This document shows positions 1-64,000 of a stretch of 64,000 nucleotides of DNA, one piece after another. The DNA comes from Rhodobacterales bacterium (lineage in GTDB: Bacteria; Pseudomonadota; Alphaproteobacteria; Rhodobacterales; Rhodobacteraceae): contig JAPLPE010000018.1 in NCBI GenBank assembly GCA_026400355.1, positions 1 to 64,000 on the forward strand. The letters are read 5' to 3'. The position numbers and the translations under genes were made by a program. Each line of letters begins with the position of its first letter. Position 1 is the stretch's first letter. The notes below the pieces were generated by a model that saw nothing but the letters and a program-made list of their open reading frames with translations, made no database searches and was not told where the DNA came from.

Positions 1-118
1 TGTCGTTCACGAACCGCGGCGAAACCCGAAAGTGACGCGCCGCCTCGCGGTGCCCGTTCCCTTCCTCGACAAACGCGATGACCCGGCTACGAAGCTCTAT
101 AAGATGTGGCTTGCCCAT
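1..118 (-). CDS. IS630-type transposase, N-terminal part (cut by window edge)
   Basis: The reading frame starts at the ATG at 116-118 and runs off the left edge, giving 39 residues that begin MGKPHLIELRSRV and contain a helix-turn-helix-like stretch (EAARHFRVSPRFV). This matches the N-terminal DNA-binding part common to IS630-family transposases of Rhodobacterales. A GGAGGG ribosome site lies a few bases upstream. The element probably continues to the left, so intactness cannot be judged. The family call rests on the N-terminus only. Confidence 0.6.
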   Translation of the reverse strand, partial: MGKPHLIELRSRVIAFVEEGNGHREAARHFRVSPRFVND

Positions 119-309
119 TCAGACCCCTCCATATCTGGCAGAACTTTCCAATCACAGTCCGCCCAATCTGGGAATCCTGAACCGGAACACTGGCGACGCG
201 CTCTAGGTGAACGGACGGGGTGAACCCCACCCGTCAACCCGACCCCCAGGAAGGCATCGCGCCTTCTAATGCGCAGGGTTGGTGCAACCCAGAATCACCC
301 ACCGCCAAC

Positions 310-735
310 TCACGCCGCCTGCACCGCCCAGCGCGTCGCCAGATGCGCCAGCCCGCCCCGGATCAGTTCTTCCAGGACGCCCATGTTGATATCCGACAGC
401 CGCTTCACGTAAAGGCACCCCTTGCCCATCTTGTGCTTGCCGAGCCGCACCAGCCCCTCGGCTGCACCTTCGCCCGATACGCCATAGATCGAAAACTCGG
501 CCTTGCGCGGGCTGAACCCCGTGGCAAGCGACGATCCGCCGTGACCAGACTCGTAGACATAGTCGTAGCGCCCGTAGCCGATGATCGTCGGCCCCCACAT
601 CCGCGGCGTGAACCCCGTCACCCGGCGGAACAGCGCGTCCAGTGCCTCGGCATCCGCCCTCTTGCCCTCCGGCTCCACCGCCGCGATGAAATCCGCCACG
701 CTCACTTCGGTCGCCTTGGTCTTGTTCTCGGCCAT
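310..735 (-). CDS. DUF1801 domain protein
   Basis: A 141-residue soluble protein. The start at 735 (MAENKTK) is preceded by an AGGAG ribosome site, whereas the longer upstream frame to 876 has none. The central part contains the features of the DUF1801 (YdhG/SufE-like fold) family: a TGFTPRMWGP stretch, an IGYGRYDYVYESG stretch, a hydrophobic FSIYGV strand and a KGCLYVKRLSDI segment near the C-terminus. The biochemical role of the family is not established. It stands alone, divergent from the membrane protein at 910. Confidence 0.85.
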   Translation of the reverse strand: MAENKTKATEVSVADFIAAVEPEGKRADAEALDALFRRVTGFTPRMWGPTIIGYGRYDYVYESGHGGSSLATGFSPRKAEFSIYGVSGEGAAEGLVRLGKHKMGKGCLYVKRLSDINMGVLEELIRGGLAHLATRWAVQAA

Positions 736-880
736 CACCCCACTCCTCTCACACCGATGGTGCATGGTAACAGATCCGGCACCGGTCTTGCAGTCTTTGA
801 TCCGCCCGGCCTTGCCCAAGCGTAACCTTGCCGGATCATGCGGGAATGGCCCGCGATCCTGCCCGTAAAGGAGCATCCCA

Positions 881-913
881 ATGCCCCGTCAACACATGAT
901 GGTGCCCGCATGA
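881..913 (+). promoter_or_regulatory. 10-codon upstream reading frame coupled to the next gene
   Basis: The only strong ribosome site in this leader (AAAGGAG at 867-873) sits 7 bases before an ATG at 881 that opens a 10-residue frame, MPRQHMMVPA. Its TGA overlaps the ATG of the membrane protein at 910 in an ATGA junction. This looks like a translational coupling leader. Whether the peptide is made is inference. Confidence 0.4.
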
Positions 914-1416
914 AAACCCTTCCCATGCCGCAGCGGCGGCTGTCCGGCCTGCTTCTCAGCATCTTTAGCGGAGCGGTCGCCGCCTCGCTGGTCAGCATCA
1001 TCCTCGTCCTTCTCCTCCCCGGCGGGGCGGGCAGCGTGGATGAAACCCTGCCCAAGACCGGCCCGCTCGGCGCGCTGATCTCGGATATCGTCCCCTTCGT
1101 CTGGGTCGGCCTCTTTGCAGGTCTCGGCGCTTCCTTCTGGCTCGTGGCCGCAGGCCGCCCCGCACCAGGCGGCGCTGGTTGGGCCGTTCTGTGCCTCCTG
1201 GGTCTTTGTGTCGTCTATCCCATCCTCGCCTGGGCCGCCGCTGCGCCGATCATCCCGATCCTCGGCAACCTCTTCACCATCGCCGTCGCTCTCTGGGCCG
1301 CCGTCCGCTGCTGGCCCGTCTCCCGTATTGCCGCTTTGCTGACGGGCGCCGTCGCCGTCTGGGTCGCGCTTGCCACTGCGGGGCTCATCGCCCTGATGAT
1401 GGGCTGGCCGTTCTAG
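910..1416 (+). CDS. Integral membrane protein of unknown function
   Basis: A 168-residue hydrophobic protein. The ATG at 910 is chosen because it overlaps the stop of a short frame with a strong ribosome site; an in-frame ATG at 838 has no visible ribosome site and would add 24 polar residues. Four to five membrane segments are visible, starting with a hydrophobic stretch after RRLSGLLLSIFSG and ending with ALATAGLIALMMGWPF at the C-terminus. No catalytic motif is recognisable. It may be a lineage-specific Rhodobacteraceae membrane protein; I do not recognise the family. Confidence 0.7.
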   Translation: MKTLPMPQRRLSGLLLSIFSGAVAASLVSIILVLLLPGGAGSVDETLPKTGPLGALISDIVPFVWVGLFAGLGASFWLVAAGRPAPGGAGWAVLCLLGLCVVYPILAWAAAAPIIPILGNLFTIAVALWAAVRCWPVSRIAALLTGAVAVWVALATAGLIALMMGWPF

Positions 1417-1447
1417 GAACTGGTCAGCACCTCCGCTCGTCTGAGCG

Positions 1448-1711
1448 GGGGCTCCGGTGGAGCCACCGCCCCGCTCACTGAGACCGTTTCCACCGGCCCC
1501 CGTTCCACCAACCTCACAGAAGGCCAGTCCCTGCCCCGGCGGGGGCAAAGCCTCTGCCCTTGGAGGGGGCAAGGGCTGGCCGAACGCGGGGCATCCGGCC
1601 GGAAAGCCTCACTCGCGTCGCGTGACCAAGGCGCTGGCCTTGGTCAATGCTCCGGAAATCTCAGCAAACTGACGACCGCTTTGTTGTGCAGGGCGGGGTT
1701 CACCCCGCCGC
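1448..1711. repeat. Structured dispersed repeat, copy 1, with terminal GC palindrome
   Basis: About 200 bases (1448-1648) closely resemble 60337-60537 in inverse orientation. Conserved pieces include a GGCTCCGGTGGAGCC hairpin, a CACAGAAGG box, a GGCAAGGGCTGGCCGAACGC box and a hairpin GACCAAGGC-GCTG-GCCTTGGTC at 1624-1645. A second palindrome, GGCGGGG-TTCA-CCCCGCC (1692-1709), directly abuts the nadE stop codon. The block fills the convergent gap between the membrane protein and nadE, so it could form the 3' end of either transcript. Nothing else is seen here. Confidence 0.7.
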
Positions 1712-3370
1712 CTACGACCCGTCCCGCCACCGGTTCACGATCGGATACCGCCGGTCGAGCCAGAACGCTTTCCGCGTCAACCGCGTCCCCGGCGCGGACT
1801 GATGCCGCTTCCATTCACTGACATAGACCAGATGCTCGACCTTCTTCACCGTCGCCCGGTCATACCCTGCCGCCACACATTCCGCGACGGACGCATCGCC
1901 ATCCACCAGCATCTCGAGGATCCCGTCGAGGATCTCATAGGGTGGCAGCGAATCCTCGTCCTTCTGATCGGGCCGCAACTCGGCCGAAGGCGGCTTTTCG
2001 ATCACCCGCGCCGGGATCACGACGCCGTCCGGCCCCATCATCCACGCCCGGTGGTTCGTGTTCCGCCAGCGGCAGGTCTGAAACACCCGCGTCTTGTACA
2101 GGTCCTTGATCGGATTGTACCCGCCCGCCATGTCGCCATAGATCGTGGCATAGCCCACCGCGACCTCGGACTTGTTCCCCGTCGTCAGCAGCATCTCGCC
2201 GAACTTGTTCGACTGCGCCATGAGCAGCAGCCCGCGCAGCCGCGACTGGATGTTCTCCTCGGTCAGGTCCGCCTTCCGCCCTGCAAAAAGCGGCGCCAGA
2301 GCCTCCGACACAGCCGCCCGAGCGCCGTCGATCCGCACCTCGTCCAGACGGCAACCCAAAGCCCCGGCCACCGCCGCCGCATCCTCGAGGCTTGTCGCGG
2401 AGGTGTATTCCGACGGCAACATGACGCAATGCACGTTCGCCGGCCCGATCGCATCAGATGCGATCGTGGCCACCAGCGCGGAATCGATCCCCCCAGACAA
2501 GCCCAGAATCACATGGGAAAAACCTGATTTCCCCAGATAATCCCGCAGCGACAGAACCATCGCGTGATAATCCTGCTCGACCGTCTCGGGCGCGATCTCG
2601 CGCTGGCCGGTATCCGCCTCCCAGCCATCCTCGCCCCGGCGGAAATCGACATGGGCCACCGCTTCCTCGAACACCGGCAGTTGTACCGCCAGCTGCGCCC
2701 CCCGGTTCAGCACGAACGACCCGCCGTCAAACACCTGATCGTCCTGCGCGCCCACCATGTTCAGATAGACCAGCGGCACGTCGTTCTCCGTCACCCGGGC
2801 CACCATCTGATTCATCCGGATCGGAAACTTGTTGCGGAAATAGGGGCTGCCGTTCGCGACGACCAGCACCTCGGCCCCGCTCTCGACCATCGCCTCGGAC
2901 ACGTCCGGGAACCACGCATCCTCGCAGATCGGCGTCCCGACCCGCAGCGGACCTGCATCAAACGGCCCGTGGATCGGCCCGTCCGAGAAATGCCGCACCT
3001 CGTCGAATACGTTGTAATTGGGCAGTTCGTGCTTGAGCGTCCGCGAAATCACCCGTCCGCCCCGCAGGATGTGATAGGCGTTGTACAGATGCCCGTCCTC
3101 GAACCACGGCCCGCCAATGCCAAGGATCGGCCCGTCGGCACAATCCTGCGCGAGCTTCAGAACCGCCCCCACCGCATCGCGGTGAAAGGCGGGTTTCATT
3201 ACCAGATCCTGCGTCTGATAGCCGGTGATGAACATCTCGGGCAGCGCCACCATATTCGCCCCGGCAGCCTTGCCCTGTTCCCAGACGGCCTTCGCCTTGG
3301 CGGCATTGCCCGCCAGATCGCCCACCACCGGGTTCAGCTGAGCCATCGTCAGGCGGAAATGATCGGACAT
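1712..3370 (-). CDS. nadE: Glutamine-dependent NAD+ synthetase
   Basis: A 552-residue two-domain enzyme that makes NAD+ from nicotinate adenine dinucleotide, ATP and glutamine. The N-terminal nitrilase-type amidotransferase domain shows its Glu-Lys-Cys triad in LPEMFITGYQ, RTLKHELPNYN and GTPICEDAWFP. The C-terminal synthetase domain has the PP-loop LGLSGGIDSALVA, TTGNKSEVAVGYATIYGDMAGG and PPSAELRPDQ. Start at 3370 (MSDHFRLTMAQLNP) places the nitrilase fold at the usual position; the frame extends 14 codons further but those residues look non-native. The gene is convergent with the membrane protein on its left. Confidence 0.97.
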   Translation of the reverse strand: MSDHFRLTMAQLNPVVGDLAGNAAKAKAVWEQGKAAGANMVALPEMFITGYQTQDLVMKPAFHRDAVGAVLKLAQDCADGPILGIGGPWFEDGHLYNAYHILRGGRVISRTLKHELPNYNVFDEVRHFSDGPIHGPFDAGPLRVGTPICEDAWFPDVSEAMVESGAEVLVVANGSPYFRNKFPIRMNQMVARVTENDVPLVYLNMVGAQDDQVFDGGSFVLNRGAQLAVQLPVFEEAVAHVDFRRGEDGWEADTGQREIAPETVEQDYHAMVLSLRDYLGKSGFSHVILGLSGGIDSALVATIASDAIGPANVHCVMLPSEYTSATSLEDAAAVAGALGCRLDEVRIDGARAAVSEALAPLFAGRKADLTEENIQSRLRGLLLMAQSNKFGEMLLTTGNKSEVAVGYATIYGDMAGGYNPIKDLYKTRVFQTCRWRNTNHRAWMMGPDGVVIPARVIEKPPSAELRPDQKDEDSLPPYEILDGILEMLVDGDASVAECVAAGYDRATVKKVEHLVYVSEWKRHQSAPGTRLTRKAFWLDRRYPIVNRWRDGS

Positions 3371-3447
3371 CGGGCACCCCTTCGCAGCGTCGGACCTGGT
3401 GTAGCAGATCACGGACCAAGGGAAAGCCGCAAGGTCACCTCACCCGC

Positions 3448-3486
3448 CCATCATCTGCGCCCATCATCTGCGCCCATCATCTGCGC
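3448..3486. repeat. Three tandem copies of a 13-bp unit
   Basis: The unit CCATCATCTGCGC occurs three times head to tail without mismatch, in the divergent gap between nadE and the MORN protein gene. It may be simple slippage, or could affect spacing in the nadE promoter, which lies just left of it. Confidence 0.8.
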
Positions 3487-3603
3487 CCGTCAGCCGTTGT
3501 CACCGGGCCGCCCCTTGGATAGTCTGCCGCAAACGCCGCAGGTCCGAACAGCGCCGCAAGGCAGGACCAAGCGATAAAGCCAGATCTACGGGGAGCAGGC
3601 CGC

Positions 3604-5154
3604 ATGTCATCAAGAACTCTATCCTTCCGGGCCTTCGGGCCGGTGCTGCTGGCCCTGTCCCTCGGCCTTGGCTCCCCGCTCTTCGCCCAGACAGTCGAGA
3701 CAAAGCAATATGACGATGGCGGCATCTACGAAGGCACCTTCCTGAACGGCCGCCAGCATGGCCAGGGCACCTATACGCTGCCCAACGGCTATTCCTACAC
3801 CGGCGAATGGTTCGAAGGCGAAATCCGCGGTAGCGGCACGGCCACCTTCCCCAACGGCTCGGTCTATGTCGGTACCTTCGCCCGCGGCAAACCCGAAGGC
3901 ACGGGCAAGATCACCTTTGCCGACGGCGGCACCTACGAAGGCGACTGGCTCGACGGCAAGATCACCGGGCGCGGTATCGCGGTCTATGCCAACGGCGTCC
4001 GCTATGAGGGCGAATTCCAGAACGCCATGCACCACGGTCAGGGCACGATGACATCGCCCAACGGTTATATCTACACCGGCCAGTGGGTCAACGGTGTCAA
4101 GGAAGGCCAGGGCAAGATCACCTATCCCGACGGCTCGGTCTATGAAGGCACGCTCGGCAACGGCGAACGCGACGGCACCGGCACGCTCACCATGCCCGAC
4201 GGGCTCACCTACACAGGCGCCTGGGTCAACGGCCAGATCGAGGGCCAGGGGCGGCTCCTCCAGCCCAACGGCGATATCTACGACGGCACGCTCGTCGCCG
4301 GGAAACGCCAGGGCGAAGGCACCGTGACCTATGCCAACGGCGATATCTACGTTGGCACGTTCAAGGACGACCTGCGCGACGGTCAGGGCACCTTTACCGG
4401 CACCGACGGCTACAAATACGTGGGCGCCTGGGTTGCCGGCAGGATCGAAGGCCAGGGCGAGGTCTCCTATCCCGATGGCTCTGTCTACGTCGGCAACTTC
4501 AAGGCCGATCTGGCTGACGGTCAGGGCAAGATCACCTATCCCGACGGCTCGACCTACGAAGGCGGCTGGCGCGCGGGTGTCATCGAAGGCACCGGGACCG
4601 CCACCTATGCCAACGGCCTTGTATATGTGGGCGAATTCAAGAACGCCAAGAACGACGGCCAGGGCCGGATGACCTATGCCGACGGCTATGTCTATGACGG
4701 CCAGTGGGCGGACGGCCAGCGCAACGGCCTTGGCACCGCGACCTATGCCGACGGCACCATCTATGTCGGCAACTTTGTCGGTGGCCAGCGCGACGGTCAG
4801 GGCAAGATCACCATGCCTGACGGCTTCACCTACGAAGGCGAATGGTCGAACGGCGAGATTTCGGGCAAGGGCGTGGCCACCTATGCCAATGGCGACGTCT
4901 ACGAAGGCACCTTCCTGAACGGCCGCCGTCAGGGCGAAGGCACGATGCGCTATGCCACCGGCCAGACGGAAACCGGTGAATGGCGCGACGGCGCGTTGGC
5001 CACCCCGGTCGAAGCGCCCGCCACCGATGGCACCACCGACGCGACAACGACGGATGGCGCCACCACCACCGACACGCCGCCGGCCGAAGCCGCTATCGAC
5101 TCGGTCCCGACCGCCGAGGAAACCACCCCGCCCGCCTCCGACACCGGCAACTGA
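3604..5154 (+). CDS. Secreted MORN-repeat protein
   Basis: A 516-residue protein with a Sec signal peptide (LLALSLGLGSPLFAQ) and then an almost uninterrupted array of 19 MORN units of 23 residues, each with a core such as GGIYEGTFLNGRQHGQGTY, spanning roughly residues 37-470. The C-terminal 50 residues are a low-complexity Thr/Ala/Asp/Pro tail. MORN arrays form elongated beta-sheets that serve as scaffolds or lipid-binding surfaces. Repeats alternate between Trp- and Phe/Leu-ending types (TGEW, VGTF), suggesting growth by duplication of unit pairs. An exported array of this length is unusual. The partner is unknown; the gene stands alone. Confidence 0.9.
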   Translation: MSSRTLSFRAFGPVLLALSLGLGSPLFAQTVETKQYDDGGIYEGTFLNGRQHGQGTYTLPNGYSYTGEWFEGEIRGSGTATFPNGSVYVGTFARGKPEGTGKITFADGGTYEGDWLDGKITGRGIAVYANGVRYEGEFQNAMHHGQGTMTSPNGYIYTGQWVNGVKEGQGKITYPDGSVYEGTLGNGERDGTGTLTMPDGLTYTGAWVNGQIEGQGRLLQPNGDIYDGTLVAGKRQGEGTVTYANGDIYVGTFKDDLRDGQGTFTGTDGYKYVGAWVAGRIEGQGEVSYPDGSVYVGNFKADLADGQGKITYPDGSTYEGGWRAGVIEGTGTATYANGLVYVGEFKNAKNDGQGRMTYADGYVYDGQWADGQRNGLGTATYADGTIYVGNFVGGQRDGQGKITMPDGFTYEGEWSNGEISGKGVATYANGDVYEGTFLNGRRQGEGTMRYATGQTETGEWRDGALATPVEAPATDGTTDATTTDGATTTDTPPAEAAIDSVPTAEETTPPASDTGN

Positions 5155-5210
5155 GGCCCCGGCACAATTGCCCGCGCAGGGTGCGTGCCCGCACCCACCA
5201 TCCCCTTGCG

Positions 5211-5461
5211 TAGGGCGGGGTTGACCCCGCCTTACCACCGAAATACCCAATACAGACGTCCTTCAACACCTGCGGTCCTCCCGGCAACGATCACCTCTCC
5301 CTGACCGGGATCAGCAGGGCTTCCAGTGCAAGCACCGCCCCGCTCACGCTCAACGTTTCCGCCAACTCTGGTTCAGCAATGCGGCCTGACAACGGAACAA
5401 GAGGCAAAACTCCTGCCCTGAAACGCCAACGGGGCAAGGGTCTTCGTTGCCCTTGCCCCGT
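5211..5461. repeat. Palindromes and diverged copy of the structured intergenic repeat
   Basis: The 588-base convergent gap between the MORN gene and ghrA holds no credible gene. It contains a GGCGGGG-TTGA-CCCCGCC palindrome (5214-5231) of the same type as that after nadE, a CACCGCCCCGCTCACG stretch resembling copy 1 of the dispersed repeat, and a 12-bp perfect hairpin at 5429-5461 (CGGGGCAAGGG, 9-base loop, CCCTTGCCCCG). Either transcript could end here. Assignment to the same repeat family as 1448-1648 is weaker than for the 60.3-kb copy. Confidence 0.5.
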
Positions 5462-5742
5462 CAAGCGGGCAGTTGGTGGATGGGTCAGACGCGGACGATG
5501 CGGTCCGTTTCCGGAAAGCGGCCAGCCCCGAGGGGCCATTGTGTAATGCGCAGTGCGGCTGCCGAAGAAATGGCGGCCCCCACCACCCCCAGCGCATCAC
5601 CCATAAGGCGGATGCTACTCTTCAGGGCGGTCATGATTGGTCTCTTTTCATCTTGTCAGTATTGACGGCTGACAGATGCACGTTTGGCCCCGCCGCCGCC
5701 ACCCCCGCCACCTGCAACCCCGTCATGCGGGCCACGCAGGGC

Positions 5743-6678
5743 TCAATAGCCCCGTTTGCGGTCCACCAGATGCAGGAACGGCAGGCCCGCCTCGCCCCGC
5801 CGGATGTTCTCGGCGATGACTTCCGAGGCTGTCTCGGGCGGGGTAAAGGCCGCGACATGCGGGCTGACCGTCACCTTCGGATGCGCCCAGAACTGATGCT
5901 CCGAAGGCAGCGGCTCGACCCGGAAGACATCCAGCGTCGCATGCCCTACTCTCCCCGCGTCAAGCGCCGCAATCAGCGCGTCATCGTCGATCAGCGGCCC
6001 GCGCCCGGGGTTCAGCACCACCGCCCCCGGTGCGAGCAGTGCCAGCCGCTCCGCATTCATCAGGTTCTCGGTCTCCGCCGTCAGCGGCAAGAGGAGTACC
6101 ACGATCTCGGCCCCGCGCAGCGCATCCGCCAGCCCCGCAGGCCCTGAACAGGACCGCACAAGCCCGGGCACCTCTTTCGGCGTCCGGCTCCACCCCGTCA
6201 CCGGAAACCCCAGCGCCGCCAGCGCCTTTACACAGGCCGCGCCCAACGCGCCCAGCCCCAGCACCGTCACCGGCCGCGCCTGCGCCATCCGGGGCCGCTT
6301 CTGCCGCCAGATACCATCCTGCCGCAGGATCTGGTCGTCAAGTTCCAGATGATGCCGCATCACCTGCGCCACCACCCATTCGACCATCGCCTGCGTCAGC
6401 CCCGCATCCACCATCCGGCACAAGGGCATGGTCAGCGTCGCGTTTCCCACGATCCGCTCGACCCCGGCCCACAGGCTCAGCACAGCCTTGGCCTTCGCGT
6501 AAGGCGTGAAATCCTTCACCGGCCCGTTCGGCGCAAAGACGATGTAATCCACATCCCCCGGCGCATGACCGGGCGACAGGTCCACATCCAGCCCCGCCGC
6601 CGCAAAGGCCGCAGGCATGCAGACCTGATAGTCCGCCCAGTCGCCCTCGGTCGCCGCAAACAAAGCCCTGACGGTCAT
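5743..6678 (-). CDS. ghrA: D-2-hydroxyacid dehydrogenase, glyoxylate/hydroxypyruvate reductase A type
   Basis: A 311-residue NAD(P)-dependent reductase of the D-2-hydroxyacid dehydrogenase family. The Rossmann motif is VLGLGALGAACVKAL, the substrate Arg lies in LNPGRGPLIDDDAL, and the family signature ends in HPKVTVSPHVAA with the catalytic His. Length and the FAPNGPVKDFTPY N-terminal region fit the GhrA branch, which reduces glyoxylate and hydroxypyruvate. It follows rodA after only 3 bases, so it is probably the last gene of the cell-shape operon, an association without obvious functional logic. The exact substrate is inferred. Confidence 0.85.
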   Translation of the reverse strand: MTVRALFAATEGDWADYQVCMPAAFAAAGLDVDLSPGHAPGDVDYIVFAPNGPVKDFTPYAKAKAVLSLWAGVERIVGNATLTMPLCRMVDAGLTQAMVEWVVAQVMRHHLELDDQILRQDGIWRQKRPRMAQARPVTVLGLGALGAACVKALAALGFPVTGWSRTPKEVPGLVRSCSGPAGLADALRGAEIVVLLLPLTAETENLMNAERLALLAPGAVVLNPGRGPLIDDDALIAALDAGRVGHATLDVFRVEPLPSEHQFWAHPKVTVSPHVAAFTPPETASEVIAENIRRGEAGLPFLHLVDRKRGY

Positions 6679-6681
6679 AGC

Positions 6682-7821
6682 CTACCTCGGCCGATGCACA
6701 TGCGCGCTCTGGATCAGGCCAAAACCCACCAGCAGCACCATCAGCGCCGACCCGCCGTAACTCACCAGCGGCAAAGGCACACCCACGACCGGGGCCAACC
6801 CCATCACCATCAGCATGTTGACCGCAAACAGCATGAAAAAACTCATCGAAATCCCGCTGATCAAGAGCGCGGAATACTTGTCCTTCTGCTGGATCGCCGC
6901 CGTGAAGCAGAAGATCAGGATCAGCGCATACAGCACAAGAAGCGTCATCGACCCGATGAACCCGAACTCTTCGGCCAGGGTGTTGAAGATAAAGTCCGTC
7001 TGCTTTTCCGGCAGAAAGTTCAGCCGCGACTGCGTCCCCTGCATGAACCCCCGCCCGGTCCACCCGCCGGACCCCAGTGCAATTGTCGCCTGCGTGATGT
7101 TGTATCCCGCCCCCATCGGGTCCGACGTGGGATCAAGGAACGTATCAATACGACGGTACTGATAATCATGCAGCAATTGCCACGTTGTCCCGCGCGACTG
7201 CATTACCGCCGTCACCGCCCCGGCCACCGACCCGATCACCGTCGCGAAGTAAAGCCAGTGGACCCCTGCACAAAACATCACAGTCGCCCCGGTCACAAGG
7301 ATCAGTACCGAAGTCCCGAGGTTTGGCTGCGCCAGCACAAGAACCGTCGGCAGTACGATCAAAAGGATCGGTGGCAGCATCCAGAACGGATGCGACACCT
7401 TCCGCCCGGGCAGCCAGTCGTAATAGGCCGCAAGCACCATCACCAGGGTGATCTTTGCAACTTCCGAAGGCTGGATCGTGATGAACCCAAGGTTCAGCCA
7501 ACGCTGCGCACCCATCCCGACTTCGCCAAAGAACTCCACCGCCACCAGCAGGGCGAGCGAAATCAGATAGGCCAACACCGACATGTTCCGCCAGAACCAG
7601 ATCGGCACCAGCGCCACGATCATCATCAAGGCGAAGCCCGCTCCGAACCGCTGCAACTGCGGCCGCATCCACGGATCAGCCGACCCGCCCGCGATCGAAT
7701 AAAGCATCAGAAAGCCCAGCCCGCACACCGCAGTCACCAAAAGGATCAGCGGCCAGTTAAGGTACAGAAGTTTTCTGATCCCCGAGGGCACATATTTGAC
7801 GTTGTATTCAAGATAGCTCAT
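6682..7821 (-). CDS. rodA: Peptidoglycan glycosyltransferase RodA
   Basis: A 379-residue SEDS-family polytopic membrane protein with about ten membrane segments. It polymerises lipid II glycan strands during side-wall growth, paired with PBP2. Diagnostic motifs are GAQRWLNLGFITIQPSEVAKI, the extracellular loop with the catalytic Asp region (AEEFGFIGS), and the C-terminal MGLAPVVGVPLPLVSYGGSALM. It lies 15 bases after mrdA, its functional partner, in the mre operon. Length is normal for the family. Confidence 0.97.
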   Translation of the reverse strand: MSYLEYNVKYVPSGIRKLLYLNWPLILLVTAVCGLGFLMLYSIAGGSADPWMRPQLQRFGAGFALMMIVALVPIWFWRNMSVLAYLISLALLVAVEFFGEVGMGAQRWLNLGFITIQPSEVAKITLVMVLAAYYDWLPGRKVSHPFWMLPPILLIVLPTVLVLAQPNLGTSVLILVTGATVMFCAGVHWLYFATVIGSVAGAVTAVMQSRGTTWQLLHDYQYRRIDTFLDPTSDPMGAGYNITQATIALGSGGWTGRGFMQGTQSRLNFLPEKQTDFIFNTLAEEFGFIGSMTLLVLYALILIFCFTAAIQQKDKYSALLISGISMSFFMLFAVNMLMVMGLAPVVGVPLPLVSYGGSALMVLLVGFGLIQSAHVHRPR

Positions 7822-7836
7822 GCCACCGCTTTCCCG

Positions 7837-9777
7837 TCAGGCCCGGTCATTTGTCATGCCTCCGGCCGGGACATGCTGCTGGATGCGTTCCTGCTGCTCG
7901 GCGATCCGACCCCGCACATTCGACGGATAGGCTTCAAGCGGCGGCGTCCCCTTGAACATCGCCTGCAGCGTGATGTCCCGGCCGATGGGCGCAGCCGCAG
8001 CCGATCCCCCGCCGCCATGTTCCACCACCACCGACACCGCATAGCGCGGGTTGTCGAAGGGCGCGTAATTCACCCACAGCGCATGGTCCCGCCGTTCCCA
8101 CGGCAGGTCCGCGTTTCTGGTCACCCCGCGCTCGCGTTCTTCCATCGTGATCCGGCGCACCTGGCTTGTCCCGGTCTTGCCTGCCATCCGCGCAGAATCG
8201 TCGATGATCCGCGACCCATAGGCCGTGCCGCGTTCGTGGTTGACCACGTCGTACATAGACGCCCGGATGCGCCGCAGATCATTCTCGTTCAGCCCAAGGG
8301 TCTCGCCCAAGCCAGTCGGCTGCTCCACCCCGTCAATCGACCGGACGAGCCTTGGCGTGACGTTCCGCCCGGTCGCGATCCGCGCCGTCATGATGGCAAG
8401 CTGCAACGGCGAGGCCAGAACATAGCCTTGCCCGATGCTGGCGTTGACCGTATCCCCGATCCGCCAGTCCTCGCCCCGCGTCTCGGTCTTCCACGCCTTG
8501 TTGGGGGCGAGCCCCTGTGCGACAGCCGACATCGGGATTTCGGGCCTCACGCCGACTCCCAGCAATTTGGCCATCTCTGCAATGGCATCGATGCCAACCC
8601 GCTGCGCCAGTTCATAGTAATAGCAGTCACAGCTTTGCTTCAGGCTTTCGTGCAACGTGATGTTGCCGTGGCCACCGCCGCGCCAGCAGTGGAAACGGGT
8701 GCCCGAAACCTCGGTCGAACCGCCGCAATAGATCGACTCCTCCGCATCCACGACACCGGCGGCCAGAGAGGCCAGCGCCGTCACCATCTTGAACGTCGAC
8801 CCGGGTGGATAGGTGCCCTGCACCGACTTGGCCGCCAGCGGCCGATACTTGTTCTCGTTCAGCGAAGTCCAGTCATCGACCGAGATCCCCCGCACAAACA
8901 GGTTCGGGTCAAAGGACGGCGCATTGCCCACCGCCACCAGATCGCCATTCTCCAGATCGATGACGATCGCAGCAGCACTTTCGCCCTCAAGCCGGGCCTC
9001 GACATAGGCCTGCAGACGGGAATCGATGGTCAGCTGCACATCCGCGCCGGAAATCCCCTCTTCCCGGTCCAGTTCCCGCATCACACGGCCCAGCGCATTG
9101 ACTTCGATCCGCTTGGTCCCTGCCGTTCCGCGCAGCGTCGGCTCAAGCTTGGCCTCGACCCCGGACTTGCCGATCTGGAACTTGGGAATCTGCAAAAGCG
9201 GATCGGGGGCATCGATCTGGCTCAGGTCATAGTCGCTGACCGGGCCCACATAGCCCACGATATGCGCCGTGTCCGATCCCATCGGATACCTGCGCGACAG
9301 GCCCACCTCGGCTGTGATCCCGGGCAGGGCAGGGGCGTTCACCGCCACCTTGGCAATATCGTCCCAGGACACCCGTTCCACAATCGTCACCGGCACGAAC
9401 GGCGACCGGCGGTCCAGTTCTTCCAACGCGCGTTCAATCGTTACGCGGTCCAGCGCCACAAGGTTCTGCAACCGCGCCAAGGCCGCCTCGACGTCGCCCG
9501 CGTCCTCCTTGACCATGACGATGCGATAGACCTGCTCGTTGATAGCCAGAGGCACGCCGTTCACGTCAAAGATCAGCCCCCGCGCAGGCGGGATCAGCCG
9601 AATGTTGATACGGTTTTCCTCGGCAAGAAACCGGTACTCGTCGGCGCGCTCGATCTGCATCTGATGCATGCGCCAGCCCAGAACGCCAATCACGCCCACC
9701 TGCACGCCGCCTACGACAAAGGCCCGCCGCGTGAATGTGCGGGCGGTCCCTGCCGTGTCGTTCTGCGGGCGTTTCAT
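7837..9777 (-). CDS. mrdA: Penicillin-binding protein 2 (elongasome transpeptidase)
   Basis: A 646-residue class B PBP. There is one N-terminal membrane anchor (VVGGVQVGVIGVLGW), a pedestal domain, and a transpeptidase domain with the SxxK motif in PPGSTFKMVTAL (near residue 330), the SCD variant of SxN in KQSCDCYYYELA, and KTGT in RMAGKTGTSQVRR. It crosslinks peptidoglycan during cell elongation together with RodA and the Mre proteins. The start at 9777 (MKRPQND) is preferred over 9810 because the extra residues are Arg/Cys-rich and overlap mreD. The gene follows mreD by 10 bases. Confidence 0.96.
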   Translation of the reverse strand: MKRPQNDTAGTARTFTRRAFVVGGVQVGVIGVLGWRMHQMQIERADEYRFLAEENRINIRLIPPARGLIFDVNGVPLAINEQVYRIVMVKEDAGDVEAALARLQNLVALDRVTIERALEELDRRSPFVPVTIVERVSWDDIAKVAVNAPALPGITAEVGLSRRYPMGSDTAHIVGYVGPVSDYDLSQIDAPDPLLQIPKFQIGKSGVEAKLEPTLRGTAGTKRIEVNALGRVMRELDREEGISGADVQLTIDSRLQAYVEARLEGESAAAIVIDLENGDLVAVGNAPSFDPNLFVRGISVDDWTSLNENKYRPLAAKSVQGTYPPGSTFKMVTALASLAAGVVDAEESIYCGGSTEVSGTRFHCWRGGGHGNITLHESLKQSCDCYYYELAQRVGIDAIAEMAKLLGVGVRPEIPMSAVAQGLAPNKAWKTETRGEDWRIGDTVNASIGQGYVLASPLQLAIMTARIATGRNVTPRLVRSIDGVEQPTGLGETLGLNENDLRRIRASMYDVVNHERGTAYGSRIIDDSARMAGKTGTSQVRRITMEERERGVTRNADLPWERRDHALWVNYAPFDNPRYAVSVVVEHGGGGSAAAAPIGRDITLQAMFKGTPPLEAYPSNVRGRIAEQQERIQQHVPAGGMTNDRA

Positions 9778-9787
9778 GCGTGCATCC

Positions 9788-10327
9788 TCACAACCTCTGC
9801 CCCAGCGCATTCACCTCGCCCGGGGCCGGGCGGCTGACGCCAAAGACCAGATGGGCCAGCGCCACGATCAGCGGGTAGGCCAGAATCGTCATTAACATCT
9901 GGATAAGCGTCAGGCCAAGCGGCGCTTGCGGCGTCATCACGACCGCGAGAACAAGCCGGTTACCCACCGTGATCCCCGCAATCGCCAGCGCCACCGTGAA
10001 CCATTCCAGACTGAACGGCGCATTGCGCAGCCTGATCGCCCGCGCCCGCACCGTCTCGGTCGCCAGCACGACCATCGCGGTCATCAGCCCCGGCGGCCGC
10101 TGGAACAGCAGGTCTGCCATGAGGAACACGATTGCGATGACCAGCACCGGCACGAAATCCGGCCGCCGTGCGACCCAGACCATCGTGAACACAAGCAGCA
10201 GATCGGGCATCGCCCACAGCATAGGCACCGTGTTCAGCGGCAAAAGCTGCATGAAGACGATCCCAAAGGCGATCAGGCCAAAGGTCAGCCGCTTGCTCCA
10301 GATCCGGGCCGACGCCGCCTCAGCCAT
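9788..10327 (-). CDS. mreD: Rod shape-determining protein MreD
   Basis: A 179-residue membrane protein with about five hydrophobic segments. MreD links MreC and the cytoskeleton to the peptidoglycan machinery. The start at 10327 (MAEAASARIWSKRLTFG) overlaps the mreC stop by 8 bases, a typical translational coupling; a longer frame to 10372 would overlap mreC by 53 bases. The PDLLLVFTMVW and RPPGLMTAMVVL segments fit the family. Weak conservation is normal for MreD, so the call relies also on position between mreC and mrdA. Confidence 0.92.
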   Translation of the reverse strand: MAEAASARIWSKRLTFGLIAFGIVFMQLLPLNTVPMLWAMPDLLLVFTMVWVARRPDFVPVLVIAIVFLMADLLFQRPPGLMTAMVVLATETVRARAIRLRNAPFSLEWFTVALAIAGITVGNRLVLAVVMTPQAPLGLTLIQMLMTILAYPLIVALAHLVFGVSRPAPGEVNALGQRL

Positions 10328-11243
10328 TGGTTTCGTCCCCGATTGCCGGCAGCTCAGGACCAAAGGGCACAAGCTCCGCCTCCGGCTCGGGAATGATCAG
10401 ATTGCCCGGATCACTGATCTGTTCGGTCGGCGGGCTGCGCAGCACGCGCAGGAACTCGAGCCGCTCGTAATCCGCTGCGAGCCGCACTCGCAGCCGCCGG
10501 TCATTTCCCAGCGCCACCTGCCCCACCAAAAGGTCCGGCGGAAACAGCCCGCCATCTCCCGACGAAACAACCCGGTCGCCCGGCCGCACCACATCCGGGT
10601 TCTCCAGAAAATCGATCGGCGGATAGATCGTGTTGTCCCCCGCCACAATCGCGCGCTGCCCCGACCGCAGGATGATCACCGGAATCCGGCTCGACGTGTC
10701 GGTCAGTAAAATCACCCGCGACGTCTTTTCCCCCACACCGGAAATCCGCCCCACCAGCCCGATCCCGTCCATCACCGGCCAGCCGTCCAAGATCCCGTCC
10801 CGCGCGCCCACGTTCAGCAGCACCGACTGCCGGAACGGCGACCCAGAATCCGCCATCACCACGCCCGTCACAAAGGTCAGCTCCGGATCCAGCCGTACGT
10901 TGTTCAGGTCCAGCAGCTTGGCATTCTCCTGCTCAAGCTGCAGCGCCGCCTCGCGCCACCTCCGCATCTGCTGCAACTCGCGCCGCAGATCGCGGTTCTG
11001 TTCGTGTATCCGCTGATAGCTCTGGAAGTCCGCGATCAGGTTCGCCGTCGCCGTCAACGGCGTCATCGCCCAGTCCATCGGCGGCACGACCGTATCGATC
11101 ACGGCCGCCCGGACCCGCTCCATCCGGGGATTGTCGATCCGCCAGGCCACAAAGATCGCTACAAGCACAAGAACAAGCAACCCGATCAGCAGCCTGCGGA
11201 TCGGTGCGATGAAATCCTCGCCGTTGTTCCCGTTCCTGGCCAA
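10320..11243 (-). CDS. mreC: Rod shape-determining protein MreC
   Basis: A 307-residue bitopic protein: one N-terminal membrane segment (LLIGLLVLVLVAIFVAW), a coiled coil around residues 75-115 (QNRDLRRELQQMRRWREAAL), and a periplasmic beta-barrel region with VLLNVGARDGILDGWPV, GLVGRISGVGEKTSRVILLTD and DGGLFPPDLLVGQV, all characteristic of MreC. It scaffolds PBP2 and RodA. The acidic, Pro-rich C-terminal tail (PEPEAELVPFGPELP) is typical of Rhodobacterales. It starts 50 bases after mreB. Confidence 0.96.
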   Translation of the reverse strand: MARNGNNGEDFIAPIRRLLIGLLVLVLVAIFVAWRIDNPRMERVRAAVIDTVVPPMDWAMTPLTATANLIADFQSYQRIHEQNRDLRRELQQMRRWREAALQLEQENAKLLDLNNVRLDPELTFVTGVVMADSGSPFRQSVLLNVGARDGILDGWPVMDGIGLVGRISGVGEKTSRVILLTDTSSRIPVIILRSGQRAIVAGDNTIYPPIDFLENPDVVRPGDRVVSSGDGGLFPPDLLVGQVALGNDRRLRVRLAADYERLEFLRVLRSPPTEQISDPGNLIIPEPEAELVPFGPELPAIGDETNG

Positions 11244-11293
11244 GGGTGGTCCTGTCCCCTGTCAGCCGGGGCCGCCCACCGGCCCCTTACCGC

Positions 11294-12487
<1,194 letters not shown>

Positions 12488-12581
12488 TCATGGCCTGTTG
12501 ACTGCATGGCTCGAAAGGCGTCAGGTCACCTTCGCGTGACGGCCCGTCTGACGACCGCCCTGATCCAAGGCCAAGGCGGCC

Positions 12582-13847
12582 ATGCTGCAACCGAAGATCG
12601 TCTCCACCCTGAAAACCTATGACTTGGGTCAGGCCCGCGCCGATGTGCTGGCCGGGATCACCGTCGCCATGGTGGCCATTCCCCTGTCACTCGCCATCGC
12701 CATCGCCTCGGGCGCAACCCCCGCGCAAGGCCTTGTCACGGCCATCGTGGCAGGCTTCCTCATCTCCGCCCTTGGCGGAAGCCGGGTCCAGATCGGCGGC
12801 CCGACCGGGGCCTTCATCGTCGTCGTGGCAGGAGTCATTGCTGCCCACGGCTATGACGGCCTTGTCGCCGCCACCTTCATGGCCGGGGTCATCCTTGTCC
12901 TTGCCGGGGTCTTCCGCGCCGGGAACCTCGTGGCCCTCGTCCCCGAGGCCGTGGTGAACGGCTTCACCATCGGCATCGCTGCCATCATCGCCTCGAGCCA
13001 GATCAAAGACCTGATGGGCATTACCATCGCCCATGAACCGGCCAGGTTCCTCGAAAAACTCCCGGCGCTCTGGGCGGCTCGCGCCACGCTCGACCCCGCG
13101 GCCCTCCTGATCGGGCTCGCAACGATGGCCCTCATCATCATCCTGCGCAAAGCCGTCCCCCGCTGGCCCGGCCTGATCGTCGCCGTCTCGCTCACTTCAG
13201 CCCTCGCCCTGCTCTTGCCGGGCGTGGAAACCATCGGCTCCCGCTTCGGCGCACTGCCTGACCGCCTGCCAATGCCAGCCCTGCCCGCCTTCACATGGGC
13301 CCGCATGCAGGAACTCCTCCCCTCGGCCTTCGTCATTGCCTTCCTTGCGGGCATCGAATCGCTCCTCTCGGCCATGGTCGCCGACCGTATGGTCCCCGGC
13401 GCCAAACACCGCCCGAATGCCGAGGTTCTGGCCCAGGGCATCGCCAACATCGGCTCTTCCCTTCTTGGCGGTCTGCCCGCAACAGGGGCCATCGCCCGCA
13501 CTGCCACAAACGTCCGCGCCGGGGGCCGCACCCCCGTGGCGGGCCTTGTCCACGCCCTGGTCGTCCTCCTCGTCATGATGCTGGCCGCCCCGCTCGCCGG
13601 CCACCTCGCCATGCCCGCCCTCGCGGGACTTCTGATCCTCACAGCCTGGAACATGGCCGAGCCGCACAAATGGCGCGGCTACATGTCCGCCCCGTGGCCC
13701 GACCGCCTCCTGCTGCTCCTGACCTTCGTGCTGACCGTGGTCGTCGATCTCACGGTCGCCATCGGCACCGGCGTGGCCCTCGGCCTCCTTCTGCGCTTCC
13801 TCCGCCGCAACCAGCCCGTCCCCGATTTCGACCCGCGCAGCCAATAA
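12582..13847 (+). CDS. SulP-family anion transporter lacking the STAS domain
   Basis: A 421-residue polytopic transporter of the SLC26/SulP family, which moves sulfate, bicarbonate or dicarboxylates. The N-terminal half contains DVLAGITVAMVAIPLSLAIA and GPTGAFIVVVAGVI; later come GIESLLSAMVADRM, the N-rich AQGIANIGSSLLGGLPATGAIARTATNVRAGG motif, and a final membrane segment TVVVDLTVAIGTGVALGLLL. The protein ends about 15 residues later, so the cytoplasmic STAS domain usual in the family is absent. Substrate cannot be inferred. It is transcribed divergently from mreB. Confidence 0.85.
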   Translation: MLQPKIVSTLKTYDLGQARADVLAGITVAMVAIPLSLAIAIASGATPAQGLVTAIVAGFLISALGGSRVQIGGPTGAFIVVVAGVIAAHGYDGLVAATFMAGVILVLAGVFRAGNLVALVPEAVVNGFTIGIAAIIASSQIKDLMGITIAHEPARFLEKLPALWAARATLDPAALLIGLATMALIIILRKAVPRWPGLIVAVSLTSALALLLPGVETIGSRFGALPDRLPMPALPAFTWARMQELLPSAFVIAFLAGIESLLSAMVADRMVPGAKHRPNAEVLAQGIANIGSSLLGGLPATGAIARTATNVRAGGRTPVAGLVHALVVLLVMMLAAPLAGHLAMPALAGLLILTAWNMAEPHKWRGYMSAPWPDRLLLLLTFVLTVVVDLTVAIGTGVALGLLLRFLRRNQPVPDFDPRSQ

Positions 13848-13955
13848 ACACCCTGCTCTCGCGGAAGTAATCTCAACGCTGCGAAAAGCGTGCCCAAATT
13901 TTGCCAGAAACACATTGGATACGTTCCGGAAACAAAGAAACCGGGCAAAGAAGAA

Positions 13956-15065
13956 ATGCGATCAACAACCCTGACTTCAGCAGGCACGAATATCGGGACC
14001 TGGATCAACGGAACCCTTCTGGGCGGACCCGGAAATGACCATCTTTTCGGGGATACGCTTGGCAATGTGATCATGGGCGATCTTGGTCAGGACAACATCG
14101 ACGGTGGCGACGGAAACGACCTGATCTATGCGGGCGCTGACCGGGATACGGTCTTTGGCGGCAACGGCGACGACAAGATCTATTCCGGCGACGGCGACGA
14201 CCGCGGCTTTGGCGGGGTCGGTCTCGACTTCCTCTTTGGCGAAGAGGGCAATGACCTGCTCTACGGCGGCGATTCGCGGGATACGTTCTACGGCGGCAAT
14301 GGCCTCGACAAACTCTACGGCGATGCGGGCAACGACCAGCTTCTGGGCGAGGCGGGCAACGATTCCCTCTACGGCGGCACAGGCGCCGATGTAATCACTG
14401 GCGGTGACGGCAACGACCGGCTGGATGGAGGGTCTGACAACGACCGACTTTTCGGCGGCAACGGCGATGACAAGGTCTTTGGCCAGACCGGCAATGACTA
14501 TGTCGAGGCGGGGGCCGGAAATGACCGCGTCTATGGCGATGTGAACAACGACACGCTTTATGGCGGCAGCGGCAATGACAAGCTGCTTGGCGAAGAAAAC
14601 GACGACACCATCGCTGGCGACAGCGGAAACGATCTGCTTTACGGCAGCGACGGCAACGACGCGGTCTGGGGCGGGTCGAACAACGATGCGCTTTACGGCG
14701 GGACAGGTGCCGACAACCTGCGGGGCGATGACGGTGTCGATCTCATCTATGGCGAAAGCGGCAACGACAGCATCGACGGCGGCGCCGGCAAGGACACGCT
14801 CTATGGCGGGAACAGCGGCGACATCTTTCTCTTCAGCAAAGGCGGATCACAGGACGTGATCATGGATTTCAACGAATATCAGGGCGACCGCATCGCGCTC
14901 AGCAAGACACTCTGGACAGGAACCCTCACGGCCGAACAGGTTGTCGATACCTATGGCAAGGTCTTGGGTGACAATCTGGTGCTGACCTTTTCCAACGGCG
15001 AAAAGCTTACCATCGACCACTATACCAATCTGAGTCAGCTGGACGCCTATCTCGACATCATCTGA
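13956..15065 (+). CDS. RTX-type calcium-binding repeat protein
   Basis: A 369-residue (from ATG 13956) protein dominated by nonapeptide repeats of the form GGxGxDxLY, for example GGDGNDLIYAG, GGSGNDKLLGE and GGAGKDTLYGG, more than 20 in all, followed by a C-terminal domain ending QDVIMDFNEYQGDRIALS and TIDHYTNLSQLDAYLDII. RTX repeats fold as Ca2+-dependent beta-rolls and mark type I secretion substrates, with the signal at the C-terminus. No enzymatic domain is visible and no secretion genes lie nearby. A GTG at 13890 would add 22 residues; the start is uncertain. Confidence 0.85.
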   Translation: MRSTTLTSAGTNIGTWINGTLLGGPGNDHLFGDTLGNVIMGDLGQDNIDGGDGNDLIYAGADRDTVFGGNGDDKIYSGDGDDRGFGGVGLDFLFGEEGNDLLYGGDSRDTFYGGNGLDKLYGDAGNDQLLGEAGNDSLYGGTGADVITGGDGNDRLDGGSDNDRLFGGNGDDKVFGQTGNDYVEAGAGNDRVYGDVNNDTLYGGSGNDKLLGEENDDTIAGDSGNDLLYGSDGNDAVWGGSNNDALYGGTGADNLRGDDGVDLIYGESGNDSIDGGAGKDTLYGGNSGDIFLFSKGGSQDVIMDFNEYQGDRIALSKTLWTGTLTAEQVVDTYGKVLGDNLVLTFSNGEKLTIDHYTNLSQLDAYLDII

Positions 15066-15206
15066 AACGGCCGTCGGGTCCAACGCCCCTGGACTGCCCC
15101 CACTTGGCTGCTGCCTCCCGGAAAGATCCTCTCGGTGGTCGTGGACCTTGCCCTTGGCACGGCCCTCGGCCACGATTCCGACCCGCGCGACCAACAGCCT
15201 GAAGGA

Positions 15207-16841
15207 TCAGGCCCCCATATACCGCCGCCGCGCGATCTGATCCTCAAGGCTCAGCCACCGTCGCCCGGCCTCGTCATCCGCCCGGTGCGCCGCCGCCCGC
15301 CCCTGAAGCGCCCGCAGGCGCTCCGGGTCCATCGCCTGCTGCGCGTCCAGTTCCTCGGCAATCGCCACGAAGTCTTTAGCCGCCTCAACACCCCCCAACA
15401 AAGGTGCTGCCGTCTGGTCCACAAAATCCTCCCACAGTAGCCGGGGGTTCCATGAAAACTGCGCAAAGCCCAGATAGGACAGCTCCACCGTCGCATGATA
15501 GGGCGACGGCTCTCCCCAGATCGTGAGCCCGTCCATCCCCGTCCGGTCACAGACCCGCGCCATATCCCCAAACACCCGCGCGTTCAGCGCATAGCGTTCT
15601 GTCCGGTCGTCCCCGTTCCATTGGCAGGCAAACTGGCAACGCAGCACATTGGGCTGCGTCGGCAGGGTTGCCACATAATCCCGGGTCAGACCCTGCTGGA
15701 TACGCCCCCAATAAGTCCGGTTCGTCGTGTGCTGATAGATGCCGCCCTTCGGCAACTTGCGCTGCGCCGCATGGGCCACAGGGTCCAACAGATTATCCCA
15801 CTGGATCTCCGAGTAGATCCAGAGATCCGGTTTGATCGACTTGGCCCGTGCATAAAGCCGCGGAAAGTTTTCGGCCATATCCGTATGCGACCAGTAATCC
15901 CCGTAGGTATCCCGCCGCCGCGCCGCCTCGGCCGGGTTGTCGCGCCGCAACTGGCACCGCTCACACCCGCAGACGCCGTAATCACCTGCCTCGATATTGA
16001 TCCCGCCGATATCAAAGGTCTCGGTCAGCCACTGAACCCCGTCCTCCATCCACCGGATCGTCTCGGGTGCCGAAGGGCAGGCCGACAGGGTGTAATCCGA
16101 CTTTGGAAAGTTCAGCGGAAAGGCCAGATCGGAAATCTGGAACCCCACACCCTTTTCCAGCGTTGCCGCGTGCTGCGGGTTGGCCCGCAGCCAGTTGGCA
16201 AGGTTCCACTGGCTGTTCCCCTCCCAATAGACCCCACCATAACTGCCGATGGCGATACCCGGCAGGATGCGCACTCCGCGTTCGGTCGCATAGCGGCACA
16301 GGTCCTGCGCCGCCTCGACCCCGCCATGCGGATCGCGCAGGAACCCATAGATGACGACCGCCGCAATCCGGTTCTTCGAACAGAAATCAACGACCCGCTT
16401 GTAGTCGCGCAGAAACCCGTCCGGTGGCTTGCCATAGGGGTTGAAGACGCCGATCTCCTGTTGGCCGATCTGCGACAGTTCCCAGTTCGTCGAATGATCC
16501 CATGTCCAGAACGTGCGATAGGTCAGTCCCGGCGTCTCGTCGATATCCGCCTCGGGCAGAACCATCCGCCCCGGATGATGCCCACCCCGGCCGATCAGGT
16601 CCTCGACCCCGAATATCACCCCCGAAAACGGACCGCCCGTCACGGTCACATTGACCCCGTCCCGGACGACCCGATAGCTGCCCTCTTTGCTGTCCGGATC
16701 GGTGATCAAGGTCAGAGCCGGCCCATCCCCCGGTCCCGGGACCCAGTCAATCTCTGGAAAGGACGCCCTCAGCCGCCGCAGCGCATGAGGATGCTCCGCA
16801 CCACCGAAAACATGAACCTGCCCCGACAGATACCGTCCCAT
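15207..16841 (-). CDS. Glycoside hydrolase-like TIM-barrel protein
   Basis: A 544-residue cytoplasmic protein without signal peptide; a GGGGAGGA ribosome site precedes the ATG at 16841. The first 90 residues resemble the small alpha/beta domain found before the catalytic barrel in GH67/GH20-type enzymes. The barrel part includes RTFWTWDHSTNWELS, AAVVIYGFLRDPHGG, RGVRILPGIAIGSYGG and GGINIEAGDYGVCGCERC, whose Cys pairs suggest a metal or structural site, and GLTIWGEPSPYHATVELSYL. I cannot assign a family or substrate with confidence; an alpha-glucuronidase-like or hexosaminidase-like enzyme is the best guess. No sugar genes lie beside it. Confidence 0.5.
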   Translation of the reverse strand: MGRYLSGQVHVFGGAEHPHALRRLRASFPEIDWVPGPGDGPALTLITDPDSKEGSYRVVRDGVNVTVTGGPFSGVIFGVEDLIGRGGHHPGRMVLPEADIDETPGLTYRTFWTWDHSTNWELSQIGQQEIGVFNPYGKPPDGFLRDYKRVVDFCSKNRIAAVVIYGFLRDPHGGVEAAQDLCRYATERGVRILPGIAIGSYGGVYWEGNSQWNLANWLRANPQHAATLEKGVGFQISDLAFPLNFPKSDYTLSACPSAPETIRWMEDGVQWLTETFDIGGINIEAGDYGVCGCERCQLRRDNPAEAARRRDTYGDYWSHTDMAENFPRLYARAKSIKPDLWIYSEIQWDNLLDPVAHAAQRKLPKGGIYQHTTNRTYWGRIQQGLTRDYVATLPTQPNVLRCQFACQWNGDDRTERYALNARVFGDMARVCDRTGMDGLTIWGEPSPYHATVELSYLGFAQFSWNPRLLWEDFVDQTAAPLLGGVEAAKDFVAIAEELDAQQAMDPERLRALQGRAAAHRADDEAGRRWLSLEDQIARRRYMGA

Positions 16842-16910
16842 CCCGCGTCCTCCCCTGGCCCGGGATCACCCTAGAAACTCAGCCCCACCCTGTCCAGCAA
16901 TGCCAAAAGG

Positions 16911-16946
16911 CAAGGGGGCCGTACGCATCTTGCGCACGGCCCCTTG
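16911..16946 (-). terminator. Hairpin downstream of leuA
   Basis: A long stem (CAAGGGGGCCGT paired with ACGGCCCCTTG, with CGCA/TGCG extending it towards a 3-base loop) lies about 90 bases after the leuA stop. Only a short T run (CCTTTT) follows on the minus strand, so termination strength is uncertain. A second imperfect 10-bp hairpin (16990-17020) lies between it and leuA. Confidence 0.55.
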
Positions 16947-17031
16947 TCCAACCTGAACCGCCAAAACGGAACAGCCGCTCCGAAGCGCCACCCAGGATTA
17001 TTCCCGAAGGAATCTTGGGTCCGCCCCCCTT

Positions 17032-18594
17032 TCAGCCGGCGTCCTTGTAGCTCACGCCCTTCGTATCCGCCCCTGGCGCCGATTTCTCGCGCCGCACAAG
17101 AAGACGGTTGATCGCGTTCACATAGGCCTTGGCGCTCGCCAACACCGTATCCGTATCCGCCGACTGCCCCGTCGCAATCCGCCCGTCCTCTTCCAGCCGG
17201 ACCGACACGGTCGCCTGTGCGTCCGTGCCCTCGGTGACGGCATTCACCTGATAAAGTTGCAGCCGCGCCTTGATCGGGAACAAAGCCTTTACGGCCTTGA
17301 ACGTCGCATCGACCGGCCCGTCGCCCGTCATGTGAACCGTCTTTTCTTCCCCGTCGATCTCCATCGTCAGGTCCGCCGTCTGCGGCCCCTCGGTCCCGCA
17401 GACCACGCGCAGGGTCTTGATCTTCAGCCGGTCCTCGGCCGCATCGTTCTGCCGGACCAGCGCGATCAGGTCGTCGTCATAGACTTCCTTCTTGCGGTCG
17501 GCGAGGTCTTTGAACCGCACGAACACGTCGTTCAGCTGGTTGTCCGCCAACTCGAACCCCAGGTCCCTGAGCTTGGACCGCAGGGCCGCGCGCCCGGAAT
17601 GCTTGCCCATGACAAGGTTCGTCTCGGACAGCCCGATATCCGTCGGCCGCATGATTTCGAACGTCTCGGCGTTCTTCAGCATCCCGTCCTGATGGATGCC
17701 GCTTTCATGCGCAAAGGCATTCTTGCCCACAATGGCCTTGTTGAACTGGACCGGGAACCCGCTGACCGTGGCCACCCGGCGCGAGATGTTCATGATCCTG
17801 GTCGAATCCACCCCCGTCCGGTAGGGCATGATGTCATGCCGCACCTTCAGCGCCATCACGACCTCCTCGAGCGCGGTATTCCCTGCCCGCTCGCCCAGCC
17901 CGTTGATCGTGCATTCGATCTGCCGGGCACCGGCCTCGACCGCCGCAAGCGCGTTCGCCGTCGCCATCCCAAGGTCATTGTGGCAGTGGGTTGCGAAGAT
18001 GATCGTATCCGCCCCGGGCACCCGCTCCAGCAGCATCCGTATCAGGTCAGAGCTTTCGCGCGGCGCCGTATAGCCCACGGTATCGGGAATGTTGATCGTC
18101 GTGGCCCCGGCCTTGATCGCGATTTCGACCACCCGGCAAAGGTAATCATGTTCCGTCCGCGTCGCATCCATCGGCGACCACTGGACATTGTCACACAGGT
18201 TGCGTGCATGGCTGACCGTATCATGGATGCGCCCGGCCATCTGGTCCATGTCCAGATTGGGGATCGCCCGGTGCAGCGGCGAGGTGCCGATGAACGTATG
18301 GATACGCGGGCTCTTGGCGTGGCGCACGGCCTCCCAGCAGCGGTCGATGTCCTTGTAATTGGCCCTTGCCAGACCACAGATCGTGGCCCGCCCGGTCAGC
18401 TTCGCGATCTCGGATACCGCCTTGAAATCGCCTTCCGAGGCGATGGGAAACCCCGCCTCGATGATGTCTACACCCATCTCGTCCAACAGACCCGCAATCT
18501 CGATCTTTTCGTCATGGGTCATCGTGGCGCCGGGCGACTGTTCGCCGTCACGCAGCGTGGTGTCAAATATCAGCACGCGGTCTTTGTCGATCAT
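17032..18594 (-). CDS. leuA: 2-isopropylmalate synthase
   Basis: A 520-residue enzyme that condenses acetyl-CoA with 2-oxoisovalerate in the first committed step of leucine synthesis. The catalytic barrel shows LIFDTTLRDGEQSPGATM, the metal-binding HCHNDLGMATAN, NGLGERAGNTALEEVVMAL and HESGIHQDGMLKN. The C-terminal ~130 residues form the leucine-binding allosteric domain (ALFPIKARLQLYQVNAVTEGTDAQATVSV region). Start at 18594 has an AGGAGA ribosome site 9 bases upstream. A leader peptide with a Leu-codon run and a strong hairpin precede the gene, so regulation by attenuation is likely. Confidence 0.98.
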   Translation of the reverse strand: MIDKDRVLIFDTTLRDGEQSPGATMTHDEKIEIAGLLDEMGVDIIEAGFPIASEGDFKAVSEIAKLTGRATICGLARANYKDIDRCWEAVRHAKSPRIHTFIGTSPLHRAIPNLDMDQMAGRIHDTVSHARNLCDNVQWSPMDATRTEHDYLCRVVEIAIKAGATTINIPDTVGYTAPRESSDLIRMLLERVPGADTIIFATHCHNDLGMATANALAAVEAGARQIECTINGLGERAGNTALEEVVMALKVRHDIMPYRTGVDSTRIMNISRRVATVSGFPVQFNKAIVGKNAFAHESGIHQDGMLKNAETFEIMRPTDIGLSETNLVMGKHSGRAALRSKLRDLGFELADNQLNDVFVRFKDLADRKKEVYDDDLIALVRQNDAAEDRLKIKTLRVVCGTEGPQTADLTMEIDGEEKTVHMTGDGPVDATFKAVKALFPIKARLQLYQVNAVTEGTDAQATVSVRLEEDGRIATGQSADTDTVLASAKAYVNAINRLLVRREKSAPGADTKGVSYKDAG

Positions 18595-18640
18595 TTCCGG
18601 ATATCTCCTGTCCTCTGGTCCCTTTGTCCGGCGCCGGTTC

Positions 18641-18676
18641 CCTCTGAGCGGCCGCGCCGAAGGGCACGCTCAGAGG
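18641..18676 (-). promoter_or_regulatory. Attenuator-type hairpin before leuA
   Basis: A perfect 10-bp stem, CCTCTGAGCG / CGCTCAGAGG, begins at the stop codon of the leucine-rich leader peptide and ends 46 bases before leuA. No T run follows. Its 5' arm (CCTCTG) could instead pair with a CAGAGG just upstream of the leuA ribosome site, offering an alternative fold. It may act by termination or by controlling access to the ribosome site; which one is not decidable by reading. Confidence 0.65.
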
Positions 18677-18753
18677 CGGCTAAGGAGAAGAAGCACGATC
18701 AGGCTCAGACCCGGCAGGGCCACAAAGGACATATGAGGAGCGCTGAAAGACAT
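18670..18753 (-). CDS. leuL: leuA leader peptide with four consecutive Leu codons
   Basis: A 27-residue frame starting at the ATG at 18753 (MSFSAPHMSFVALPG...) has seven Leu codons in its second half, including an uninterrupted Leu4 run (LIVLLLLSRL at the C-terminus). The stop codon lies inside the 5' arm of the hairpin 18641-18676. This is the architecture of amino-acid attenuators: ribosome stalling on the Leu codons when charged tRNA-Leu is scarce would change folding downstream. Leader peptides upstream of leuA are established in alphaproteobacteria. The frame is too short for most gene callers. The symbol is by analogy. Confidence 0.7.
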   Translation of the reverse strand: MSFSAPHMSFVALPGLSLIVLLLLSRL

Positions 18754-18915
18754 GATGCGGATTTATACCCGGCTTTCCCCGGATGAAAAGCAGATTCTCG
18801 GGGGGCCGATGTGGACGGGGCTCTGCCCCTGCCTTCGGCCCCAAGGGGGTATTTGGACAACAAAGAAACCAAAGAGCGGTCTGGTCGAAAGGGTCTGTCC
18901 CACTAGGTCAGGTCC

Positions 18916-19581
18916 ATGGACAGGGCATTGGTCATCGGCGCGTCGGGCGGCATCGGGCAGGCGGTATCGGCCCGTCTGCGGGCGCAGGGGGCTGATGTGA
19001 CCGGGCTCAGCCGGTCTGATGACGGGTTTGACGTGACCGACCCAACCTCGGTCGAGCGTATCCTTGGCGGGGTCGCGGGGCCGTTCGACCTGATCTTCGT
19101 GGCACTCGGCATCCTTGCTCCGCCGGGCGGCGCGCCGGAAAAGACGCTGGCCGCCATCGACGCCGCCGCCATGGCGCATGTCCTTGCCGTCAACACGATC
19201 GGCCCGGCCCTGATCCTGCGCCATGCCACCCGGCTGATGCCCCGGGACAGGCGCGCCGTTCTGGCAGTTTTGTCGGCCCGGGTGGGCTCCATCGGCGACA
19301 ACCGGATCGGGGGCTGGCACAGCTACCGCGCCTCGAAGGCGGCGCTGAACCAGATCGTCCACGGCGCCGCGATTGAACTGTCGCGCAGCCACCGCCAGTC
19401 CGTCTGCGTCGCGCTTCACCCCGGCACGGTCGCCACGCCCTTTACCGCCGACTATGCGGGGCGCCACGCGACCGTCCCGTCGGACAAGGCGGCGGCCAAC
19501 CTGCTCAATTTGATCACTGACCTCACCCCCGCCCAGTCCGGCGGTTTCTTCGACTACAGCGGGGCCACTGTTCCGTGGTAA
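18916..19581 (+). CDS. Short-chain dehydrogenase/reductase, C-factor-like
   Basis: A 221-residue classical SDR. The NAD(P)-binding motif is VIGASGGIGQAVSARL, the catalytic Ser-Tyr-Lys set is in VLSARVGS and YRASKAALNQ (note S-Y-R-A-S-K), and the C-terminus carries HPGTVATPFT. Its stop overlaps the start of the photolyase gene by 7 bases, so the two are cotranscribed and translationally coupled. This SDR-photolyase pairing recurs in Rhodobacteraceae. The substrate is unknown; a link to folate or lumazine cofactor chemistry is only speculation. Confidence 0.88.
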   Translation: MDRALVIGASGGIGQAVSARLRAQGADVTGLSRSDDGFDVTDPTSVERILGGVAGPFDLIFVALGILAPPGGAPEKTLAAIDAAAMAHVLAVNTIGPALILRHATRLMPRDRRAVLAVLSARVGSIGDNRIGGWHSYRASKAALNQIVHGAAIELSRSHRQSVCVALHPGTVATPFTADYAGRHATVPSDKAAANLLNLITDLTPAQSGGFFDYSGATVPW

Positions 19582-21101
19582 GGTTGGTCCTTGTGCTGGG
19601 CGATCAGTTGACCGACACGCTCTCTGCCCTGACCGAAGCAAACCCCGCCCGCGACACCGTCGTCATGGCCGAGGTCATGGGCGAGGCCGCATCAGTCCCC
19701 CATCACCCCAAGAAGATCGCCTTCCTCTTTTCCGCCATGCGCAAACATGCGGCACGCCTGAGGATGCAGGGCTGGCGGGTCGCCTACACAAAGCTCGACG
19801 ACCCTGCCAACACGCAGACCATCCCCGGCGAACTCCTCCGCCGCGCCGCCGAACATGGGCCGACCGAGGTTATCGCCACCCAGCCCGGCGAATGGCGCCT
19901 CATTCAGGCGCTCGAGGACATGCCCCTGCCTGTCCACCAGTTCGCCGACCGCCGCTTCATCGCGCCGCCGGGCCTGTTCGAAACCTGGGCCGCCGGGCGC
20001 GGGCAACTGCGGATGGAGTATTTCTACCGCGACATGCGCCGCCTGACCGGGCTTTTGATGGAGGGCGAAAAGCCCGCCGGGGGCAAATGGAACCACGACG
20101 CCGACAACCGCAAGCCGCCGCCTGCCATTATAGACTATCCCGGCCCGCTGCATTTCACCCCGGACGAAATCGTCACCGACGTGTTGTCGCTGATAGGCTC
20201 CCGCTTTGCCGAAGCCTTCGGCGACCTCCACCCATTCTGGTTCGCGACCGACCCGGTTCAGGCGCAGGCCCATTTCGACCATTGGCTGACCCACGGCCTG
20301 CCTGGCTTTGGCGATACGCAAGACGCCATGCTGGCCGGGAACGGATTCATGAACCACGCCGTGATCGGCCTTTACCTGAACGCTGGGCTTCTTGACCCGC
20401 TGGCCGTCTGTCAGGCCGTCGATGCCGAATATCGCGCGGGCCGCGTGGCCATCAATGCCGCCGAAGGCTTCATCCGCCAGATCATCGGCTGGCGCGAATA
20501 CATGCGCGGCATCTGGCACCACGAAGGCCCCGATTATGCCCGGCGCAATGCGCTGAACCACACCCGCCCCCTGCCCGCCTTCTTCTGGGGCGCGCCGACC
20601 CGCATGGCTTGTGTCGGCGCTGCCGTCCGGCAGACGCGGGAACAGGCCTATGCCCATCATATCCAGCGCCTCATGGTCACCGGCAACTTTGCCCTGCTGG
20701 CCGGGATCGACCCTTTTCCCGTCCATGAATGGTATCTCTCGGTCTATGCCGATGCCTATGAATGGGTGGAAACCCCCAATGTCATCGGGATGAGCCAATT
20801 TGCAGACGGCGGCATCGTCGCGTCAAAACCCTATGTCTCGTCAGGGGCTTACATCGACCGCATGTCGGATTACTGCGGCGGCTGTGCCCATGACGTGAAG
20901 GCCAGGACCGGCGCCACGGCCTGCCCGTTCAACCTGCTCTACTGGGATTTCGTCGCCCGCCACGCGGACCGTTTCCGCACCAACCCCCGCATGGCCCAGA
21001 TCGTAAGGTCCTGGGACCGGATGGAGAAGGACCGCAAGGCTGTGATCCGGGCCGAGGCCGCGGCCTTCCTTGTCCGCATGGATGCCGGCGAAACGGTCTG
21101 A
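19575..21101 (+). CDS. FeS-containing cryptochrome/(6-4) photolyase
   Basis: A 508-residue member of the FeS-BCP/CryPro group (Agrobacterium PhrB, Rhodobacter CryB). The N-terminal alpha/beta domain starts VRLVLVLGDQLT, the FAD domain contains INAAEGFIRQIIGWREYMRGI and VTGNFALLAGIDPFPVHEWY, and four Cys for the [4Fe-4S] cluster are present: one in TRMACVGAAV and three in YCGGCAHDVKARTGATACP. Such proteins use a lumazine antenna and repair (6-4) photoproducts or act as light sensors. The GTG at 19575 overlaps the upstream SDR stop, which supports it as start. Confidence in the family is high; repair versus signalling is not resolved. Confidence 0.93.
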   Translation: MVRLVLVLGDQLTDTLSALTEANPARDTVVMAEVMGEAASVPHHPKKIAFLFSAMRKHAARLRMQGWRVAYTKLDDPANTQTIPGELLRRAAEHGPTEVIATQPGEWRLIQALEDMPLPVHQFADRRFIAPPGLFETWAAGRGQLRMEYFYRDMRRLTGLLMEGEKPAGGKWNHDADNRKPPPAIIDYPGPLHFTPDEIVTDVLSLIGSRFAEAFGDLHPFWFATDPVQAQAHFDHWLTHGLPGFGDTQDAMLAGNGFMNHAVIGLYLNAGLLDPLAVCQAVDAEYRAGRVAINAAEGFIRQIIGWREYMRGIWHHEGPDYARRNALNHTRPLPAFFWGAPTRMACVGAAVRQTREQAYAHHIQRLMVTGNFALLAGIDPFPVHEWYLSVYADAYEWVETPNVIGMSQFADGGIVASKPYVSSGAYIDRMSDYCGGCAHDVKARTGATACPFNLLYWDFVARHADRFRTNPRMAQIVRSWDRMEKDRKAVIRAEAAAFLVRMDAGETV

Positions 21102-21210
21102 CCCTGCAGTCGCCCGGCCCGGAAACCCGGCCTTAACCCGGGGCGCGCATGCTTCGCACTCTCCCCGTCAGCCCCGATCCCTTAACCAGTTGTTCATCGA
21201 TGCCCGAAAA

Positions 21211-21252
21211 ATACCGACGTGATACCGACGTAATACCGACGCAATACCGACG
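21211..21252. repeat. Four direct ATACCGACG repeats at 11-bp spacing
   Basis: ATACCGACG occurs four times at exactly 11-base intervals (21211, 21222, 21233, 21244), with the two spacer bases varying (TG, TA, CA). An AT-rich stretch of about 40 bases follows (21261-21296), unusual in this GC-rich DNA. The array lies between two convergent genes (photolyase, sseB-like). One repeat per helical turn is the geometry of iterons or multi-site operators, but no promoter or replication gene is adjacent. Confidence 0.75.
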
Positions 21253-21296
21253 TTTTGCGGTATGCATTTTACTATTTAAAATCATTATCTTAACCA

Positions 21297-22103
21297 TCAA
21301 TCTTCGGACCCACCCCCGAAAACCCGGCGCAACCTGGGCGGTTTTGCCGGATCGGTCCCCGGCGCCTGCCCCGGCATCTGCGGCACGACCAGCACCGGCA
21401 GGTCAAACCGCAGCCCCACCCGGGACAACTGCCCGATCACCGGGTCCTCTGCCACAAGGAATGTCACGTCGAGCGCACCGGCCTCGATCCCCGAAAATAT
21501 CAGCGCCTCGGCCACGGCGGTCGCCATCGCCTGCTCGGCCCCCGGCACCGCACCTACAAAGGCGATCATGTGCCCCCGGCGGCCGTCGGCATAGGTCACC
21601 CCCGCCAGCCAAGCCGCCTGCGCCAGCCCCGCTGCGCCGGCAAGTTTCCGGTCCAGCCCGGTCAGCAGTGCATCCGGCACCCCCTTGGGCGCCGTCAGTT
21701 CCACCGGCCGCGCCGCAGCCTCGACCGGGCCCTGCGCCAGAACATCGGCCAGCCAGTCCACCGCTTCGGCCCCGATCAGCATCGACGATGGTGCCACCTC
21801 GGGGTTCAGCGCCATCCCGATCCCCTGCCGGGCCAGCATCGCGACCAAGGAACGGCCTGACAAGGATACCACTGGCGCGACCGTACCCACAAAGGCCGAC
21901 AACCGCTCCTCGCGGTCAAAGACCAGCACGAATACCTGCCCCTCGACCTCAAATGTGCTGGGGTTCACCCGGTCCCCGACCGGCTCCTCATCCAGCAGCA
22001 GGAACAACTCCCCGTCCGCCAGCCTTTCATGAAACCGCAACCGCGCGAGTTCATCCTCGGGCGCGGCCTCCATTGCCGCATGGGCCTGATCAAGCTCGGT
22101 CAT
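21297..22103 (-). CDS. SseB-family protein
   Basis: A 268-residue cytoplasmic protein. The first half matches the SseB N-terminal domain (ADGELFLLLDEEPVG, FEVEGQVFVLVFDREERLSAF, LARQGIGMALNPEVAPSSMLIGAEAVDWLA), and the second half is a distinct domain with AWLAGVTYADGRRGHMIAFVG and DLPVLVVPQMP. The biochemical role is not known in this lineage (the name derives from enhanced serine sensitivity in enterobacteria). Its start overlaps the stop of the uracil-DNA glycosylase gene by 14 bases, so they form a two-gene operon. Confidence 0.8.
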   Translation of the reverse strand: MTELDQAHAAMEAAPEDELARLRFHERLADGELFLLLDEEPVGDRVNPSTFEVEGQVFVLVFDREERLSAFVGTVAPVVSLSGRSLVAMLARQGIGMALNPEVAPSSMLIGAEAVDWLADVLAQGPVEAAARPVELTAPKGVPDALLTGLDRKLAGAAGLAQAAWLAGVTYADGRRGHMIAFVGAVPGAEQAMATAVAEALIFSGIEAGALDVTFLVAEDPVIGQLSRVGLRFDLPVLVVPQMPGQAPGTDPAKPPRLRRVFGGGSED

Positions 22104-22707
22104 TCATCACCCTGCGCACTTCGGCCCGCAAGGCGGGCAGCACCTCGGCGGCAAACCAGGGGTTCGCCTTCAGCCAGCCGGTATTCCGCCACGACGGATG
22201 AGGCAAGGGGAACACAGAGGGCGCATGGTCCCGCCATGCGGCCACGGTCGCCTTCACGTCCCGTGTGCCCAGATGCCACCGCTGCGCCGTCCCCCCGATC
22301 AGCACCGTCAGTTGCACACCAGGCAGTGCCGCCAGCACCCGCGCTCTCCATGTTTCAGCACAAATTGGCGGCGGCGGCAGATCGGCGCCCTTGGCATCAT
22401 AGCCAGGAAAGCAGAAAGCCATCGGCACGATCGCCACCCGGTCCCGGTCATGGAATGCCGCCTCATCCAGCCCCAGCCACTCCCGCAGCCTGTCGCCCGA
22501 CCGATCGGTGAACGGCCGGCCGCTTGCATGCACTCGCGCCCCCGGCGCCTGCCCCGCCAGCAAAAGCCGCGCCCTCGGCCGGAACCATACGACCGGCTGT
22601 GGTTCATGCGCCGTCGCCGTCACGGCAAACCGCCCGGCACACAACCTGCACCCGGCGATCTCCGCCGCGATCCGTCCCGCGTCCTCTGTGGTGTCTGGCC
22701 GAGTCAT
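22090..22707 (-). CDS. Uracil-DNA glycosylase family protein
   Basis: A 205-residue protein of the UDG superfamily. Motif A is GQAPGARVHASGRPFTDRSG, the substrate pocket region follows (LREWLGLDEAAFHDRDRV), and motif B is LPHPSWRNTG, close to the usual HPS-P pattern. Cys residues near the N-terminus (CRLCAGRF) resemble part of the FeS ligand set of family 4/5 enzymes, but only two are clear there, with others at FCFPG and ICAE. It probably excises uracil or related lesions from DNA. It is cotranscribed with the sseB-like gene. Confidence 0.85.
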   Translation of the reverse strand: MTRPDTTEDAGRIAAEIAGCRLCAGRFAVTATAHEPQPVVWFRPRARLLLAGQAPGARVHASGRPFTDRSGDRLREWLGLDEAAFHDRDRVAIVPMAFCFPGYDAKGADLPPPPICAETWRARVLAALPGVQLTVLIGGTAQRWHLGTRDVKATVAAWRDHAPSVFPLPHPSWRNTGWLKANPWFAAEVLPALRAEVRRVMNDRA

Positions 22708-22894
22708 CGCTTGTCATTTGGCGCAGTTGCGATCCGTCTCGCGCGCCGCCATTGTAACTTTCGCTTGAGCCAACCACATTCGGACGACGCGGGGGCACCC
22801 TTTCGCCGCAATTCCGGACTAGAACGTGCCTTACCAGAGATTAACCCTTACCTCCGACAAGGGAAGGGGAGGACCGATACAGGATCCGCATCGG

Positions 22895-23548
22895 ATGCTT
22901 GAGTTTGCCAACGTCAGCAAGTCCTTCTGGACGGGAACGCGTCGCAAGGTGATCCTTGAACGCGCCTCTTTCCGTGTGGAACTTGGCAATTCGCTCGGCA
23001 TCCTGGCCAAGAACGGCACGGGCAAGACCACGATCATCAACATGATGGCAGGCATCGAAAAACCCGACGAAGGCAAGATCACCCGTGCCTGCCGCATCTC
23101 ATTCCCGCTCGGCTTCATGGGCGGGGTCGTCAACCGCCACACCGGCAAGGAAAACTGCCGATTCATCGCCCGTCTCTATGGCCTTGATCCAGATTACGTC
23201 GAGGCGTTCAGCCGCTGGCTCTGTGGCATCGCCGAATACTTCGACATGCCGATCGGGACCTATTCTCAGGGCATGCGCGCCCGGTTCACCTTTTCTCTCA
23301 TGCTCGCCCTCGATTTCGACATATACCTCATCGACGAAGGCATGCCCCAAACCACCGATGTAGAATTCAACCGCAAGGCAGGCGGAATCCTCCGCGAACG
23401 GCTGGAAAACACCACCGTCGTGATCGTTTCGCATCAGCCTCACATCCTCGAACGGTTCGCCCGATCGGCGGCTGTGCTGCGCGACGGCCAGCTCCACATG
23501 TTCGACACCCTGGAAGAAGCGAAACAGCTCTATGACTACCAAGCCTAA
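22895..23548 (+). CDS. kpsT: Capsule polysaccharide export ABC ATPase, KpsT type
   Basis: A 217-residue ATPase from ATG 22895 (MLEFANVSKSFW). Walker A is GILAKNGTGKTTIINMMAG, signature region YSQGMRARFTFSLML, Walker B IYLIDEG, and the switch His lies in VVIVSHQPHIL. The short length and the YSQGMRARF signature fit the KpsT/BexA group that powers export of Kdo-anchored capsules with KpsM. A GTG at 22826 would extend it by 23 residues, but KpsT proteins start at the position chosen. No KpsM permease gene is in the window. The next gene overlaps by 17 bases. Confidence 0.87.
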   Translation: MLEFANVSKSFWTGTRRKVILERASFRVELGNSLGILAKNGTGKTTIINMMAGIEKPDEGKITRACRISFPLGFMGGVVNRHTGKENCRFIARLYGLDPDYVEAFSRWLCGIAEYFDMPIGTYSQGMRARFTFSLMLALDFDIYLIDEGMPQTTDVEFNRKAGGILRERLENTTVVIVSHQPHILERFARSAAVLRDGQLHMFDTLEEAKQLYDYQA

Positions 23549-25235
23549 GGTGCGCAAATTCAGGATACGTCGCCTCACCCCCCTGACCGAAGGGCTGACG
23601 CCCCCTTCGGCCGAATCTGCGGCACCCACGGCCGTTCTGCCCCGGTCGACCGGTCCCCGGATGACGAATGAACAACTGCTGGCGGCACTTCAGAACGAAC
23701 AGATCAGCATCATGCCCGACGACGGGCAGGACATCGACAGCAGGGCTCTCGTCACTGCCGAACAGGATATGGACCAGATCCGGCGCGAAGGCCTGACCGG
23801 ACGCCAGCTTCGCATGGCCCGCCGGGTGGCCCAGAAAAACGGCCTCGCCGTGACGTCGGATTTCGACGCAGTGCGCCAGCTGCGCGCGCTTGGGATCGAC
23901 CCGTTCAAGCCCTCGAACATCCTCGAACTCGTCACCTCGACGGCCATTCGCCCTGCCGATCAAGGGAACCCGCCTGACGATATGCCCCGCACCATCATGA
24001 CGATGGAAGGCCGCATCCAGCTGCCCCAGACCGTGCCGGGCGGCACCCAGAACCTGCCCTCGACCGAAAGCATCGCCCCGGCAGACCGGCGCGTTCAGGA
24101 AATCATGAAGATCCAGCAGGATATCGCTGCCCGGCGCCGCCGGAACGTGATGATGCTGATGGCCCGCCTCGCAGTCTTCGTCGGCCTGCCGACCCTCCTC
24201 GTCGGCTGGTATTTCTATATGATCGCCACGCCGATGTACGCCACCAAGACCGAATTCGTGATCCAGCAGGCCTCGCCCGTTGGTGGCGCGGGCCTTGGCG
24301 GTCTGTTCCAGGGCACGTCGATGGCCACCCAACAGGACAGCATCACCGTCCAGTCCTACCTGACCTCTCGCGCCGCGATGGTCCGCCTCGACGAAGAAGA
24401 AGGGTTCAAGCAGGTCTTCAGCGACCCTGCAATCGACCCGATCCAACGCTTGCCCGAAGACGCCTCCAGCGAAGACGCGTTCAGGATTTACCAGAACCAC
24501 GTCCGCATCGGTTATGACCCGACCGAAGGCATCATCCGGATGGAGGTCATCGCTCCCAATCCGCAAACCAGTCAGGCCTTCTCCGAAGCCCTCATCCATT
24601 ATGCCGAAGAACAGGTCGACCACCTGACCCAGCGCCTGCGCGAAGACCAGATGGCTGGCGCCCGCGCGAGTTACGAGGACGCCGAAGAACGCCGGGCCGA
24701 AGCATTAGCCGAATGGCTCCGCGTGCAGGAATCTGTCCAGCAGATCGATCCGATCGGCGAAACCGCCGCCAAGACCGCCCAGATATCGGCCCTCGAATCC
24801 CAACGTCAGCAGCTTGAACTGGACCTGCAATCCAAACTTGCGGTGCCCCGCCCGAATGAGGCACAGGTCAATGCGCTCAAGGGCCAGATCAACGACATCG
24901 AATCCCTGATTGCCCAGTTGCGGTCCGAGATGACACAAGATTCGGCCGGGGCAACTTCGCTCGCCTCCCAGAACACCGAACTCCGCACGGCCGAGGAAAA
25001 CTACACCTTCCAGACTCTCATCGTGCAGCAGGCCCTCACCCAGATGGAGGTGGCCCAGGTCGAGGCGAACCGTCAGGTCCGCTATCTCTCCATGGGCGTC
25101 GAACCCGTCGCCCCGGACGAGGCGACCTATCCTCAGGCGTTCGAGAACACGATCCTGGCCTTTCTGGTCTTCGCAGGCCTTTACCTCATGATATCGCTCA
25201 CCGCCTCGATCCTGCGCGAACAGGTCTCAGGCTGA
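23532..25235 (+). CDS. kpsE: Capsule export inner-membrane protein, KpsE/CtrB type
   Basis: A 567-residue polysaccharide copolymerase-like protein. A long polar N-terminal extension (about 200 residues, longer than in typical KpsE) precedes membrane segment 1 (VFVGLPTLLVGWYFYMIA), then a periplasmic part with YATKTEFVIQQASP, a long coiled coil (residues about 365-500, rich in Glu/Gln/Arg) and a second membrane segment at the C-terminus (TILAFLVFAGLYLMISLTAS). KpsE bridges the ABC exporter and the outer-membrane channel. It overlaps kpsT. The function of the N-terminal extension is unknown. Confidence 0.85.
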   Translation: MTTKPKVRKFRIRRLTPLTEGLTPPSAESAAPTAVLPRSTGPRMTNEQLLAALQNEQISIMPDDGQDIDSRALVTAEQDMDQIRREGLTGRQLRMARRVAQKNGLAVTSDFDAVRQLRALGIDPFKPSNILELVTSTAIRPADQGNPPDDMPRTIMTMEGRIQLPQTVPGGTQNLPSTESIAPADRRVQEIMKIQQDIAARRRRNVMMLMARLAVFVGLPTLLVGWYFYMIATPMYATKTEFVIQQASPVGGAGLGGLFQGTSMATQQDSITVQSYLTSRAAMVRLDEEEGFKQVFSDPAIDPIQRLPEDASSEDAFRIYQNHVRIGYDPTEGIIRMEVIAPNPQTSQAFSEALIHYAEEQVDHLTQRLREDQMAGARASYEDAEERRAEALAEWLRVQESVQQIDPIGETAAKTAQISALESQRQQLELDLQSKLAVPRPNEAQVNALKGQINDIESLIAQLRSEMTQDSAGATSLASQNTELRTAEENYTFQTLIVQQALTQMEVAQVEANRQVRYLSMGVEPVAPDEATYPQAFENTILAFLVFAGLYLMISLTASILREQVSG

Positions 25236-25321
25236 CACCGGCGTCGGGCCATCACCACAGGTGACGGCCCGCCCGATCCCCGCTATGACGCCCCTGCCAT
25301 ACCCCCCAGGAGCGCCCCCAG

Positions 25322-26155
25322 ATGATCGACGTCACCATCGGCCCCGTGACCGCGAGCAACGACCGCCCGCTTTTGGTCATCGCCGGCCCCTGCCAGCTAG
25401 AAACGCGCGACCATGCCCAGATGATCGCAGGTCGGATGGCCGAGATCTGCGCCCGCGAGGGTGCACAGTTCATCTTCAAGGCAAGTTACGACAAGGCAAA
25501 CCGAACCTCTCTCGCCGGCAAACGCGGTCTCGGCATCGACGAAGGGCTCAAGGTCCTGCAGGCGGTGAAACAGGCCACCGGTTGCCCCGTCCTGACCGAT
25601 GTCCACGGGGTTGACCAATGCGCCGTCGTGGCCTCAGTCTGCGACGTGCTTCAGATCCCCGCCTTCCTCTCCCGCCAGACCGACCTGCTCCTTGCCGCTG
25701 GCGAAACCGGGGCGGCCATCAACATCAAGAAGGGCCAATTCCTTGCCCCCTGGGACATGCCCAATGTCGTGGCCAAGATCGAAAGCACCGGCAACCGCCG
25801 CATCCTGCTGACCGAACGCGGCGTCTCCTTCGGCTATAACACGCTGGTCACCGACATGCGTTCGCTCCCCATCATGGCACGAACGGGTTATCCCGTCGTG
25901 ATGGATGCAACCCACTCCGTCCAGCAACCCGGCGGTCAGGGCGGCTCCTCCGGCGGCCAGCGCGAATTCGCCCCCGTCATGGCCCGCGCCGCCGTCAGCC
26001 TCGGCATCGCAGCGGTGTTCATCGAGACCCACGAGGTCCCCGACCAAGCCCCCTCTGACGGCCCCAACATGATCCCGCTCCACCAGATGGACGCCCTCGT
26101 AAACAGCATCATGGCCTTCGACCGCCTCGCCAAAACCGACCCGATCCGGCTGTGA
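25322..26155 (+). CDS. kdsA: 3-deoxy-8-phosphooctulonate synthase
   Basis: A 277-residue TIM-barrel enzyme that condenses phosphoenolpyruvate and arabinose 5-phosphate to Kdo-8-phosphate. Hallmarks are IAGPCQLE near the N-terminus, FKASYDKANRTSLAGKRGLG, TDVHGVDQC, FLSRQTDLLLAAGETG, NIKKGQFLAPWDM and DATHSVQQPGGQGGSSGGQREF. An AGGAG ribosome site precedes the ATG. Kdo serves both lipopolysaccharide and the glycolipid anchor of group 2 capsules, which fits its place after kpsT-kpsE. Confidence 0.97.
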   Translation: MIDVTIGPVTASNDRPLLVIAGPCQLETRDHAQMIAGRMAEICAREGAQFIFKASYDKANRTSLAGKRGLGIDEGLKVLQAVKQATGCPVLTDVHGVDQCAVVASVCDVLQIPAFLSRQTDLLLAAGETGAAINIKKGQFLAPWDMPNVVAKIESTGNRRILLTERGVSFGYNTLVTDMRSLPIMARTGYPVVMDATHSVQQPGGQGGSSGGQREFAPVMARAAVSLGIAAVFIETHEVPDQAPSDGPNMIPLHQMDALVNSIMAFDRLAKTDPIRL

Positions 26156-26238
26156 GACCACCCCCGAAAAACCCGGCAAAAACCTGCCCTACAGGGGTTG
26201 AACACCCCGCCCAACCCAAGTAGACAGCCCCCCACTGC

Positions 26239-26313
26239 TGGGGCGTGGCCAAGTGGTAAGGCATCGGTTTTTGGTACCGTGTACCGTAGGTTCGAATCCT
26301 ACCGCCCCAGCCA
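26239..26313 (+). tRNA. tRNA-Gln (anticodon TTG)
   Basis: The sequence folds as a complete tRNA: acceptor TGGGGCG paired with CGCCCCA, anticodon loop TTTTGGT-type with anticodon TTG, T loop GTTCGAATC, discriminator G and an encoded CCA at 26311-26313. The 3' 20 bases also serve as the left attachment site of the island that begins here. Confidence 0.95.
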
Positions 26314-26507
26314 GTACTCTTCCGGATAGCTGTGACCTTGTTTCCTTACCCTGAGGGTGGGGAAAGTGCCCTGAGAAATGCCTCAGGTTCGGGTAGGGGT
26401 TCGGGTGGGGGAAGAACTGGAACTGGGTGTCGCTAACCCTCTGTATAATTGGTATAAGTAATGCATCCGGCGGCTCTCAGGAGGTCCAGCCGATCTTCCC
26501 GTTCCCC

Positions 26508-28037
26508 CTAGACAGAACCCCCCGAAGCAGCCTGAAGAGCCCTCTCATGAGCCTCCAGCCGCTGAAGATACCCTTCAGACCGGGCTGTCTGCCTCCAGAT
26601 GATGAAGTCCAGCTGAACTTCGCGGGAGTGCTGACCCATGGTGTCGAGGCTGGGGCCTGAGGCTTCAACGCGAAGTGGGTAGCCCAGCTGTTGACGGGAG
26701 ACGTCGGCCAGCATCCGAGTCAGCCGTTCTACCTCATCATAGGCCACGATGAAGCTGTCGTGGACACAGAGAACGGGGATTCCTGCGGCGGTGTAATCGT
26801 CGAGAATCCGTGCGGCGATGCAGCTGTCGAGGTACATCAAGCGGATGCCCTGATCGGAGCAGAGTCTGTCTGCAAGGTGGGGGTGCTTGGCGATGAAGGC
26901 GTCAAGCAGCCGTTCCAGATCGGTGTTCACGAGGTTCTTCGCCATATGACCTGTGGGCCAGCCGTTGCGAAACGCTGAGAAGGCAGACTTCCGGTCGCGG
27001 GCATTGATCGCCGTGAGCACCAGTTGCTTGATCAGCGCCCGTTGCAGCACATCGGGAGCACCGGGAACAAGGCCAGCAGGCAGCTCGTATGGATCACCTT
27101 GGAGTTCGACCCCCTGTTCAAGGCTCAGCATCGAGACATGCATGCCCTTGAAGTCGATCTCAACGGTTGGCTTATCGTTGATGAAGATCTTGGACCGGTA
27201 CTGCTTGCCGACCTGCTGCCACCATCCCCCATAGAACCGCCCGTTCTTGTTCCAGGACCCCCGGCTGAAGATGCGACGAACGAAGGTCCTTGATGATCCA
27301 GTCGGAATCCGGATCGTGCGGCCCGCATCCTTCCCGGTGGTGATGACCCGTTCCACAAACCCTTCTTCCAGTTCCGGAATGTCGATAAAGGTACGAGAAA
27401 GCAGGGCGTTATAGGCCCGGAGCCGTCGCCGCATCTCGTTGGTTGCATCGGTATCGGTGTACTCGACGAGCTTCGTGCCCTCTTCCTCAGCATCCGCTTC
27501 TTTGAGGATAAGGCACTCCTGATCGGGGTGATGCCGAATGTCGCTCAGGCTTAGCTCGTGATCCCGGAACAGGTCAGCAAGGGGGGCCGCTGCACGGATG
27601 CGGGTGTTGCGATTGGTGGTCGCAAACGGGCCGCCATAGCTTCCCGGTGCAAGGTCGATGAGTTCGAGGGCATGCAAGCGCCGGACCAGTTCGGTGATCT
27701 TCCGGGTCAGATGAAGGGCATTATAGCGGGAGTTCCCGTCCCAGCCGTTTGATGACATCGGAAGACCGATTGAAAGCTCGGGGTCCTCCAGCCATGCAAC
27801 GTAAAGGTCCAGCACGAGAACCTTTAACTGATTGAGATAGCTGGTCTTCGGCTTGGGACCGGGGCGGGATTCCTTCTCGGCCAGATCGCGCAAGTAGGTC
27901 TCCCAGATGCGGATAGCCAGTGCGATCGCCGTCGGATGGTCAGACCAACGATGAACATCAATGGGACGGGAGTGCCACGGGTTCGCGATGGCCTTGGGCT
28001 TGGGTGCCGGTTCGGGCGCTGCGTCAGGACCGGTCAT
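26508..28037 (-). CDS. Palm-polymerase-like protein of a mobile element
   Basis: A 509-residue protein I do not recognise as a named family. Three motifs in order resemble the A-family polymerase palm (DNA polymerase I and T7-like RNA polymerases): motif A-like VEIDFKGMHVSMLSLE (Asp295), motif B-like RALIKQLVLTAINA (Arg333, Lys337, with Asn where Tyr is usual) and motif C-like VLCVHDSFIV (His426, Asp427), the last closest to the HDSF motif of T7-type RNA polymerases. A conserved-looking GRFYGGWWQQVGKQYRSKI block precedes motif A. The first 60 residues are Pro-rich. It starts 33 bases after the methyltransferase stop, with an AGGAG site. A truncated relative lies at 36257-36615. Replication initiator or primase-like roles are inference. 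Confidence 0.55.
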   Translation of the reverse strand: MTGPDAAPEPAPKPKAIANPWHSRPIDVHRWSDHPTAIALAIRIWETYLRDLAEKESRPGPKPKTSYLNQLKVLVLDLYVAWLEDPELSIGLPMSSNGWDGNSRYNALHLTRKITELVRRLHALELIDLAPGSYGGPFATTNRNTRIRAAAPLADLFRDHELSLSDIRHHPDQECLILKEADAEEEGTKLVEYTDTDATNEMRRRLRAYNALLSRTFIDIPELEEGFVERVITTGKDAGRTIRIPTGSSRTFVRRIFSRGSWNKNGRFYGGWWQQVGKQYRSKIFINDKPTVEIDFKGMHVSMLSLEQGVELQGDPYELPAGLVPGAPDVLQRALIKQLVLTAINARDRKSAFSAFRNGWPTGHMAKNLVNTDLERLLDAFIAKHPHLADRLCSDQGIRLMYLDSCIAARILDDYTAAGIPVLCVHDSFIVAYDEVERLTRMLADVSRQQLGYPLRVEASGPSLDTMGQHSREVQLDFIIWRQTARSEGYLQRLEAHERALQAASGGSV

Positions 28038-28070
28038 GCTGCGCTCCTGTTCCAGCGACTGTGTTCCGGG

Positions 28071-30818
28071 TTATCGTTTCGCGTCCTTCATAGCCTCAAC
28101 CACTTCAATCGTCTCGACGGAAACGCGGGTCACACGGGCCAGCAGATCGGCGAGCTGCTCCTTGTAGTCGGCGAACCGATAGGTGTTGAACTTCTCCCGG
28201 ATCGTTTTGTCCTTGGGCGTCTTCTCTTTGTACTGTTCCAGCACCCATTCAAGGCCGGAGCGGTTGCCAAGGCGATAGGCCCAAGCCGACGCGGGGATAC
28301 CGGATAGGGTCGTTTCGCTGTCCAGCGTGATCATCCCCTTCGACTGATCGGCCTTCAGGGCTGCCTTGGGCTTCAGCCCTGCTGCCTTTGCCTTGCGGTC
28401 GGGCGTGTCATGGCGGTGAAGGGGCCATGGTGCCACTGTTTCATAGCCAATGTGCAGGTCCATCAAGTGCTTGCCCCACGCGGTCCATTGCGGAAAGTCG
28501 GGGTAGAAGGGCAGACGCGGGAACTCTCGCCGCAGGTTCAGTGCATAGGTTTCCCGGTAGATCGGGTCGTGCAGGACGGCATAGGTGTAGTGGAAGATAT
28601 CGTCCTTGGTAATCGGCACGAACGGACCATAGTGGGCGGTGAACTGGCCCAGCGCCCAATCTGTGATGTTGTCGATCCGTTCGCCCGATGGGGTGTAGCG
28701 GTATAATGGAAGGCAAGACGCCCCGGAAGCAGCACCGACGAGGTGCATATCAACGACGACGTTTGCTGCCATGACCATAAAGGGCTTCTGCGAAGTTGGA
28801 TCGGTGAAAGCAATCAGGCGGTTGTCTAGATCGCCGTCCGCTCCGAAGAAAGTACGTGTTTGGTTCAGCATCTCAATGAGGGGCGGAAAGAACATCAACT
28901 TGCGCCGATCGAACGGCCTGTACTGGCAATCTAGTACTTGCTCGTCGGTGATCTTCATTGGGACCCCCGATATCAGGCTTCGTTTGACCGCTCTTGTCCA
29001 TTTTATCTGTTCGTCACGCTCTGTCTCTTGGCGTTCTTCCAGAAGTTTGCCGCGCTGGGCACGCCGCTGTGCTTCATAGTGCTTGACCAGATAGGCCACC
29101 TTCTTGCGAAGGTCCCTTTCATCAAGGTCGTAAACCCAGTCATCACGGTTCGTGACAAGCCCGAAGCTGAACTGCTTGAAGATTGATCGATCTTGTCTGA
29201 CAACCTTGGCTGCCTTCGTTGCTTTATCTCCGATAGATATGAAGACGTCCCACGAGTTTTTGCTGTGGTTGATCCAGTTCGAGGCCGCATCCGGCTCAAC
29301 CCAATCATAAGCAATCTGGGACGCCTTGGTCTGACCTAGCCATGCAAGCTTGTCCTCTGCAGTGTCGAACTCGGGCCTTCTGGCATAGTGAATGGTGCAT
29401 CCTTTAAGCTTGGGATTTCGTACCATAAAGGAGATCGCCACCCCGGTCTGGATGCCGAAGACGTTGTTCTTGGTCCCCGAGAGCTTGGGGTTCGCCCGAA
29501 CATCCCCTCCCAGATCAACGACATAGACCTCGTTGAACTCCTGCCCCACGAACTTCCTGAACCCATCGAAGGTGCGGCTGTCGATGAAGCTGCGGTTCGT
29601 GATGAAGGCGATGATCCCCTCGTCGTGTAGCCTGTCCGAAGCCCAGCGGAAGAACCGGGCATACATGTCGTAAACCTTGGTCTTTTGCGCGGTGGAAAGC
29701 TTGACGAAGCTGCGCCGGATCAGGTCGTCGATCCGCTTATACTCGCGGTTCTTGTTGTTATCGTTCTCATTCTGCTGGTTGGCGTTATAGGGCGGGTTGC
29801 CGATCACGACCGAGATCTTCCGCGTGTTCTGCCGCTTGACCCGTTCCACGTTTTCCTCGGTCACGGCCCCGAACAGGTCGGCCTGATAGCCTGCTTTGAT
29901 CCCCAGCCCCGCCACGTTATCCAGAGTGTCCACGAAGCAGAGATTCAGGAACTCGGCATACTGGCCAGACACCGCCGCATAGGTTGCCTCGATGTTCAGG
30001 TTCGCCACGTAGTAGGGCAGGATCGCCACCTCGTTGGCGTGCAATTCCTCCTTGTATTTCTGGTGCAGCCGGTCCGGCCGCCCCCGGAAGGACTCGATAA
30101 GTTCGCAGATGAACGTGCCCGTTCCGGTGGCCGGGTCCAGGATGTCCACGCCGCTGTCGATCAGGTTCTTCCCGAAGTGTTTGTGGCAGAGCCAGTCGGC
30201 CCCTTCGATCATGAAGCGCACGATCTCGTTCGGCGTATAGACCACGCCCAGCCGGTCGGCTGCCTTGGGGTTATAGACCTTGTAGAAGCTCTCGTAGATC
30301 ACCTTCAGGAAGGTCTGCTTCTCGGAATGGCTGGTGATCTGGGACGCGTTAGTCTTGATGGCTGTGTAGTAGGGCTGCATCGCCTTGAGGGTGTCTTTCT
30401 TGACCGCCCCAGTGAAGAACGCCTTCTCCAGCTTGAACAGTTCCTGCGCGATGTTGTTTTCCTGATGGAACTGGCCCCCGTCAAAGACCTGAGTGAAGAT
30501 TTCCTCGGTCAGGATGTGCTGGATCAGCATCTCCCGGATATCGGCCTCGGTCAGAGAAGGGTTGATCGTGTCCTGTGCATGGACGAGGAACTTCTTTGCT
30601 GTGTCACGGAATCCTGCATTGGTTTCATAGGCTTCGTTGATCCGTTCCCGCAGCCCTTCCAGCACGGCGGGAAGATCGGTCTTGAACTGCTGGACGGCCC
30701 GGCGGAACTCAGCAATCTCGGGGCGTTCGTAGCTGAAGAACAGGTTCAGCAGCTTGCCCAGTGCCACGGTGTCGGTCATGCCGCAACGCATCACCTCATG
30801 GCGGTTCTGGTAGAGCAC
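28071..30818 (-). CDS. Type ISP/Eco57I-like adenine methyltransferase, N-terminus lost
   Basis: A 915-residue frame (GTG at 30818) matching the methyltransferase and target-recognition part of single-chain type ISP restriction enzymes. Motif I is DILDPATGTGTFI (about residue 226), motif IV NPPYN (341-345), and the opening RHEVMRCGMTDTVALGKL is normally internal, following a nuclease-helicase region of several hundred residues. Coding similarity continues upstream of the GTG (ELGIRKKLHKGYPQDNIIFE) until it runs into the repeat at 30881, where an in-frame stop follows at 30915-30917. So the helicase/nuclease part has been removed. Methylation without cleavage is possible; expression of the remnant is unproven. 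Confidence 0.8.
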   Translation of the reverse strand: MLYQNRHEVMRCGMTDTVALGKLLNLFFSYERPEIAEFRRAVQQFKTDLPAVLEGLRERINEAYETNAGFRDTAKKFLVHAQDTINPSLTEADIREMLIQHILTEEIFTQVFDGGQFHQENNIAQELFKLEKAFFTGAVKKDTLKAMQPYYTAIKTNASQITSHSEKQTFLKVIYESFYKVYNPKAADRLGVVYTPNEIVRFMIEGADWLCHKHFGKNLIDSGVDILDPATGTGTFICELIESFRGRPDRLHQKYKEELHANEVAILPYYVANLNIEATYAAVSGQYAEFLNLCFVDTLDNVAGLGIKAGYQADLFGAVTEENVERVKRQNTRKISVVIGNPPYNANQQNENDNNKNREYKRIDDLIRRSFVKLSTAQKTKVYDMYARFFRWASDRLHDEGIIAFITNRSFIDSRTFDGFRKFVGQEFNEVYVVDLGGDVRANPKLSGTKNNVFGIQTGVAISFMVRNPKLKGCTIHYARRPEFDTAEDKLAWLGQTKASQIAYDWVEPDAASNWINHSKNSWDVFISIGDKATKAAKVVRQDRSIFKQFSFGLVTNRDDWVYDLDERDLRKKVAYLVKHYEAQRRAQRGKLLEERQETERDEQIKWTRAVKRSLISGVPMKITDEQVLDCQYRPFDRRKLMFFPPLIEMLNQTRTFFGADGDLDNRLIAFTDPTSQKPFMVMAANVVVDMHLVGAASGASCLPLYRYTPSGERIDNITDWALGQFTAHYGPFVPITKDDIFHYTYAVLHDPIYRETYALNLRREFPRLPFYPDFPQWTAWGKHLMDLHIGYETVAPWPLHRHDTPDRKAKAAGLKPKAALKADQSKGMITLDSETTLSGIPASAWAYRLGNRSGLEWVLEQYKEKTPKDKTIREKFNTYRFADYKEQLADLLARVTRVSVETIEVVEAMKDAKR

Positions 30819-30880
30819 GGCGGTGTGGGAGTTCTCGAAGATGATGTTGTCCTGCGGATAGCCCTTATGGAGCTTCTTCC

Positions 30881-31294
30881 GGATTCCCAGCTCTTCGAAG
30901 AAAAGACTCGAGAACTAGAACCGAAGACACCGTTTAGGGCAGTTCCTGAGGCAGTTCGGGACCGTCGGGAGTCGCTGGTGGCCGACTGAAGGGGCATGGC
31001 CACAGCCCGCTAACATCCCAGCCCCGGCCCCAGCCGCTAGCCCGTCGCCTCACCTCTGGCTGCCCCTGCCGCCCTTTGGCCAGCCGCCTCACCGCTACCG
31101 CTGCCCCCGCCGCTGACCCGCCACCGCCCAGCTACGATCGCTCCCCGCCGCTAGCCGAATGACTGCCGCCCCTTTCCGACTGCTGACACACCGCAAGCCG
31201 CCCCCGCCGATCGCTCCCCCGCTACCCGCCCAGCGCCCCTGAGGCCATCGGTCCTCCGTGTGGTTCTACCGACCCCCGACACACCCTGTGGTTG
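30881..31294. repeat. Element end module, copy A
   Basis: About 410 bases related to 39750-40153 (same orientation) and, over the first ~130 bases, to the reverse complement of 35920-36048. It starts GGATTCCCAGCTCTTCGAAG and ends GACCCCCGACACACCCTG. From about 31000 to 31260 the top strand is strikingly C-rich with recurring CCGCCGCT/CCGCTA motifs and has no credible gene. Here the module is fused to the truncated methyltransferase instead of to an attachment core. From 31295 to 31616 only unremarkable intergenic sequence is seen. Confidence 0.7.
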
Positions 31295-31616
31295 ATTATT
31301 TGAATGGGTCTTGCGGATGCGATCTGACCAGATCCAGGTGTTTGCGCGACCGCAGACACCGCTCGGGGCGAAAAACACTTGTCTAGCGGCCGAAGTCACG
31401 CGATCTTGCCGTCAAGCGGCAGGCCAATTGGGGAATGTCGGGACATCGGCCTCTCATTCATCGCCGGTGGTTCGATGGCCTTGATCATCTTTCTGCTGAG
31501 AAAACCATTCTGAACGGGAGCTTGAACAGATGACCATCCTTTTAGGTAAACCTTCTCGTAAAGCCCGGATGCACCAGCCCTCTTCGTCGGATGCGCCGGG
31601 AAGAGCCTTTGCCGCG

Positions 31617-32081
31617 ATGCACCGCAAGTTCAGGGTGCTAACACTCACGGGGGCTGCGATCGCGGCTCTTGCCGCCTGCCAGGCGCCTGTCGAAGTCGCT
31701 GCACCGCCCACCGATCAAACCATCCGTGCCTCAGCAGATGCCGGTCCCGGAACGAACCCGATCAGTGCCGAACGCGCCCGCGCAGTCTTCTCGGCCCTCT
31801 GCGTTGACCAACGTGGCTCGCCCGCCGGTACTGAGGCTGCCGCCGCAGCAGACGGCTTTGTTAAGAACACGACCTACGGGACCTATTACCATCCGCGCGA
31901 CAATCTCTCCGTCAAGCTGATCAACGGCGACTGTTCGATGGTCTTTGCCTCGCGTGCACCTGTGGGCGAGCTCGAAGCAGCCCTGACGTCATTGACCGCC
32001 GGCGCTCCCCCTGTGCGTTTCAGCCCCAGCTCGTTGCCCAGCGAGGACCCCTATTACAACGTCAGCATCCCCGCGCAGTGA
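31617..32081 (+). CDS. Putative lipoprotein
   Basis: A 154-residue protein from ATG 31617 (MHRKFRVLTLTGAAIAALAAC) with a signal peptide and lipobox-like LAAC, so Cys21 would be lipidated. The mature part has two Cys (LCVDQRGS, NGDCSMVF) that could form a disulfide. An in-frame ATG at 31530 has a GGGAG site but would bury the signal peptide behind 29 polar residues, so the later start is preferred. No family is recognised. It is accessory-region cargo. Confidence 0.6.
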   Translation: MHRKFRVLTLTGAAIAALAACQAPVEVAAPPTDQTIRASADAGPGTNPISAERARAVFSALCVDQRGSPAGTEAAAAADGFVKNTTYGTYYHPRDNLSVKLINGDCSMVFASRAPVGELEAALTSLTAGAPPVRFSPSSLPSEDPYYNVSIPAQ

Positions 32082-32098
32082 CATAAGAAGAACCTGGC

Positions 32099-32302
32099 AT
32101 GACTACCCTCTTTGAACCAATACCCCCTCGGTGCCAATCCAGTTCCGCCAGCAATGAAGACGTTTCCTTGCCGAATGGTTCACTAACGGCTTCAGGCCGC
32201 TCCTTGGGTATGCTCTTTCCTACCACCCATCTGAAATGGGACGAACTCAGTGAAGTGGAAGAAGAGGGGATACCTGACAACCTAGTTGGGCGTCGCAAGT
32301 AG
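32099..32302 (+). CDS. Possible small protein, unknown
   Basis: A 67-residue frame starting 17 bases after the lipoprotein gene, acidic towards the end (WDELSEVEEEG). No good ribosome site and no recognised family. It is the only candidate gene in the 339-base gap 32082-32420; it could equally be non-coding. Confidence 0.25.
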   Translation: MTTLFEPIPPRCQSSSASNEDVSLPNGSLTASGRSLGMLFPTTHLKWDELSEVEEEGIPDNLVGRRK

Positions 32303-32420
32303 CAGGGGCAACGGTGGTTACCCCGTAACCTTACTTGCTGGCGGTCTCTGGCACGTTCATCATGGGACTTCGCTTGCTCCCATGCCGTGGCTGTCATGAC
32401 TTGCCGTTGCGGCTATCGTC

Positions 32421-32894
32421 TTGAATGGATTTGAGGAAGAACCAAACTTGACCAACCAAGTGAGCAAGTATCCGGGCGAGGGATCGACCGTGATGCAGAT
32501 GCTTAGCCTTGCCGACGAATACTACTCGGCCTCGATACTCTTGATCCGACATAAAGCACATAGCCCGTCATTGTTCGCTCCTGCCCGACTCTGCGTGCTG
32601 CAGGCAATCGAAGTCTACTTGAATTCGTACCTTCTGTTTTGCGGCATGACTCCTAAGGATATCCGCACATTTCGGCACTTGCTTAACGACCGGGTAATCG
32701 CCGCCCAGAAACTTGGTCTGGAGCTTGCGCCAGAGACTCATGAAAGCCTGACGAAGCTTGAGAAGTCGCGCGAGTACCTTTTGGTCCGCTACGGGCCTGA
32801 GCGAGAAAGCGAACTGAGCGATCTGCCCGATCTGTTCAACACCCTCGACGATGTGACGCGAAAGGTTCGGAAAGTCATCCTGCAGGTGACTTAA
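32421..32894 (+). CDS. HEPN-like small protein
   Basis: Up to 157 residues, all-helical in appearance. The central part (LADEYYSASILLIRHK, FAPARLCVLQAIEVYLNSYLLFCG) looks like the four-helix HEPN/DUF-type fold, and an R-T-F-R-H sequence could correspond to a degenerate HEPN R-x4-6-H motif. The frame begins with TTG at 32421; TTG 32448 (with GAGGAAG upstream) or ATG 32493 are alternatives. In mobile elements such proteins are often antitoxin partners or nuclease toxins, but no partner nucleotidyltransferase gene is adjacent. Function is inference. Confidence 0.5.
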   Translation: MNGFEEEPNLTNQVSKYPGEGSTVMQMLSLADEYYSASILLIRHKAHSPSLFAPARLCVLQAIEVYLNSYLLFCGMTPKDIRTFRHLLNDRVIAAQKLGLELAPETHESLTKLEKSREYLLVRYGPERESELSDLPDLFNTLDDVTRKVRKVILQVT

Positions 32895-33114
32895 GCTCAT
32901 GATGGACGGCTGTGTCGGAAGTCTCGCTTGCCGCTACACCTGCAACCGCTGAAGAGAGCCGGGGGGGCGGATGCGAGGGTTCAAGCGCGTGGCGATAAGC
33001 CTTCGAGTTACCGGAACTGAAGTGAATCAACGAAGTTATATCGATGTTAACGCTCTGAAGAAAAAAGAAAAGTGGACACCCGACAGCCCCGTTAGGAGCC
33101 GCCGGGGGTTTCTA

Positions 33115-33288
33115 TCAGGGTAGCCCCTGTTTTAGGACGTATTCCGCCAGCCACTGCCAGTAAGCCGCCGCATCGGGAAAGCCCTGACCTCGGGCCGCCA
33201 CGTCCTCTGCCTTCCTTCTCGTCAGTTGACCGTCGTACTCCACGATGGCCGCTCGCTCCTCGAACTCCGCGATGTCGGGGATTCTCAC
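33115..33288 (-). CDS. 57-residue protein coupled to the integrase
   Basis: A small frame starting with GTG at 33288, whose GTGA overlaps the integrase stop codon. The peptide starts VRIPDIAEFEERAAIVEYDG and ends WQWLAEYVLKQGLP, a well-formed acidic helical protein. The EERAAIVEYDGQLTR block resembles small Rhodobacteraceae proteins found near phage and plasmid genes. The tight overlap with the integrase argues for real translation. Whether it affects integration or excision is unknown. Confidence 0.6.
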   Translation of the reverse strand: MRIPDIAEFEERAAIVEYDGQLTRRKAEDVAARGQGFPDAAAYWQWLAEYVLKQGLP

Positions 33289-34601
33289 GGTTCGGCCCCC
33301 GCTGGCAGGCGGATCTGGTCGATGATCGCCCGCTTCTGGTCGTCACTGATCCCGGCGGAATAAATCCCGTAGGTCAGCTGGTTCTCGGATCGGGCCGACT
33401 TATGCCCCACCAGAGACGCGGTGAAGTGTTCCGGCACACCCGTTCGCTCGCACTGGGTGATGAACCACTTGCGGGTGGAGTGGAAGCATAGCCCTGGACG
33501 GTTCAACCCGAGACGGTCGCGCAGGCTGGTGAACCGCTTGGTGACGTTGTTCACTGTCAGATCAGGGAACAGTTTCCCTTTGGCTGGGAGCCTGCGAAGA
33601 ACCCCTTCCAGAACAGGATGAACTGGAACGACCCGCTCGGCAGCATCGGTCTTCAGTTGGCGCACCCAGTTAGGCCGGATCATCACGAAGGACCCAAGGT
33701 TGCCCTTCTTGACGATGTCGTCCCTGACCAGCCCCGCTGCTTCCCCGGCACGCATCCCAGTGAACAGACAGATCAGCAGAAGAACATGCATCCACCTGTC
33801 CTTTGCTTTGAGCAGTGCAACCACTTCTTCATCGGTCAGCACAGCGTAGGGTTCTGGCCGAACTTTCCCCTCGAATCGAACTGTTCTGAAGGGGTTAGTC
33901 GCGATTTCCCCCTCGTATACGGCCCAGTCGAGGAAGTGATTGACCTGCGACCAGATACGCTTCTGGGTGCGCACCGTGATCCGATCGTTGCGCCCCTGCG
34001 AGAAGGTCAACGACTGGTCGAGGGTCATCCGGTAGGTGCGATGCGACTTGCCCAGCACCTTGGAAAGCTGGGGCAGCAGGGAGAGAAATAGCCGCCCGTC
34101 TTCCCGGTTCAGGGTGGAAAGGGGCCGTTCCCCGAACTTCGAAGCGAATAGTTCAACGGAATACCGAACACTCTTATAGCCGCCGGGTCGCAGTTCGTTC
34201 CCCCGTCGCCGGAGGTAGACCTTGGCAGCGGCATCGACCCGCGTCTTGGGCCTTTTCGTCGTGGTGGAGAAGTCTATCCCAGAGTCCACCAGAGCGGCCC
34301 GGAGGCGACCGATGGCGGCGTGGCAATCCTCCCCCCATGCGGGTGTGGCGGGTGCCGACTCTGTGCTTCTCTGGGGCGCGCTGGGCAGAGCAGCCTCGAC
34401 CCCGGCCCGTGTCTTGGCCACGAGGTCTTCGTAGCGGGCGTTGACCTCCAGAGAACGCTGGCGGGCCAGCTTCGCATCTCCGGTCTTCAGGCTTTGCTTC
34501 AGGGCCTGCGATCCGAGAGCAAGCTGAACGTCTTCGGGGTAGTTGCGGCGGTACAGCCAGACCTGACCGCTGAGATAGGCGTACTTGATCCTTATGGACA
34601 T
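33285..34601 (-). CDS. int: Tyrosine integrase
   Basis: A 438-residue site-specific recombinase. An N-terminal arm-binding-like domain (YLSGQVWLYRRNYPEDVQLALGS) and a core-binding domain precede the catalytic domain with Arg284 (TGMRAGEAAGL), Lys317, His374-x-x-Arg377 (FHSTRKWF), His400 (LVGHKSARS) and a nucleophilic Tyr at 411 or 414 (LTYGIYSAG). All catalytic positions are filled, so it should be active. It is the likely enzyme for insertion at the tRNA-Gln 3' end. It lies 1.4 kb from the 36043 junction, not next to the tRNA. Confidence 0.92.
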   Translation of the reverse strand: MSIRIKYAYLSGQVWLYRRNYPEDVQLALGSQALKQSLKTGDAKLARQRSLEVNARYEDLVAKTRAGVEAALPSAPQRSTESAPATPAWGEDCHAAIGRLRAALVDSGIDFSTTTKRPKTRVDAAAKVYLRRRGNELRPGGYKSVRYSVELFASKFGERPLSTLNREDGRLFLSLLPQLSKVLGKSHRTYRMTLDQSLTFSQGRNDRITVRTQKRIWSQVNHFLDWAVYEGEIATNPFRTVRFEGKVRPEPYAVLTDEEVVALLKAKDRWMHVLLLICLFTGMRAGEAAGLVRDDIVKKGNLGSFVMIRPNWVRQLKTDAAERVVPVHPVLEGVLRRLPAKGKLFPDLTVNNVTKRFTSLRDRLGLNRPGLCFHSTRKWFITQCERTGVPEHFTASLVGHKSARSENQLTYGIYSAGISDDQKRAIIDQIRLPAGAEP

Positions 34602-34649
34602 GATTCATCCTTCCGCAGTTGCGGGTGTTTCGGGTTGAGGGGTTTGAGT

Positions 34650-34847
34650 TCAGCCCAGCGCTGGGCGAAGGCGACCGACGATCAGGTCGAGTGCAGGCTC
34701 GCCATAGGACCCCTGAAGGGGGCCGGTGAGTGCGAAGCCGGTGACACAGTCCTCTTCCACAGAGTCGATCTGGAAGAGGTGTTCCGGCACGTCATCGAAG
34801 GCGGCGATTACCACGACCTCGCCGGGGCAATAGTCAGGATCGGCCAT
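34650..34847 (-). CDS. Small hypothetical protein (65 aa)
   Basis: An acidic 65-residue protein, starting MADPDYCPGEVVVIAAFDDV and ending ALDLIVGRLRPALG. It resembles small uncharacterised proteins recurring in Rhodobacteraceae islands and phages. The ATG overlaps the end of another small frame (34834-34968), suggesting coupling. Composition and codon use look like a true gene. Function unknown. Confidence 0.6.
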   Translation of the reverse strand: MADPDYCPGEVVVIAAFDDVPEHLFQIDSVEEDCVTGFALTGPLQGSYGEPALDLIVGRLRPALG

Positions 34848-34968
34848 TGCGATAGGCCTTCAGCACGAGAACGAGGATCGTGATCCCTAAGCCGACAGCG
34901 GGATCATTGGTGGAACGGCGCTTGCCAACTGGCACGCGGAAGAGCCACGCGAGAAGGTGTAAAAACAT
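34834..34968 (-). CDS. Small membrane-associated protein (44 aa)
   Basis: A 44-residue frame (MFLHLLAWLFRVPVGKRRST...) with a hydrophobic N-terminus and a second hydrophobic stretch (VGLGITILVLVLKAY). Its TGA lies inside the first codons of the 65-residue protein, so the two would be coupled. A weak ribosome site (GGAG, about 11 bases upstream). Too short for standard callers; existence is moderately supported. Confidence 0.4.
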   Translation of the reverse strand: MFLHLLAWLFRVPVGKRRSTNDPAVGLGITILVLVLKAYRNGRS

Positions 34969-35114
34969 GAGGTAACTCCATGGGTTGCATCTTTATTAGA
35001 TGCCTGAAGTTCCTCAGTTTTCTGCTCTACCAAAAGCTACTTGCTGGATCAGCTTTCAAAAGTAGAGTTAAGGCAGTCGCGCGTTGCTTTGACGCTGCCA
35101 TGTGAGGATAGCCT

Positions 35115-35669
35115 GTGCCCAAGCACCTGATGATCGCAGTAAACTGGTTTGGCCCCTATGATCTGGACAGCGCAAACGAGGCGGCCCGCAAAGACTATCA
35201 ACACGCGCTGTACATGTGTTTGGGGAAGAAGAAGCACGAACGCGATCGAGCGCTCCAGTATATCGGCATTGGCAGCAAGGTGCATACGCGCCTTACGGAG
35301 GGCCACCACAAGCTTCAGGATGTAACGCGTGAGCGCCAGATTTGGCTTGGTGAGATTGAGACGGCAGAGCCATCCGGCAAGAAGTTGAAAGTAACCAAAG
35401 CAACACTGGATTATGCGGAATGGCTACACGCTCGGTTCCTTAAGCTGCCGCTGAATGAGAAGAAGACAAAGGCACTCCCACCACGCAGCGTGACTGTGCT
35501 AAACAGATGGTTCAAGGTCGACTACGAGACACCTCGTAGGAAACGCCCACATCCGGATTGGCCTGACCTAATTGACTACCCGGCTTATGGCTTGCCTGCC
35601 CGGATTGTTTGGTTCGGTGGGCGTCAGCAGCGCTTCCTAGCACCCTCTTACGCGGACTCCAGCAAATGA
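35115..35669 (+). CDS. GIY-YIG nuclease-like protein
   Basis: A 184-residue protein (GTG at 35115, GAGGATA upstream; ATG at 35130 is possible). The segment ALYMCLGKKKHERDRALQYIGIG followed by a conserved-type Arg and His (TRLTEGHH) resembles the GIY...YIG core and its catalytic Arg, with an unusually basic loop between the two strands. The C-terminal half has RIVWFGGRQQRF. In mobile elements such enzymes can be homing-type or anti-competitor nucleases. The call rests on motif spacing only. Confidence 0.4.
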   Translation: MPKHLMIAVNWFGPYDLDSANEAARKDYQHALYMCLGKKKHERDRALQYIGIGSKVHTRLTEGHHKLQDVTRERQIWLGEIETAEPSGKKLKVTKATLDYAEWLHARFLKLPLNEKKTKALPPRSVTVLNRWFKVDYETPRRKRPHPDWPDLIDYPAYGLPARIVWFGGRQQRFLAPSYADSSK

Positions 35670-35689
35670 GATTGGGCCACCTACTCAAC

Positions 35690-36042
35690 AACAGCCGAGG
35701 CCACCCCCACAGCAGCCCGCTGGAGCCCCTGAGGCCCTTGGGCATCCTCTGCTAATGCTGGCACGGAGCAGCCCTCTCTGGGCCTCTCTGAGACGCTGGC
35801 AGGGGCTCGCCTTGCAGGGCGCTGGGCAGGTCGCTGGAGGCGCTGGGCGGGTCCGTGGCTGGAGCGACAGAGCAAGCCTAACGTGGCGCTGGGCGTGGTC
35901 TGCACGCTGGGGTCTGGGGTGGGATGTTAGCGGGTCGTGGCTGTAGGCCAGCGAACCCTCCCGAAGTTCCCGAACTGCCTCAGGAACTGCCCTAAACGGT
36001 GTCTTCGGTTCTCGTTCTCGAGTCTTTTCTTCAAAGAGCTGG
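35690..36042. repeat. Element end module, copy B (inverted), beside the 36043 core
   Basis: The last ~130 bases (35920-36042) are the reverse complement of the start of copy A. Further left the sequence differs from A and C but keeps the same asymmetry: the top strand is G-rich and, on the bottom strand, GCCCAGCGCC recurs three times (around 35815-35885). No credible gene lies between 35670 and 36042. This looks like the right end of unit 1. Confidence 0.6.
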
Positions 36043-36062
36043 GAATCCTACCGCCCCAGCCA
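36043..36062 (+). other. Attachment core, junction of unit 1 and unit 2
   Basis: An exact 20-base copy of the tRNA-Gln 3' end (26294-26313). On its left lies end module B; on its right begins a left-end sequence about 90 percent like that following the tRNA. It therefore acts as right site of unit 1 and left site of a second inserted unit. Confidence 0.8.
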
Positions 36063-36615
36063 GTACTCTTCCGGATAGCTGTGACCTTGTTTCCTTACCC
36101 TGAGGGTGGGGAAAATGCCCTGAGAAATGCCTCAGGTTCGGGTAGGGGTTCGGGTGGGGGAAGAACTGGAACTGGGGGGCGCTAACCCTCTGTATAATGG
36201 GTATAAGTAATGCATCCGGCGGCTCTAAGGAGGCCCAGCCGATCTTCCCGTTCCCCCTAGACAGAACCCCCCGAAGCAGCCCGAAGAGCCCGCTCATGCG
36301 CCTCCAGCCGCTGAAGATACCCGCCGGACCGGGCAGTCTGCCTCCAGTTGATGAAGTCCAACTGCACCTCGCGGGAGTGCTGCCCCATGGAGTCGAGGCC
36401 GGGGCCTGAGGCTTCAACGCGAAGGGGGTAGCCCAGCTGTCCACGGGAGACGTTGGCCAGCATCCGGGTTAGCCGTTCCACCTCATCATAGGCCACGATG
36501 AAGCTGTCGTGGACGCAGAGAACGGGGATGTTCGCGGCGGTGTAGACGTCGAGAATCCGTGCAGCGATGCAGCTGTCGAGATACATTAGCCGGATGCCCT
36601 GATCGGAGCAGAGGC
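36063..36615 (-). pseudogene. Left end of unit 2 with truncated palm-polymerase-like gene
   Basis: This stretch parallels 26314-26870 at roughly 90 percent identity. It contains the last ~115 codons of a second palm-polymerase-like gene (frame 36257-36615, with VLCVHDSFIV intact) and then breaks off abruptly near 36615. The divergence shows a separate, older relative of unit 1, not a recent duplication. The N-terminal three quarters of the protein, including motifs A and B, are missing. Confidence 0.8.
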
Positions 36616-36812
36616 TGATGCCATTTTTTGTTCGATTGCTGAATGCCGAGCTGGAAGCGGTCCAGCGTTTTGCGATGACTCTGAGCGAACAGCATGGAGT
36701 AAAGACCGACGTTCGACGTTAGCAAGGGTCATGCCACTTTGCCTGCGTTCGTCACCGACAGGCCGAGATTCTTGCAACGAACTCGCGATGAACTCTCCTT
36801 CATCCAGTTCAC

Positions 36813-36826
36813 TTGATCAGGATCAA
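36813..36826 (+). promoter_or_regulatory. Perfect FNR/FnrL-type box
   Basis: TTGAT-CAGG-ATCAA matches the FNR consensus TTGAT-N4-ATCAA at all ten positions. It is centred 63 bases before the ATG of the beta-barrel gene. A TGCTACAT sequence about 25 bases downstream could be an extended -10 element, which would put the box near -40, the class II activator position. This suggests oxygen-responsive activation. Confidence 0.7.
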
Positions 36827-36882
36827 TATAGTCTGAGATTTTTGCTACATGAGGGAATCATGTTGAACCGGAGGATCCCGAA

Positions 36883-37614
36883 ATGAGACTCATGACTTCA
36901 GTTGCAGCCGTTTTCATTGCCGGCTCCGCTTCGGCCCAGGATGCGGGCTGGCAGTATCGGTCAACCTTGTATCTCTGGTTTCCTGGCACGACGGCAAGCG
37001 TCGAGACCCCTAACGGAACCATCGAAGGTGAAGTCAGCGCAAGCGATGCGTTGCAGAGCCTTGAGATGGGGTTCATGGGAACGGTAGCGGCGCAGAACAA
37101 CAACTGGATCATCTGGGGTGATCTGGTTTACAGCGATCTCGCAGCGAGTAAGCCGACCCCCGATGGCGTTCTCTGGACCGACGCCGAAATCGGCCAGACG
37201 CTGACCACTGTGACATCCTATGTGCTGTATGACGTCGCACCCTCACCCACGACGGTTGTCGCGCTGGGGGCCGGTGCGCGGTATTTCAATCTGGGGTTCA
37301 GCACCAGCCTGTCTGGTGGCGCGCTTGGCGATGTCAGCAGCAGCTTCGACGAAAGCTGGACGGTTCCGGTGATTGCGGGCCAGTTCTATACGCAGCTGAA
37401 CGACAAGTGGTTTGTCGATGGCACGGCCGACTGGGGCATGGCCGGTGACGATACCGAGACCTGGCAGATCTATGCGGGGCTGGGCTATCGGTTCAATGAA
37501 CGCTGGTCGACCCAGGTCGGCTATCGATACATGAACTTCGTCAAGGACATCGGTGGCGACGTGCTTGACACCGGCCTGAGCGGGCTTGTTGCCGGTGTGA
37601 CGATCGAGTTCTGA
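36883..37614 (+). CDS. Outer-membrane beta-barrel protein
   Basis: A 243-residue protein with a short Sec signal (SVAAVFIAGSASAQ) and alternating amphipathic strands ending in Phe (GLVAGVTIEF), the usual C-terminal signature for outer-membrane assembly. Strand-like repeats include WQYRSTLYLWFPG, WIIWGDLVYSDL, GAGARYFNLGFS and WQIYAGLGYRF. An eight-stranded OmpA/OmpW-like barrel is likely. An FNR-type box precedes it. It lies in DNA between two inverted attachment junctions and may be cargo. Ligand unknown. Confidence 0.8.
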   Translation: MRLMTSVAAVFIAGSASAQDAGWQYRSTLYLWFPGTTASVETPNGTIEGEVSASDALQSLEMGFMGTVAAQNNNWIIWGDLVYSDLAASKPTPDGVLWTDAEIGQTLTTVTSYVLYDVAPSPTTVVALGAGARYFNLGFSTSLSGGALGDVSSSFDESWTVPVIAGQFYTQLNDKWFVDGTADWGMAGDDTETWQIYAGLGYRFNERWSTQVGYRYMNFVKDIGGDVLDTGLSGLVAGVTIEF

Positions 37615-38090
37615 GCGGCCCGGAACAAACCGTGTCGGACAGTAACTTCCGGCGGACATATCCTGAGCGGGTGACCCGGGTGCCGTGCTTGTCGGCTCCG
37701 GGTCATCTCCGTGAGACGGGGTGACTGACCTGATCCAGAGGACTCCCATGCGCAGAACAGCAGCAGCACAGCGGACTTTGGACGCTTTCGGCTTTCGCCT
37801 CTTCGCTCAGGTGGTGGAGGCAACCTCTTGCCCTGAGGGGACGCTGACAGGCACAGGTCGGCCGCCGTCCGGTCTGCCCGTCCCTTCACGTTCCCGCGAC
37901 CACCATTGTCGCTCGAAGCGATTAGAACTTGATCCGCAAGCTGTCTCAGGCGACCTTTCCGTCAATCGGCAGGTTGCTTGAGGAATGACGCCTTACTGAG
38001 AGGAGACTATCTTGACGATCTGGTCATCACGGAAAGCAGCCCCTGAACATGAAGGCGCGACGCGCCGGGTTGGCCACCCTCCCTGCCAGT
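37615..38090. other. Intergenic stretch without recognised gene
   Basis: This 476-base gap contains a hairpin with 8-bp arms (TGACCCGG/CCGGGTCA, 37672-37705) soon after the barrel gene, which could be its terminator. Bases 37944-37985 resemble 31396-31437 (shared CGGCAGG and GGAATG). Frames across the gap have no ribosome site and no family resemblance. Confidence 0.4.
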
Positions 38091-39536
38091 TCAAGGCGTC
38101 ATCTCAAAGAACCCGCGCACATCGGCGGCGAACTCGGCGCGACTGGCCTTGCGCAGATAGAACATGTGCCCGCCGGGATAGACGCCGAAGTAAAGCCGTT
38201 CCCGCGCACCCTCGGCCCGCGTCGCCTGTTCCAGCACATAGCGCGACATGAAGTAGGGCGTGACCATGTCATAAGTCCCGTGCACGACCAGCACCTTGAG
38301 GTCGGTGTTCTGCGCCAAAGCGATGCCCACGTCATCTGGCGTGCCCACGGTCGAAGCCCGGTCAAACGCCGCATTCACGGCAAGGTTCAGCGGGTAATAG
38401 GCCCGGTCGGTGACATAGCCCAGATCGGTCCGGACATAGTCCATGAAGGGCGACAGCAGGATCCCTGTCAGCACGGTCAGGCTGCGGTCCAGTACCCCGA
38501 TCCCCGGGTCCTGCGGCCGCGGATTGTCGCTGGCCTGCCCACCGTCGTAACGGTCAAGCACAAGCCCCTCGACGGCAAGCAGACTGCCCGCATAGAGCAA
38601 CTGATCGATCCGCCCGTTGTTGCGCGCCAGAAGGGCAGGTTCGATGCCGATGACCTCGCTCAGCCGGGCGAAGAAGGCCGTCTGTTCTTCGGGGGTCATG
38701 CGGCCCAGTGAGGCAAGCCCCGTCAGATACTCGTTCAGCGCGTAATCTTCAGTCGCTGCCTGTGCCGCAGCATCGGTCCCGAATCCGCCCCGCCCGTGAG
38801 AGGATGCGACGGCGGCCTGCGTGGGGATCTGGGTCATGGGGAACATGAGCGAATAGCTGTCAAAGCTCGCATCGACGTTGAGTTCGGGCGAGATCATGAC
38901 CGCGCGGTTCAGGTTGATCGAATACTGCTCGGCAAGAATGCGCGTCAGCGCCGCCACCCGCATCCCGCCATAGCTTTCCCCGGCAATCGCCTTGGGTGAA
39001 CCCCAGCGATTGTTGACCGTCAGCCATTGCCGGATGAACTGCGCAAGGGAATCCAGATCCCCCATCGTGGTGTAATAGGGCATCGGATCGCCCAAGGCGC
39101 CATCAGCGCCGGGAAGTGTCCGGCTGTATCCGGTTCCCACGGGATCGATGAAGACCAGATCGGTAAAACTGATCCAGCTGTCCGGGTTCGGCTCCAGCCG
39201 GGCCGGGACCGGGGGAAAGCTGCCGTCCCCCGCCGTGGCGATGGTCATCGGCCCGATGGCTGCCAGATGCAGAAAGATCGAGGCGCCACCAGGCCCGCCG
39301 TTCCAGACAAAGGTCACCGGCCGCGTCGCCGGGTCCGCGCCTTCGACGATATAGTCGACATGGAACAATTCGGCGTCCGGCCGCTCCGGATCGGCCCCGA
39401 CCGGCAGCATCCCGGCGCTGGCCTTGTAGTCGGGCAGGGCCTCCTGCGCCGTGGTCGACGCGGGCCAAGACGCCGCGAGACACACCAACATCAAGAAAGT
39501 TCCGAGAGCTTTCTTGATACGCGGAAGAATCATCAT
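38091..39536 (-). CDS. Secreted serine carboxypeptidase, S10 family
   Basis: A 481-residue protein with a signal peptide (LGTFLMLVCLAASWPASTTAQ). It shows the S10 oxyanion region FVWNGGPGGAS, nucleophile GESYGG, catalytic Asp in VHGTYDMVTP and catalytic His in YPGGHMFYLR. S10 peptidases remove C-terminal residues at acidic pH; bacterial members are mostly uncharacterised and periplasmic or secreted. Start at 39536 (MMILPRIKK) has a GGAG site; the frame to 39632 would hide the signal. Cargo of the island, between inverted end modules. Confidence 0.9.
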   Translation of the reverse strand: MMILPRIKKALGTFLMLVCLAASWPASTTAQEALPDYKASAGMLPVGADPERPDAELFHVDYIVEGADPATRPVTFVWNGGPGGASIFLHLAAIGPMTIATAGDGSFPPVPARLEPNPDSWISFTDLVFIDPVGTGYSRTLPGADGALGDPMPYYTTMGDLDSLAQFIRQWLTVNNRWGSPKAIAGESYGGMRVAALTRILAEQYSINLNRAVMISPELNVDASFDSYSLMFPMTQIPTQAAVASSHGRGGFGTDAAAQAATEDYALNEYLTGLASLGRMTPEEQTAFFARLSEVIGIEPALLARNNGRIDQLLYAGSLLAVEGLVLDRYDGGQASDNPRPQDPGIGVLDRSLTVLTGILLSPFMDYVRTDLGYVTDRAYYPLNLAVNAAFDRASTVGTPDDVGIALAQNTDLKVLVVHGTYDMVTPYFMSRYVLEQATRAEGARERLYFGVYPGGHMFYLRKASRAEFAADVRGFFEMTP

Positions 39537-39664
39537 TTCAAACTCCACCAATGAAACACGCGGGCACGAGCACATTAACGACTCTAGCTTAGGCGAATAC
39601 AAGGCACTGGCTAGCCCGTGGCTATGCCACACCGCTTCAGCTCACCGGACTCCCAAGAGTCCCG

Positions 39665-40153
39665 AGGCATTTCTCATGGCATTTTCCCCACCCCGACGGT
39701 AAGGAAACAAGGTCACAGTTATCCGGAAGAGTACTGGCTGGGGCGGTAGGATTCCTAGCTCTTTGAAGAAAAGACTCGAGAACGAGAACCAGCGGAGGGA
39801 TTTAGGGCAGTTTCCAAGGCAGTTCGGGAACGTCGGGAGTCGCCGGTGGCCGACTGGAGGGGTATGGCCAAGGCCCGCTAACATCCCAGCCTCGGCCCCA
39901 ACCGCCTTCCCGCCGCCTTACCGCTGCTGCCGCGCCCCGCCGCTGTCCCGCCACCGCCCTGCTACGATCGCTCCCCGCCGCTAGCCAAATGACTGCCGCC
40001 CCTTTCCGACCACTGACAGACCGCCAGCCGCCCCGTCGCACATGACCCGCCTGCTGACCCGCCGCCCCCTTCAACCACCGCTTCCCCGCCACAACCCCTG
40101 AGGCCATCGGTTCTCCGTGTGTGCCTAACGACCCCCGACACACCCTGAGGTTG
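39665..40153. mobile_element. Inverted element junction: left-end piece, core, end module C
   Basis: Reading rightwards there is a reverse-complement piece of the left end (39665-39734), the 20-base core in reverse (39735-39754) and end module C (39750-40153), which is about 85 percent like copy A, including the C-rich tract and the terminal GACCCCCGACACACCCTG. It is a mirror image of the junction at 36043. So the barrel and carboxypeptidase genes are bracketed by inverted junctions. Confidence 0.7.
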
Positions 40154-40156
40154 CAC

Positions 40157-40219
40157 CTAGATCACGAAGAAGTCCGCGCTGGTCAACGCGAGGTTCGTGC
40201 CGATCGTTGCAAACTGAAC
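40157..40219 (-). pseudogene. 3' remnant of an RTX-type gene
   Basis: A 20-codon tail ending in TAG at 40157-40159 reads VQFATIGTNLALTSADFFVI, the typical C-terminal end of large RTX/calcium-binding secreted proteins in Rhodobacterales. Nothing of the rest is present; the coding frame is lost just upstream on the right. It marks chromosomal DNA cut off beside the element junction. Confidence 0.6.
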
Positions 40220-40234
40220 CCTAGGCAATTCGTG

Positions 40235-41707
40235 TCAGGCGGCTGCGGTGTAGGCGGCCATCGTGGCAGCGACTCCGCTTGTCCAGAGGCTCTTGAGCTG
40301 GATGCCGAAAGCGGCGCGTAGGTCGGGGTCTTGACCTAGGTCGCCAAAGACGCGGGTGTAGGAGAGGAAGGCTGCGGGATCATCCTTTGCGGCGAGTGCC
40401 CGGGTCTTGAGTTCGGCGGCGTGGTCGTCGTTCGGGGGGATCGCCTCGCCTGCTTCGGTCGTGCCGGCGCAGTAGCGGCACCAGAGGGCGACTTCGAGTG
40501 CGAGGCCGGAATGAGGCCTGTTTTCAGCCAGCGCCTGCCGCAGGGCGGGCAGGATGAACTTGGGCTGTCGGTTGGAACCGTCGAGGCAGAGGCGGGGGAT
40601 GGTATCGCAGACTTCGGGGTTGGAAAACCGTTCGGCGATCTTTTCGCGGTAGGTGTCGTAGCTCACACCGGGGATCGGGGTGAGGGTCGGCACGATCTCG
40701 CGCTGGGTCAGGGCGTCAAGCCAGGCGACGATGCGCGGGTCGGCCATCGCGTCGTGGACGAAGTGGTGGCCAAGGAGCGCGCCGGGATAGGCGATGGCTG
40801 CGTGGCCTCCGTTGAGGATGCGGAGCTTCATCAACTCATACTTGGCCACGTCGGTGACGAACTCGGCCCCGACCTTTTCCAGCGCGGGACGGCCTTGGGG
40901 GAAGTTATCCTCGAGCACCCATTGGCGGAAGGGTTCGCAGGCGACAGGGGCGGCGTCGGTCAGGCCGAAGCGGTCGGCGACCATCTTGCGTTCACGGTCG
41001 GACGTGGCGGGCGTAATGCAATCGACCATGGAGTTGGGGAAGGCCACATTGGCCGCGACCCAGTCGGCAAAGGCGGGGTCGGACAGGCGGGCAAGGCCCG
41101 TAATGGTGCGTTGGGCGACATGGCCGTTTTCGGGAAGGTTGTCGCAGGACATGACGGTGAAAGGCGGGGTGCCGGCGGCGCGACGAGCGCGAAGGGCGGC
41201 GAGGATCATGCCAAAGGCAGTCCGGGGTGCGTCGGGGTGGGCGGCATCATGGACGATTTCGGTATGTTTCGTGTCGAATCCGTCGGTCAGCGCGTCGATG
41301 AAGTAACCGCCTTCGGTGACCGTGAGCGACACGATGCGGATTGCGGGATCGGACATCGCTGTGATGAGCGCGGCGGGATCGACGGGGACGAAGTCGATCA
41401 TGGAGCCTGTGACCCGCGCAGTCAGCCCGGAGGGATCGAGTTCCACGACCGTCGTCAGCCAGTCCTGCGCTGCAAGCCGGTCGCGCATTGCAGTATCCGT
41501 GGCCCGCACGCCCGCGCCGACGATGGCCCAATCGTGGTCCTGCCCCAGCGCAAAGAGACGGTCGAGGTAGATGGCCATATGGGCGCGGTGAAAGTTGCCC
41601 ACACCGATGTGAAGGAAACCGGGCGAAAGGCTGGCCCGGTCATAGGCCGGACCGGAGACATTGGTGGGAAGGGCCGCGAGGGCCTTGGCGTTCAGGGGGA
41701 GTGTCAT
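40235..41707 (-). CDS. mtlK: Mannitol 2-dehydrogenase
   Basis: A 490-residue polyol-specific long-chain dehydrogenase that oxidises D-mannitol to fructose with NAD+. Motifs include FLHIGVGNFHRAHMAIYLD near the N-terminus, the SCDNLPENG motif, the FPNSMVDCITPAT stretch and the catalytic Lys in KYELMKLRILNGGHAAIAY. Start at 41707 overlaps the smoS stop by one base (TGATG); a frame open to 41911 is an artefact of overlap with smoS. Last gene of the polyol operon here. In R. sphaeroides a fructokinase gene (mtlZ) comes next; here the island follows. Confidence 0.95.
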   Translation of the reverse strand: MTLPLNAKALAALPTNVSGPAYDRASLSPGFLHIGVGNFHRAHMAIYLDRLFALGQDHDWAIVGAGVRATDTAMRDRLAAQDWLTTVVELDPSGLTARVTGSMIDFVPVDPAALITAMSDPAIRIVSLTVTEGGYFIDALTDGFDTKHTEIVHDAAHPDAPRTAFGMILAALRARRAAGTPPFTVMSCDNLPENGHVAQRTITGLARLSDPAFADWVAANVAFPNSMVDCITPATSDRERKMVADRFGLTDAAPVACEPFRQWVLEDNFPQGRPALEKVGAEFVTDVAKYELMKLRILNGGHAAIAYPGALLGHHFVHDAMADPRIVAWLDALTQREIVPTLTPIPGVSYDTYREKIAERFSNPEVCDTIPRLCLDGSNRQPKFILPALRQALAENRPHSGLALEVALWCRYCAGTTEAGEAIPPNDDHAAELKTRALAAKDDPAAFLSYTRVFGDLGQDPDLRAAFGIQLKSLWTSGVAATMAAYTAAA

Positions 41708-42474
41708 CAGCTCATCCAGTTTCCGCCGTCGACGTTGTAGGTCTGGGCGACGATATAGTCGGAGTCGGCAGAGGCGAGGAAGACGGCCATACCGGTTATG
41801 TCTTCGGGGCGGCCCATGCGGCCAAGGGGGACGGCGAGGCCCACCTCTTTCTTCTTCTGGCCAAGTGGCTTGTCTTCGTAGCGGGCGAAAAGCGAGTCGA
41901 CCTGATCCCACATGGGCGTGTCGATGACGCCGGGTGCGATGCCGTTCACGTTGATCCGGTGCCTGATGAGGTCGAGCCCGGCGGATTGGGTCAGGCTGAT
42001 CACGGCAGCCTTGGAGGCGCAGTAGACGCCGACCAGCGCCTCGCCCCTCCGGCCCGCCTGAGAGGCCATATTGATGATCTTGCCGCCGCGGCCCTGCGCG
42101 ATCATCACGCGGGCGACGGCCTGAAGCGGAAAGAGCGTGCCAGCGACATTGATGTCGAAGACACGGGCATAGCTTTCGCGGGTGATGTCAACGATGGGGG
42201 CAAGGTCAAAGATGGCGGCGTTGTTGAGAAGGACGTCGATGCCGCCGCCCCATTCGGCGGCACGAGCGATCCCGACGTCGATGCTGGCCTGATCGGTCAC
42301 GTCCATCCTGATGCCCAGCGCATTGGTGCCAAGGCCTTCTGCCGCCTGTTCCGCACCTGCAATGTCGGCGATGACGACCTTGGCCCCTTCGTGGAGGTAG
42401 GCCTGAGCAAAGGCCAGACCGATCCCGCGCGCGGCCCCGGTGATGAGTGCAGTCTTTCCGGCAAGGCGTGTCAC
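41707..42474 (-). CDS. smoS: Sorbitol (galactitol) dehydrogenase, SDR family
   Basis: A 255-residue classical SDR with [16 protein letters not shown], the catalytic Ser in [21 protein letters not shown] and a C-terminus [10 protein letters not shown] that closely fits R. sphaeroides SmoS, which oxidises D-sorbitol to fructose and galactitol to tagatose and coordinates Mg2+ at its C-terminus. It overlaps smoK by 4 bases and mtlK by 1, so all three are translationally coupled. Confidence 0.93.
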
Positions 42475-43472
42475 AGGCGTTGTCCTTTGTCGTCGAAGCG
42501 ATGGATCTTGGTCGGGTCGGGAGTGAGGTAAATCGTTTCGCCGTGGCGGATGGCGACTTCTCCGCCCGCGCGGACCATGATGGTTTCGCCCAGACCCGTG
42601 TTGTTGACCCGAAAGAACGTGTCAGAGCCGAGGTGTTCCGAGACGCCGACAGTGCCCTTCCACAGACCTTCGGTCGTGGAGGTGGCGATGTGTTCGGGGC
42701 GGACGCCGATGGTGGTGGCGCTGTGCTTGGTCGCCTCGGGGCCAGTCAACAGGTTCATCTTGGGGCTGCCGATGAAGCCCGCGACAAAGGTGTTCTGCGG
42801 GTTCTGGTACAGGTGGAGGGGGCTGCCCACCTGTTCGACGCGGCCCGCGTTCAGCACGACGATCTTGTCGGCCATGGTCATGGCTTCGACCTGATCGTGG
42901 GTGACATAGATCATCGTCGTCTTGAGGCTTGCATGCAGTTCACTGATTTCAAGCCGCATGTTGACGCGCAGAGCCGCGTCGAGGTTAGACAGCGGTTCGT
43001 CGAAAAGGAAAGCCTCCGGTTCGCGGACGATGGCGCGGCCGATGGCGACGCGCTGGCGCTGACCACCCGAAAGCTGGCCAGGGCGGCGGTCGAGGAAAGA
43101 GGTGAGGTTGAGGACCTCGGCCGCGGCCATGACTTTTTTCTCCTGCTCGGCGGCGGATAGGCCGGCCATGCGGAGGGGGAAGGCGATGTTCTTGCGCACC
43201 GTCATATGGGGGTAAAGGGCATAGGACTGGAACACCATGGCCAGACCGCGCTTGGCAGGCGGGACGCTGGTCGCATCCTTGCCGTCAATGCTGATCTGAC
43301 CGTCTGACACATCCTCGAGCCCTGCGATAAGCCGGAGCAGGGTGGATTTCCCACAGCCCGAAGGACCAACGAAGACGACGAATTCACCGTCTTCGATGCG
43401 CAGGTCCAGAGGCGGGATGACCTCGACGTCACCGAACCGCTTGGTCACTTTGGAAAGAGTGATCTGTCCCAT
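42471..43472 (-). CDS. smoK: Polyol ABC transporter ATPase
   Basis: A 333-residue MalK/UgpC-type ATPase. Walker A is [13 protein letters not shown], signature [15 protein letters not shown], Walker [11 protein letters not shown], and the C-terminal regulatory OB-like domain includes GVRPEHIA. It energises uptake of sorbitol and mannitol by SmoF/SmoG. The gene starts 9 bases after smoG and overlaps smoS. Confidence 0.93.
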
Positions 43473-43481
43473 GATGGTCCC

Positions 43482-44312
43482 TTACTTCACGGCGCCAAAG
43501 GTCAGGCCGCGAACGAGTTGTTTCTGGCTGAACCAGCCCATGATCAGGATGGGCGCGATGGCCATGGTGCTGGCTGCGCTGAGCTTGGCGTAGAAAAGGC
43601 CCTGCGGGCTGGAGAAGCTGGAGATGAACTTGGTCAGTGGGGCTGCATCCACCGTAGTCAGCGTGATGGTCCAGAAAGCCTCGTTCCAGGCGAGGATGAT
43701 GTTGAGAAGGACAGTCGAGGCGATGCCGGGGATCGCCATGGGCAGAAGCACATAAAGGATTTCCGAGCGGAGCGTCGCGCCGTCCATGCGCGCGGCTTCG
43801 AGGATTTCGCCGGGGATTTCCTTGAAGTAGGTATAAAGCATCCAGATGATGATCGGCAAGTTGATGAGCATGATCACAATGATCAGGCCGAAATGGGTAT
43901 CGAGCAGTTTGAGTTTGATGAAGATGAGGTAGATGGGCACAAGCACGGCCACGCCCGGCATCATCTTGGTCGAAAGCATCCACATCAGCAGGTCTTTGGT
44001 CTTGGCCCCGGGGACAAAGGCCATGGACCATGCGGCGGGAATGGCGATGAGAAGGCCGAGCGCGGTGGAGCCGATGGCGATGATGACCGAGTTCATGAAG
44101 AAGCGGAAATAATTGGCCCGGTCCATGACGGTGACATAATTTTCGGTCGTCCAGTCGAACCAGAACCAGACGGGGGGTGACAGGACGGCGTCCTGTTCGG
44201 TCTTGAAACTGGTCAGGATCATCCAGAGGATCGGGAAGAAGATCAGAAGCGCGATGCCCCAGGCGGCGAGGGTGGTGAGCGTCTTGCGGCGGGTTGTGAC
44301 GGCGCGGGCCAT
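43482..44312 (-). CDS. smoG: Polyol ABC transporter permease 2
   Basis: A 276-residue MalG-type inner-membrane permease with six membrane segments and the cytoplasmic EAA loop EILEAARMDGATLRSEILYVLLP, which docks to the ATPase. Together with SmoF it forms the translocation channel. It lies 12 bases after smoF. Confidence 0.93.
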   Translation of the reverse strand: MARAVTTRRKTLTTLAAWGIALLIFFPILWMILTSFKTEQDAVLSPPVWFWFDWTTENYVTVMDRANYFRFFMNSVIIAIGSTALGLLIAIPAAWSMAFVPGAKTKDLLMWMLSTKMMPGVAVLVPIYLIFIKLKLLDTHFGLIIVIMLINLPIIIWMLYTYFKEIPGEILEAARMDGATLRSEILYVLLPMAIPGIASTVLLNIILAWNEAFWTITLTTVDAAPLTKFISSFSSPQGLFYAKLSAASTMAIAPILIMGWFSQKQLVRGLTFGAVK

Positions 44313-44324
44313 GTCTGTCCTCCC

Positions 44325-45197
44325 TCACGCGTCAAGGTTCTTGCCGATCGCGCGCATCAGGAAGACAGCGACGATATTGGCAAGGATGACGGCGACAACA
44401 CCCCCGGCGGCGGCTTTGCCGACGTCCGAGTTCAGGATCGACTGCTTGTAGACAAGGAAGGTCAGCGTGGTGGAGGCCGTGCCGGGCCCGCCGTTGGTGG
44501 TGACGAGGATCTCGACGAGCACGCCCAGAAGAAAGATCGTCTGGATCAGAATGACCACAGTGATGGCGCGGGACAGGTGTGGCAGGATAATGAACCAGAA
44601 CCGCTTGTGCGCCGGGGCACCGTCCATTTCGGCGGCCTCAATCTCTTCGGACGAGAGTGATTGCAGTGCGGTGAGCAGGATCAGGGTCGCAAAGGGCAGC
44701 CACTGCCAGGCGACGATGATGATGATCGAGATGAGGGGTGCGTCACCCAGAAAATCGAATGGTGTGAGGCCCAGCGCCTTGAACGCCTCGGCAAAGAGGC
44801 CGTTCGTAGGGTTCATGAACATGTTCTTCCACACCAGCGCGGCGACGGGCGGCATGATGAAGAACGGCGCGATCACGAGGATGCGGACATAGCCCTGACC
44901 CCAGATCGGCTGGTCGATCAGAAGCGCCAGAAGGATACCGCCGATCACAGTGATGAGCAGCACACCGGCCACAAGGAGAAGCGTGTTGATGATGGCCTGA
45001 ATGAAGTCGGGCGAGGCGACAAATGTCGTGTAGTTGTAGAAGCCGACAAAACCTGCGCGGTCGGGATATAACAGGTTGTAACGCTGGAACGAAAACCAAA
45101 GCGTTAGCACAAGCGGCACGATCATCCAGATCAGAAGCGAGATGACGGCGGGCGAGAGCATGACCCGTGCGGCGGACCGCGAGGCTTGCGTGGACAT
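44325..45197 (-). CDS. smoF: Polyol ABC transporter permease 1
   Basis: A 290-residue MalF-type permease with six membrane segments and the EAA loop EIEAAEMDGAPAHKRFWFIILP. Start at 45197 (MSTQASRSAARVM) has a GGAG site; an ATG 12 bases earlier is less well placed. It lies 142 bases after smoE, separated by a strong hairpin that may lower its expression relative to the binding protein. Confidence 0.93.
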   Translation of the reverse strand: MSTQASRSAARVMLSPAVISLLIWMIVPLVLTLWFSFQRYNLLYPDRAGFVGFYNYTTFVASPDFIQAIINTLLLVAGVLLITVIGGILLALLIDQPIWGQGYVRILVIAPFFIMPPVAALVWKNMFMNPTNGLFAEAFKALGLTPFDFLGDAPLISIIIIVAWQWLPFATLILLTALQSLSSEEIEAAEMDGAPAHKRFWFIILPHLSRAITVVILIQTIFLLGVLVEILVTTNGGPGTASTTLTFLVYKQSILNSDVGKAAAGGVVAVILANIVAVFLMRAIGKNLDA

Positions 45198-45296
45198 TTG
45201 TCGCTCCACTGGCTGTCGGCGATGAAGGGGGCGGGTGCCGCCCTTCCCGAAGTGTAGGAGAGGCGGCGGCCAGGGCCGATAGGGGCCCAGGAGGGA

Positions 45297-45326
45297 CGGG
45301 GCCGGTCCGGGAGGGAACCGGCCCCG
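45297..45326 (-). terminator. Intra-operon hairpin after smoE
   Basis: A perfect 10-bp GC-rich stem (CGGGGCCGGT / ACCGGCCCCG) with a 10-base loop lies 14 bases after the smoE stop. Hairpins at this place in binding-protein operons commonly stabilise the upstream mRNA or cause partial termination. No T run follows, so mRNA stabilisation is at least as likely. Confidence 0.6.
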
Positions 45327-45339
45327 CAGGTCTAGCAGA

Positions 45340-46647
45340 TTACTGAATGTAACCCGCGTCAGTCATGGCCTGAACTGTCAGGGTTTGCGCGGCAGCCAGT
45401 GCGTCGGCCGCAGATTTCTGACCGGCAAGAGCGGCCGAGAATTCCTGACCGACCGAGGTGCCGATACCCTGGAATTCAGGGATGGCGACAAACTGCACAC
45501 CGACATAGGGGACCGGATCAACGGTCGGGTTGGTCGGGTCAGCCGAGTTGATCGAGTCCAGCGTCATCTGGGCAAAAGGAACCGCCTGATACTCGGGGTT
45601 CGCATAAAGCGACGTCCGGGTGCCCGGGGGAACGTTGGCCCAGCCTTCATTGGCGGCAACAAGGGCAGTGTATTCCTTGGAGGTTGCCCAGGCGACGAAA
45701 GCCTTGGCTGCATCCATGGAGTCGGTCGAGGCGGGGATGGCCAGCGACCATGCCCAGAGCCAGTTGCCGCGACGGCCAAGGCCGTTATCGGGGGCAAGCG
45801 CGAAGCCCACCTTGTCAGCGACTGTCGAGTCGGCACCGGTCACGAAGGACGCGGCGACGGTGGCGTCGATCCACATGCCGCACTTGCCCTGCTGGAACAG
45901 CGTCAGGTTTTCGTTGAAGCCGTTGTTCGATGCACCCGGCGGGCCGAAGTTGTTCATCAGGTCGAGGTAGAAGTCGAGAGTGGTGGCCCAGGCTTCGCCA
46001 TCAAACTGGGGATTCCAGTCCATATCGAACCAACGTGCGCCGAACGAGTTGGACATGGCGGTCAGGAAAGCCATGTTTTCGCCCCAGCCTGCCTTGCCGC
46101 GCAGGCAGATGCCGTAGATCTCATTGTCCTTGTCGGTCATCGCTTCGGCGGCCTGACGGATAAAGCCCCAAGTGGGGGCCTCGGGCATTTCAAGCCCGGC
46201 AGCGGCCATCAGGTCAGTGCGATACATGACCATCGAGGATTCGCCATAGAACGGGGCGGCGTAGAGATTGTCGTCCACGGTCAGGCCGCCACGGATGGCA
46301 GGCAGAAGGTCGTCGATATCCCATTCAGCGGGCAGATCGTTGAGCGAAGCGAGCCAGCCCTGCTTGCCCCAGATGGGAACTTCGTAGGTGCCGATGGTCA
46401 GCACGTCATACTGGCCGCCCTGCGTGGCGATGTCGGTGGTCACGTTCTGGCGCAGGACGTTCTCTTCCAGAGTGACCCATTCAAGCTCGATGTCGGGGTA
46501 CTTGGCGTTGAAGTCGGCGGTCAGGCCCTGCATCCGGATCATGTCGCCGTTGTTGACGGTGGCGATGGTCAGGGTCTCGGCAAAGGCGCCCGTCGAAAGG
46601 GCGCACAAGCCGGTTGCGCCCAGAAGGGCGCTGAAAGTCGGTTTCAT
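45340..46647 (-). CDS. smoE: Polyol-binding periplasmic protein
   Basis: A 435-residue extracellular solute-binding protein (cluster B/MalE type) with signal peptide LGATGLCALSTGAFAETLT. The mature part begins TIATVNNGDMIRMQGLTADF and contains the hinge pattern of this family (WGKQGWLASLNDLPAEW, GWANVPPGTRTSLYANPEYQ). It captures sorbitol and mannitol for SmoFGK. An AGGGAGG ribosome site and a palindromic operator-like sequence lie just upstream. First gene of the smoEFGK-smoS-mtlK operon. Confidence 0.93.
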   Translation of the reverse strand: MKPTFSALLGATGLCALSTGAFAETLTIATVNNGDMIRMQGLTADFNAKYPDIELEWVTLEENVLRQNVTTDIATQGGQYDVLTIGTYEVPIWGKQGWLASLNDLPAEWDIDDLLPAIRGGLTVDDNLYAAPFYGESSMVMYRTDLMAAAGLEMPEAPTWGFIRQAAEAMTDKDNEIYGICLRGKAGWGENMAFLTAMSNSFGARWFDMDWNPQFDGEAWATTLDFYLDLMNNFGPPGASNNGFNENLTLFQQGKCGMWIDATVAASFVTGADSTVADKVGFALAPDNGLGRRGNWLWAWSLAIPASTDSMDAAKAFVAWATSKEYTALVAANEGWANVPPGTRTSLYANPEYQAVPFAQMTLDSINSADPTNPTVDPVPYVGVQFVAIPEFQGIGTSVGQEFSAALAGQKSAADALAAAQTLTVQAMTDAGYIQ

Positions 46648-46662
46648 GGTATTCCTCCCTCA

Positions 46663-46700
46663 TTGCCCTTTTTGGGCAAATGCTTAACTAGAGGGCAAAT
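46663..46700. promoter_or_regulatory. Operator-like palindrome upstream of smoE
   Basis: A perfect palindrome TTGCCC-TTTTT-GGGCAA (46663-46679) sits just before the smoE ribosome site, and a further GGGCAAAT half-site occurs at 46693-46700, 19 bases from the first one. This spacing fits a repressor or sugar-responsive regulator, most simply the SorC-family protein at 48859-49842. Confidence 0.55.
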
Positions 46701-46833
46701 ACTCACTTGAAGACCGATTCGTGTCAATGGGGGTTACACGCCGCGGTGCGGCGTGGGTCAAGCAGTCGTCATCATCTGTCAAAGCGTGGAGCCCATCAAT
46801 ATTCGTCGAGAACACTCGGGCGATTACCAATGG

Positions 46834-48798
46834 TCAGAGCCCGAGCTTGTCGCGCGGCGGGCCCGGGAATGTGCTGAAGGCGGGCGCTCCATCAGGTTCA
46901 CCGATCAATTCGCGGACGGCCCGCACCGCCTGATCGATGGCAGAATGGGCATAGGCATAAGCGCCGGAATCCGCGTTGGCGACACTGATCCGGCCCCAGG
47001 GTTTGCGCGCCTCAAAGATAGGCAGCGGACCGTCGGGCCAGAAAGTATCCCACGGGCGCATGTATTCGTAGGCGTAGCCGTGGCTCCAGCGGTTGCAAGT
47101 GATGCCTTCGATGTCGGTCGAAGGATCAAAGCTCGTCCCGGCCAGCGCGCGGGACAGGAGATCCCGGATCGAACGTTCCATATCCTCGAACGTGAGTGTG
47201 ACGAGTTGCCGCCGGCCCGACAGCGCCTGTTCGCGGGATGAGAGACCCGGTTCGACCAGCACCTTGGACAGGTGCAGGATGACCGGATCAGACGGCACAT
47301 CGGCAAACTTGTAGTCCCCCATGGAGACGGGGAAGTCGATTTCAAAGCCGCTCCAGAAGTTGCCGCGGGCGCGGGCACCGTCGATCTTGAGTTCGTCGAG
47401 TGCCTCCCAGTTGCGAAGCTGGACGTTGGTGTAGATGAGCGGCACCTTCTGCTGGTCATTCAGGGCGGTGATCTGTTCTGCGCTGATCTCGTCCGTCAGA
47501 TAGGGGATGACCCGATGCCAGCAGGCAAGGACGACATTCCCGGCCTTGACCGTCTGAAGTCCATCCGTCCCGGCGTAAGTGACCGTGACGGATTCGGCTG
47601 TCGCAGGGTCGCCGTCATGGGCGACCTTGACGACCGTTGAATTGAGCCGGATGCGGACAGGATTGTCGGGCAGGTCAAGCTGGCTGTAATCGACGCTTTC
47701 GGTCGCGAGGTCTTCCATCGTCGTGCCTGCAAGCGCGTTGGGAAGCATCGCACGTACAAGGGCCCGGGCAATTCCGGCGTTCCCATCGGGGAAGTGGTAG
47801 ATGTAGTAATCCGGGTCGGTAAAGGCGAGACGGCCCGAAGGGCTGTGAGCAGGGTGAACGGCTTCGCCAAGGTCCATGCCGTCAAAGCCCGGATTCCAGT
47901 TGCCCCTTGCATCAAGCGCCGTTGCCGCATCGATGCCGACACCGAAATAGCCTGCTGTCGAATTCTGGAAGTAATCGACCACCTGCGGGTCAGCCTTGAC
48001 GTAGTCGAGGAGGAACTCCTTGTAGGTGATCTGGCTAAGCTTATCGAGCCGTTCTTCCGGCGTCATGCCGGGAAGGTAATCGCCGGGCGCATCGATGAGA
48101 GCGATGATATCGGCCTTGGCCTGTTCGTTCATAGGGGTCTGAGCGACCCATTCGGCGGTATCGTCCGTGCGGATGACCAGTTTGTCCACGCCCCACTGGG
48201 CCTTGTCGAAAAAGACAGCGCCCGAGAGGCCACGATCTTCTGACCAGGCCTGATCATAAAACTCTTCGAACCTTGCGGGGACGATGCCCACATCAGACAG
48301 AAGCTGGTTCACGGCCGGGCTGAAATAGCTGGGCGTCTGCATGGATTGCGAACCGCCATAGCCGATCAGAAGTTTGCCATTGGACGCAGTGAACGCGTTG
48401 CGCTTGGCATGACCACCGAAATCATCGAGCGGGTCGATGACAAGGACCTTTGCATCCGGGCGCTGCTGGAGAAACAGAAATGCTGCCGCAAGGCCGGAGA
48501 TACCGCCACCGACAACCACAAGATCATAATCCTGACCCGAGTCTGTGATAGTCGGATTCGAGGCCCAGAAGCTTCCGTCGCGGATCGCGTGCATGACGTT
48601 GGATGTGGAATCCGTCTGACCACGAAGCCCGGTCAGCGCTGGCGGATAGGTCGTGTCCTGAGCCGCGGCAGGGGTTGCCCCAAAGCTGAACCCGCCAAGG
48701 GCCGCACCGCCGATGGTGAGAGCCACGCCGTCAAGAAAATCGCGTCTGCTGATTGGCCGATCCATACCCAGCCGCTTGTCCTTGTCTGACCACGCCAT
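46834..48798 (-). CDS. FAD-dependent oxidoreductase, spermidine dehydrogenase-like
   Basis: A 654-residue flavoprotein exported by the Tat system (PISRRDFLDGVALTIGGAALGG). The FAD-binding motif is DLVVVGGGISGLAAAFLF and the N-terminus DKDKRLGMDRPISRRDFLDGV is characteristic of the spermidine dehydrogenase (SpdH) group. Further flavin-proximal motifs include FGGHAKRNAF and GGSQSMQTPSYF. It would oxidise a polyamine or related amine in the periplasm; substrate is inferred from resemblance only. Start at 48798 has an AGGAG site. Placed between the regulator and smoE, all on one strand; functional link to polyols is unclear. Confidence 0.75.
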   Translation of the reverse strand: MAWSDKDKRLGMDRPISRRDFLDGVALTIGGAALGGFSFGATPAAAQDTTYPPALTGLRGQTDSTSNVMHAIRDGSFWASNPTITDSGQDYDLVVVGGGISGLAAAFLFLQQRPDAKVLVIDPLDDFGGHAKRNAFTASNGKLLIGYGGSQSMQTPSYFSPAVNQLLSDVGIVPARFEEFYDQAWSEDRGLSGAVFFDKAQWGVDKLVIRTDDTAEWVAQTPMNEQAKADIIALIDAPGDYLPGMTPEERLDKLSQITYKEFLLDYVKADPQVVDYFQNSTAGYFGVGIDAATALDARGNWNPGFDGMDLGEAVHPAHSPSGRLAFTDPDYYIYHFPDGNAGIARALVRAMLPNALAGTTMEDLATESVDYSQLDLPDNPVRIRLNSTVVKVAHDGDPATAESVTVTYAGTDGLQTVKAGNVVLACWHRVIPYLTDEISAEQITALNDQQKVPLIYTNVQLRNWEALDELKIDGARARGNFWSGFEIDFPVSMGDYKFADVPSDPVILHLSKVLVEPGLSSREQALSGRRQLVTLTFEDMERSIRDLLSRALAGTSFDPSTDIEGITCNRWSHGYAYEYMRPWDTFWPDGPLPIFEARKPWGRISVANADSGAYAYAHSAIDQAVRAVRELIGEPDGAPAFSTFPGPPRDKLGL

Positions 48799-48858
48799 CC
48801 CATTGCTCCTGTCGGGATTATTGAATGGACGCATGGTTGGACAAGGACAGGACTTGAA

Positions 48859-49842
48859 TCAAGCCTTGGATTTGTCTGCTGCACCCACGGCGATCAGACG
48901 CTCTGCTGTCGCCTCGTTCGTGATGAGGCCGTTGATAAGGTGGCCGCGCAGAGCGGCGCGGATTGCCTGTACCTTGCCTTCGCCGACGGCGACGGCAGTG
49001 ACCGGACGGTCCGCCGCACGGGGGATCGGGGCAGAGGCGACGCGGGTGTTGAAGTCGCAATCCATCAGGTGTCCAGCGCTGTCATAGATCCAACTTGTGA
49101 TCTCGCCCGCCGCACCGGCGGCAAGGAGTTCGGCCAGATCGGCGTCCGACAGGAAGCCGTCCACCATCAGCGGGGCCTGACGGCTCATCTGACCGATGCC
49201 GACAAGGGTAAAGTCAGCCTCGGCACAGAGGGCCATCGTATTGCGGACGGGCTCCTGCCCGTGAAGGATGCGGAGTTCTTCGGCATCCTTGGCAAGAACC
49301 GGCAGCGGATAGGGATAATGGCGGGCACCGATCCGGTCGGCCATGCGGATGACGGCGTTGTATGGGGTGGCCGAGCCGTCGGACATCATGTTGCCAAGAA
49401 GCGAGACGACGCGATGCTGCGGGCAGTCCATCGCAGGGAGTTGCTCCACCGTCGCCTTGAGCGCGCGGCCCGTGCCCAGCGCGATGATGCGGGGCTCTGG
49501 CGATTTGAGGATTAGATCAAGCTCGGCGGCAGCTGCAATGGCGACCCCGGTGAGCAGGTCCGGCGCTTCGGGGTCGGACGGGACGACCTCGGCTGTGCGG
49601 AGGCCGAAGGTTTCGATCAGGCCGCGCGACAGGTCCATGCAGCGGCCGATGGGGTGGTCGATACGGACCTTGACCAACCGTTCACTGACAGCCATCGCGA
49701 CAAGACGCTGGGCCGTCTGGCGCGAGATACCAAGCTTGCGGGCGATTTCGTCCTGCGTATTGCCTGCAACATAATAGAGCCACCCTGCGCGTGCGGCGTC
49801 GTCCAGGCGCGTAGTTTCCGAGGAGAAGCGTCCGATGGTCAC
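48859..49842 (-). CDS. SorC-family sugar-responsive transcriptional regulator
   Basis: A 327-residue regulator. The N-terminal HTH is NTQDEIARKLGISRQTAQRLV; the C-terminal sugar-binding domain shows IIALGTGRALKATVEQLP, VSLLGNMMSDGSATPYN and FTLVGIGQMS, the SorC/DeoR-type effector fold. The GTG at 49842 overlaps the HAD gene stop (GTGA) and gives a normal N-terminus. It likely controls the smo operon in response to a polyol or its phosphate; a palindrome before smoE is a candidate site. Confidence 0.87.
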   Translation of the reverse strand: MTIGRFSSETTRLDDAARAGWLYYVAGNTQDEIARKLGISRQTAQRLVAMAVSERLVKVRIDHPIGRCMDLSRGLIETFGLRTAEVVPSDPEAPDLLTGVAIAAAAELDLILKSPEPRIIALGTGRALKATVEQLPAMDCPQHRVVSLLGNMMSDGSATPYNAVIRMADRIGARHYPYPLPVLAKDAEELRILHGQEPVRNTMALCAEADFTLVGIGQMSRQAPLMVDGFLSDADLAELLAAGAAGEITSWIYDSAGHLMDCDFNTRVASAPIPRAADRPVTAVAVGEGKVQAIRAALRGHLINGLITNEATAERLIAVGAADKSKA

Positions 49843-50522
49843 GGCGAGGGATCGTCCCTGAGTAGGTCGGGATAAAGGGTCGCAAAGGCGGCCCAAGAGT
49901 CAATTGCCCGCAACGGAGGGTCGATGTCAAACACCCTGCTCTGCATGTGACTGCCACCAGTGAAGAGAACCACCTGCATTCCGGCGGCGCGGGCGGCAAG
50001 GATTCCAGGGCGGCTGTCCTCGATCACGAGGCATTCGGCGGGGTCGGCCCCCAGCTCGGAGGCGGCATGAAGGAAGAGGTCGGGCGCGGGTTTGCCGCGG
50101 GCCACAAGGCTTGCCGTAAAGACCCGCGGGAACAGCGTATCTAGCCGCGCGATCGCAAGCGACCGGGCCGCGCGTGGCGGACTGGAACTGGTGGCAACAC
50201 AGCTAGATACGGTCAGCCGACCCAGAAGATCATGAATGCCTGGGGTTGGGCGCAAGTCGATTTCGAAACGTTCCAGCAGCCGGGCCCGGTAGCGGGCTTC
50301 GAAATCAGCAGGCAGGGTGACCTTGAAGCTGTCGCGGATCACCTGCGCCACGGTCGGAAAACTGCGCCCGAGAAAGTTGTCGCGCACATAATCAAGGTCG
50401 ATGTTCACGCCCTGCGCCGCCGCTTCCTCGATCAGGATGCGGGCGGACAGCACCTCCGAGTCGATAAGAACGCCGTCACAGTCAAAGATGATGAGGGAAA
50501 CCGACATGTCGGGATCTGCCAT
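49839..50522 (-). CDS. HAD-superfamily phosphatase
   Basis: A 227-residue HAD hydrolase, subclass with an alpha-helical cap. Motif I is IIFDCDGVLIDSE, motif II CVATSSSPPRAA, motif III Lys in RGKPAPDLFLHAA and motif IV VIEDSRPGI. The DCDGVLIDSE form is shared with sugar phosphatases and beta-phosphoglucomutase-like enzymes. Its position in front of the regulator suggests dephosphorylation of a polyol or sugar phosphate; substrate unknown. It is the first gene of this minus-strand series. Confidence 0.85.
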   Translation of the reverse strand: MADPDMSVSLIIFDCDGVLIDSEVLSARILIEEAAAQGVNIDLDYVRDNFLGRSFPTVAQVIRDSFKVTLPADFEARYRARLLERFEIDLRPTPGIHDLLGRLTVSSCVATSSSPPRAARSLAIARLDTLFPRVFTASLVARGKPAPDLFLHAASELGADPAECLVIEDSRPGILAARAAGMQVVLFTGGSHMQSRVFDIDPPLRAIDSWAAFATLYPDLLRDDPSP

Positions 50523-50639
50523 TGATGAAATCGCCGAACCATAGACCGCCTTACCTTTGCCTGACCATGCCGTTTCAACGCGCCTTGTACTGCAAGAGCA
50601 GGTTCTGAGGGTGTGGCGTTGAAAACTCGGGCGGAGTGC

Positions 50640-51069
50640 AGCAATCTCTCTGCGCCCGTGAAGCTGACGATTGCCCTAATGAACAGATGCCCCCTGACTC
50701 TGCCCCGCGCCGCGCGTCAAATCTTCTCAACCAGTCGCACGAGAGGCTCGAGAAGGACCTGAACGTCCACGCTGGCGACGGGCTCCCTTCGTGGAAGATG
50801 CAGAAGAACGTCCAGGCCAACGACGCGCACGACGAGCAGTCTATTTGGCAGGCCATCGAAGCATGGCAGGACAACGAACTCGAGAATGATGAACGGGCAT
50901 CCTCGGCAGATCAGTCGGGATTGGTGCGGCTTTGATCCGCCGGAGAAGTTCCTCTCCTGTCATACGATCTGCAGATCAAGGCGCTGACCAAGGAGGCGAA
51001 CGAGATCAAGAAGTTTTCCCGGTCGGCGGCGATTCTCGAGCTCAAGGTGAAGCTGCAGCGCGACGCCAA
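50640..51069 (+). pseudogene. Decayed gene fragments
   Basis: No intact gene is seen between 50523 and 51069. One frame contains NVQANDAHDEQSIWQAIEAW, and after a frame change near 50950 another reads DPPEKFLS, then YDLQIKALTKEANEIKKFS, then RSAAILELKVKLQRDA, as if one helical protein had been frameshifted. The parent family is not recognised. The adjacent insertion-sequence fragment supports decay of accessory DNA. Confidence 0.4.
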
Positions 51070-51420
51070 GACACCCGCCGTTGCCACACGGCCATCATTG
51101 ACCGGCAGGCCACTGCGATCATCCCGATCCGCAAGAACGGGCGGCCGTGGAAAGAGGACTGCCCGGCGGCAATCGCCAGAAACGAAACCCTGCGTGCCAC
51201 CCGGTACTGTGGCAGGGCATTCTGGAAGCGCTGGACCGGACACCACGTCCGAAGCCGGATCGAGGCGAAGATGCGCTGCCTCAAAGCCTTCGGTGAGCGC
51301 ATCGCCGCAAGAGACCCCGACTGCCAGACCGCCGAAATCCAGATACGCGTCGCCCTCATGAACCGCTTCTTAGCCCTCGGAACGGCCGAGATCGTCCGCG
51401 TGGCATCATGCTCGATGGGA
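51070..51420 (+). pseudogene. C-terminal fragment of an IS5-family transposase
   Basis: The frame reads DTRRCHTAIIDRQATAIIPI, RKNGRPWKEDC, RNETLRATRYCGRAFWKRWT, then RSRIEAKMRCLKAFGERIAA, the C-terminal third of an IS5-group DDE transposase, including the region of the final Glu (RIEAKM). Everything upstream of DTRRC is missing and joins unrelated sequence, and the normal stop is not evident. An inactive relic. Confidence 0.75.
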
Positions 51421-51717
51421 AAGGGGCTCTCACGCCTCAGGCGTGAGTTAAGCAACAACGCCACATCAGAGCCAGATCGATTCATCCTCGACCCGATCCG
51501 CCAGATGCCGGGACCGAACAGCTCGGGTCTTGGCCGAGGGGATGGGGACGGCCCGGGCTGCGGTGCAGTGCCGGGCCGTTCCTTTGGGTGGTATTGGTGC
51601 TGCGGGTGGTATTGCAGGACGATTGCGCAGGAAATGAATCGATTTCCGCAGTTTTTTGAAACTATCCCGCGTGGAATTCCGTATCTTGGACAGGAACAGG
51701 GAAACAGGAGGACCGGG

Positions 51718-52122
51718 ATGCTGAGAGTTTTCATCGTTGTGGCAAGTCTGCTGATCGCCGCCTTGCCTGCGCGGGCGCAGGATGCCGAGGCGATCCGGGG
51801 GGTCATCGCCGAGCAGTTGGAGGCCTTCAATGACCGCGATGCAGTGACCGCGTTCACCTTTGCGAGCCCGGCGATCAAGGGGCTGTTCGGGAATGCGACT
51901 AACTTTGGCATGATGGTGCAGAACGGATATCCCATGGTCTGGGACAACCGGGATGTGCAGTTCAAAGAGCTTGAGGATGTCGGCGGGCAGTTGGTGCAGC
52001 GGCTGACGCTGCGGGATGCCGATGGCGTGCGGTACGCGCTGGATTACTACATGATCGAGACAGCGGAAGGCTGGCAGATCAACGGCGTCTCGGTGGTGCC
52101 GATGCCGGATGTGGGAGCGTGA
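51718..52122 (+). CDS. DUF4864 secreted protein
   Basis: A 134-residue protein with a signal peptide (VFIVVASLLIAALPARAQ). The mature part (IRGVIAEQLEAFNDRDAVTAFTFASPAIKGLFG, RYALDYYMIETAEGWQINGVSV) has the cone-shaped NTF2-like fold pattern of DUF4864. A very good ribosome site (AGGAGGA) precedes the ATG at 51718; a frame open further upstream passes through transposase debris and is not the gene. Role unknown. Confidence 0.85.
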   Translation: MLRVFIVVASLLIAALPARAQDAEAIRGVIAEQLEAFNDRDAVTAFTFASPAIKGLFGNATNFGMMVQNGYPMVWDNRDVQFKELEDVGGQLVQRLTLRDADGVRYALDYYMIETAEGWQINGVSVVPMPDVGA

Positions 52123-52124
52123 GG

Positions 52125-52823
52125 TCACTCTGCCGAATTGTCGGCAGAACTGTCTTTGTGTGCGGCCGGTTTACCGGTCTTGGGTCGTCGGTTGAGGAAT
52201 AGAAGATCAAAGTGCATCGCCCGCCTTTCCTTGGGATGGCGCCATCCTGACTCTACCTCTGCCAACACAAAGCGCCGTTTTCGCATCCAGAGGATCGCGT
52301 CGGGCACAGTCCATTCGCCTTCGTAAACGGCGGTTACCGCGACCTCCATGCGAACGGCCCTGATCCGAGGCAGCCAGGCAGTGATGCCTGCCATAACGTT
52401 GCGCTCATAGCCCTGACAGTCGAGCTTGAGGAAGATTCTGTCGTCGGGACCGGCAATGCGGGGCAGGATCGTGTCGAGCGTTAAGACGTCAACGGTTTCT
52501 TCGTGAACGGTTCCGACCTTGGGGTGAATGCGTTCGAAAACCGGTGTCGCCTTTCGGATGGACGAGGAGACGCGGTCCTGTGAGACCTTGATGACCGTCT
52601 GGCCATCCGTGTCGCCGATTGCAGCGCGATGGGTATTCCAGCCTTCATAATTGGCCGCAGTGGCGGTCAGCTTTTCGTATACATCCGATATCGGTTCAAA
52701 AGACTCGATGCGGCCATTGTAACCAACCTGGCGGAGATAATAGCCAGTTTGTCCGATGTTTGCGCCCACATCGACGTAAAGCGAGATGTTCTCTCGTTTG
52801 AAATAGCGGGCTTCAGTCAACAT
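52125..52823 (-). CDS. FkbM-family methyltransferase
   Basis: A 232-residue SAM-dependent methyltransferase. Motif I is LYVDVGANIGQTGYYL, followed by ESFEPISDVYEKL and the family's DTILP...DRIFLKLDCQGYERNVMAG signature. Such enzymes often O-methylate sugars in surface polysaccharides. The motif I position only 15 residues from the start is close to the minimum, so the N-terminus could be slightly shortened. It ends 2 bases from the convergent DUF4864 gene. Confidence 0.85.
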   Translation of the reverse strand: MLTEARYFKRENISLYVDVGANIGQTGYYLRQVGYNGRIESFEPISDVYEKLTATAANYEGWNTHRAAIGDTDGQTVIKVSQDRVSSSIRKATPVFERIHPKVGTVHEETVDVLTLDTILPRIAGPDDRIFLKLDCQGYERNVMAGITAWLPRIRAVRMEVAVTAVYEGEWTVPDAILWMRKRRFVLAEVESGWRHPKERRAMHFDLLFLNRRPKTGKPAAHKDSSADNSAE

Positions 52824-53048
52824 TCGTCAGGAAAGATGGTGCTATTGGTCTTTCTGTCAAGTCCCGCTGTTGCGCGAGGGCGGGTCGCTCCGTGACGGTG
52901 GGCCAAATCCTTGTTCATTCCTGACGCCTAGGTCTGGGCGCTGCCGGGCGGGTGACTGCCGGGGCGCGCGTGGATGTGGCGGGCGGGGTGTGGGTCGGGC
53001 GGCGCTTTGGCGCGCCAAGCCCCGTCCGCCTTGCGGAAAGGGGATTTC

Positions 53049-55337
53049 ATGAACAAGGCAATCACTGACGGGCTGGTCCTGATGCCGCCGCCCTTTGCGA
53101 GCGGGCTTTCAGTCTGGTCGAGCGGCGACGGAACGCCGGGATCGGATACCTATGCTGGTGCTGGCGGCGGCGTTTACGTCCCGGCCGATCAGGACTTTGC
53201 AGGCTGTCTGGAGATCCTGAAATCCGCAAGCACCCAGAAGCTGCGCTATATGGGCGAGACGACGATCCTGCCGGGCTGTTATCTGCAGGTGACGGCGCGG
53301 GTGAAGGCGATTGCAGGCGCACTGCCTGCGGTGCGGATCGCCGGTTATCCGGCCAATTCGGCGGGCGCGCAGGTGGGCGGGTTGACCACGGTCGGGCCGT
53401 CGAAGCAACTGACCACCTATGGACAGGTTGTCGAGGTGACGGCGATCATCGGCACCGGACAGCGGACCGGGGTCAACATGGTCTGGAACGGGGCGATCTA
53501 TGGCCATCTGGGGCTGGACCTTACCGGGCCGAATGGCGGGCTGGTGAGGATTGATGACATCCGGATCGAGGATGTCACGAGCGTGTTCATCCGGGATATG
53601 ATGGCGCAGGTGGATGTGCGCGATTACGGCGCAAAGGGTAACGGTACCACCAATGATGCGGCGGCCTTCGTGGCGGCGGATGCGGCGGCGAACGGGCGCG
53701 AGGTTCTGGTGTCGAAAGGCACCTATTACCTGAACGGCGATGTGACCTTTACCAACCGGGTGCGGTTCGAGGGGACGGTTGACGTGCCCACGGACAAGCG
53801 GTTCATCCTGCAGAAGAACTTTGACCTTGCCACCTATATCGATGCCTTTGGCAACGAGGAGACGGCGTTCAAGAAGGCCTGGCAGGCGCTGTTGAACTTT
53901 TCCGACCACGACAGTCTGGATCTGTCGGGGCGGCGTATCGGACTGTCGGCGCCGGTCGACATGCAGGCGGCGGACCCAGGCAAGACGACCTTTGCCACAA
54001 GGCGGATCATCCGGAACGGGCAGTTCCAGCCGATTGACGGGACCGCCTGGAGCGATGCGGTTGTCACCAGTGCAGGCACCTATTCCACGAGTTCGCCAAC
54101 GACACTGACCAATGTGGCCAACATCGCCAACATCAAGGTCGGCAGTCTTGTCACGGGAAATGGCGTGGGCCGCGAGATCTATGTCCAGGAGGTGAATGTG
54201 GCGCAGCAACGCCTCACGCTGAGCGCCGAGCTTTATGATGCGGCAGGCACGCAGACCTACACCTTCCGGCGGTTCAAATACATGCTGGATTTCTCGGGCT
54301 ACGACGACCTGTCGCAGATTTCCATGTCGGAGATCGAGTTTCAGGGAAATGGCGTCGCCAGTTGTGTGATGCTGCCGCCTTCAGGGTCGATCATCCAGTT
54401 CCGGGACTGCTATTTCACAAAGCCCAAGGACCGGGGGATCACCTCGATCGGAGGGGGTTGTCAGGGGATGATGATCGACCGCTGCCAGTTCCTGTCGAAC
54501 GAGCAGTCGGTGAATGTCGAGGACCGCAAGACCATTGCGATCAATGCCAACGCCAATGATGTGAAGATCCGCAACAGCCGGATCGTGATGTTCAAGCATT
54601 TTGCGGTGCTGGGCGGGGGTGGGACGGTCCTGACGGGCAATCACTGGTTTCTGGGCGACAGCAGCACTGATGGGGTGCGCAAGGGGGGGCTGGTCATCAC
54701 ATCGCCTAATCCCAAGACTATCATCACCGGCAACTACATCGACAACAATTTCATCGAATGGACAAACGAGCATGACGCGACGCCCAACATGTCTTCGCAG
54801 TTCAGTTTCGGTGCGCTGACGATCACGGGGAATGTCTTTACCGCCAATGACGTGGCCCCATGGTTCACGTGGATTGTGGTCAAGCCCTATGGGACTGGGC
54901 ATTTCATCAACGGGTTCAGTGCGACGGGCAATGTGTTCCGGACGGTCAACGGCAACATCAGCCGGGTCGAGAAGGTGGACACGACCTTTGCGGATCTGGA
55001 TTACAGCCGGATGCGCAACATCACCTTTGCCGGGAATACCTTTAACGGGATCGACACGGAAACAAGCAATCCGCTGTATGTGCAGCATGTGCAGGCGACT
55101 GAAAGCAAGACATGGACGGCGGCCACATCGGGAAAGCTGCCGTTCGGAGGCTGGGCGCGGTTTGTCGAAAGTGTCACGCCGGATGGAAAACTGGTGAATG
55201 CGTCGAATGCGGCGGTCTATGAGGCACCCTATACCGAGACCGAGCTGGGGTCGTCCCGGACGCAGTTCCGCATGGTTTTCGGCACGGCCGTGTCGGGGAC
55301 GGTGCTGGCGGCGGTGCGGATGGATAATCCGGTCTGA
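53049..55337 (+). CDS. Right-handed beta-helix spike-like protein (pectate lyase 3/GH28-related)
   Basis: A 762-residue protein without signal peptide. An N-terminal carbohydrate-binding-like jelly-roll (residues 1-190) is followed by VRDYGAKGNGTTNDAAAFVAAD, the entry motif of pectate-lyase-3/GH28-type beta-helices used by phage and gene-transfer-agent tail or head spikes, then a long parallel-helix region (SGYDDLSQISMSEIEFQG, ITGNYIDNNFIEW, ITFAGNTFNGID) and a C-terminal domain. ATG 53049 has a GGAAAGG site. It may be a receptor-binding spike encoded away from its particle genes; enzymatic activity is not shown. Confidence 0.7.
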   Translation: MNKAITDGLVLMPPPFASGLSVWSSGDGTPGSDTYAGAGGGVYVPADQDFAGCLEILKSASTQKLRYMGETTILPGCYLQVTARVKAIAGALPAVRIAGYPANSAGAQVGGLTTVGPSKQLTTYGQVVEVTAIIGTGQRTGVNMVWNGAIYGHLGLDLTGPNGGLVRIDDIRIEDVTSVFIRDMMAQVDVRDYGAKGNGTTNDAAAFVAADAAANGREVLVSKGTYYLNGDVTFTNRVRFEGTVDVPTDKRFILQKNFDLATYIDAFGNEETAFKKAWQALLNFSDHDSLDLSGRRIGLSAPVDMQAADPGKTTFATRRIIRNGQFQPIDGTAWSDAVVTSAGTYSTSSPTTLTNVANIANIKVGSLVTGNGVGREIYVQEVNVAQQRLTLSAELYDAAGTQTYTFRRFKYMLDFSGYDDLSQISMSEIEFQGNGVASCVMLPPSGSIIQFRDCYFTKPKDRGITSIGGGCQGMMIDRCQFLSNEQSVNVEDRKTIAINANANDVKIRNSRIVMFKHFAVLGGGGTVLTGNHWFLGDSSTDGVRKGGLVITSPNPKTIITGNYIDNNFIEWTNEHDATPNMSSQFSFGALTITGNVFTANDVAPWFTWIVVKPYGTGHFINGFSATGNVFRTVNGNISRVEKVDTTFADLDYSRMRNITFAGNTFNGIDTETSNPLYVQHVQATESKTWTAATSGKLPFGGWARFVESVTPDGKLVNASNAAVYEAPYTETELGSSRTQFRMVFGTAVSGTVLAAVRMDNPV

Positions 55338-55357
55338 TCTGGCTGGGACACTTTGGA

Positions 55358-55385
55358 CAAAAGGGCACTTGCGGGTGCCCTTTTG
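55358..55385 (+). terminator. Intrinsic terminator after the spike-like gene
   Basis: A perfect 11-bp stem CAAAAGGGCAC / GTGCCCTTTTG with a 6-base loop, followed by CGTTG, 20 bases after the stop codon. The T run forms part of the 3' arm. Confidence 0.8.
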
Positions 55386-55582
55386 CGTTGGGGCGCTTGG
55401 TGATTGCCTTAGTTTTGGGCAGACCCGCGTTCTCCCGGACGGGAAAGCGGCCGAGGATGCGGTCACCTGTGGCATTGTCCAGGGCAGTCTTTGCATGATG
55501 GGAGCGGAGTTTTCCGGGAGTACGGGCCATAACGCTGCAGACGATCCCTGAGGGGCAGACCGAACCCGCCCAGCCACGGGCT

Positions 55583-56365
55583 GTGGGGGAGTTGCGGCTG
55601 AAGGTTGCGGTGCGCGACGGGGCCACGCGGATTTCAGGCTTGCGGCAGCAGGGATCGCTCAAGGCATTGTTCCCGCATGGGGCGGGGCCCGCGCTTGAGG
55701 CCGTGTTTCTGAACACGGCGGGCGGGCTGACCGGGGGCGACCGGATGCGGATCGCTGCCGAGGTGGGGCCGGGGGCACGGGTTGTGATTTCGTCCCAGGC
55801 GGCGGAGCGGGCCTACCGGGCACGGGGGCCGGTGCCGGCGCGGGTGCAGGTGACGCTGGATGTGGCGGCAGGGGGCCGGGTGGACTGGCTGCCGCAGGAG
55901 ACGATCCTGTTTGACGGGGCAGCGCTGGAACGGCGGTTGGTGGTGGATCTGGGGACGGGTGCACGGGCGCTGATCGTGGAGTCGGCCATTCTGGGCCGCG
56001 AGGCGATGGGCGAGACGGTGCGGCAATTGCGCCTGTCGGACCGGTGGGAAATCCGGCAGGCGGGGCGGATCGTCTTTGCCGATGCGCTGCGGTTCGGCGG
56101 CGATGCGGCGGCGCTGATGGCATGGCCGGGCATCGGCAGTGGGGCACGAGCCTGGGCCGGGCTGATCTTTGCCGGGCCGGATACGGCGGGCTTTCTGGAC
56201 CCGGTGCGGGCCTTGCTGCCTTCGACCGCCGGTGCGAGCCTTGTGCGCGAGGGCATTCTTTTCGTGCGGATTCTGGCGCAGGACGGGTTTGTGCTGCGCC
56301 AGTCGCTTATTCCCGTGATCGAGCGCCTGTCGGGCGCTGCACTTCCCAAAGTCTGGAGACTGTGA
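55583..56365 (+). CDS. ureD: Urease accessory protein UreD
   Basis: A 260-residue (from GTG 55583) urease maturation factor that, with UreF and UreG, delivers nickel to the apo-urease. Family motifs are [49 protein letters not shown] and [10 protein letters not shown]. Family-like coding continues upstream of this GTG ([20 protein letters not shown]) back to an ATA at 55529 that has a GGGAG site 8 bases before it, so the true start may be that ATA. First gene of ureD-ureA-ureB. Confidence 0.92.
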
Positions 56366-56369
56366 ACCG

Positions 56370-56672
56370 ATGCAACTGACCCCCCGCGAAAAGGACAAGC
56401 TGTTGATCGCGATGGCCGCCGAGGTGGCCCGTAAGCGGTTGGCGCGTGGCGTGAAGCTGAATTACCCCGAGGCGATCGCATTGATCACCGATTTCGTGGT
56501 CGAAGGCGCGCGCGACGGGCGGTCGGTGGCCGACATGATGGAGGCGGGCGCCCATGTGGTGACGCGGGCAATGTGCATGGAGGGCGTGCCCGAGATGATC
56601 CATGACGTGCAGGTCGAGGCGACGTTCCCGGACGGGACGAAGCTTGTCACGGTGCACGAGCCGATACGCTGA
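56370..56672 (+). CDS. ureA: Urease gamma subunit
   Basis: A 100-residue structural subunit. The whole length matches the family: [60 protein letters not shown] and the C-terminal [13 protein letters not shown]. It starts 4 bases after ureD. It would assemble with UreB and the catalytic UreC, but ureC is not in this window. Confidence 0.97.
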
Positions 56673-56681
56673 GCGGGAGGG

Positions 56682-56993
56682 ATGGCAATGATTCCAGGTG
56701 AAGTGATCGTGGCTGAGGGCCAGATCGAGTTGAACAAGGGGCGGACGCAGGTGGTGGTCATGGTGGCCAATACGGGCGACCGGCCGGTGCAGGTGGGATC
56801 GCATTACCATTTCGCGGAAACCAATCCGGCGCTGGACTTTGACCGGGCGGCGACGCGGGGGATGCGGCTGGATATAGCTGCCGGAACTGCGGTGCGGTTC
56901 GAGCCAGGCCAGCGGCGGGAGGTGAAGCTGATCCCGCTGAGCGGGGAGCGGACGGTTTACGGGTTTAACGGGAAGGTCATGGGCGGGCTTTGA
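56682..56993 (+). CDS. ureB: Urease beta subunit
   Basis: A 103-residue structural subunit with [15 protein letters not shown], the conserved [22 protein letters not shown] block, [18 protein letters not shown] and [12 protein letters not shown]. Nine bases separate it from ureA. A terminator-like hairpin follows it directly, where ureC would be expected. Confidence 0.97.
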
Positions 56994-57002
56994 TCCCGGT
57001 CT

Positions 57003-57025
57003 ACGCTGCGTTGCAGCGTGATTTT
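57003..57025 (+). terminator. Intrinsic terminator after ureB
   Basis: ACGCTGC-GTT-GCAGCGT, a perfect 7-bp hairpin, followed by GATTTTAC, begins 10 bases after the ureB stop. It suggests that the urease transcript ends here. Confidence 0.65.
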
Positions 57026-57075
57026 ACTAGGCATGTGCTGCAAAGCGGCGCAAGGTGACAGGTGAAGCTCCTGAA

Positions 57076-57384
57076 ATGAATCGGACCCGAGCGATGATGA
57101 CGACTTCCTTACTGCGGAGCACGATGGCCTTCTGGACGCTGATGGCCGAGACTCAGACGGTCATGACTCTGCGGATCATGGGGATGGCGGGGCTTTGGCC
57201 GGTGCATCCGGACGAGAATGAACGTATGGTGGCCGAGAAGGGGCCGGCCTTTGCCCGCGCGATGATGGCGGGGTCGATGGCTGCGATGCGCGGGGAGAGC
57301 CCGGACCGAGTCGCCATGGCGGCGATGCGGCCGTTGGGGCGCAAAACGCGGGCGAATGTGAAGCGGCTGACGCGCGGGGGGTGA
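57076..57384 (+). CDS. Small Met-rich protein, 'antifreeze protein'-like family
   Basis: A 102-residue amphipathic, Met-rich helical protein (LRSTMAFWTLMAETQTVMTLRIMGMAGLWPV, then RMVAEKGPAFARAMMAGSMAAM and a basic RKTRANVKRLTR tail). Similar proteins in Rhodobacteraceae databases are labelled 'antifreeze protein', a name without functional support; they resemble granule-associated (phasin-like) helices. ATG 57076 is used; GTG 57055 and ATG 57094 are possible. It lies after the ureB terminator. Confidence 0.6.
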   Translation: MNRTRAMMTTSLLRSTMAFWTLMAETQTVMTLRIMGMAGLWPVHPDENERMVAEKGPAFARAMMAGSMAAMRGESPDRVAMAAMRPLGRKTRANVKRLTRGG

Positions 57385-57409
57385 GCGCGGGGCGGTGACG
57401 CGGGCGGTT

Positions 57410-58270
57410 TCACCGGATCTCTTGCCGTAGTTTTTCGAGATGGGCCGGGAAGGCGCGGGCCGAGATATCAGCTTCGCGGACAAGGTTGTCGAAATGGCGG
57501 CGGATGGCCTGGATGCGTTCGGTGTCGCGGAAGGCGAGGTAGTTGCGGCCGAGGTAGAGCACGGCGAGGAGCGGGCCGAAAACGGTGACGGGGGCCGAAT
57601 AGAGGCGACGGGCGTCGAAGAGGACCACGCGGAGCGTGGGGTAAAGTTGGTCGTGGAGCGCGAGGAAGAAGTCGATCTGCCTCAGGCGGATGTCGGCTGA
57701 GAGACCCGCATAGTAGCCTTCGGCGCGAGCGAAGCTGCCCAGTTCATGTACGGGCATCGCCATTTCATAATCTGACCGGCCCTGCCGCATCCAGGTGAGG
57801 CGGTCGTGGCTGGCGTTCATCGCCTGTTCGGTGGTGCGGCCGAGCGAGGGTTCGTATTCCCAGCGGAGCATTTCCGGCGTCTTGAGCATGTCGGGCAGGG
57901 CGGCAGGGACGTGGCGGATCTTGTAGCCGGCGGCCTCTTGGTGCCAGGCAAAGATCTGTTCGTCGACGAGGGCGCGGGGGGCCTCGGTCATCGACATGGC
58001 GGCGGCGATGAGGTCGGCGGCGCGTTCGGGGCGGGCGGAGAGACCGAGGAGCCAGTCTGAGGAGACTCCGAGGGCCGAGGCGCATTCACCGACGATCTGG
58101 GCGTTAGGCAGGCGGGCACTGTCGGTGGCAAGGAGTTGGGAGACGGTGGAGCGGTCAGCGCCGATATGGCGGGCGACATCGGCCTGCGACAGGCCGCTTT
58201 GCGCCATGGCTGCCGAAAGGCGGGTGCGGAAGATGAGGGCGCGGTCGCGTTTGTCAGTTTTGGGCTGCAT
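57410..58270 (-). CDS. XRE-type transcriptional regulator
   Basis: A 286-residue protein with an N-terminal Cro/CI-type HTH (MAQSGLSQADVARHIGADRSTVSQLLA) and a large C-terminal domain (residues 90-286) of unrecognised type containing FAWHQEAAGYKIRHVPAALPDMLK and VLFDARRLYSAPVTVFGPLLAVLYLGRNYLAF. Divergent from the desaturase gene, with an FNR-like box between them. It may autoregulate and control the desaturase; inference. Confidence 0.8.
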   Translation of the reverse strand: MQPKTDKRDRALIFRTRLSAAMAQSGLSQADVARHIGADRSTVSQLLATDSARLPNAQIVGECASALGVSSDWLLGLSARPERAADLIAAAMSMTEAPRALVDEQIFAWHQEAAGYKIRHVPAALPDMLKTPEMLRWEYEPSLGRTTEQAMNASHDRLTWMRQGRSDYEMAMPVHELGSFARAEGYYAGLSADIRLRQIDFFLALHDQLYPTLRVVLFDARRLYSAPVTVFGPLLAVLYLGRNYLAFRDTERIQAIRRHFDNLVREADISARAFPAHLEKLRQEIR

Positions 58271-58272
58271 TG

Positions 58273-58286
58273 GTGATTTTTATCAA
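58273..58286. promoter_or_regulatory. Near-consensus FNR/FnrL-type box
   Basis: GTGAT-TTTT-ATCAA matches the FNR consensus at nine of ten positions. It abuts the start of the XRE regulator and lies about 110 bases before the desaturase, so it could repress the former or act at a distance on the latter. Confidence 0.4.
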
Positions 58287-58392
58287 CGATGGTGGATTTA
58301 TGTTGCCTAGATACGCCGTGCCGCAGCGACTGGGCAAGTGTTAGCGTTCTTGCCAGTTCCGCCGGGGAAGGCGGGCAGGGAACGGCGGGACA

Positions 58393-59319
58393 ATGGCGGG
58401 CAATGAGCATGCGGGCGCGGTGGATGCGCGCAATGTGACCCTGGCCGTGGAATGGCCGACGGTGGCGTTGCTGGCAGCGTGTTACGGGGTCTGGATTTTC
58501 GGTATCTTCGTGCTGGCAGAGTGGTCGCTGTGGCTGGCCGTGCCGTTGGTTGCGATGGCGGTCGCGCAGCATTCGTCGTTGACGCATGAGGCGATCCACG
58601 GGCATCCGACGCGGTATGAGGCGGTCAATGCGCTGCTGCTGATCCTGCCGCTGACCCTGTGGGTTCCCTATCTCAGGTTCAAGGATCAGCATCTGGCGCA
58701 TCACCATGATGAAATCCTGACCGATCCCTATGACGATCCGGAGTCCAACTATATGGACCCTGCCATCTGGGACCGGTTGCCGGGCTGGGCGCAGATGATC
58801 CTACGGGTCAACAATACGCTGGCCGGGCGGATCGTGATCGGGCCGCTGGTGGGTCTGTTCTTTTTCTTGCGGGGCGATCTGGCCCTGATCCGGGCGGGGG
58901 ACCCGCGGGTTCTGAAGGGTTGGCTTTTGCATCTGGGGCCGCTGGCCGTCACGCTCTGGATCGTGGCGCTGTCGCCGATGCCAGTCTGGGCCTATCTTCT
59001 GGCGGTCCATTTCGGGCTGGGGCTGCTCAAGATCCGGACGTTTCTGGAACACCGGGCGCATGAGAAGGCGCGTGGGCGGACGGTGGTGATCGAGGATCGC
59101 GGGCCGCTTTCGGTGCTGTTTCTGAACAATAACTTCCATGTCGTGCATCACATGCATCCCAAGGTGGCGTGGTATCGCCTGCCGGGAATCTATGCGGCGC
59201 GGTCGGAGCACTATCTGTCGCGGAACGACGGCTACCGGTATCGCAGCTATGCCGAGGTGTTCCGGTCCTATTTATGGAAAGCGAAAGACCCGGTTCCGCA
59301 TCCGTTGTGGCGGAAATAG
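58393..59319 (+). CDS. Membrane fatty acid desaturase family protein
   Basis: A 308-residue membrane di-iron oxygenase. Three His boxes are present: HEAIHGH (near residue 66), HLAHHHD (near 100) and HVVHHMH (near 245), with four membrane segments between them. Members introduce double bonds into acyl chains or hydroxylate carotenoid-like substrates using O2. It is monocistronic, divergent from an XRE regulator. The substrate is not predictable; a beta-carotene ketolase/hydroxylase-like role is an alternative. Confidence 0.85.
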   Translation: MAGNEHAGAVDARNVTLAVEWPTVALLAACYGVWIFGIFVLAEWSLWLAVPLVAMAVAQHSSLTHEAIHGHPTRYEAVNALLLILPLTLWVPYLRFKDQHLAHHHDEILTDPYDDPESNYMDPAIWDRLPGWAQMILRVNNTLAGRIVIGPLVGLFFFLRGDLALIRAGDPRVLKGWLLHLGPLAVTLWIVALSPMPVWAYLLAVHFGLGLLKIRTFLEHRAHEKARGRTVVIEDRGPLSVLFLNNNFHVVHHMHPKVAWYRLPGIYAARSEHYLSRNDGYRYRSYAEVFRSYLWKAKDPVPHPLWRK

Positions 59320-59365
59320 CGGGCGGCGCATTGTTGTTCCCGTGGCCCGGTGACAGAACGGGGCG

Positions 59366-60268
59366 ATGGATTTGTGGATACCTGTCACGCTGACCGCTGC
59401 CGCGGCCCAGACCCTGCGGTTCGTGCTGCAGAAGAAGCTGTCGTCGACCAAGCTGTCGACGGCCGGGGCCACGTTTGCGCGCTTTGCATATTCGGCGCCG
59501 ATCGCGGCGGTGATGGCGCTTTTGTATTCGCAGCAGTCGGGGCAGCCTTTGCCCGCGATCCCGCCGGTGTTCTGGGCTTATGCGCTGACCGGGGGGGCGG
59601 CGCAGATCATTGCGACGAACGCCTTGGTGGCGCTGTTCCGGGAGCGCAACTTTGCCGTCGGGCTGACGTTCAAGAAGACCGAAGTGCTCATGAGTGTCCT
59701 CGTCGGGATTCTGGTGCTGGGCGAGGGCGTGACGGCCTGGGGCTTTGCAGCGATCTGTCTGGGTCTGGTGGGCGTGTTCCTGTTGTCGGACCCGCCGGGT
59801 GGGACGGGGCGGTGGTATCACCGGATCTGGAACCGGGCGGCGGGGCTGGGTCTTTTGTCGGGGGCGTTTTTTGCCGTGTCGGGGGTGGGGTATCGGGCGG
59901 CGTCGCTGTCACTGGGGAGCGGTGATCCGTTTCAGCGGGCGGTGGTGACACTGGCCTGTGTCACGGCAGTGCAGGTGCTGGCGATGGTGCTGTGGCTGTC
60001 CTGGCGCGAGGCGGGCGAGATTTTGCGCGTGCTGAAGGCGTGGCGAATGGCGTCGGTGGTGGGGCTTGCGTCCTTGGTCGGGTCGACCTGCTGGTTCTGG
60101 GCGTTCACCTTACAGACGGTGGCCTATGTGAATGCGCTGGGGCAGGTCGAGTTGATCTTTGCGCTGACGGCGTCGGTGTTCGTGTTCGGCGAGAAGGTCT
60201 CGGCCCGGGAATGGCAGGGGCTGGCGGTGCTGACGGCGAGTATTCTGGGGCTCGTGCTGGTGACGTAA
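59366..60268 (+). CDS. EamA/DMT-family transporter
   Basis: A 300-residue membrane protein with ten hydrophobic segments in two EamA repeats. The second repeat ends VAYVNALGQVELIFALTASVFVFGEKVSAREWQGLAVLTASILGL, the classic EamA hallmark; the first has KTEVLMSVLVGILVLGEGVTAWGF. It probably exports a small metabolite. It follows the desaturase by 46 bases and may share its transcript. Confidence 0.88.
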   Translation: MDLWIPVTLTAAAAQTLRFVLQKKLSSTKLSTAGATFARFAYSAPIAAVMALLYSQQSGQPLPAIPPVFWAYALTGGAAQIIATNALVALFRERNFAVGLTFKKTEVLMSVLVGILVLGEGVTAWGFAAICLGLVGVFLLSDPPGGTGRWYHRIWNRAAGLGLLSGAFFAVSGVGYRAASLSLGSGDPFQRAVVTLACVTAVQVLAMVLWLSWREAGEILRVLKAWRMASVVGLASLVGSTCWFWAFTLQTVAYVNALGQVELIFALTASVFVFGEKVSAREWQGLAVLTASILGLVLVT

Positions 60269-60299
60269 GGGGGTGCACCCGCCCCAGGTGCGGGTTGTC

Positions 60300-60540
60300 G
60301 CGTGGGGGTGGTGCACCGAAGCGCACCCTACCTTGAATTGACCAAGGCCATCGCCTTTGTCACGCGGTGCGGGTGATGTCGTGCGGCCGGACGTCTTGGC
60401 GTTCGGCCAGCCTTTGCCCCCCGAAGGGCAGGGGCCTTCCCCCGGCGGGGCAGGTGCCATCCTTCTGTGAGACTAACTGGACCGAGGCCGATGGAGAAGG
60501 CGGGGGATGAGCGCGGCGGTGGCTCCACCCGAGCCCCCGC
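60300..60540. repeat. Structured dispersed repeat, copy 2, with terminal palindrome
   Basis: Bases 60337-60537 are the inverse counterpart of 1448-1648. The hairpin GACCAAGGC-CATC-GCCTTTGTC (60340-60361) has arms matching copy 1, and the GGCTCCACCCGAGCC hairpin keeps its stem although loop bases differ. A GGTGCACC...GGGTGCGC-type palindrome (60310-60332) adjoins it. It fills the convergent gap between the EamA gene and the NUDIX gene; no gene is seen in this 320-base stretch. Confidence 0.7.
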
Positions 60541-60588
60541 CGATCCCGCACGGTGGAATGGCACCTTCGGGCAACCAATCAAGCCCGA

Positions 60589-61284
60589 TCAATCGAGGTC
60601 CGGATGCCCCTGCAACCCCAGTCGCATGACGATACGGGCTTCGTCATCGGCGTTCTTGAAGTAAGGGACGGTTTCGGGCGGGGCGGGGTCGTGGAGACGG
60701 GCGGTGAGTTCGGCAAGGACGACCTGGGTGATGAAGGGCAGGTCGAAGCTGCGGGCCTGATCAAGGAGGACCCATTGGAGAAGGCTCAACTCGTCGGCGG
60801 CGCGGGAGAAATCGTCTGGGTCGGTGGCGAGGTGGGCCGCGTCGGCGAGAAAGAAGCGCGCGTCAAAGCGGCGGGGCCGGCCGGAGGGTGTTACGGCGCG
60901 GAAGACGAATTGCAGCGCGCTGGCGTCGGGGCGGTGGCCGGTGGCGGCAAAGCCTGACCAGTCGGGCGGCGCGTCGTACCAGGTGGCGGGCTGGCCGAGG
61001 ATCTGGCCTGTTTCCTCCCACAATTCGCGGATTGCGGCGGTGGCGAGCGCGTGGGGCGCGCGGGGGCTGTCCTGGGCCAGACGGCCAGCACAGAGCGCGG
61101 GCAGGGGCGCGTGAAGGGGGATATGCGCGTCTGCATCGTCAACGGCGCCGCCGGGAAAGACGAATTTCATCGGCATGAAGGCGGCAGTCTGGCCGCGCTG
61201 GCCCATCAGGATGGACGGGCGGGTTGTGCGGTTGCGGACTACGATCACGGTGGCAGCGTCGCGGATCGCGGTCTTGTCGGTCAT
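60589..61284 (-). CDS. NUDIX hydrolase
   Basis: A 231-residue protein with a NUDIX-type core: the box is spread as FPGGAVDDADAH followed by an insertion and ATAAIRELWEETGQILG (RELWEETG being the catalytic helix). This arrangement fits the group related to mammalian NUDT19-like CoA hydrolases. It starts with MTDKTAIRDAATVIVVRN at 61284; a frame to 61407 runs back over the DUF983 gene and is not supported. Thirteen bases after the DUF983 gene; likely one operon. Substrate unknown. Confidence 0.85.
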   Translation of the reverse strand: MTDKTAIRDAATVIVVRNRTTRPSILMGQRGQTAAFMPMKFVFPGGAVDDADAHIPLHAPLPALCAGRLAQDSPRAPHALATAAIRELWEETGQILGQPATWYDAPPDWSGFAATGHRPDASALQFVFRAVTPSGRPRRFDARFFLADAAHLATDPDDFSRAADELSLLQWVLLDQARSFDLPFITQVVLAELTARLHDPAPPETVPYFKNADDEARIVMRLGLQGHPDLD

Positions 61285-61297
61285 TCTGTCCCCACCG

Positions 61298-61690
61298 TCA
61301 GGCGGTGTCGCCAAACCCGTGCATCCGCCGCGCCCATTGGATCGCCACGATGGCGCCCTTAAGCCTGGGCAGAAGATAGAGGGAAAGGGCCACGCAGCCA
61401 ACGGCAAAGACGGTGAAGGTCACCAGAGGCTCGGGCCGGAAGCGGACAAAGAACATCAGGATCAGCGGCGCCATGAGATGACCCACGATCAAGATGGTCA
61501 GATAGGCGGGGCCGTCATCGGCGCGGTGGTGGAACAGTTCCTGCCTGCACACCGGGCAAGTGTCCTTGACCTTGAGATAGCCGTTGAACAAGTGGCCCTG
61601 CCCGCAGTTCGGGCAGCGCTGGTTCAGGCCACGCCGGATCGCGGGCCAGGTGGGCCGATCATCTTCCATAGTCACGGTCTGGTCCGTCAT
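61298..61690 (-). CDS. DUF983 zinc-ribbon membrane protein
   Basis: A 130-residue protein: an N-terminal four-Cys zinc ribbon (RCPNCGQGHLF...DTCPVCRQEL) followed by two membrane segments. The ATG at 61690 (MTDQTVTMEDDRP) gives the family's usual length; a longer frame to 61807 has no ribosome site. DUF983-NUDIX is a conserved pair in Rhodobacterales. Function unknown. Confidence 0.88.
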   Translation of the reverse strand: MTDQTVTMEDDRPTWPAIRRGLNQRCPNCGQGHLFNGYLKVKDTCPVCRQELFHHRADDGPAYLTILIVGHLMAPLILMFFVRFRPEPLVTFTVFAVGCVALSLYLLPRLKGAIVAIQWARRMHGFGDTA

Positions 61691-61905
61691 CGCGATGCTC
61701 CTTGACCGGGAAGCCAATGCGCCTGTCGCGGCACTTTGGAAAGGGGGCAAAGCGCCCTTGTGGCGCGATGTCGCTGGCTTGTGAATGGGGCGGAGAGATT
61801 CCTTCACCGGACTGCGACGGAAGTTGCGGCATAGGGCGTTCTACTTGTGAGTTCGGCGGATGAGCCCGGAGCTTAGGACATGAGAACCTCTGGAGAGTGG
61901 TGAGG

Positions 61906-62538
61906 ATGAGAAAGACGATTGTTATGGCCGGTCTGATGGCGGCCCTGCTTGGCAGCGCCGCTCTTGCACAGAATGCGGCTGCGCCCGCTGCCCCCGCCGA
62001 TGCGGGGCAGGAGATGGGCATGGGGCCTGAAGGCATGATGGGCATGGTTGGCATGGACCCGGCCATTGGCGGTCGCATGGGGTCGGGCATGGGCATGTCC
62101 TTTACATTGCTTGACACCAATGGCGATGGTCAGGTCACCGTCGAGGAGATTGAGGCCCGGCAGGCGGCCTGGTTTGCGACGGCTGATGCCGATGGCAGCG
62201 GTGGTTTGAGTGCCGAGGAAATGGTTGCCATGGCCGAGAGGGCGCGCCATGAGCTGCTGGCAGCGGCGATGACCGAGCGTGTGGCCCGGATCGACGACAA
62301 TAGCGACGGTCAGGTGCAGGCCGAAGAAATGACGGCGCGGATGCCGAACCCTATGATGACGATCTCTGTGCTGGATGCCGATAATGACGGCGCCATCACG
62401 CAGGCCGAGTTCGATACGGCCCATGAACGCTTTGACAATCGTGGCCCCTGTGGCGAGCGTCTTGGCGAACAGCGCGGTGAGCGCGGCAGCCGGGGCTGGG
62501 GTTTCTGGAACCATACCCAAGGCATGCACGGCGGCTGA
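61906..62538 (+). CDS. Secreted EF-hand protein
   Basis: A 210-residue exported protein (signal VMAGLMAALLGSAALAQ) with a Met/Gly-rich linker (GMGPEGMMGMVGMDP) and four EF-hand loops: DTNGDGQVTVEE, DADGSGGLSAEE, DDNSDGQVQAEE and DADNDGAITQAE. All carry most of the Ca2+ ligands. The Gly/Arg-rich tail ends with GFWNHTQGMHGG, which could bind metal. It lies upstream of the ECF sigma gene and may be part of its regulon or sensing. Met/His content makes metal binding plausible. Confidence 0.87.
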   Translation: MRKTIVMAGLMAALLGSAALAQNAAAPAAPADAGQEMGMGPEGMMGMVGMDPAIGGRMGSGMGMSFTLLDTNGDGQVTVEEIEARQAAWFATADADGSGGLSAEEMVAMAERARHELLAAAMTERVARIDDNSDGQVQAEEMTARMPNPMMTISVLDADNDGAITQAEFDTAHERFDNRGPCGERLGEQRGERGSRGWGFWNHTQGMHGG

Positions 62539-62647
62539 GGTGCAATGTGACGAGTACCAGCCCGGAACTGTCTGCATGGACGGCACCGGGCCGGTTTTTT
62601 GAGGACTGCACGGATGAACATGGCGCAGGCAATTCAGGATTAACGCA

Positions 62648-63217
62648 GTGCCGAGTCATGATCCCGATGGTGCGCTTCTTTTGGCATATGCCAATGGCGA
62701 TCCGCTTGCGGCGCGGGACCTGACGGCGCGGCTTGCGCCAAGGGTTCTGTTGCAGGCGGTGCGGATGCTGGCCGACCGGGCCGAGGCCGAGGATGTGACG
62801 CAGGAGGCGATGTTGCGCCTGTGGCGATCTGCTGCGGGCTGGCGGCAGGGCGAGGCCAAGGTCTCGACCTGGCTTTACCGGGTGACAGTGAATCTTTGCA
62901 CGGACCGGCTGCGGCACCGTGGCCGGGGTATGGCATTGGACGATGTGACTGAGCCGGAAGATCCGGCGCAGTCGGCCGCGGCCGCGATGCAGGAACGGAC
63001 GCGCTTGCAGGCCCTGTCGGACGCTTTAGCGCAACTGCCCGAGCGGCAAGCGCAGGCGGTGGCGCTGCGGCATCTGGAAGGTCTCGGCAATCCGGAGATT
63101 GCCGTGATCATGGACATCACGACCGAGGCGGTGGAGAGTCTGACCGCCCGTGGTAGAAGGGCGCTCGCGACGATACTGGCCGGGCGCAAGGCGGAACTGG
63201 GGTACGAGGATGACTGA
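62648..63217 (+). CDS. ECF-type RNA polymerase sigma factor
   Basis: A 189-residue sigma factor: region 2 (LAPRVLLQAVRMLADRAEAEDVTQEAMLRLWR, KVSTWLYRVTVNLCTDRLR) and region 4 (LAQLPERQAQAVALRHLEGLGNPEIAVIMDITTEAVESLTARGRRAL). The GTG start at 62648 gives the right N-terminus. It overlaps the next gene by 8 bases. With the following membrane protein and CpxP/CnrX-like protein it forms a CnrYXH-like module responding to metal or envelope stress. Confidence 0.9.
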   Translation: MPSHDPDGALLLAYANGDPLAARDLTARLAPRVLLQAVRMLADRAEAEDVTQEAMLRLWRSAAGWRQGEAKVSTWLYRVTVNLCTDRLRHRGRGMALDDVTEPEDPAQSAAAAMQERTRLQALSDALAQLPERQAQAVALRHLEGLGNPEIAVIMDITTEAVESLTARGRRALATILAGRKAELGYEDD

Positions 63218-63569
63218 AAAGGACAAAGACAACTTCGCGTTCTACGACCTGTTTGCCGAGGCACGGGGCGTTGCAGCAGAGCCCGGGGAAGACCTGATGG
63301 TGCGCATCCTGGCCGATGCGGCGCGAGTGCAGGCGCGGCCTGAGGCGGTCGCTCCGGTTCTGGTTTCGATGGGGGGCTGGCGCAATTGGCTGGCCGCGAT
63401 TGGCGGATGGCCCGCGGCGGGCGGTATTGCGCTGGCGACTGTGGCGGGCGTCTGGATCGGCGTGGCCGCGCCCACGGGATTGGCGACGCTGGCAAGCGGA
63501 GTCTGGGGCGAGACGGTGACTGTCGAGCTTTATGCGGATGATGATCTGCTCGGGCTTCTGGAGGGTTGA
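63210..63569 (+). CDS. Membrane protein, probable anti-sigma factor
   Basis: A 119-residue protein with a cytoplasmic N-terminal ~65 residues (AFYDLFAEARGVAAEPGEDLMVRILADA), one membrane segment (AAGGIALATVAGVWIGVAAP) and a short periplasmic tail. Coupled to the sigma gene by an 8-base overlap, it fits a CnrY-type anti-sigma factor, though it lacks any zinc-binding anti-sigma motif. Assignment is by context. Confidence 0.6.
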   Translation: MTEKDKDNFAFYDLFAEARGVAAEPGEDLMVRILADAARVQARPEAVAPVLVSMGGWRNWLAAIGGWPAAGGIALATVAGVWIGVAAPTGLATLASGVWGETVTVELYADDDLLGLLEG

Positions 63570-63572
63570 GAG

Positions 63573-64000
63573 ATGGTGGATAACATGACGACGACCCCGC
63601 CGACGGTGCCGGTGGCGCCGATGAAGCGGTCCATCATGCGGTGGATCGTAGTTGCCTCTCTGACCGCGAATTTTCTGGTGGTGGGTCTGGCTATTGGCGC
63701 GGCGATTGGTGGTCATGACATGCACAGGCCGCGGTCGATAGAACTGGCGCTGGGGCCGTTTGCGCGGGCGCTGGACGAAGGTGACCGGCGCGCAATTGCG
63801 CGGGATCTGATGATGCGGGACGGGATGCGTCCGCCGTCACGAGCCGAACGGGCGTATCAGATGGAGCAGTTGGTCTCGGCGCTGAAGGCCGCCCCCTATT
63901 CGCCCGATGACGTGAAAGCGATTGTCGAGAGCCAGAGCAGTTGGGTCCAGCAGGTGCAGACTGCGGCGCAGGAAGCGGTGCTGGAGCGGATCAATGCTAT
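63573..64000 (+). CDS. Periplasmic CpxP/CnrX-like metal sensor (cut by window edge)
   Basis: An open frame from ATG 63573 to the window end (142 residues so far). An N-terminal membrane anchor (WIVVASLTANFLVVGLAIGAAIGG) precedes a helical periplasmic domain with RRAIARDLMMRDGMRPPSRAERAYQMEQLVSAL and a coiled-coil-like continuation, as in the 'periplasmic heavy-metal sensor' family (CnrX, ZraP, CpxP). It starts 3 bases after the anti-sigma candidate, completing a CnrYXH-like operon. Confidence 0.8.
   Translation, partial: MVDNMTTTPPTVPVAPMKRSIMRWIVVASLTANFLVVGLAIGAAIGGHDMHRPRSIELALGPFARALDEGDRRAIARDLMMRDGMRPPSRAERAYQMEQLVSALKAAPYSPDDVKAIVESQSSWVQQVQTAAQEAVLERINA

Follow-up and report, generated by a model that had tools for sequence, protein, structure and literature searches.

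A TV-Pol-type polymerase of tRNA-Gln-linked elements in Rhodobacterales with inverted attachment sites and a predicted circle arranged like the yeast 2-micron plasmid

Within the 64,000-nucleotide stretch of Rhodobacterales DNA analyzed here (the window), an intact minus-strand gene (26508-28037; ATG start, 509 aa) was found to encode a TV-Pol-type A-family polymerase located in an element at a tRNA-Gln gene. On balance, this enzyme is proposed to be the primase-polymerase of the element, which would be moved by its DUF6538 tyrosine recombinase and would form a circle with two inverted attP copies, allowing flip-driven amplification similar to that of the 2-micron plasmid. The proposal is founded on features established by sequence comparison and structure prediction, namely the polymerase fold and its conserved residues, a +,-,+ architecture of recombination cores, homogenised repeats, the occurrence of the polymerase in both orientations, and the replacement of TV-Pol in sister elements.

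The initial annotation had recognized A-family palm motifs in the 509-aa ORF, and the motifs VEIDFKGMH, RALIKQLVLTAINA and VLCVHDSF were indeed present in this order. Since they are conserved across 69 aligned relatives, they are not chance resemblances. Asp295 was kept in 69/69 and Asp427 in 67/69 of these sequences, so that the palm reading, which had been made dependent on the conservation of both residues, was upheld. Arg333 (67/69) and Lys337 (68/69) of motif B were retained as well, and the reported exchange of the motif B Tyr for Asn proved typical, with Asn345 in 67 relatives and Tyr in the other two. Moreover, His300 and Asp315 (67/69 each) were nearly invariant, and Gly266, Arg267, Arg281 and Glu293, absent from the earlier residue list, were invariant. 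The HDS of motif C was likewise near-invariant. The HDSF form had been regarded as a sign of T7-type RNA polymerases; as motif B lacks its Tyr, it is not taken here as evidence for an RNA polymerase. The family marks of a T7-like RNA polymerase were likewise lacking: matches to PF00940 (RNA_pol) occurred in only 4/69 members and below the cut-off (best E-value 0.012), and Asn replaces Tyr in motif B of 67/69.

Searches in Pfam, NCBIfam and PADLOC yielded no family for the polymerase, and DNA_pol_A was not among the matches listed at E<=1. As previously stated, no match to a 3'-5' exonuclease was seen in the ORF. In PHROGs, the protein matched phrog_4756 (E-value 2.6e-43), an entry without assigned function. 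Sequence searches of the PDB with the protein or its profile returned nothing useful, a scan of viral contigs with the single polymerase sequence found nothing, and the broad polymerase alignment contained no conserved stretch usable as a scan query. In phages, 184 records contained relatives, whose identity was low (about 22-31% among the matches listed). Further relatives were detected in six plasmid or secondary-chromosome records and in 39 of the 296 same-family genomes; the genome collection comprised 77 distinct polymerase loci, mostly from Rhodobacterales. Short N-terminal polymerase remnants adjoin tRNA-Gln at loci L091, L095, L098, L100, L106, L107 and L108. Such remnants beside tRNA-Gln in many Rhodobacterales are apparently scars of lost elements.

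An AlphaFold (AF2) model built from the window and locus sequences reached a pLDDT of 93.9 and a pTM of 0.91. Foldseek comparison with the PDB ranked A-family DNA polymerases first, led by the apicoplast polymerase (E-value 2.1e-5) and followed by Taq and Bst. In VIA-align, with matches spanning model residues of about 169-481, the apicoplast polymerase obtained a Z score of 12.9 (254 residues, 4.4 A), the yeast mitochondrial RNA polymerase 12.0 and T7 DNA polymerase 11.5. The N-terminal 167 residues searched alone gave only middling winged-helix-like matches (Z<=6.0). Furthermore, a profile alignment with alphaproteobacterial PolA, weak and of low probability, placed GRFY/GRLAS, EIDF/SLDYS and R-x3-K in register. 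The top viral structure matches were phage proteins of the same family, and the replication protein of the virophage Zamilon was a further structural match (E-value 3.5e-4). The initial annotation had named a fold lacking an RRM-type palm as evidence against its reading; since the model matches A-family polymerases and the catalytic residues are conserved, the ORF product is, as modeled, a right-hand, palm-type A-family polymerase.

TV-Pols were described in 2008 as minimal A-family polymerases of transposons and viruses (Iyer, Abhiman, Aravind, PMC2579912). According to that report, many originate from marine alphaproteobacteria, some possess an extra N-terminal domain, and the genes occur in linkage with lambda-type integrases, resolvases and restriction-modification genes; a role as primase-polymerases of mobile elements was proposed for them (PMC2579912). 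The following traits of this family were recovered in the window protein: an RRM-like superfamily A palm carrying two metal-binding Asp residues (by fold; Asp295 in 69/69, Asp427 in 67/69), an absolutely conserved beta-hairpin Arg before the palm (Arg267 in 69/69, on model strand 265-269 and aligned with the PolA GRLAS), and a fingers Asp with RxxxK (Asp315 in 67/69, Arg333 in 67/69, Lys337 in 68/69). TV-Pols have a thumb of two antiparallel helices; in the model, a helix (197-214) precedes the hairpin. No helicase was found by Pfam in the window element. In part of the family a D5 helicase is fused or adjacent; standalone and integrase-linked forms are listed as well (PMC2579912), so its absence is still compatible with a TV-Pol. 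Among the polymerase loci are those of HTCC2150, HTCC2255 and Roseobacter MED193, which resemble genomes listed in that report. A link was also sought through Microcystis phage Ma-LMM01, whose gp030 adjoins transposase genes: HMM matches in this phage were not significant, and a weak profile alignment with gp030 (P 0.005, probability 7%) paired the same motifs (VKTAVLAVING with IKQLVLTAINA). Taken together, the window polymerase is best filed as a TV-Pol. Because it fits this family, it represents a new member and not a new kind of enzyme; novelty of the enzyme is thereby not supported, primase-polymerase activity having been proposed for the family in 2008.

The target of integration is the tRNA-Gln(TTG) gene predicted by ARAGORN at 26239-26313 (plus strand), in agreement with the tRNA linkage noted before. 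Its last 17 nt, TCCTACCGCCCCAGCCA, constitute the recombination core of site 1 (attL) identified by core scan (26297-26313, plus strand). Arms were defined by self-comparison of the window, an A arm opening with the core and a B arm flanking the core's other side. The first A arm (A1; 26294-26868, plus strand) extends into the polymerase gene, of which it covers the 3' part, and is 93% identical to 36043-36617. Upstream of the polymerase gene, a 5'-truncated type ISP/IIG restriction-methyltransferase gene (28071-30881, minus strand) encodes coupler, methyltransferase and specificity domains according to Pfam. It matches its PADLOC model only from position 115, the N-terminal part being missing, and its frame stays open into the junction at 30881. 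The N-terminal part was lost exactly at this attachment-site junction, and the enzyme possibly retains methylation only. The B arm that follows (B1; 30881-31294, plus strand) is a remnant of the internal inverted site (site 2), an inverted core being expected at position 30881, where the arm is cut. The open methyltransferase frame and its missing N-terminal part imply that the A side of this site was deleted up to the core. B1 matched 35906-36048 in inverted (82%) and 39749-40153 in direct orientation (74%).

Between B1 and B2, a HEPN-like cargo gene (32421-32894, plus strand; PF05168, E-value 7.7e-4, below the curated cut-off) and the DUF6538 tyrosine recombinase gene (33285-34601, minus strand; DUF6538 and Phage_integrase in Pfam) were located. 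Homologues of this integrase occupy the same position in loci L032, L036, L038, L041, L043, L047 and L175. Site 3 (35906-36062, listed on the plus strand) comprises B2 (35906-36048, inverted relative to B1) and the core 36046-36062; it forms the right end of the first element and the start of a tandem second one. The latter is decayed. Its A arm (A2; 36043-36617, plus strand) contains, on the minus strand, a C-terminal polymerase fragment (36260-36616; residues 391-509, 92% identical) within the repeated element end. The relative previously reported from the end of a second unit is thus no second gene, just this 119-residue piece, and a fragment alone does not testify to a hallmark gene; the hallmark status is supported instead by the relatives in other genomes. 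An inverted A arm (A3; 39661-39754, minus strand; 93% inverted match to 26294-26387) with core 39735-39751 represents site 4, which is inverted, and is followed by B3 (39749-40153, plus strand) and a host mannitol dehydrogenase operon. OmpW-like and serine carboxypeptidase S10 genes (36883-39632) are enclosed by the second element's inverted A arms and are either cargo or trapped host genes. The cores of the window accordingly read + at 26297, + at 36046 and - at 39735, and at 30881 the B arm ends abruptly at the core. From its sequence, the window is interpreted as holding one element with a damaged internal site plus the tandem remains of a second, mostly lost element. Elsewhere in the window, a gene with internal repeats (3604-5154; several repeats of 64-77% within 3709-4993) and an inverted copy of 1445-1648 at 60337-60540 (77% identical over 206 bp) were observed.

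The complete layout became apparent in relatives. Seen from the tRNA, core directions were +,-,+ in the tRNA-Gln-linked elements of G300, G304, G306, G308, G309 and G310, and five alternating cores were present in G305 (locus L037, contig C13). In the array of the latter locus, two integrase copies lie inside a 2.1-kb inverted repeat (96%). The integrated layout reads tRNA-core-A, polymerase segment, A'-inverted core-B, integrase segment, B'-core; in the tRNA-Gln-linked relatives, the polymerase lies within the A-bounded and the integrase within the B-bounded segment. In five complete elements, the repeats of the polymerase segment measured 343-492 bp (98-100% identity) and those of the integrase segment 94-278 bp (83-100%). 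The A and B repeats, respectively, were 447 bp (100%) and 136 bp (100%) in G304, 351 bp (100%) and 278 bp (100%) in G308, 343 bp (98%) and 94 bp (100%) in G306, 492 bp (99.8%) and 147 bp (89%) in G310, 463 bp (98%) and 275 bp (83%) in G300, and 307 bp (99.7%) and 124 bp (100%) in G187. Repeats of 160 and 685 bp (both 100%) were found in G483 and of 262 and 422 bp (99.6-99.8%) at locus L081; in G309 the A repeat was present and no B match was found. A circle with two inverted B-core-A copies requires that A of site 1 equals A of site 2 and that B of site 2 equals B of site 3. Both equalities hold in eight loci; circles of 7.3-14.1 kb are predicted.

An automatic scan detected a three-site or tRNA-anchored inverted repeat in 4/40 regions around DUF6538 integrases, 10 of which had been selected because their integrases are close to that of the window, and the rate is therefore not a population estimate; 0/20 control regions with PF13356 integrases were positive. 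No inverted repeat was present in the DNA examined of L033-L035 (Cypionkella/Tabrizicola-type, close to the window protein) and L063, and the inverted layout is thus not needed for every TV-Pol element.

Could the repeats be non-functional leftovers of successive insertions at one tRNA, modified by homologous recombination? Tandem arrays are common (window, L032, L037) and many copies are decayed, as such a history would produce. Head-to-head insertion, however, inverts a whole element and would not place A..A' and B..B' around two different unique segments, and the same layout recurs with different cores and, in one single-contig genome, at tRNA-Ser. Moreover, A arms are 90-100% alike within one element and at most 64% alike between elements, which indicates homogenisation of the copies through recombination or copying, and argues against relics. 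This explanation is accordingly judged improbable.

A simple inverted-repeat transposon had also been entertained and was dropped once the B repeats and a third core were found. In a more elaborate form, the polymerase segment would be an autonomous, self-synthesizing transposon with terminal inverted repeats at the tRNA end, the neighbouring integrase acting in trans. The A repeats (343-492 bp) do bound units as small as 2.5 kb holding little besides the polymerase (L036). Yet the integrase segment has core-sharing repeats of its own (L041, L038, L047, L036), the A segment holds the integrase and no polymerase in L189, L208 and L086, and target duplication at the right ends was not seen, which makes this the least probable of the readings considered.

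The same architecture was furthermore encountered with other replication genes and at other tRNAs. In the 3.7-Mb single contig of G187 (locus L175, G187:C1:3034301-3054300), a 13.5-kb element (5353-18916) shares the tRNA-Gln target, the integrase and the layout; an SF3-type DUF5906 helicase replaces the polymerase, and a reverse transcriptase is present as cargo. The three-site element at L081:13554-21219 uses a different core and carries the DUF6538 integrase in one segment and Prim-Pol plus a D5 helicase in the other. Directly upstream of it, a TV-Pol element (polymerase at 9992-11566) is located between two direct cores (4050 and 13554). At tRNA-Ser, the three-site layout occurs in the single-contig genome G483 (locus L189, G483:C1:693301-713300; 3013-10266). 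The non-integrase segment of L189 encodes an extensin-like protein together with one of 524 aa to which no family was assigned. Partial layouts were detected at tRNA-Gly (L086, L208) and at tRNA-Arg (L184, where an AEP-PriCT-DUF5906 protein is encoded). That a helicase or Prim-Pol plus D5 can stand in the place of TV-Pol in elements of the same layout suggests that TV-Pol serves replication of the circle, and, as read from gene content, favours a replication over a transcription role.

This replacement also bears on the idea of an RNA polymerase, or of a repair or defence enzyme, carried as cargo. The faint PF00940 similarity mentioned above would fit such a role. The near-invariant His300, in addition, occupies the position at which PolA has its steric-gate Glu (Klenow E710). 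In Shewanella phage KASIA (L238, 11569-12918), moreover, a homologue lies between an AAA ATPase gene and the terminase in a genome that also carries its own PolA, primase, helicase and RNA polymerase; next to a full replisome, the family may have other roles in phages. Against a cargo enzyme, sister elements carry known, non-homologous replication proteins in place of TV-Pol, and PolA-type DNA polymerases lead the Foldseek ranking; this explanation is considered unlikely.

Polymerase orientation relative to the tRNA varied, the gene facing the tRNA in some elements and the opposite way in others, with at least six changes on the tree for six minority tips, and may have changed through host homologous recombination between the repeats. 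A pure recombinational switch was also weighed, in which the inverted sites only flip the polymerase or cargo segment (phase variation) or reshuffle cargo, the circle being copied passively or by the host. Inverted sites and a tyrosine recombinase suffice for inversion, both polymerase and integrase were seen in either orientation, and the segments hold accessory genes (RM, HEPN, TerB, RT). The recurrence of three unrelated kinds of replication genes (TV-Pol, SF3 helicase, Prim-Pol plus D5) nevertheless exceeds the needs of a mere switch, to which a low probability is assigned.

For the preferred reading, replication combined with flipping, the following course is envisaged. An element at the 3' end of tRNA-Gln would be mobilized by its DUF6538 tyrosine recombinase. 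Excision across two direct cores would yield a circle of 7-14 kb with two inverted attP copies (B-core-A, about 0.4-0.75 kb), which would separate the polymerase segment from the recombinase segment, and recombination between the inverted sites would invert one segment relative to the other. Both steps, excision between direct cores and inversion between inverted ones, are inferred from the general action of tyrosine recombinases. The TV-Pol presumably replicates the circle by starting its replication, and a flip during replication would make one fork follow the other around the circle (double rolling circle), thereby amplifying copies. Excision, polymerase activity and flip-driven amplification are thus predicted steps. 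It is possible, rather than probable, that widespread alphaproteobacterial elements are counterparts of the 2-micron plasmid in general, in which a flip during TV-Pol-, Prim-Pol- or SF3-helicase-based replication results in double-rolling-circle amplification.

Comparison with known systems places the window polymerase close to the published TV-Pols (PMC2579912), with which it shares the minimal A-family format of 400-600 aa, the N-terminal domain, hairpin Arg, palm Asp pair, fingers Asp and RxxxK, as well as the setting, namely mobile elements of alphaproteobacteria in which lambda-type integrases and restriction-modification genes also occur. Inverted attachment sites and tRNA-Gln targeting, in contrast, are unmentioned there; direct repeats of about 200 nt were described for a Brucella element with a resolvase (PMC2579912). 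The CcPol-MP / PolA-SSB primases of SCC elements (Rice 2023, PMC10061031) likewise combine an A-family catalytic domain with a mobile element and an adjacent site-specific recombinase, a large serine recombinase there and a tyrosine recombinase in the window element. Primase activity was shown for CcPol-MP; CcPol needs an OB-fold partner (MP), and a helicase is encoded in the operon (PMC10061031). Neither an OB-fold partner nor a helicase was found beside the window polymerase. Self-replicating islands of the SaPI/PICI type combine a tyrosine integrase with an AEP prim-pol or a D5/SF3 helicase, and agree with the present elements in tRNA-type integration, small size and the pairing of replication module and integrase; they possess one attachment site, whereas two inverted ones are found here. 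Genes for capsid interference or packaging were not identified in the three-site elements. Strand-biased circularizing integrative elements (PMC9345347, PMC10214605) are similarly non-conjugative and encode tyrosine recombinases, whereas TV-Pol and a three-site layout are unmentioned in the abstracts of these reports. As the literature searched contained no bacterial elements with two attP sites or a 2-micron-like design, an absence that is not proof, the layout appears to be new as far as that literature shows, and represents an undescribed variant of integrative elements.

TV-Pols have been predicted to be primase-polymerases since 2008, with few direct tests in the literature searched apart from CcPol-MP. 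The present elements make a replication role testable by genetics, since they are compact, have defined ends and a recombinase, and provide natural swaps between TV-Pol, SF3 helicase and Prim-Pol plus D5.

Among known systems, the yeast 2-micron plasmid comes closest in layout: it has two 599-bp inverted repeats with FRT sites, exists as two isomers, and replicates as a double rolling circle if Flp acts once one of the sites has been copied (PMC3147054). The circle expected here would be similar in size, with two near-identical inverted repeats (0.4-0.85 kb), each carrying a tyrosine recombinase site, and two unique regions. A pair of inverted repeats with recombinase targets in one circle was deduced for eight loci; in the window copy, one side of the second site is lost and the pair is not intact. 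The elements differ from the yeast plasmid in being bacterial and integrated in the chromosome at a tRNA gene, and in encoding their own polymerase or primase-helicase, without a shown partition system. The likeness is meant as a functional analogy, and sequence homology is not claimed. The layout suggests a way in which bacterial elements could flip and amplify themselves. If the inverted sites drive amplification, a yeast-type copy-number mechanism would have been arrived at independently in bacteria, and such amplification could explain the multiplication and spread of small non-conjugative islands.
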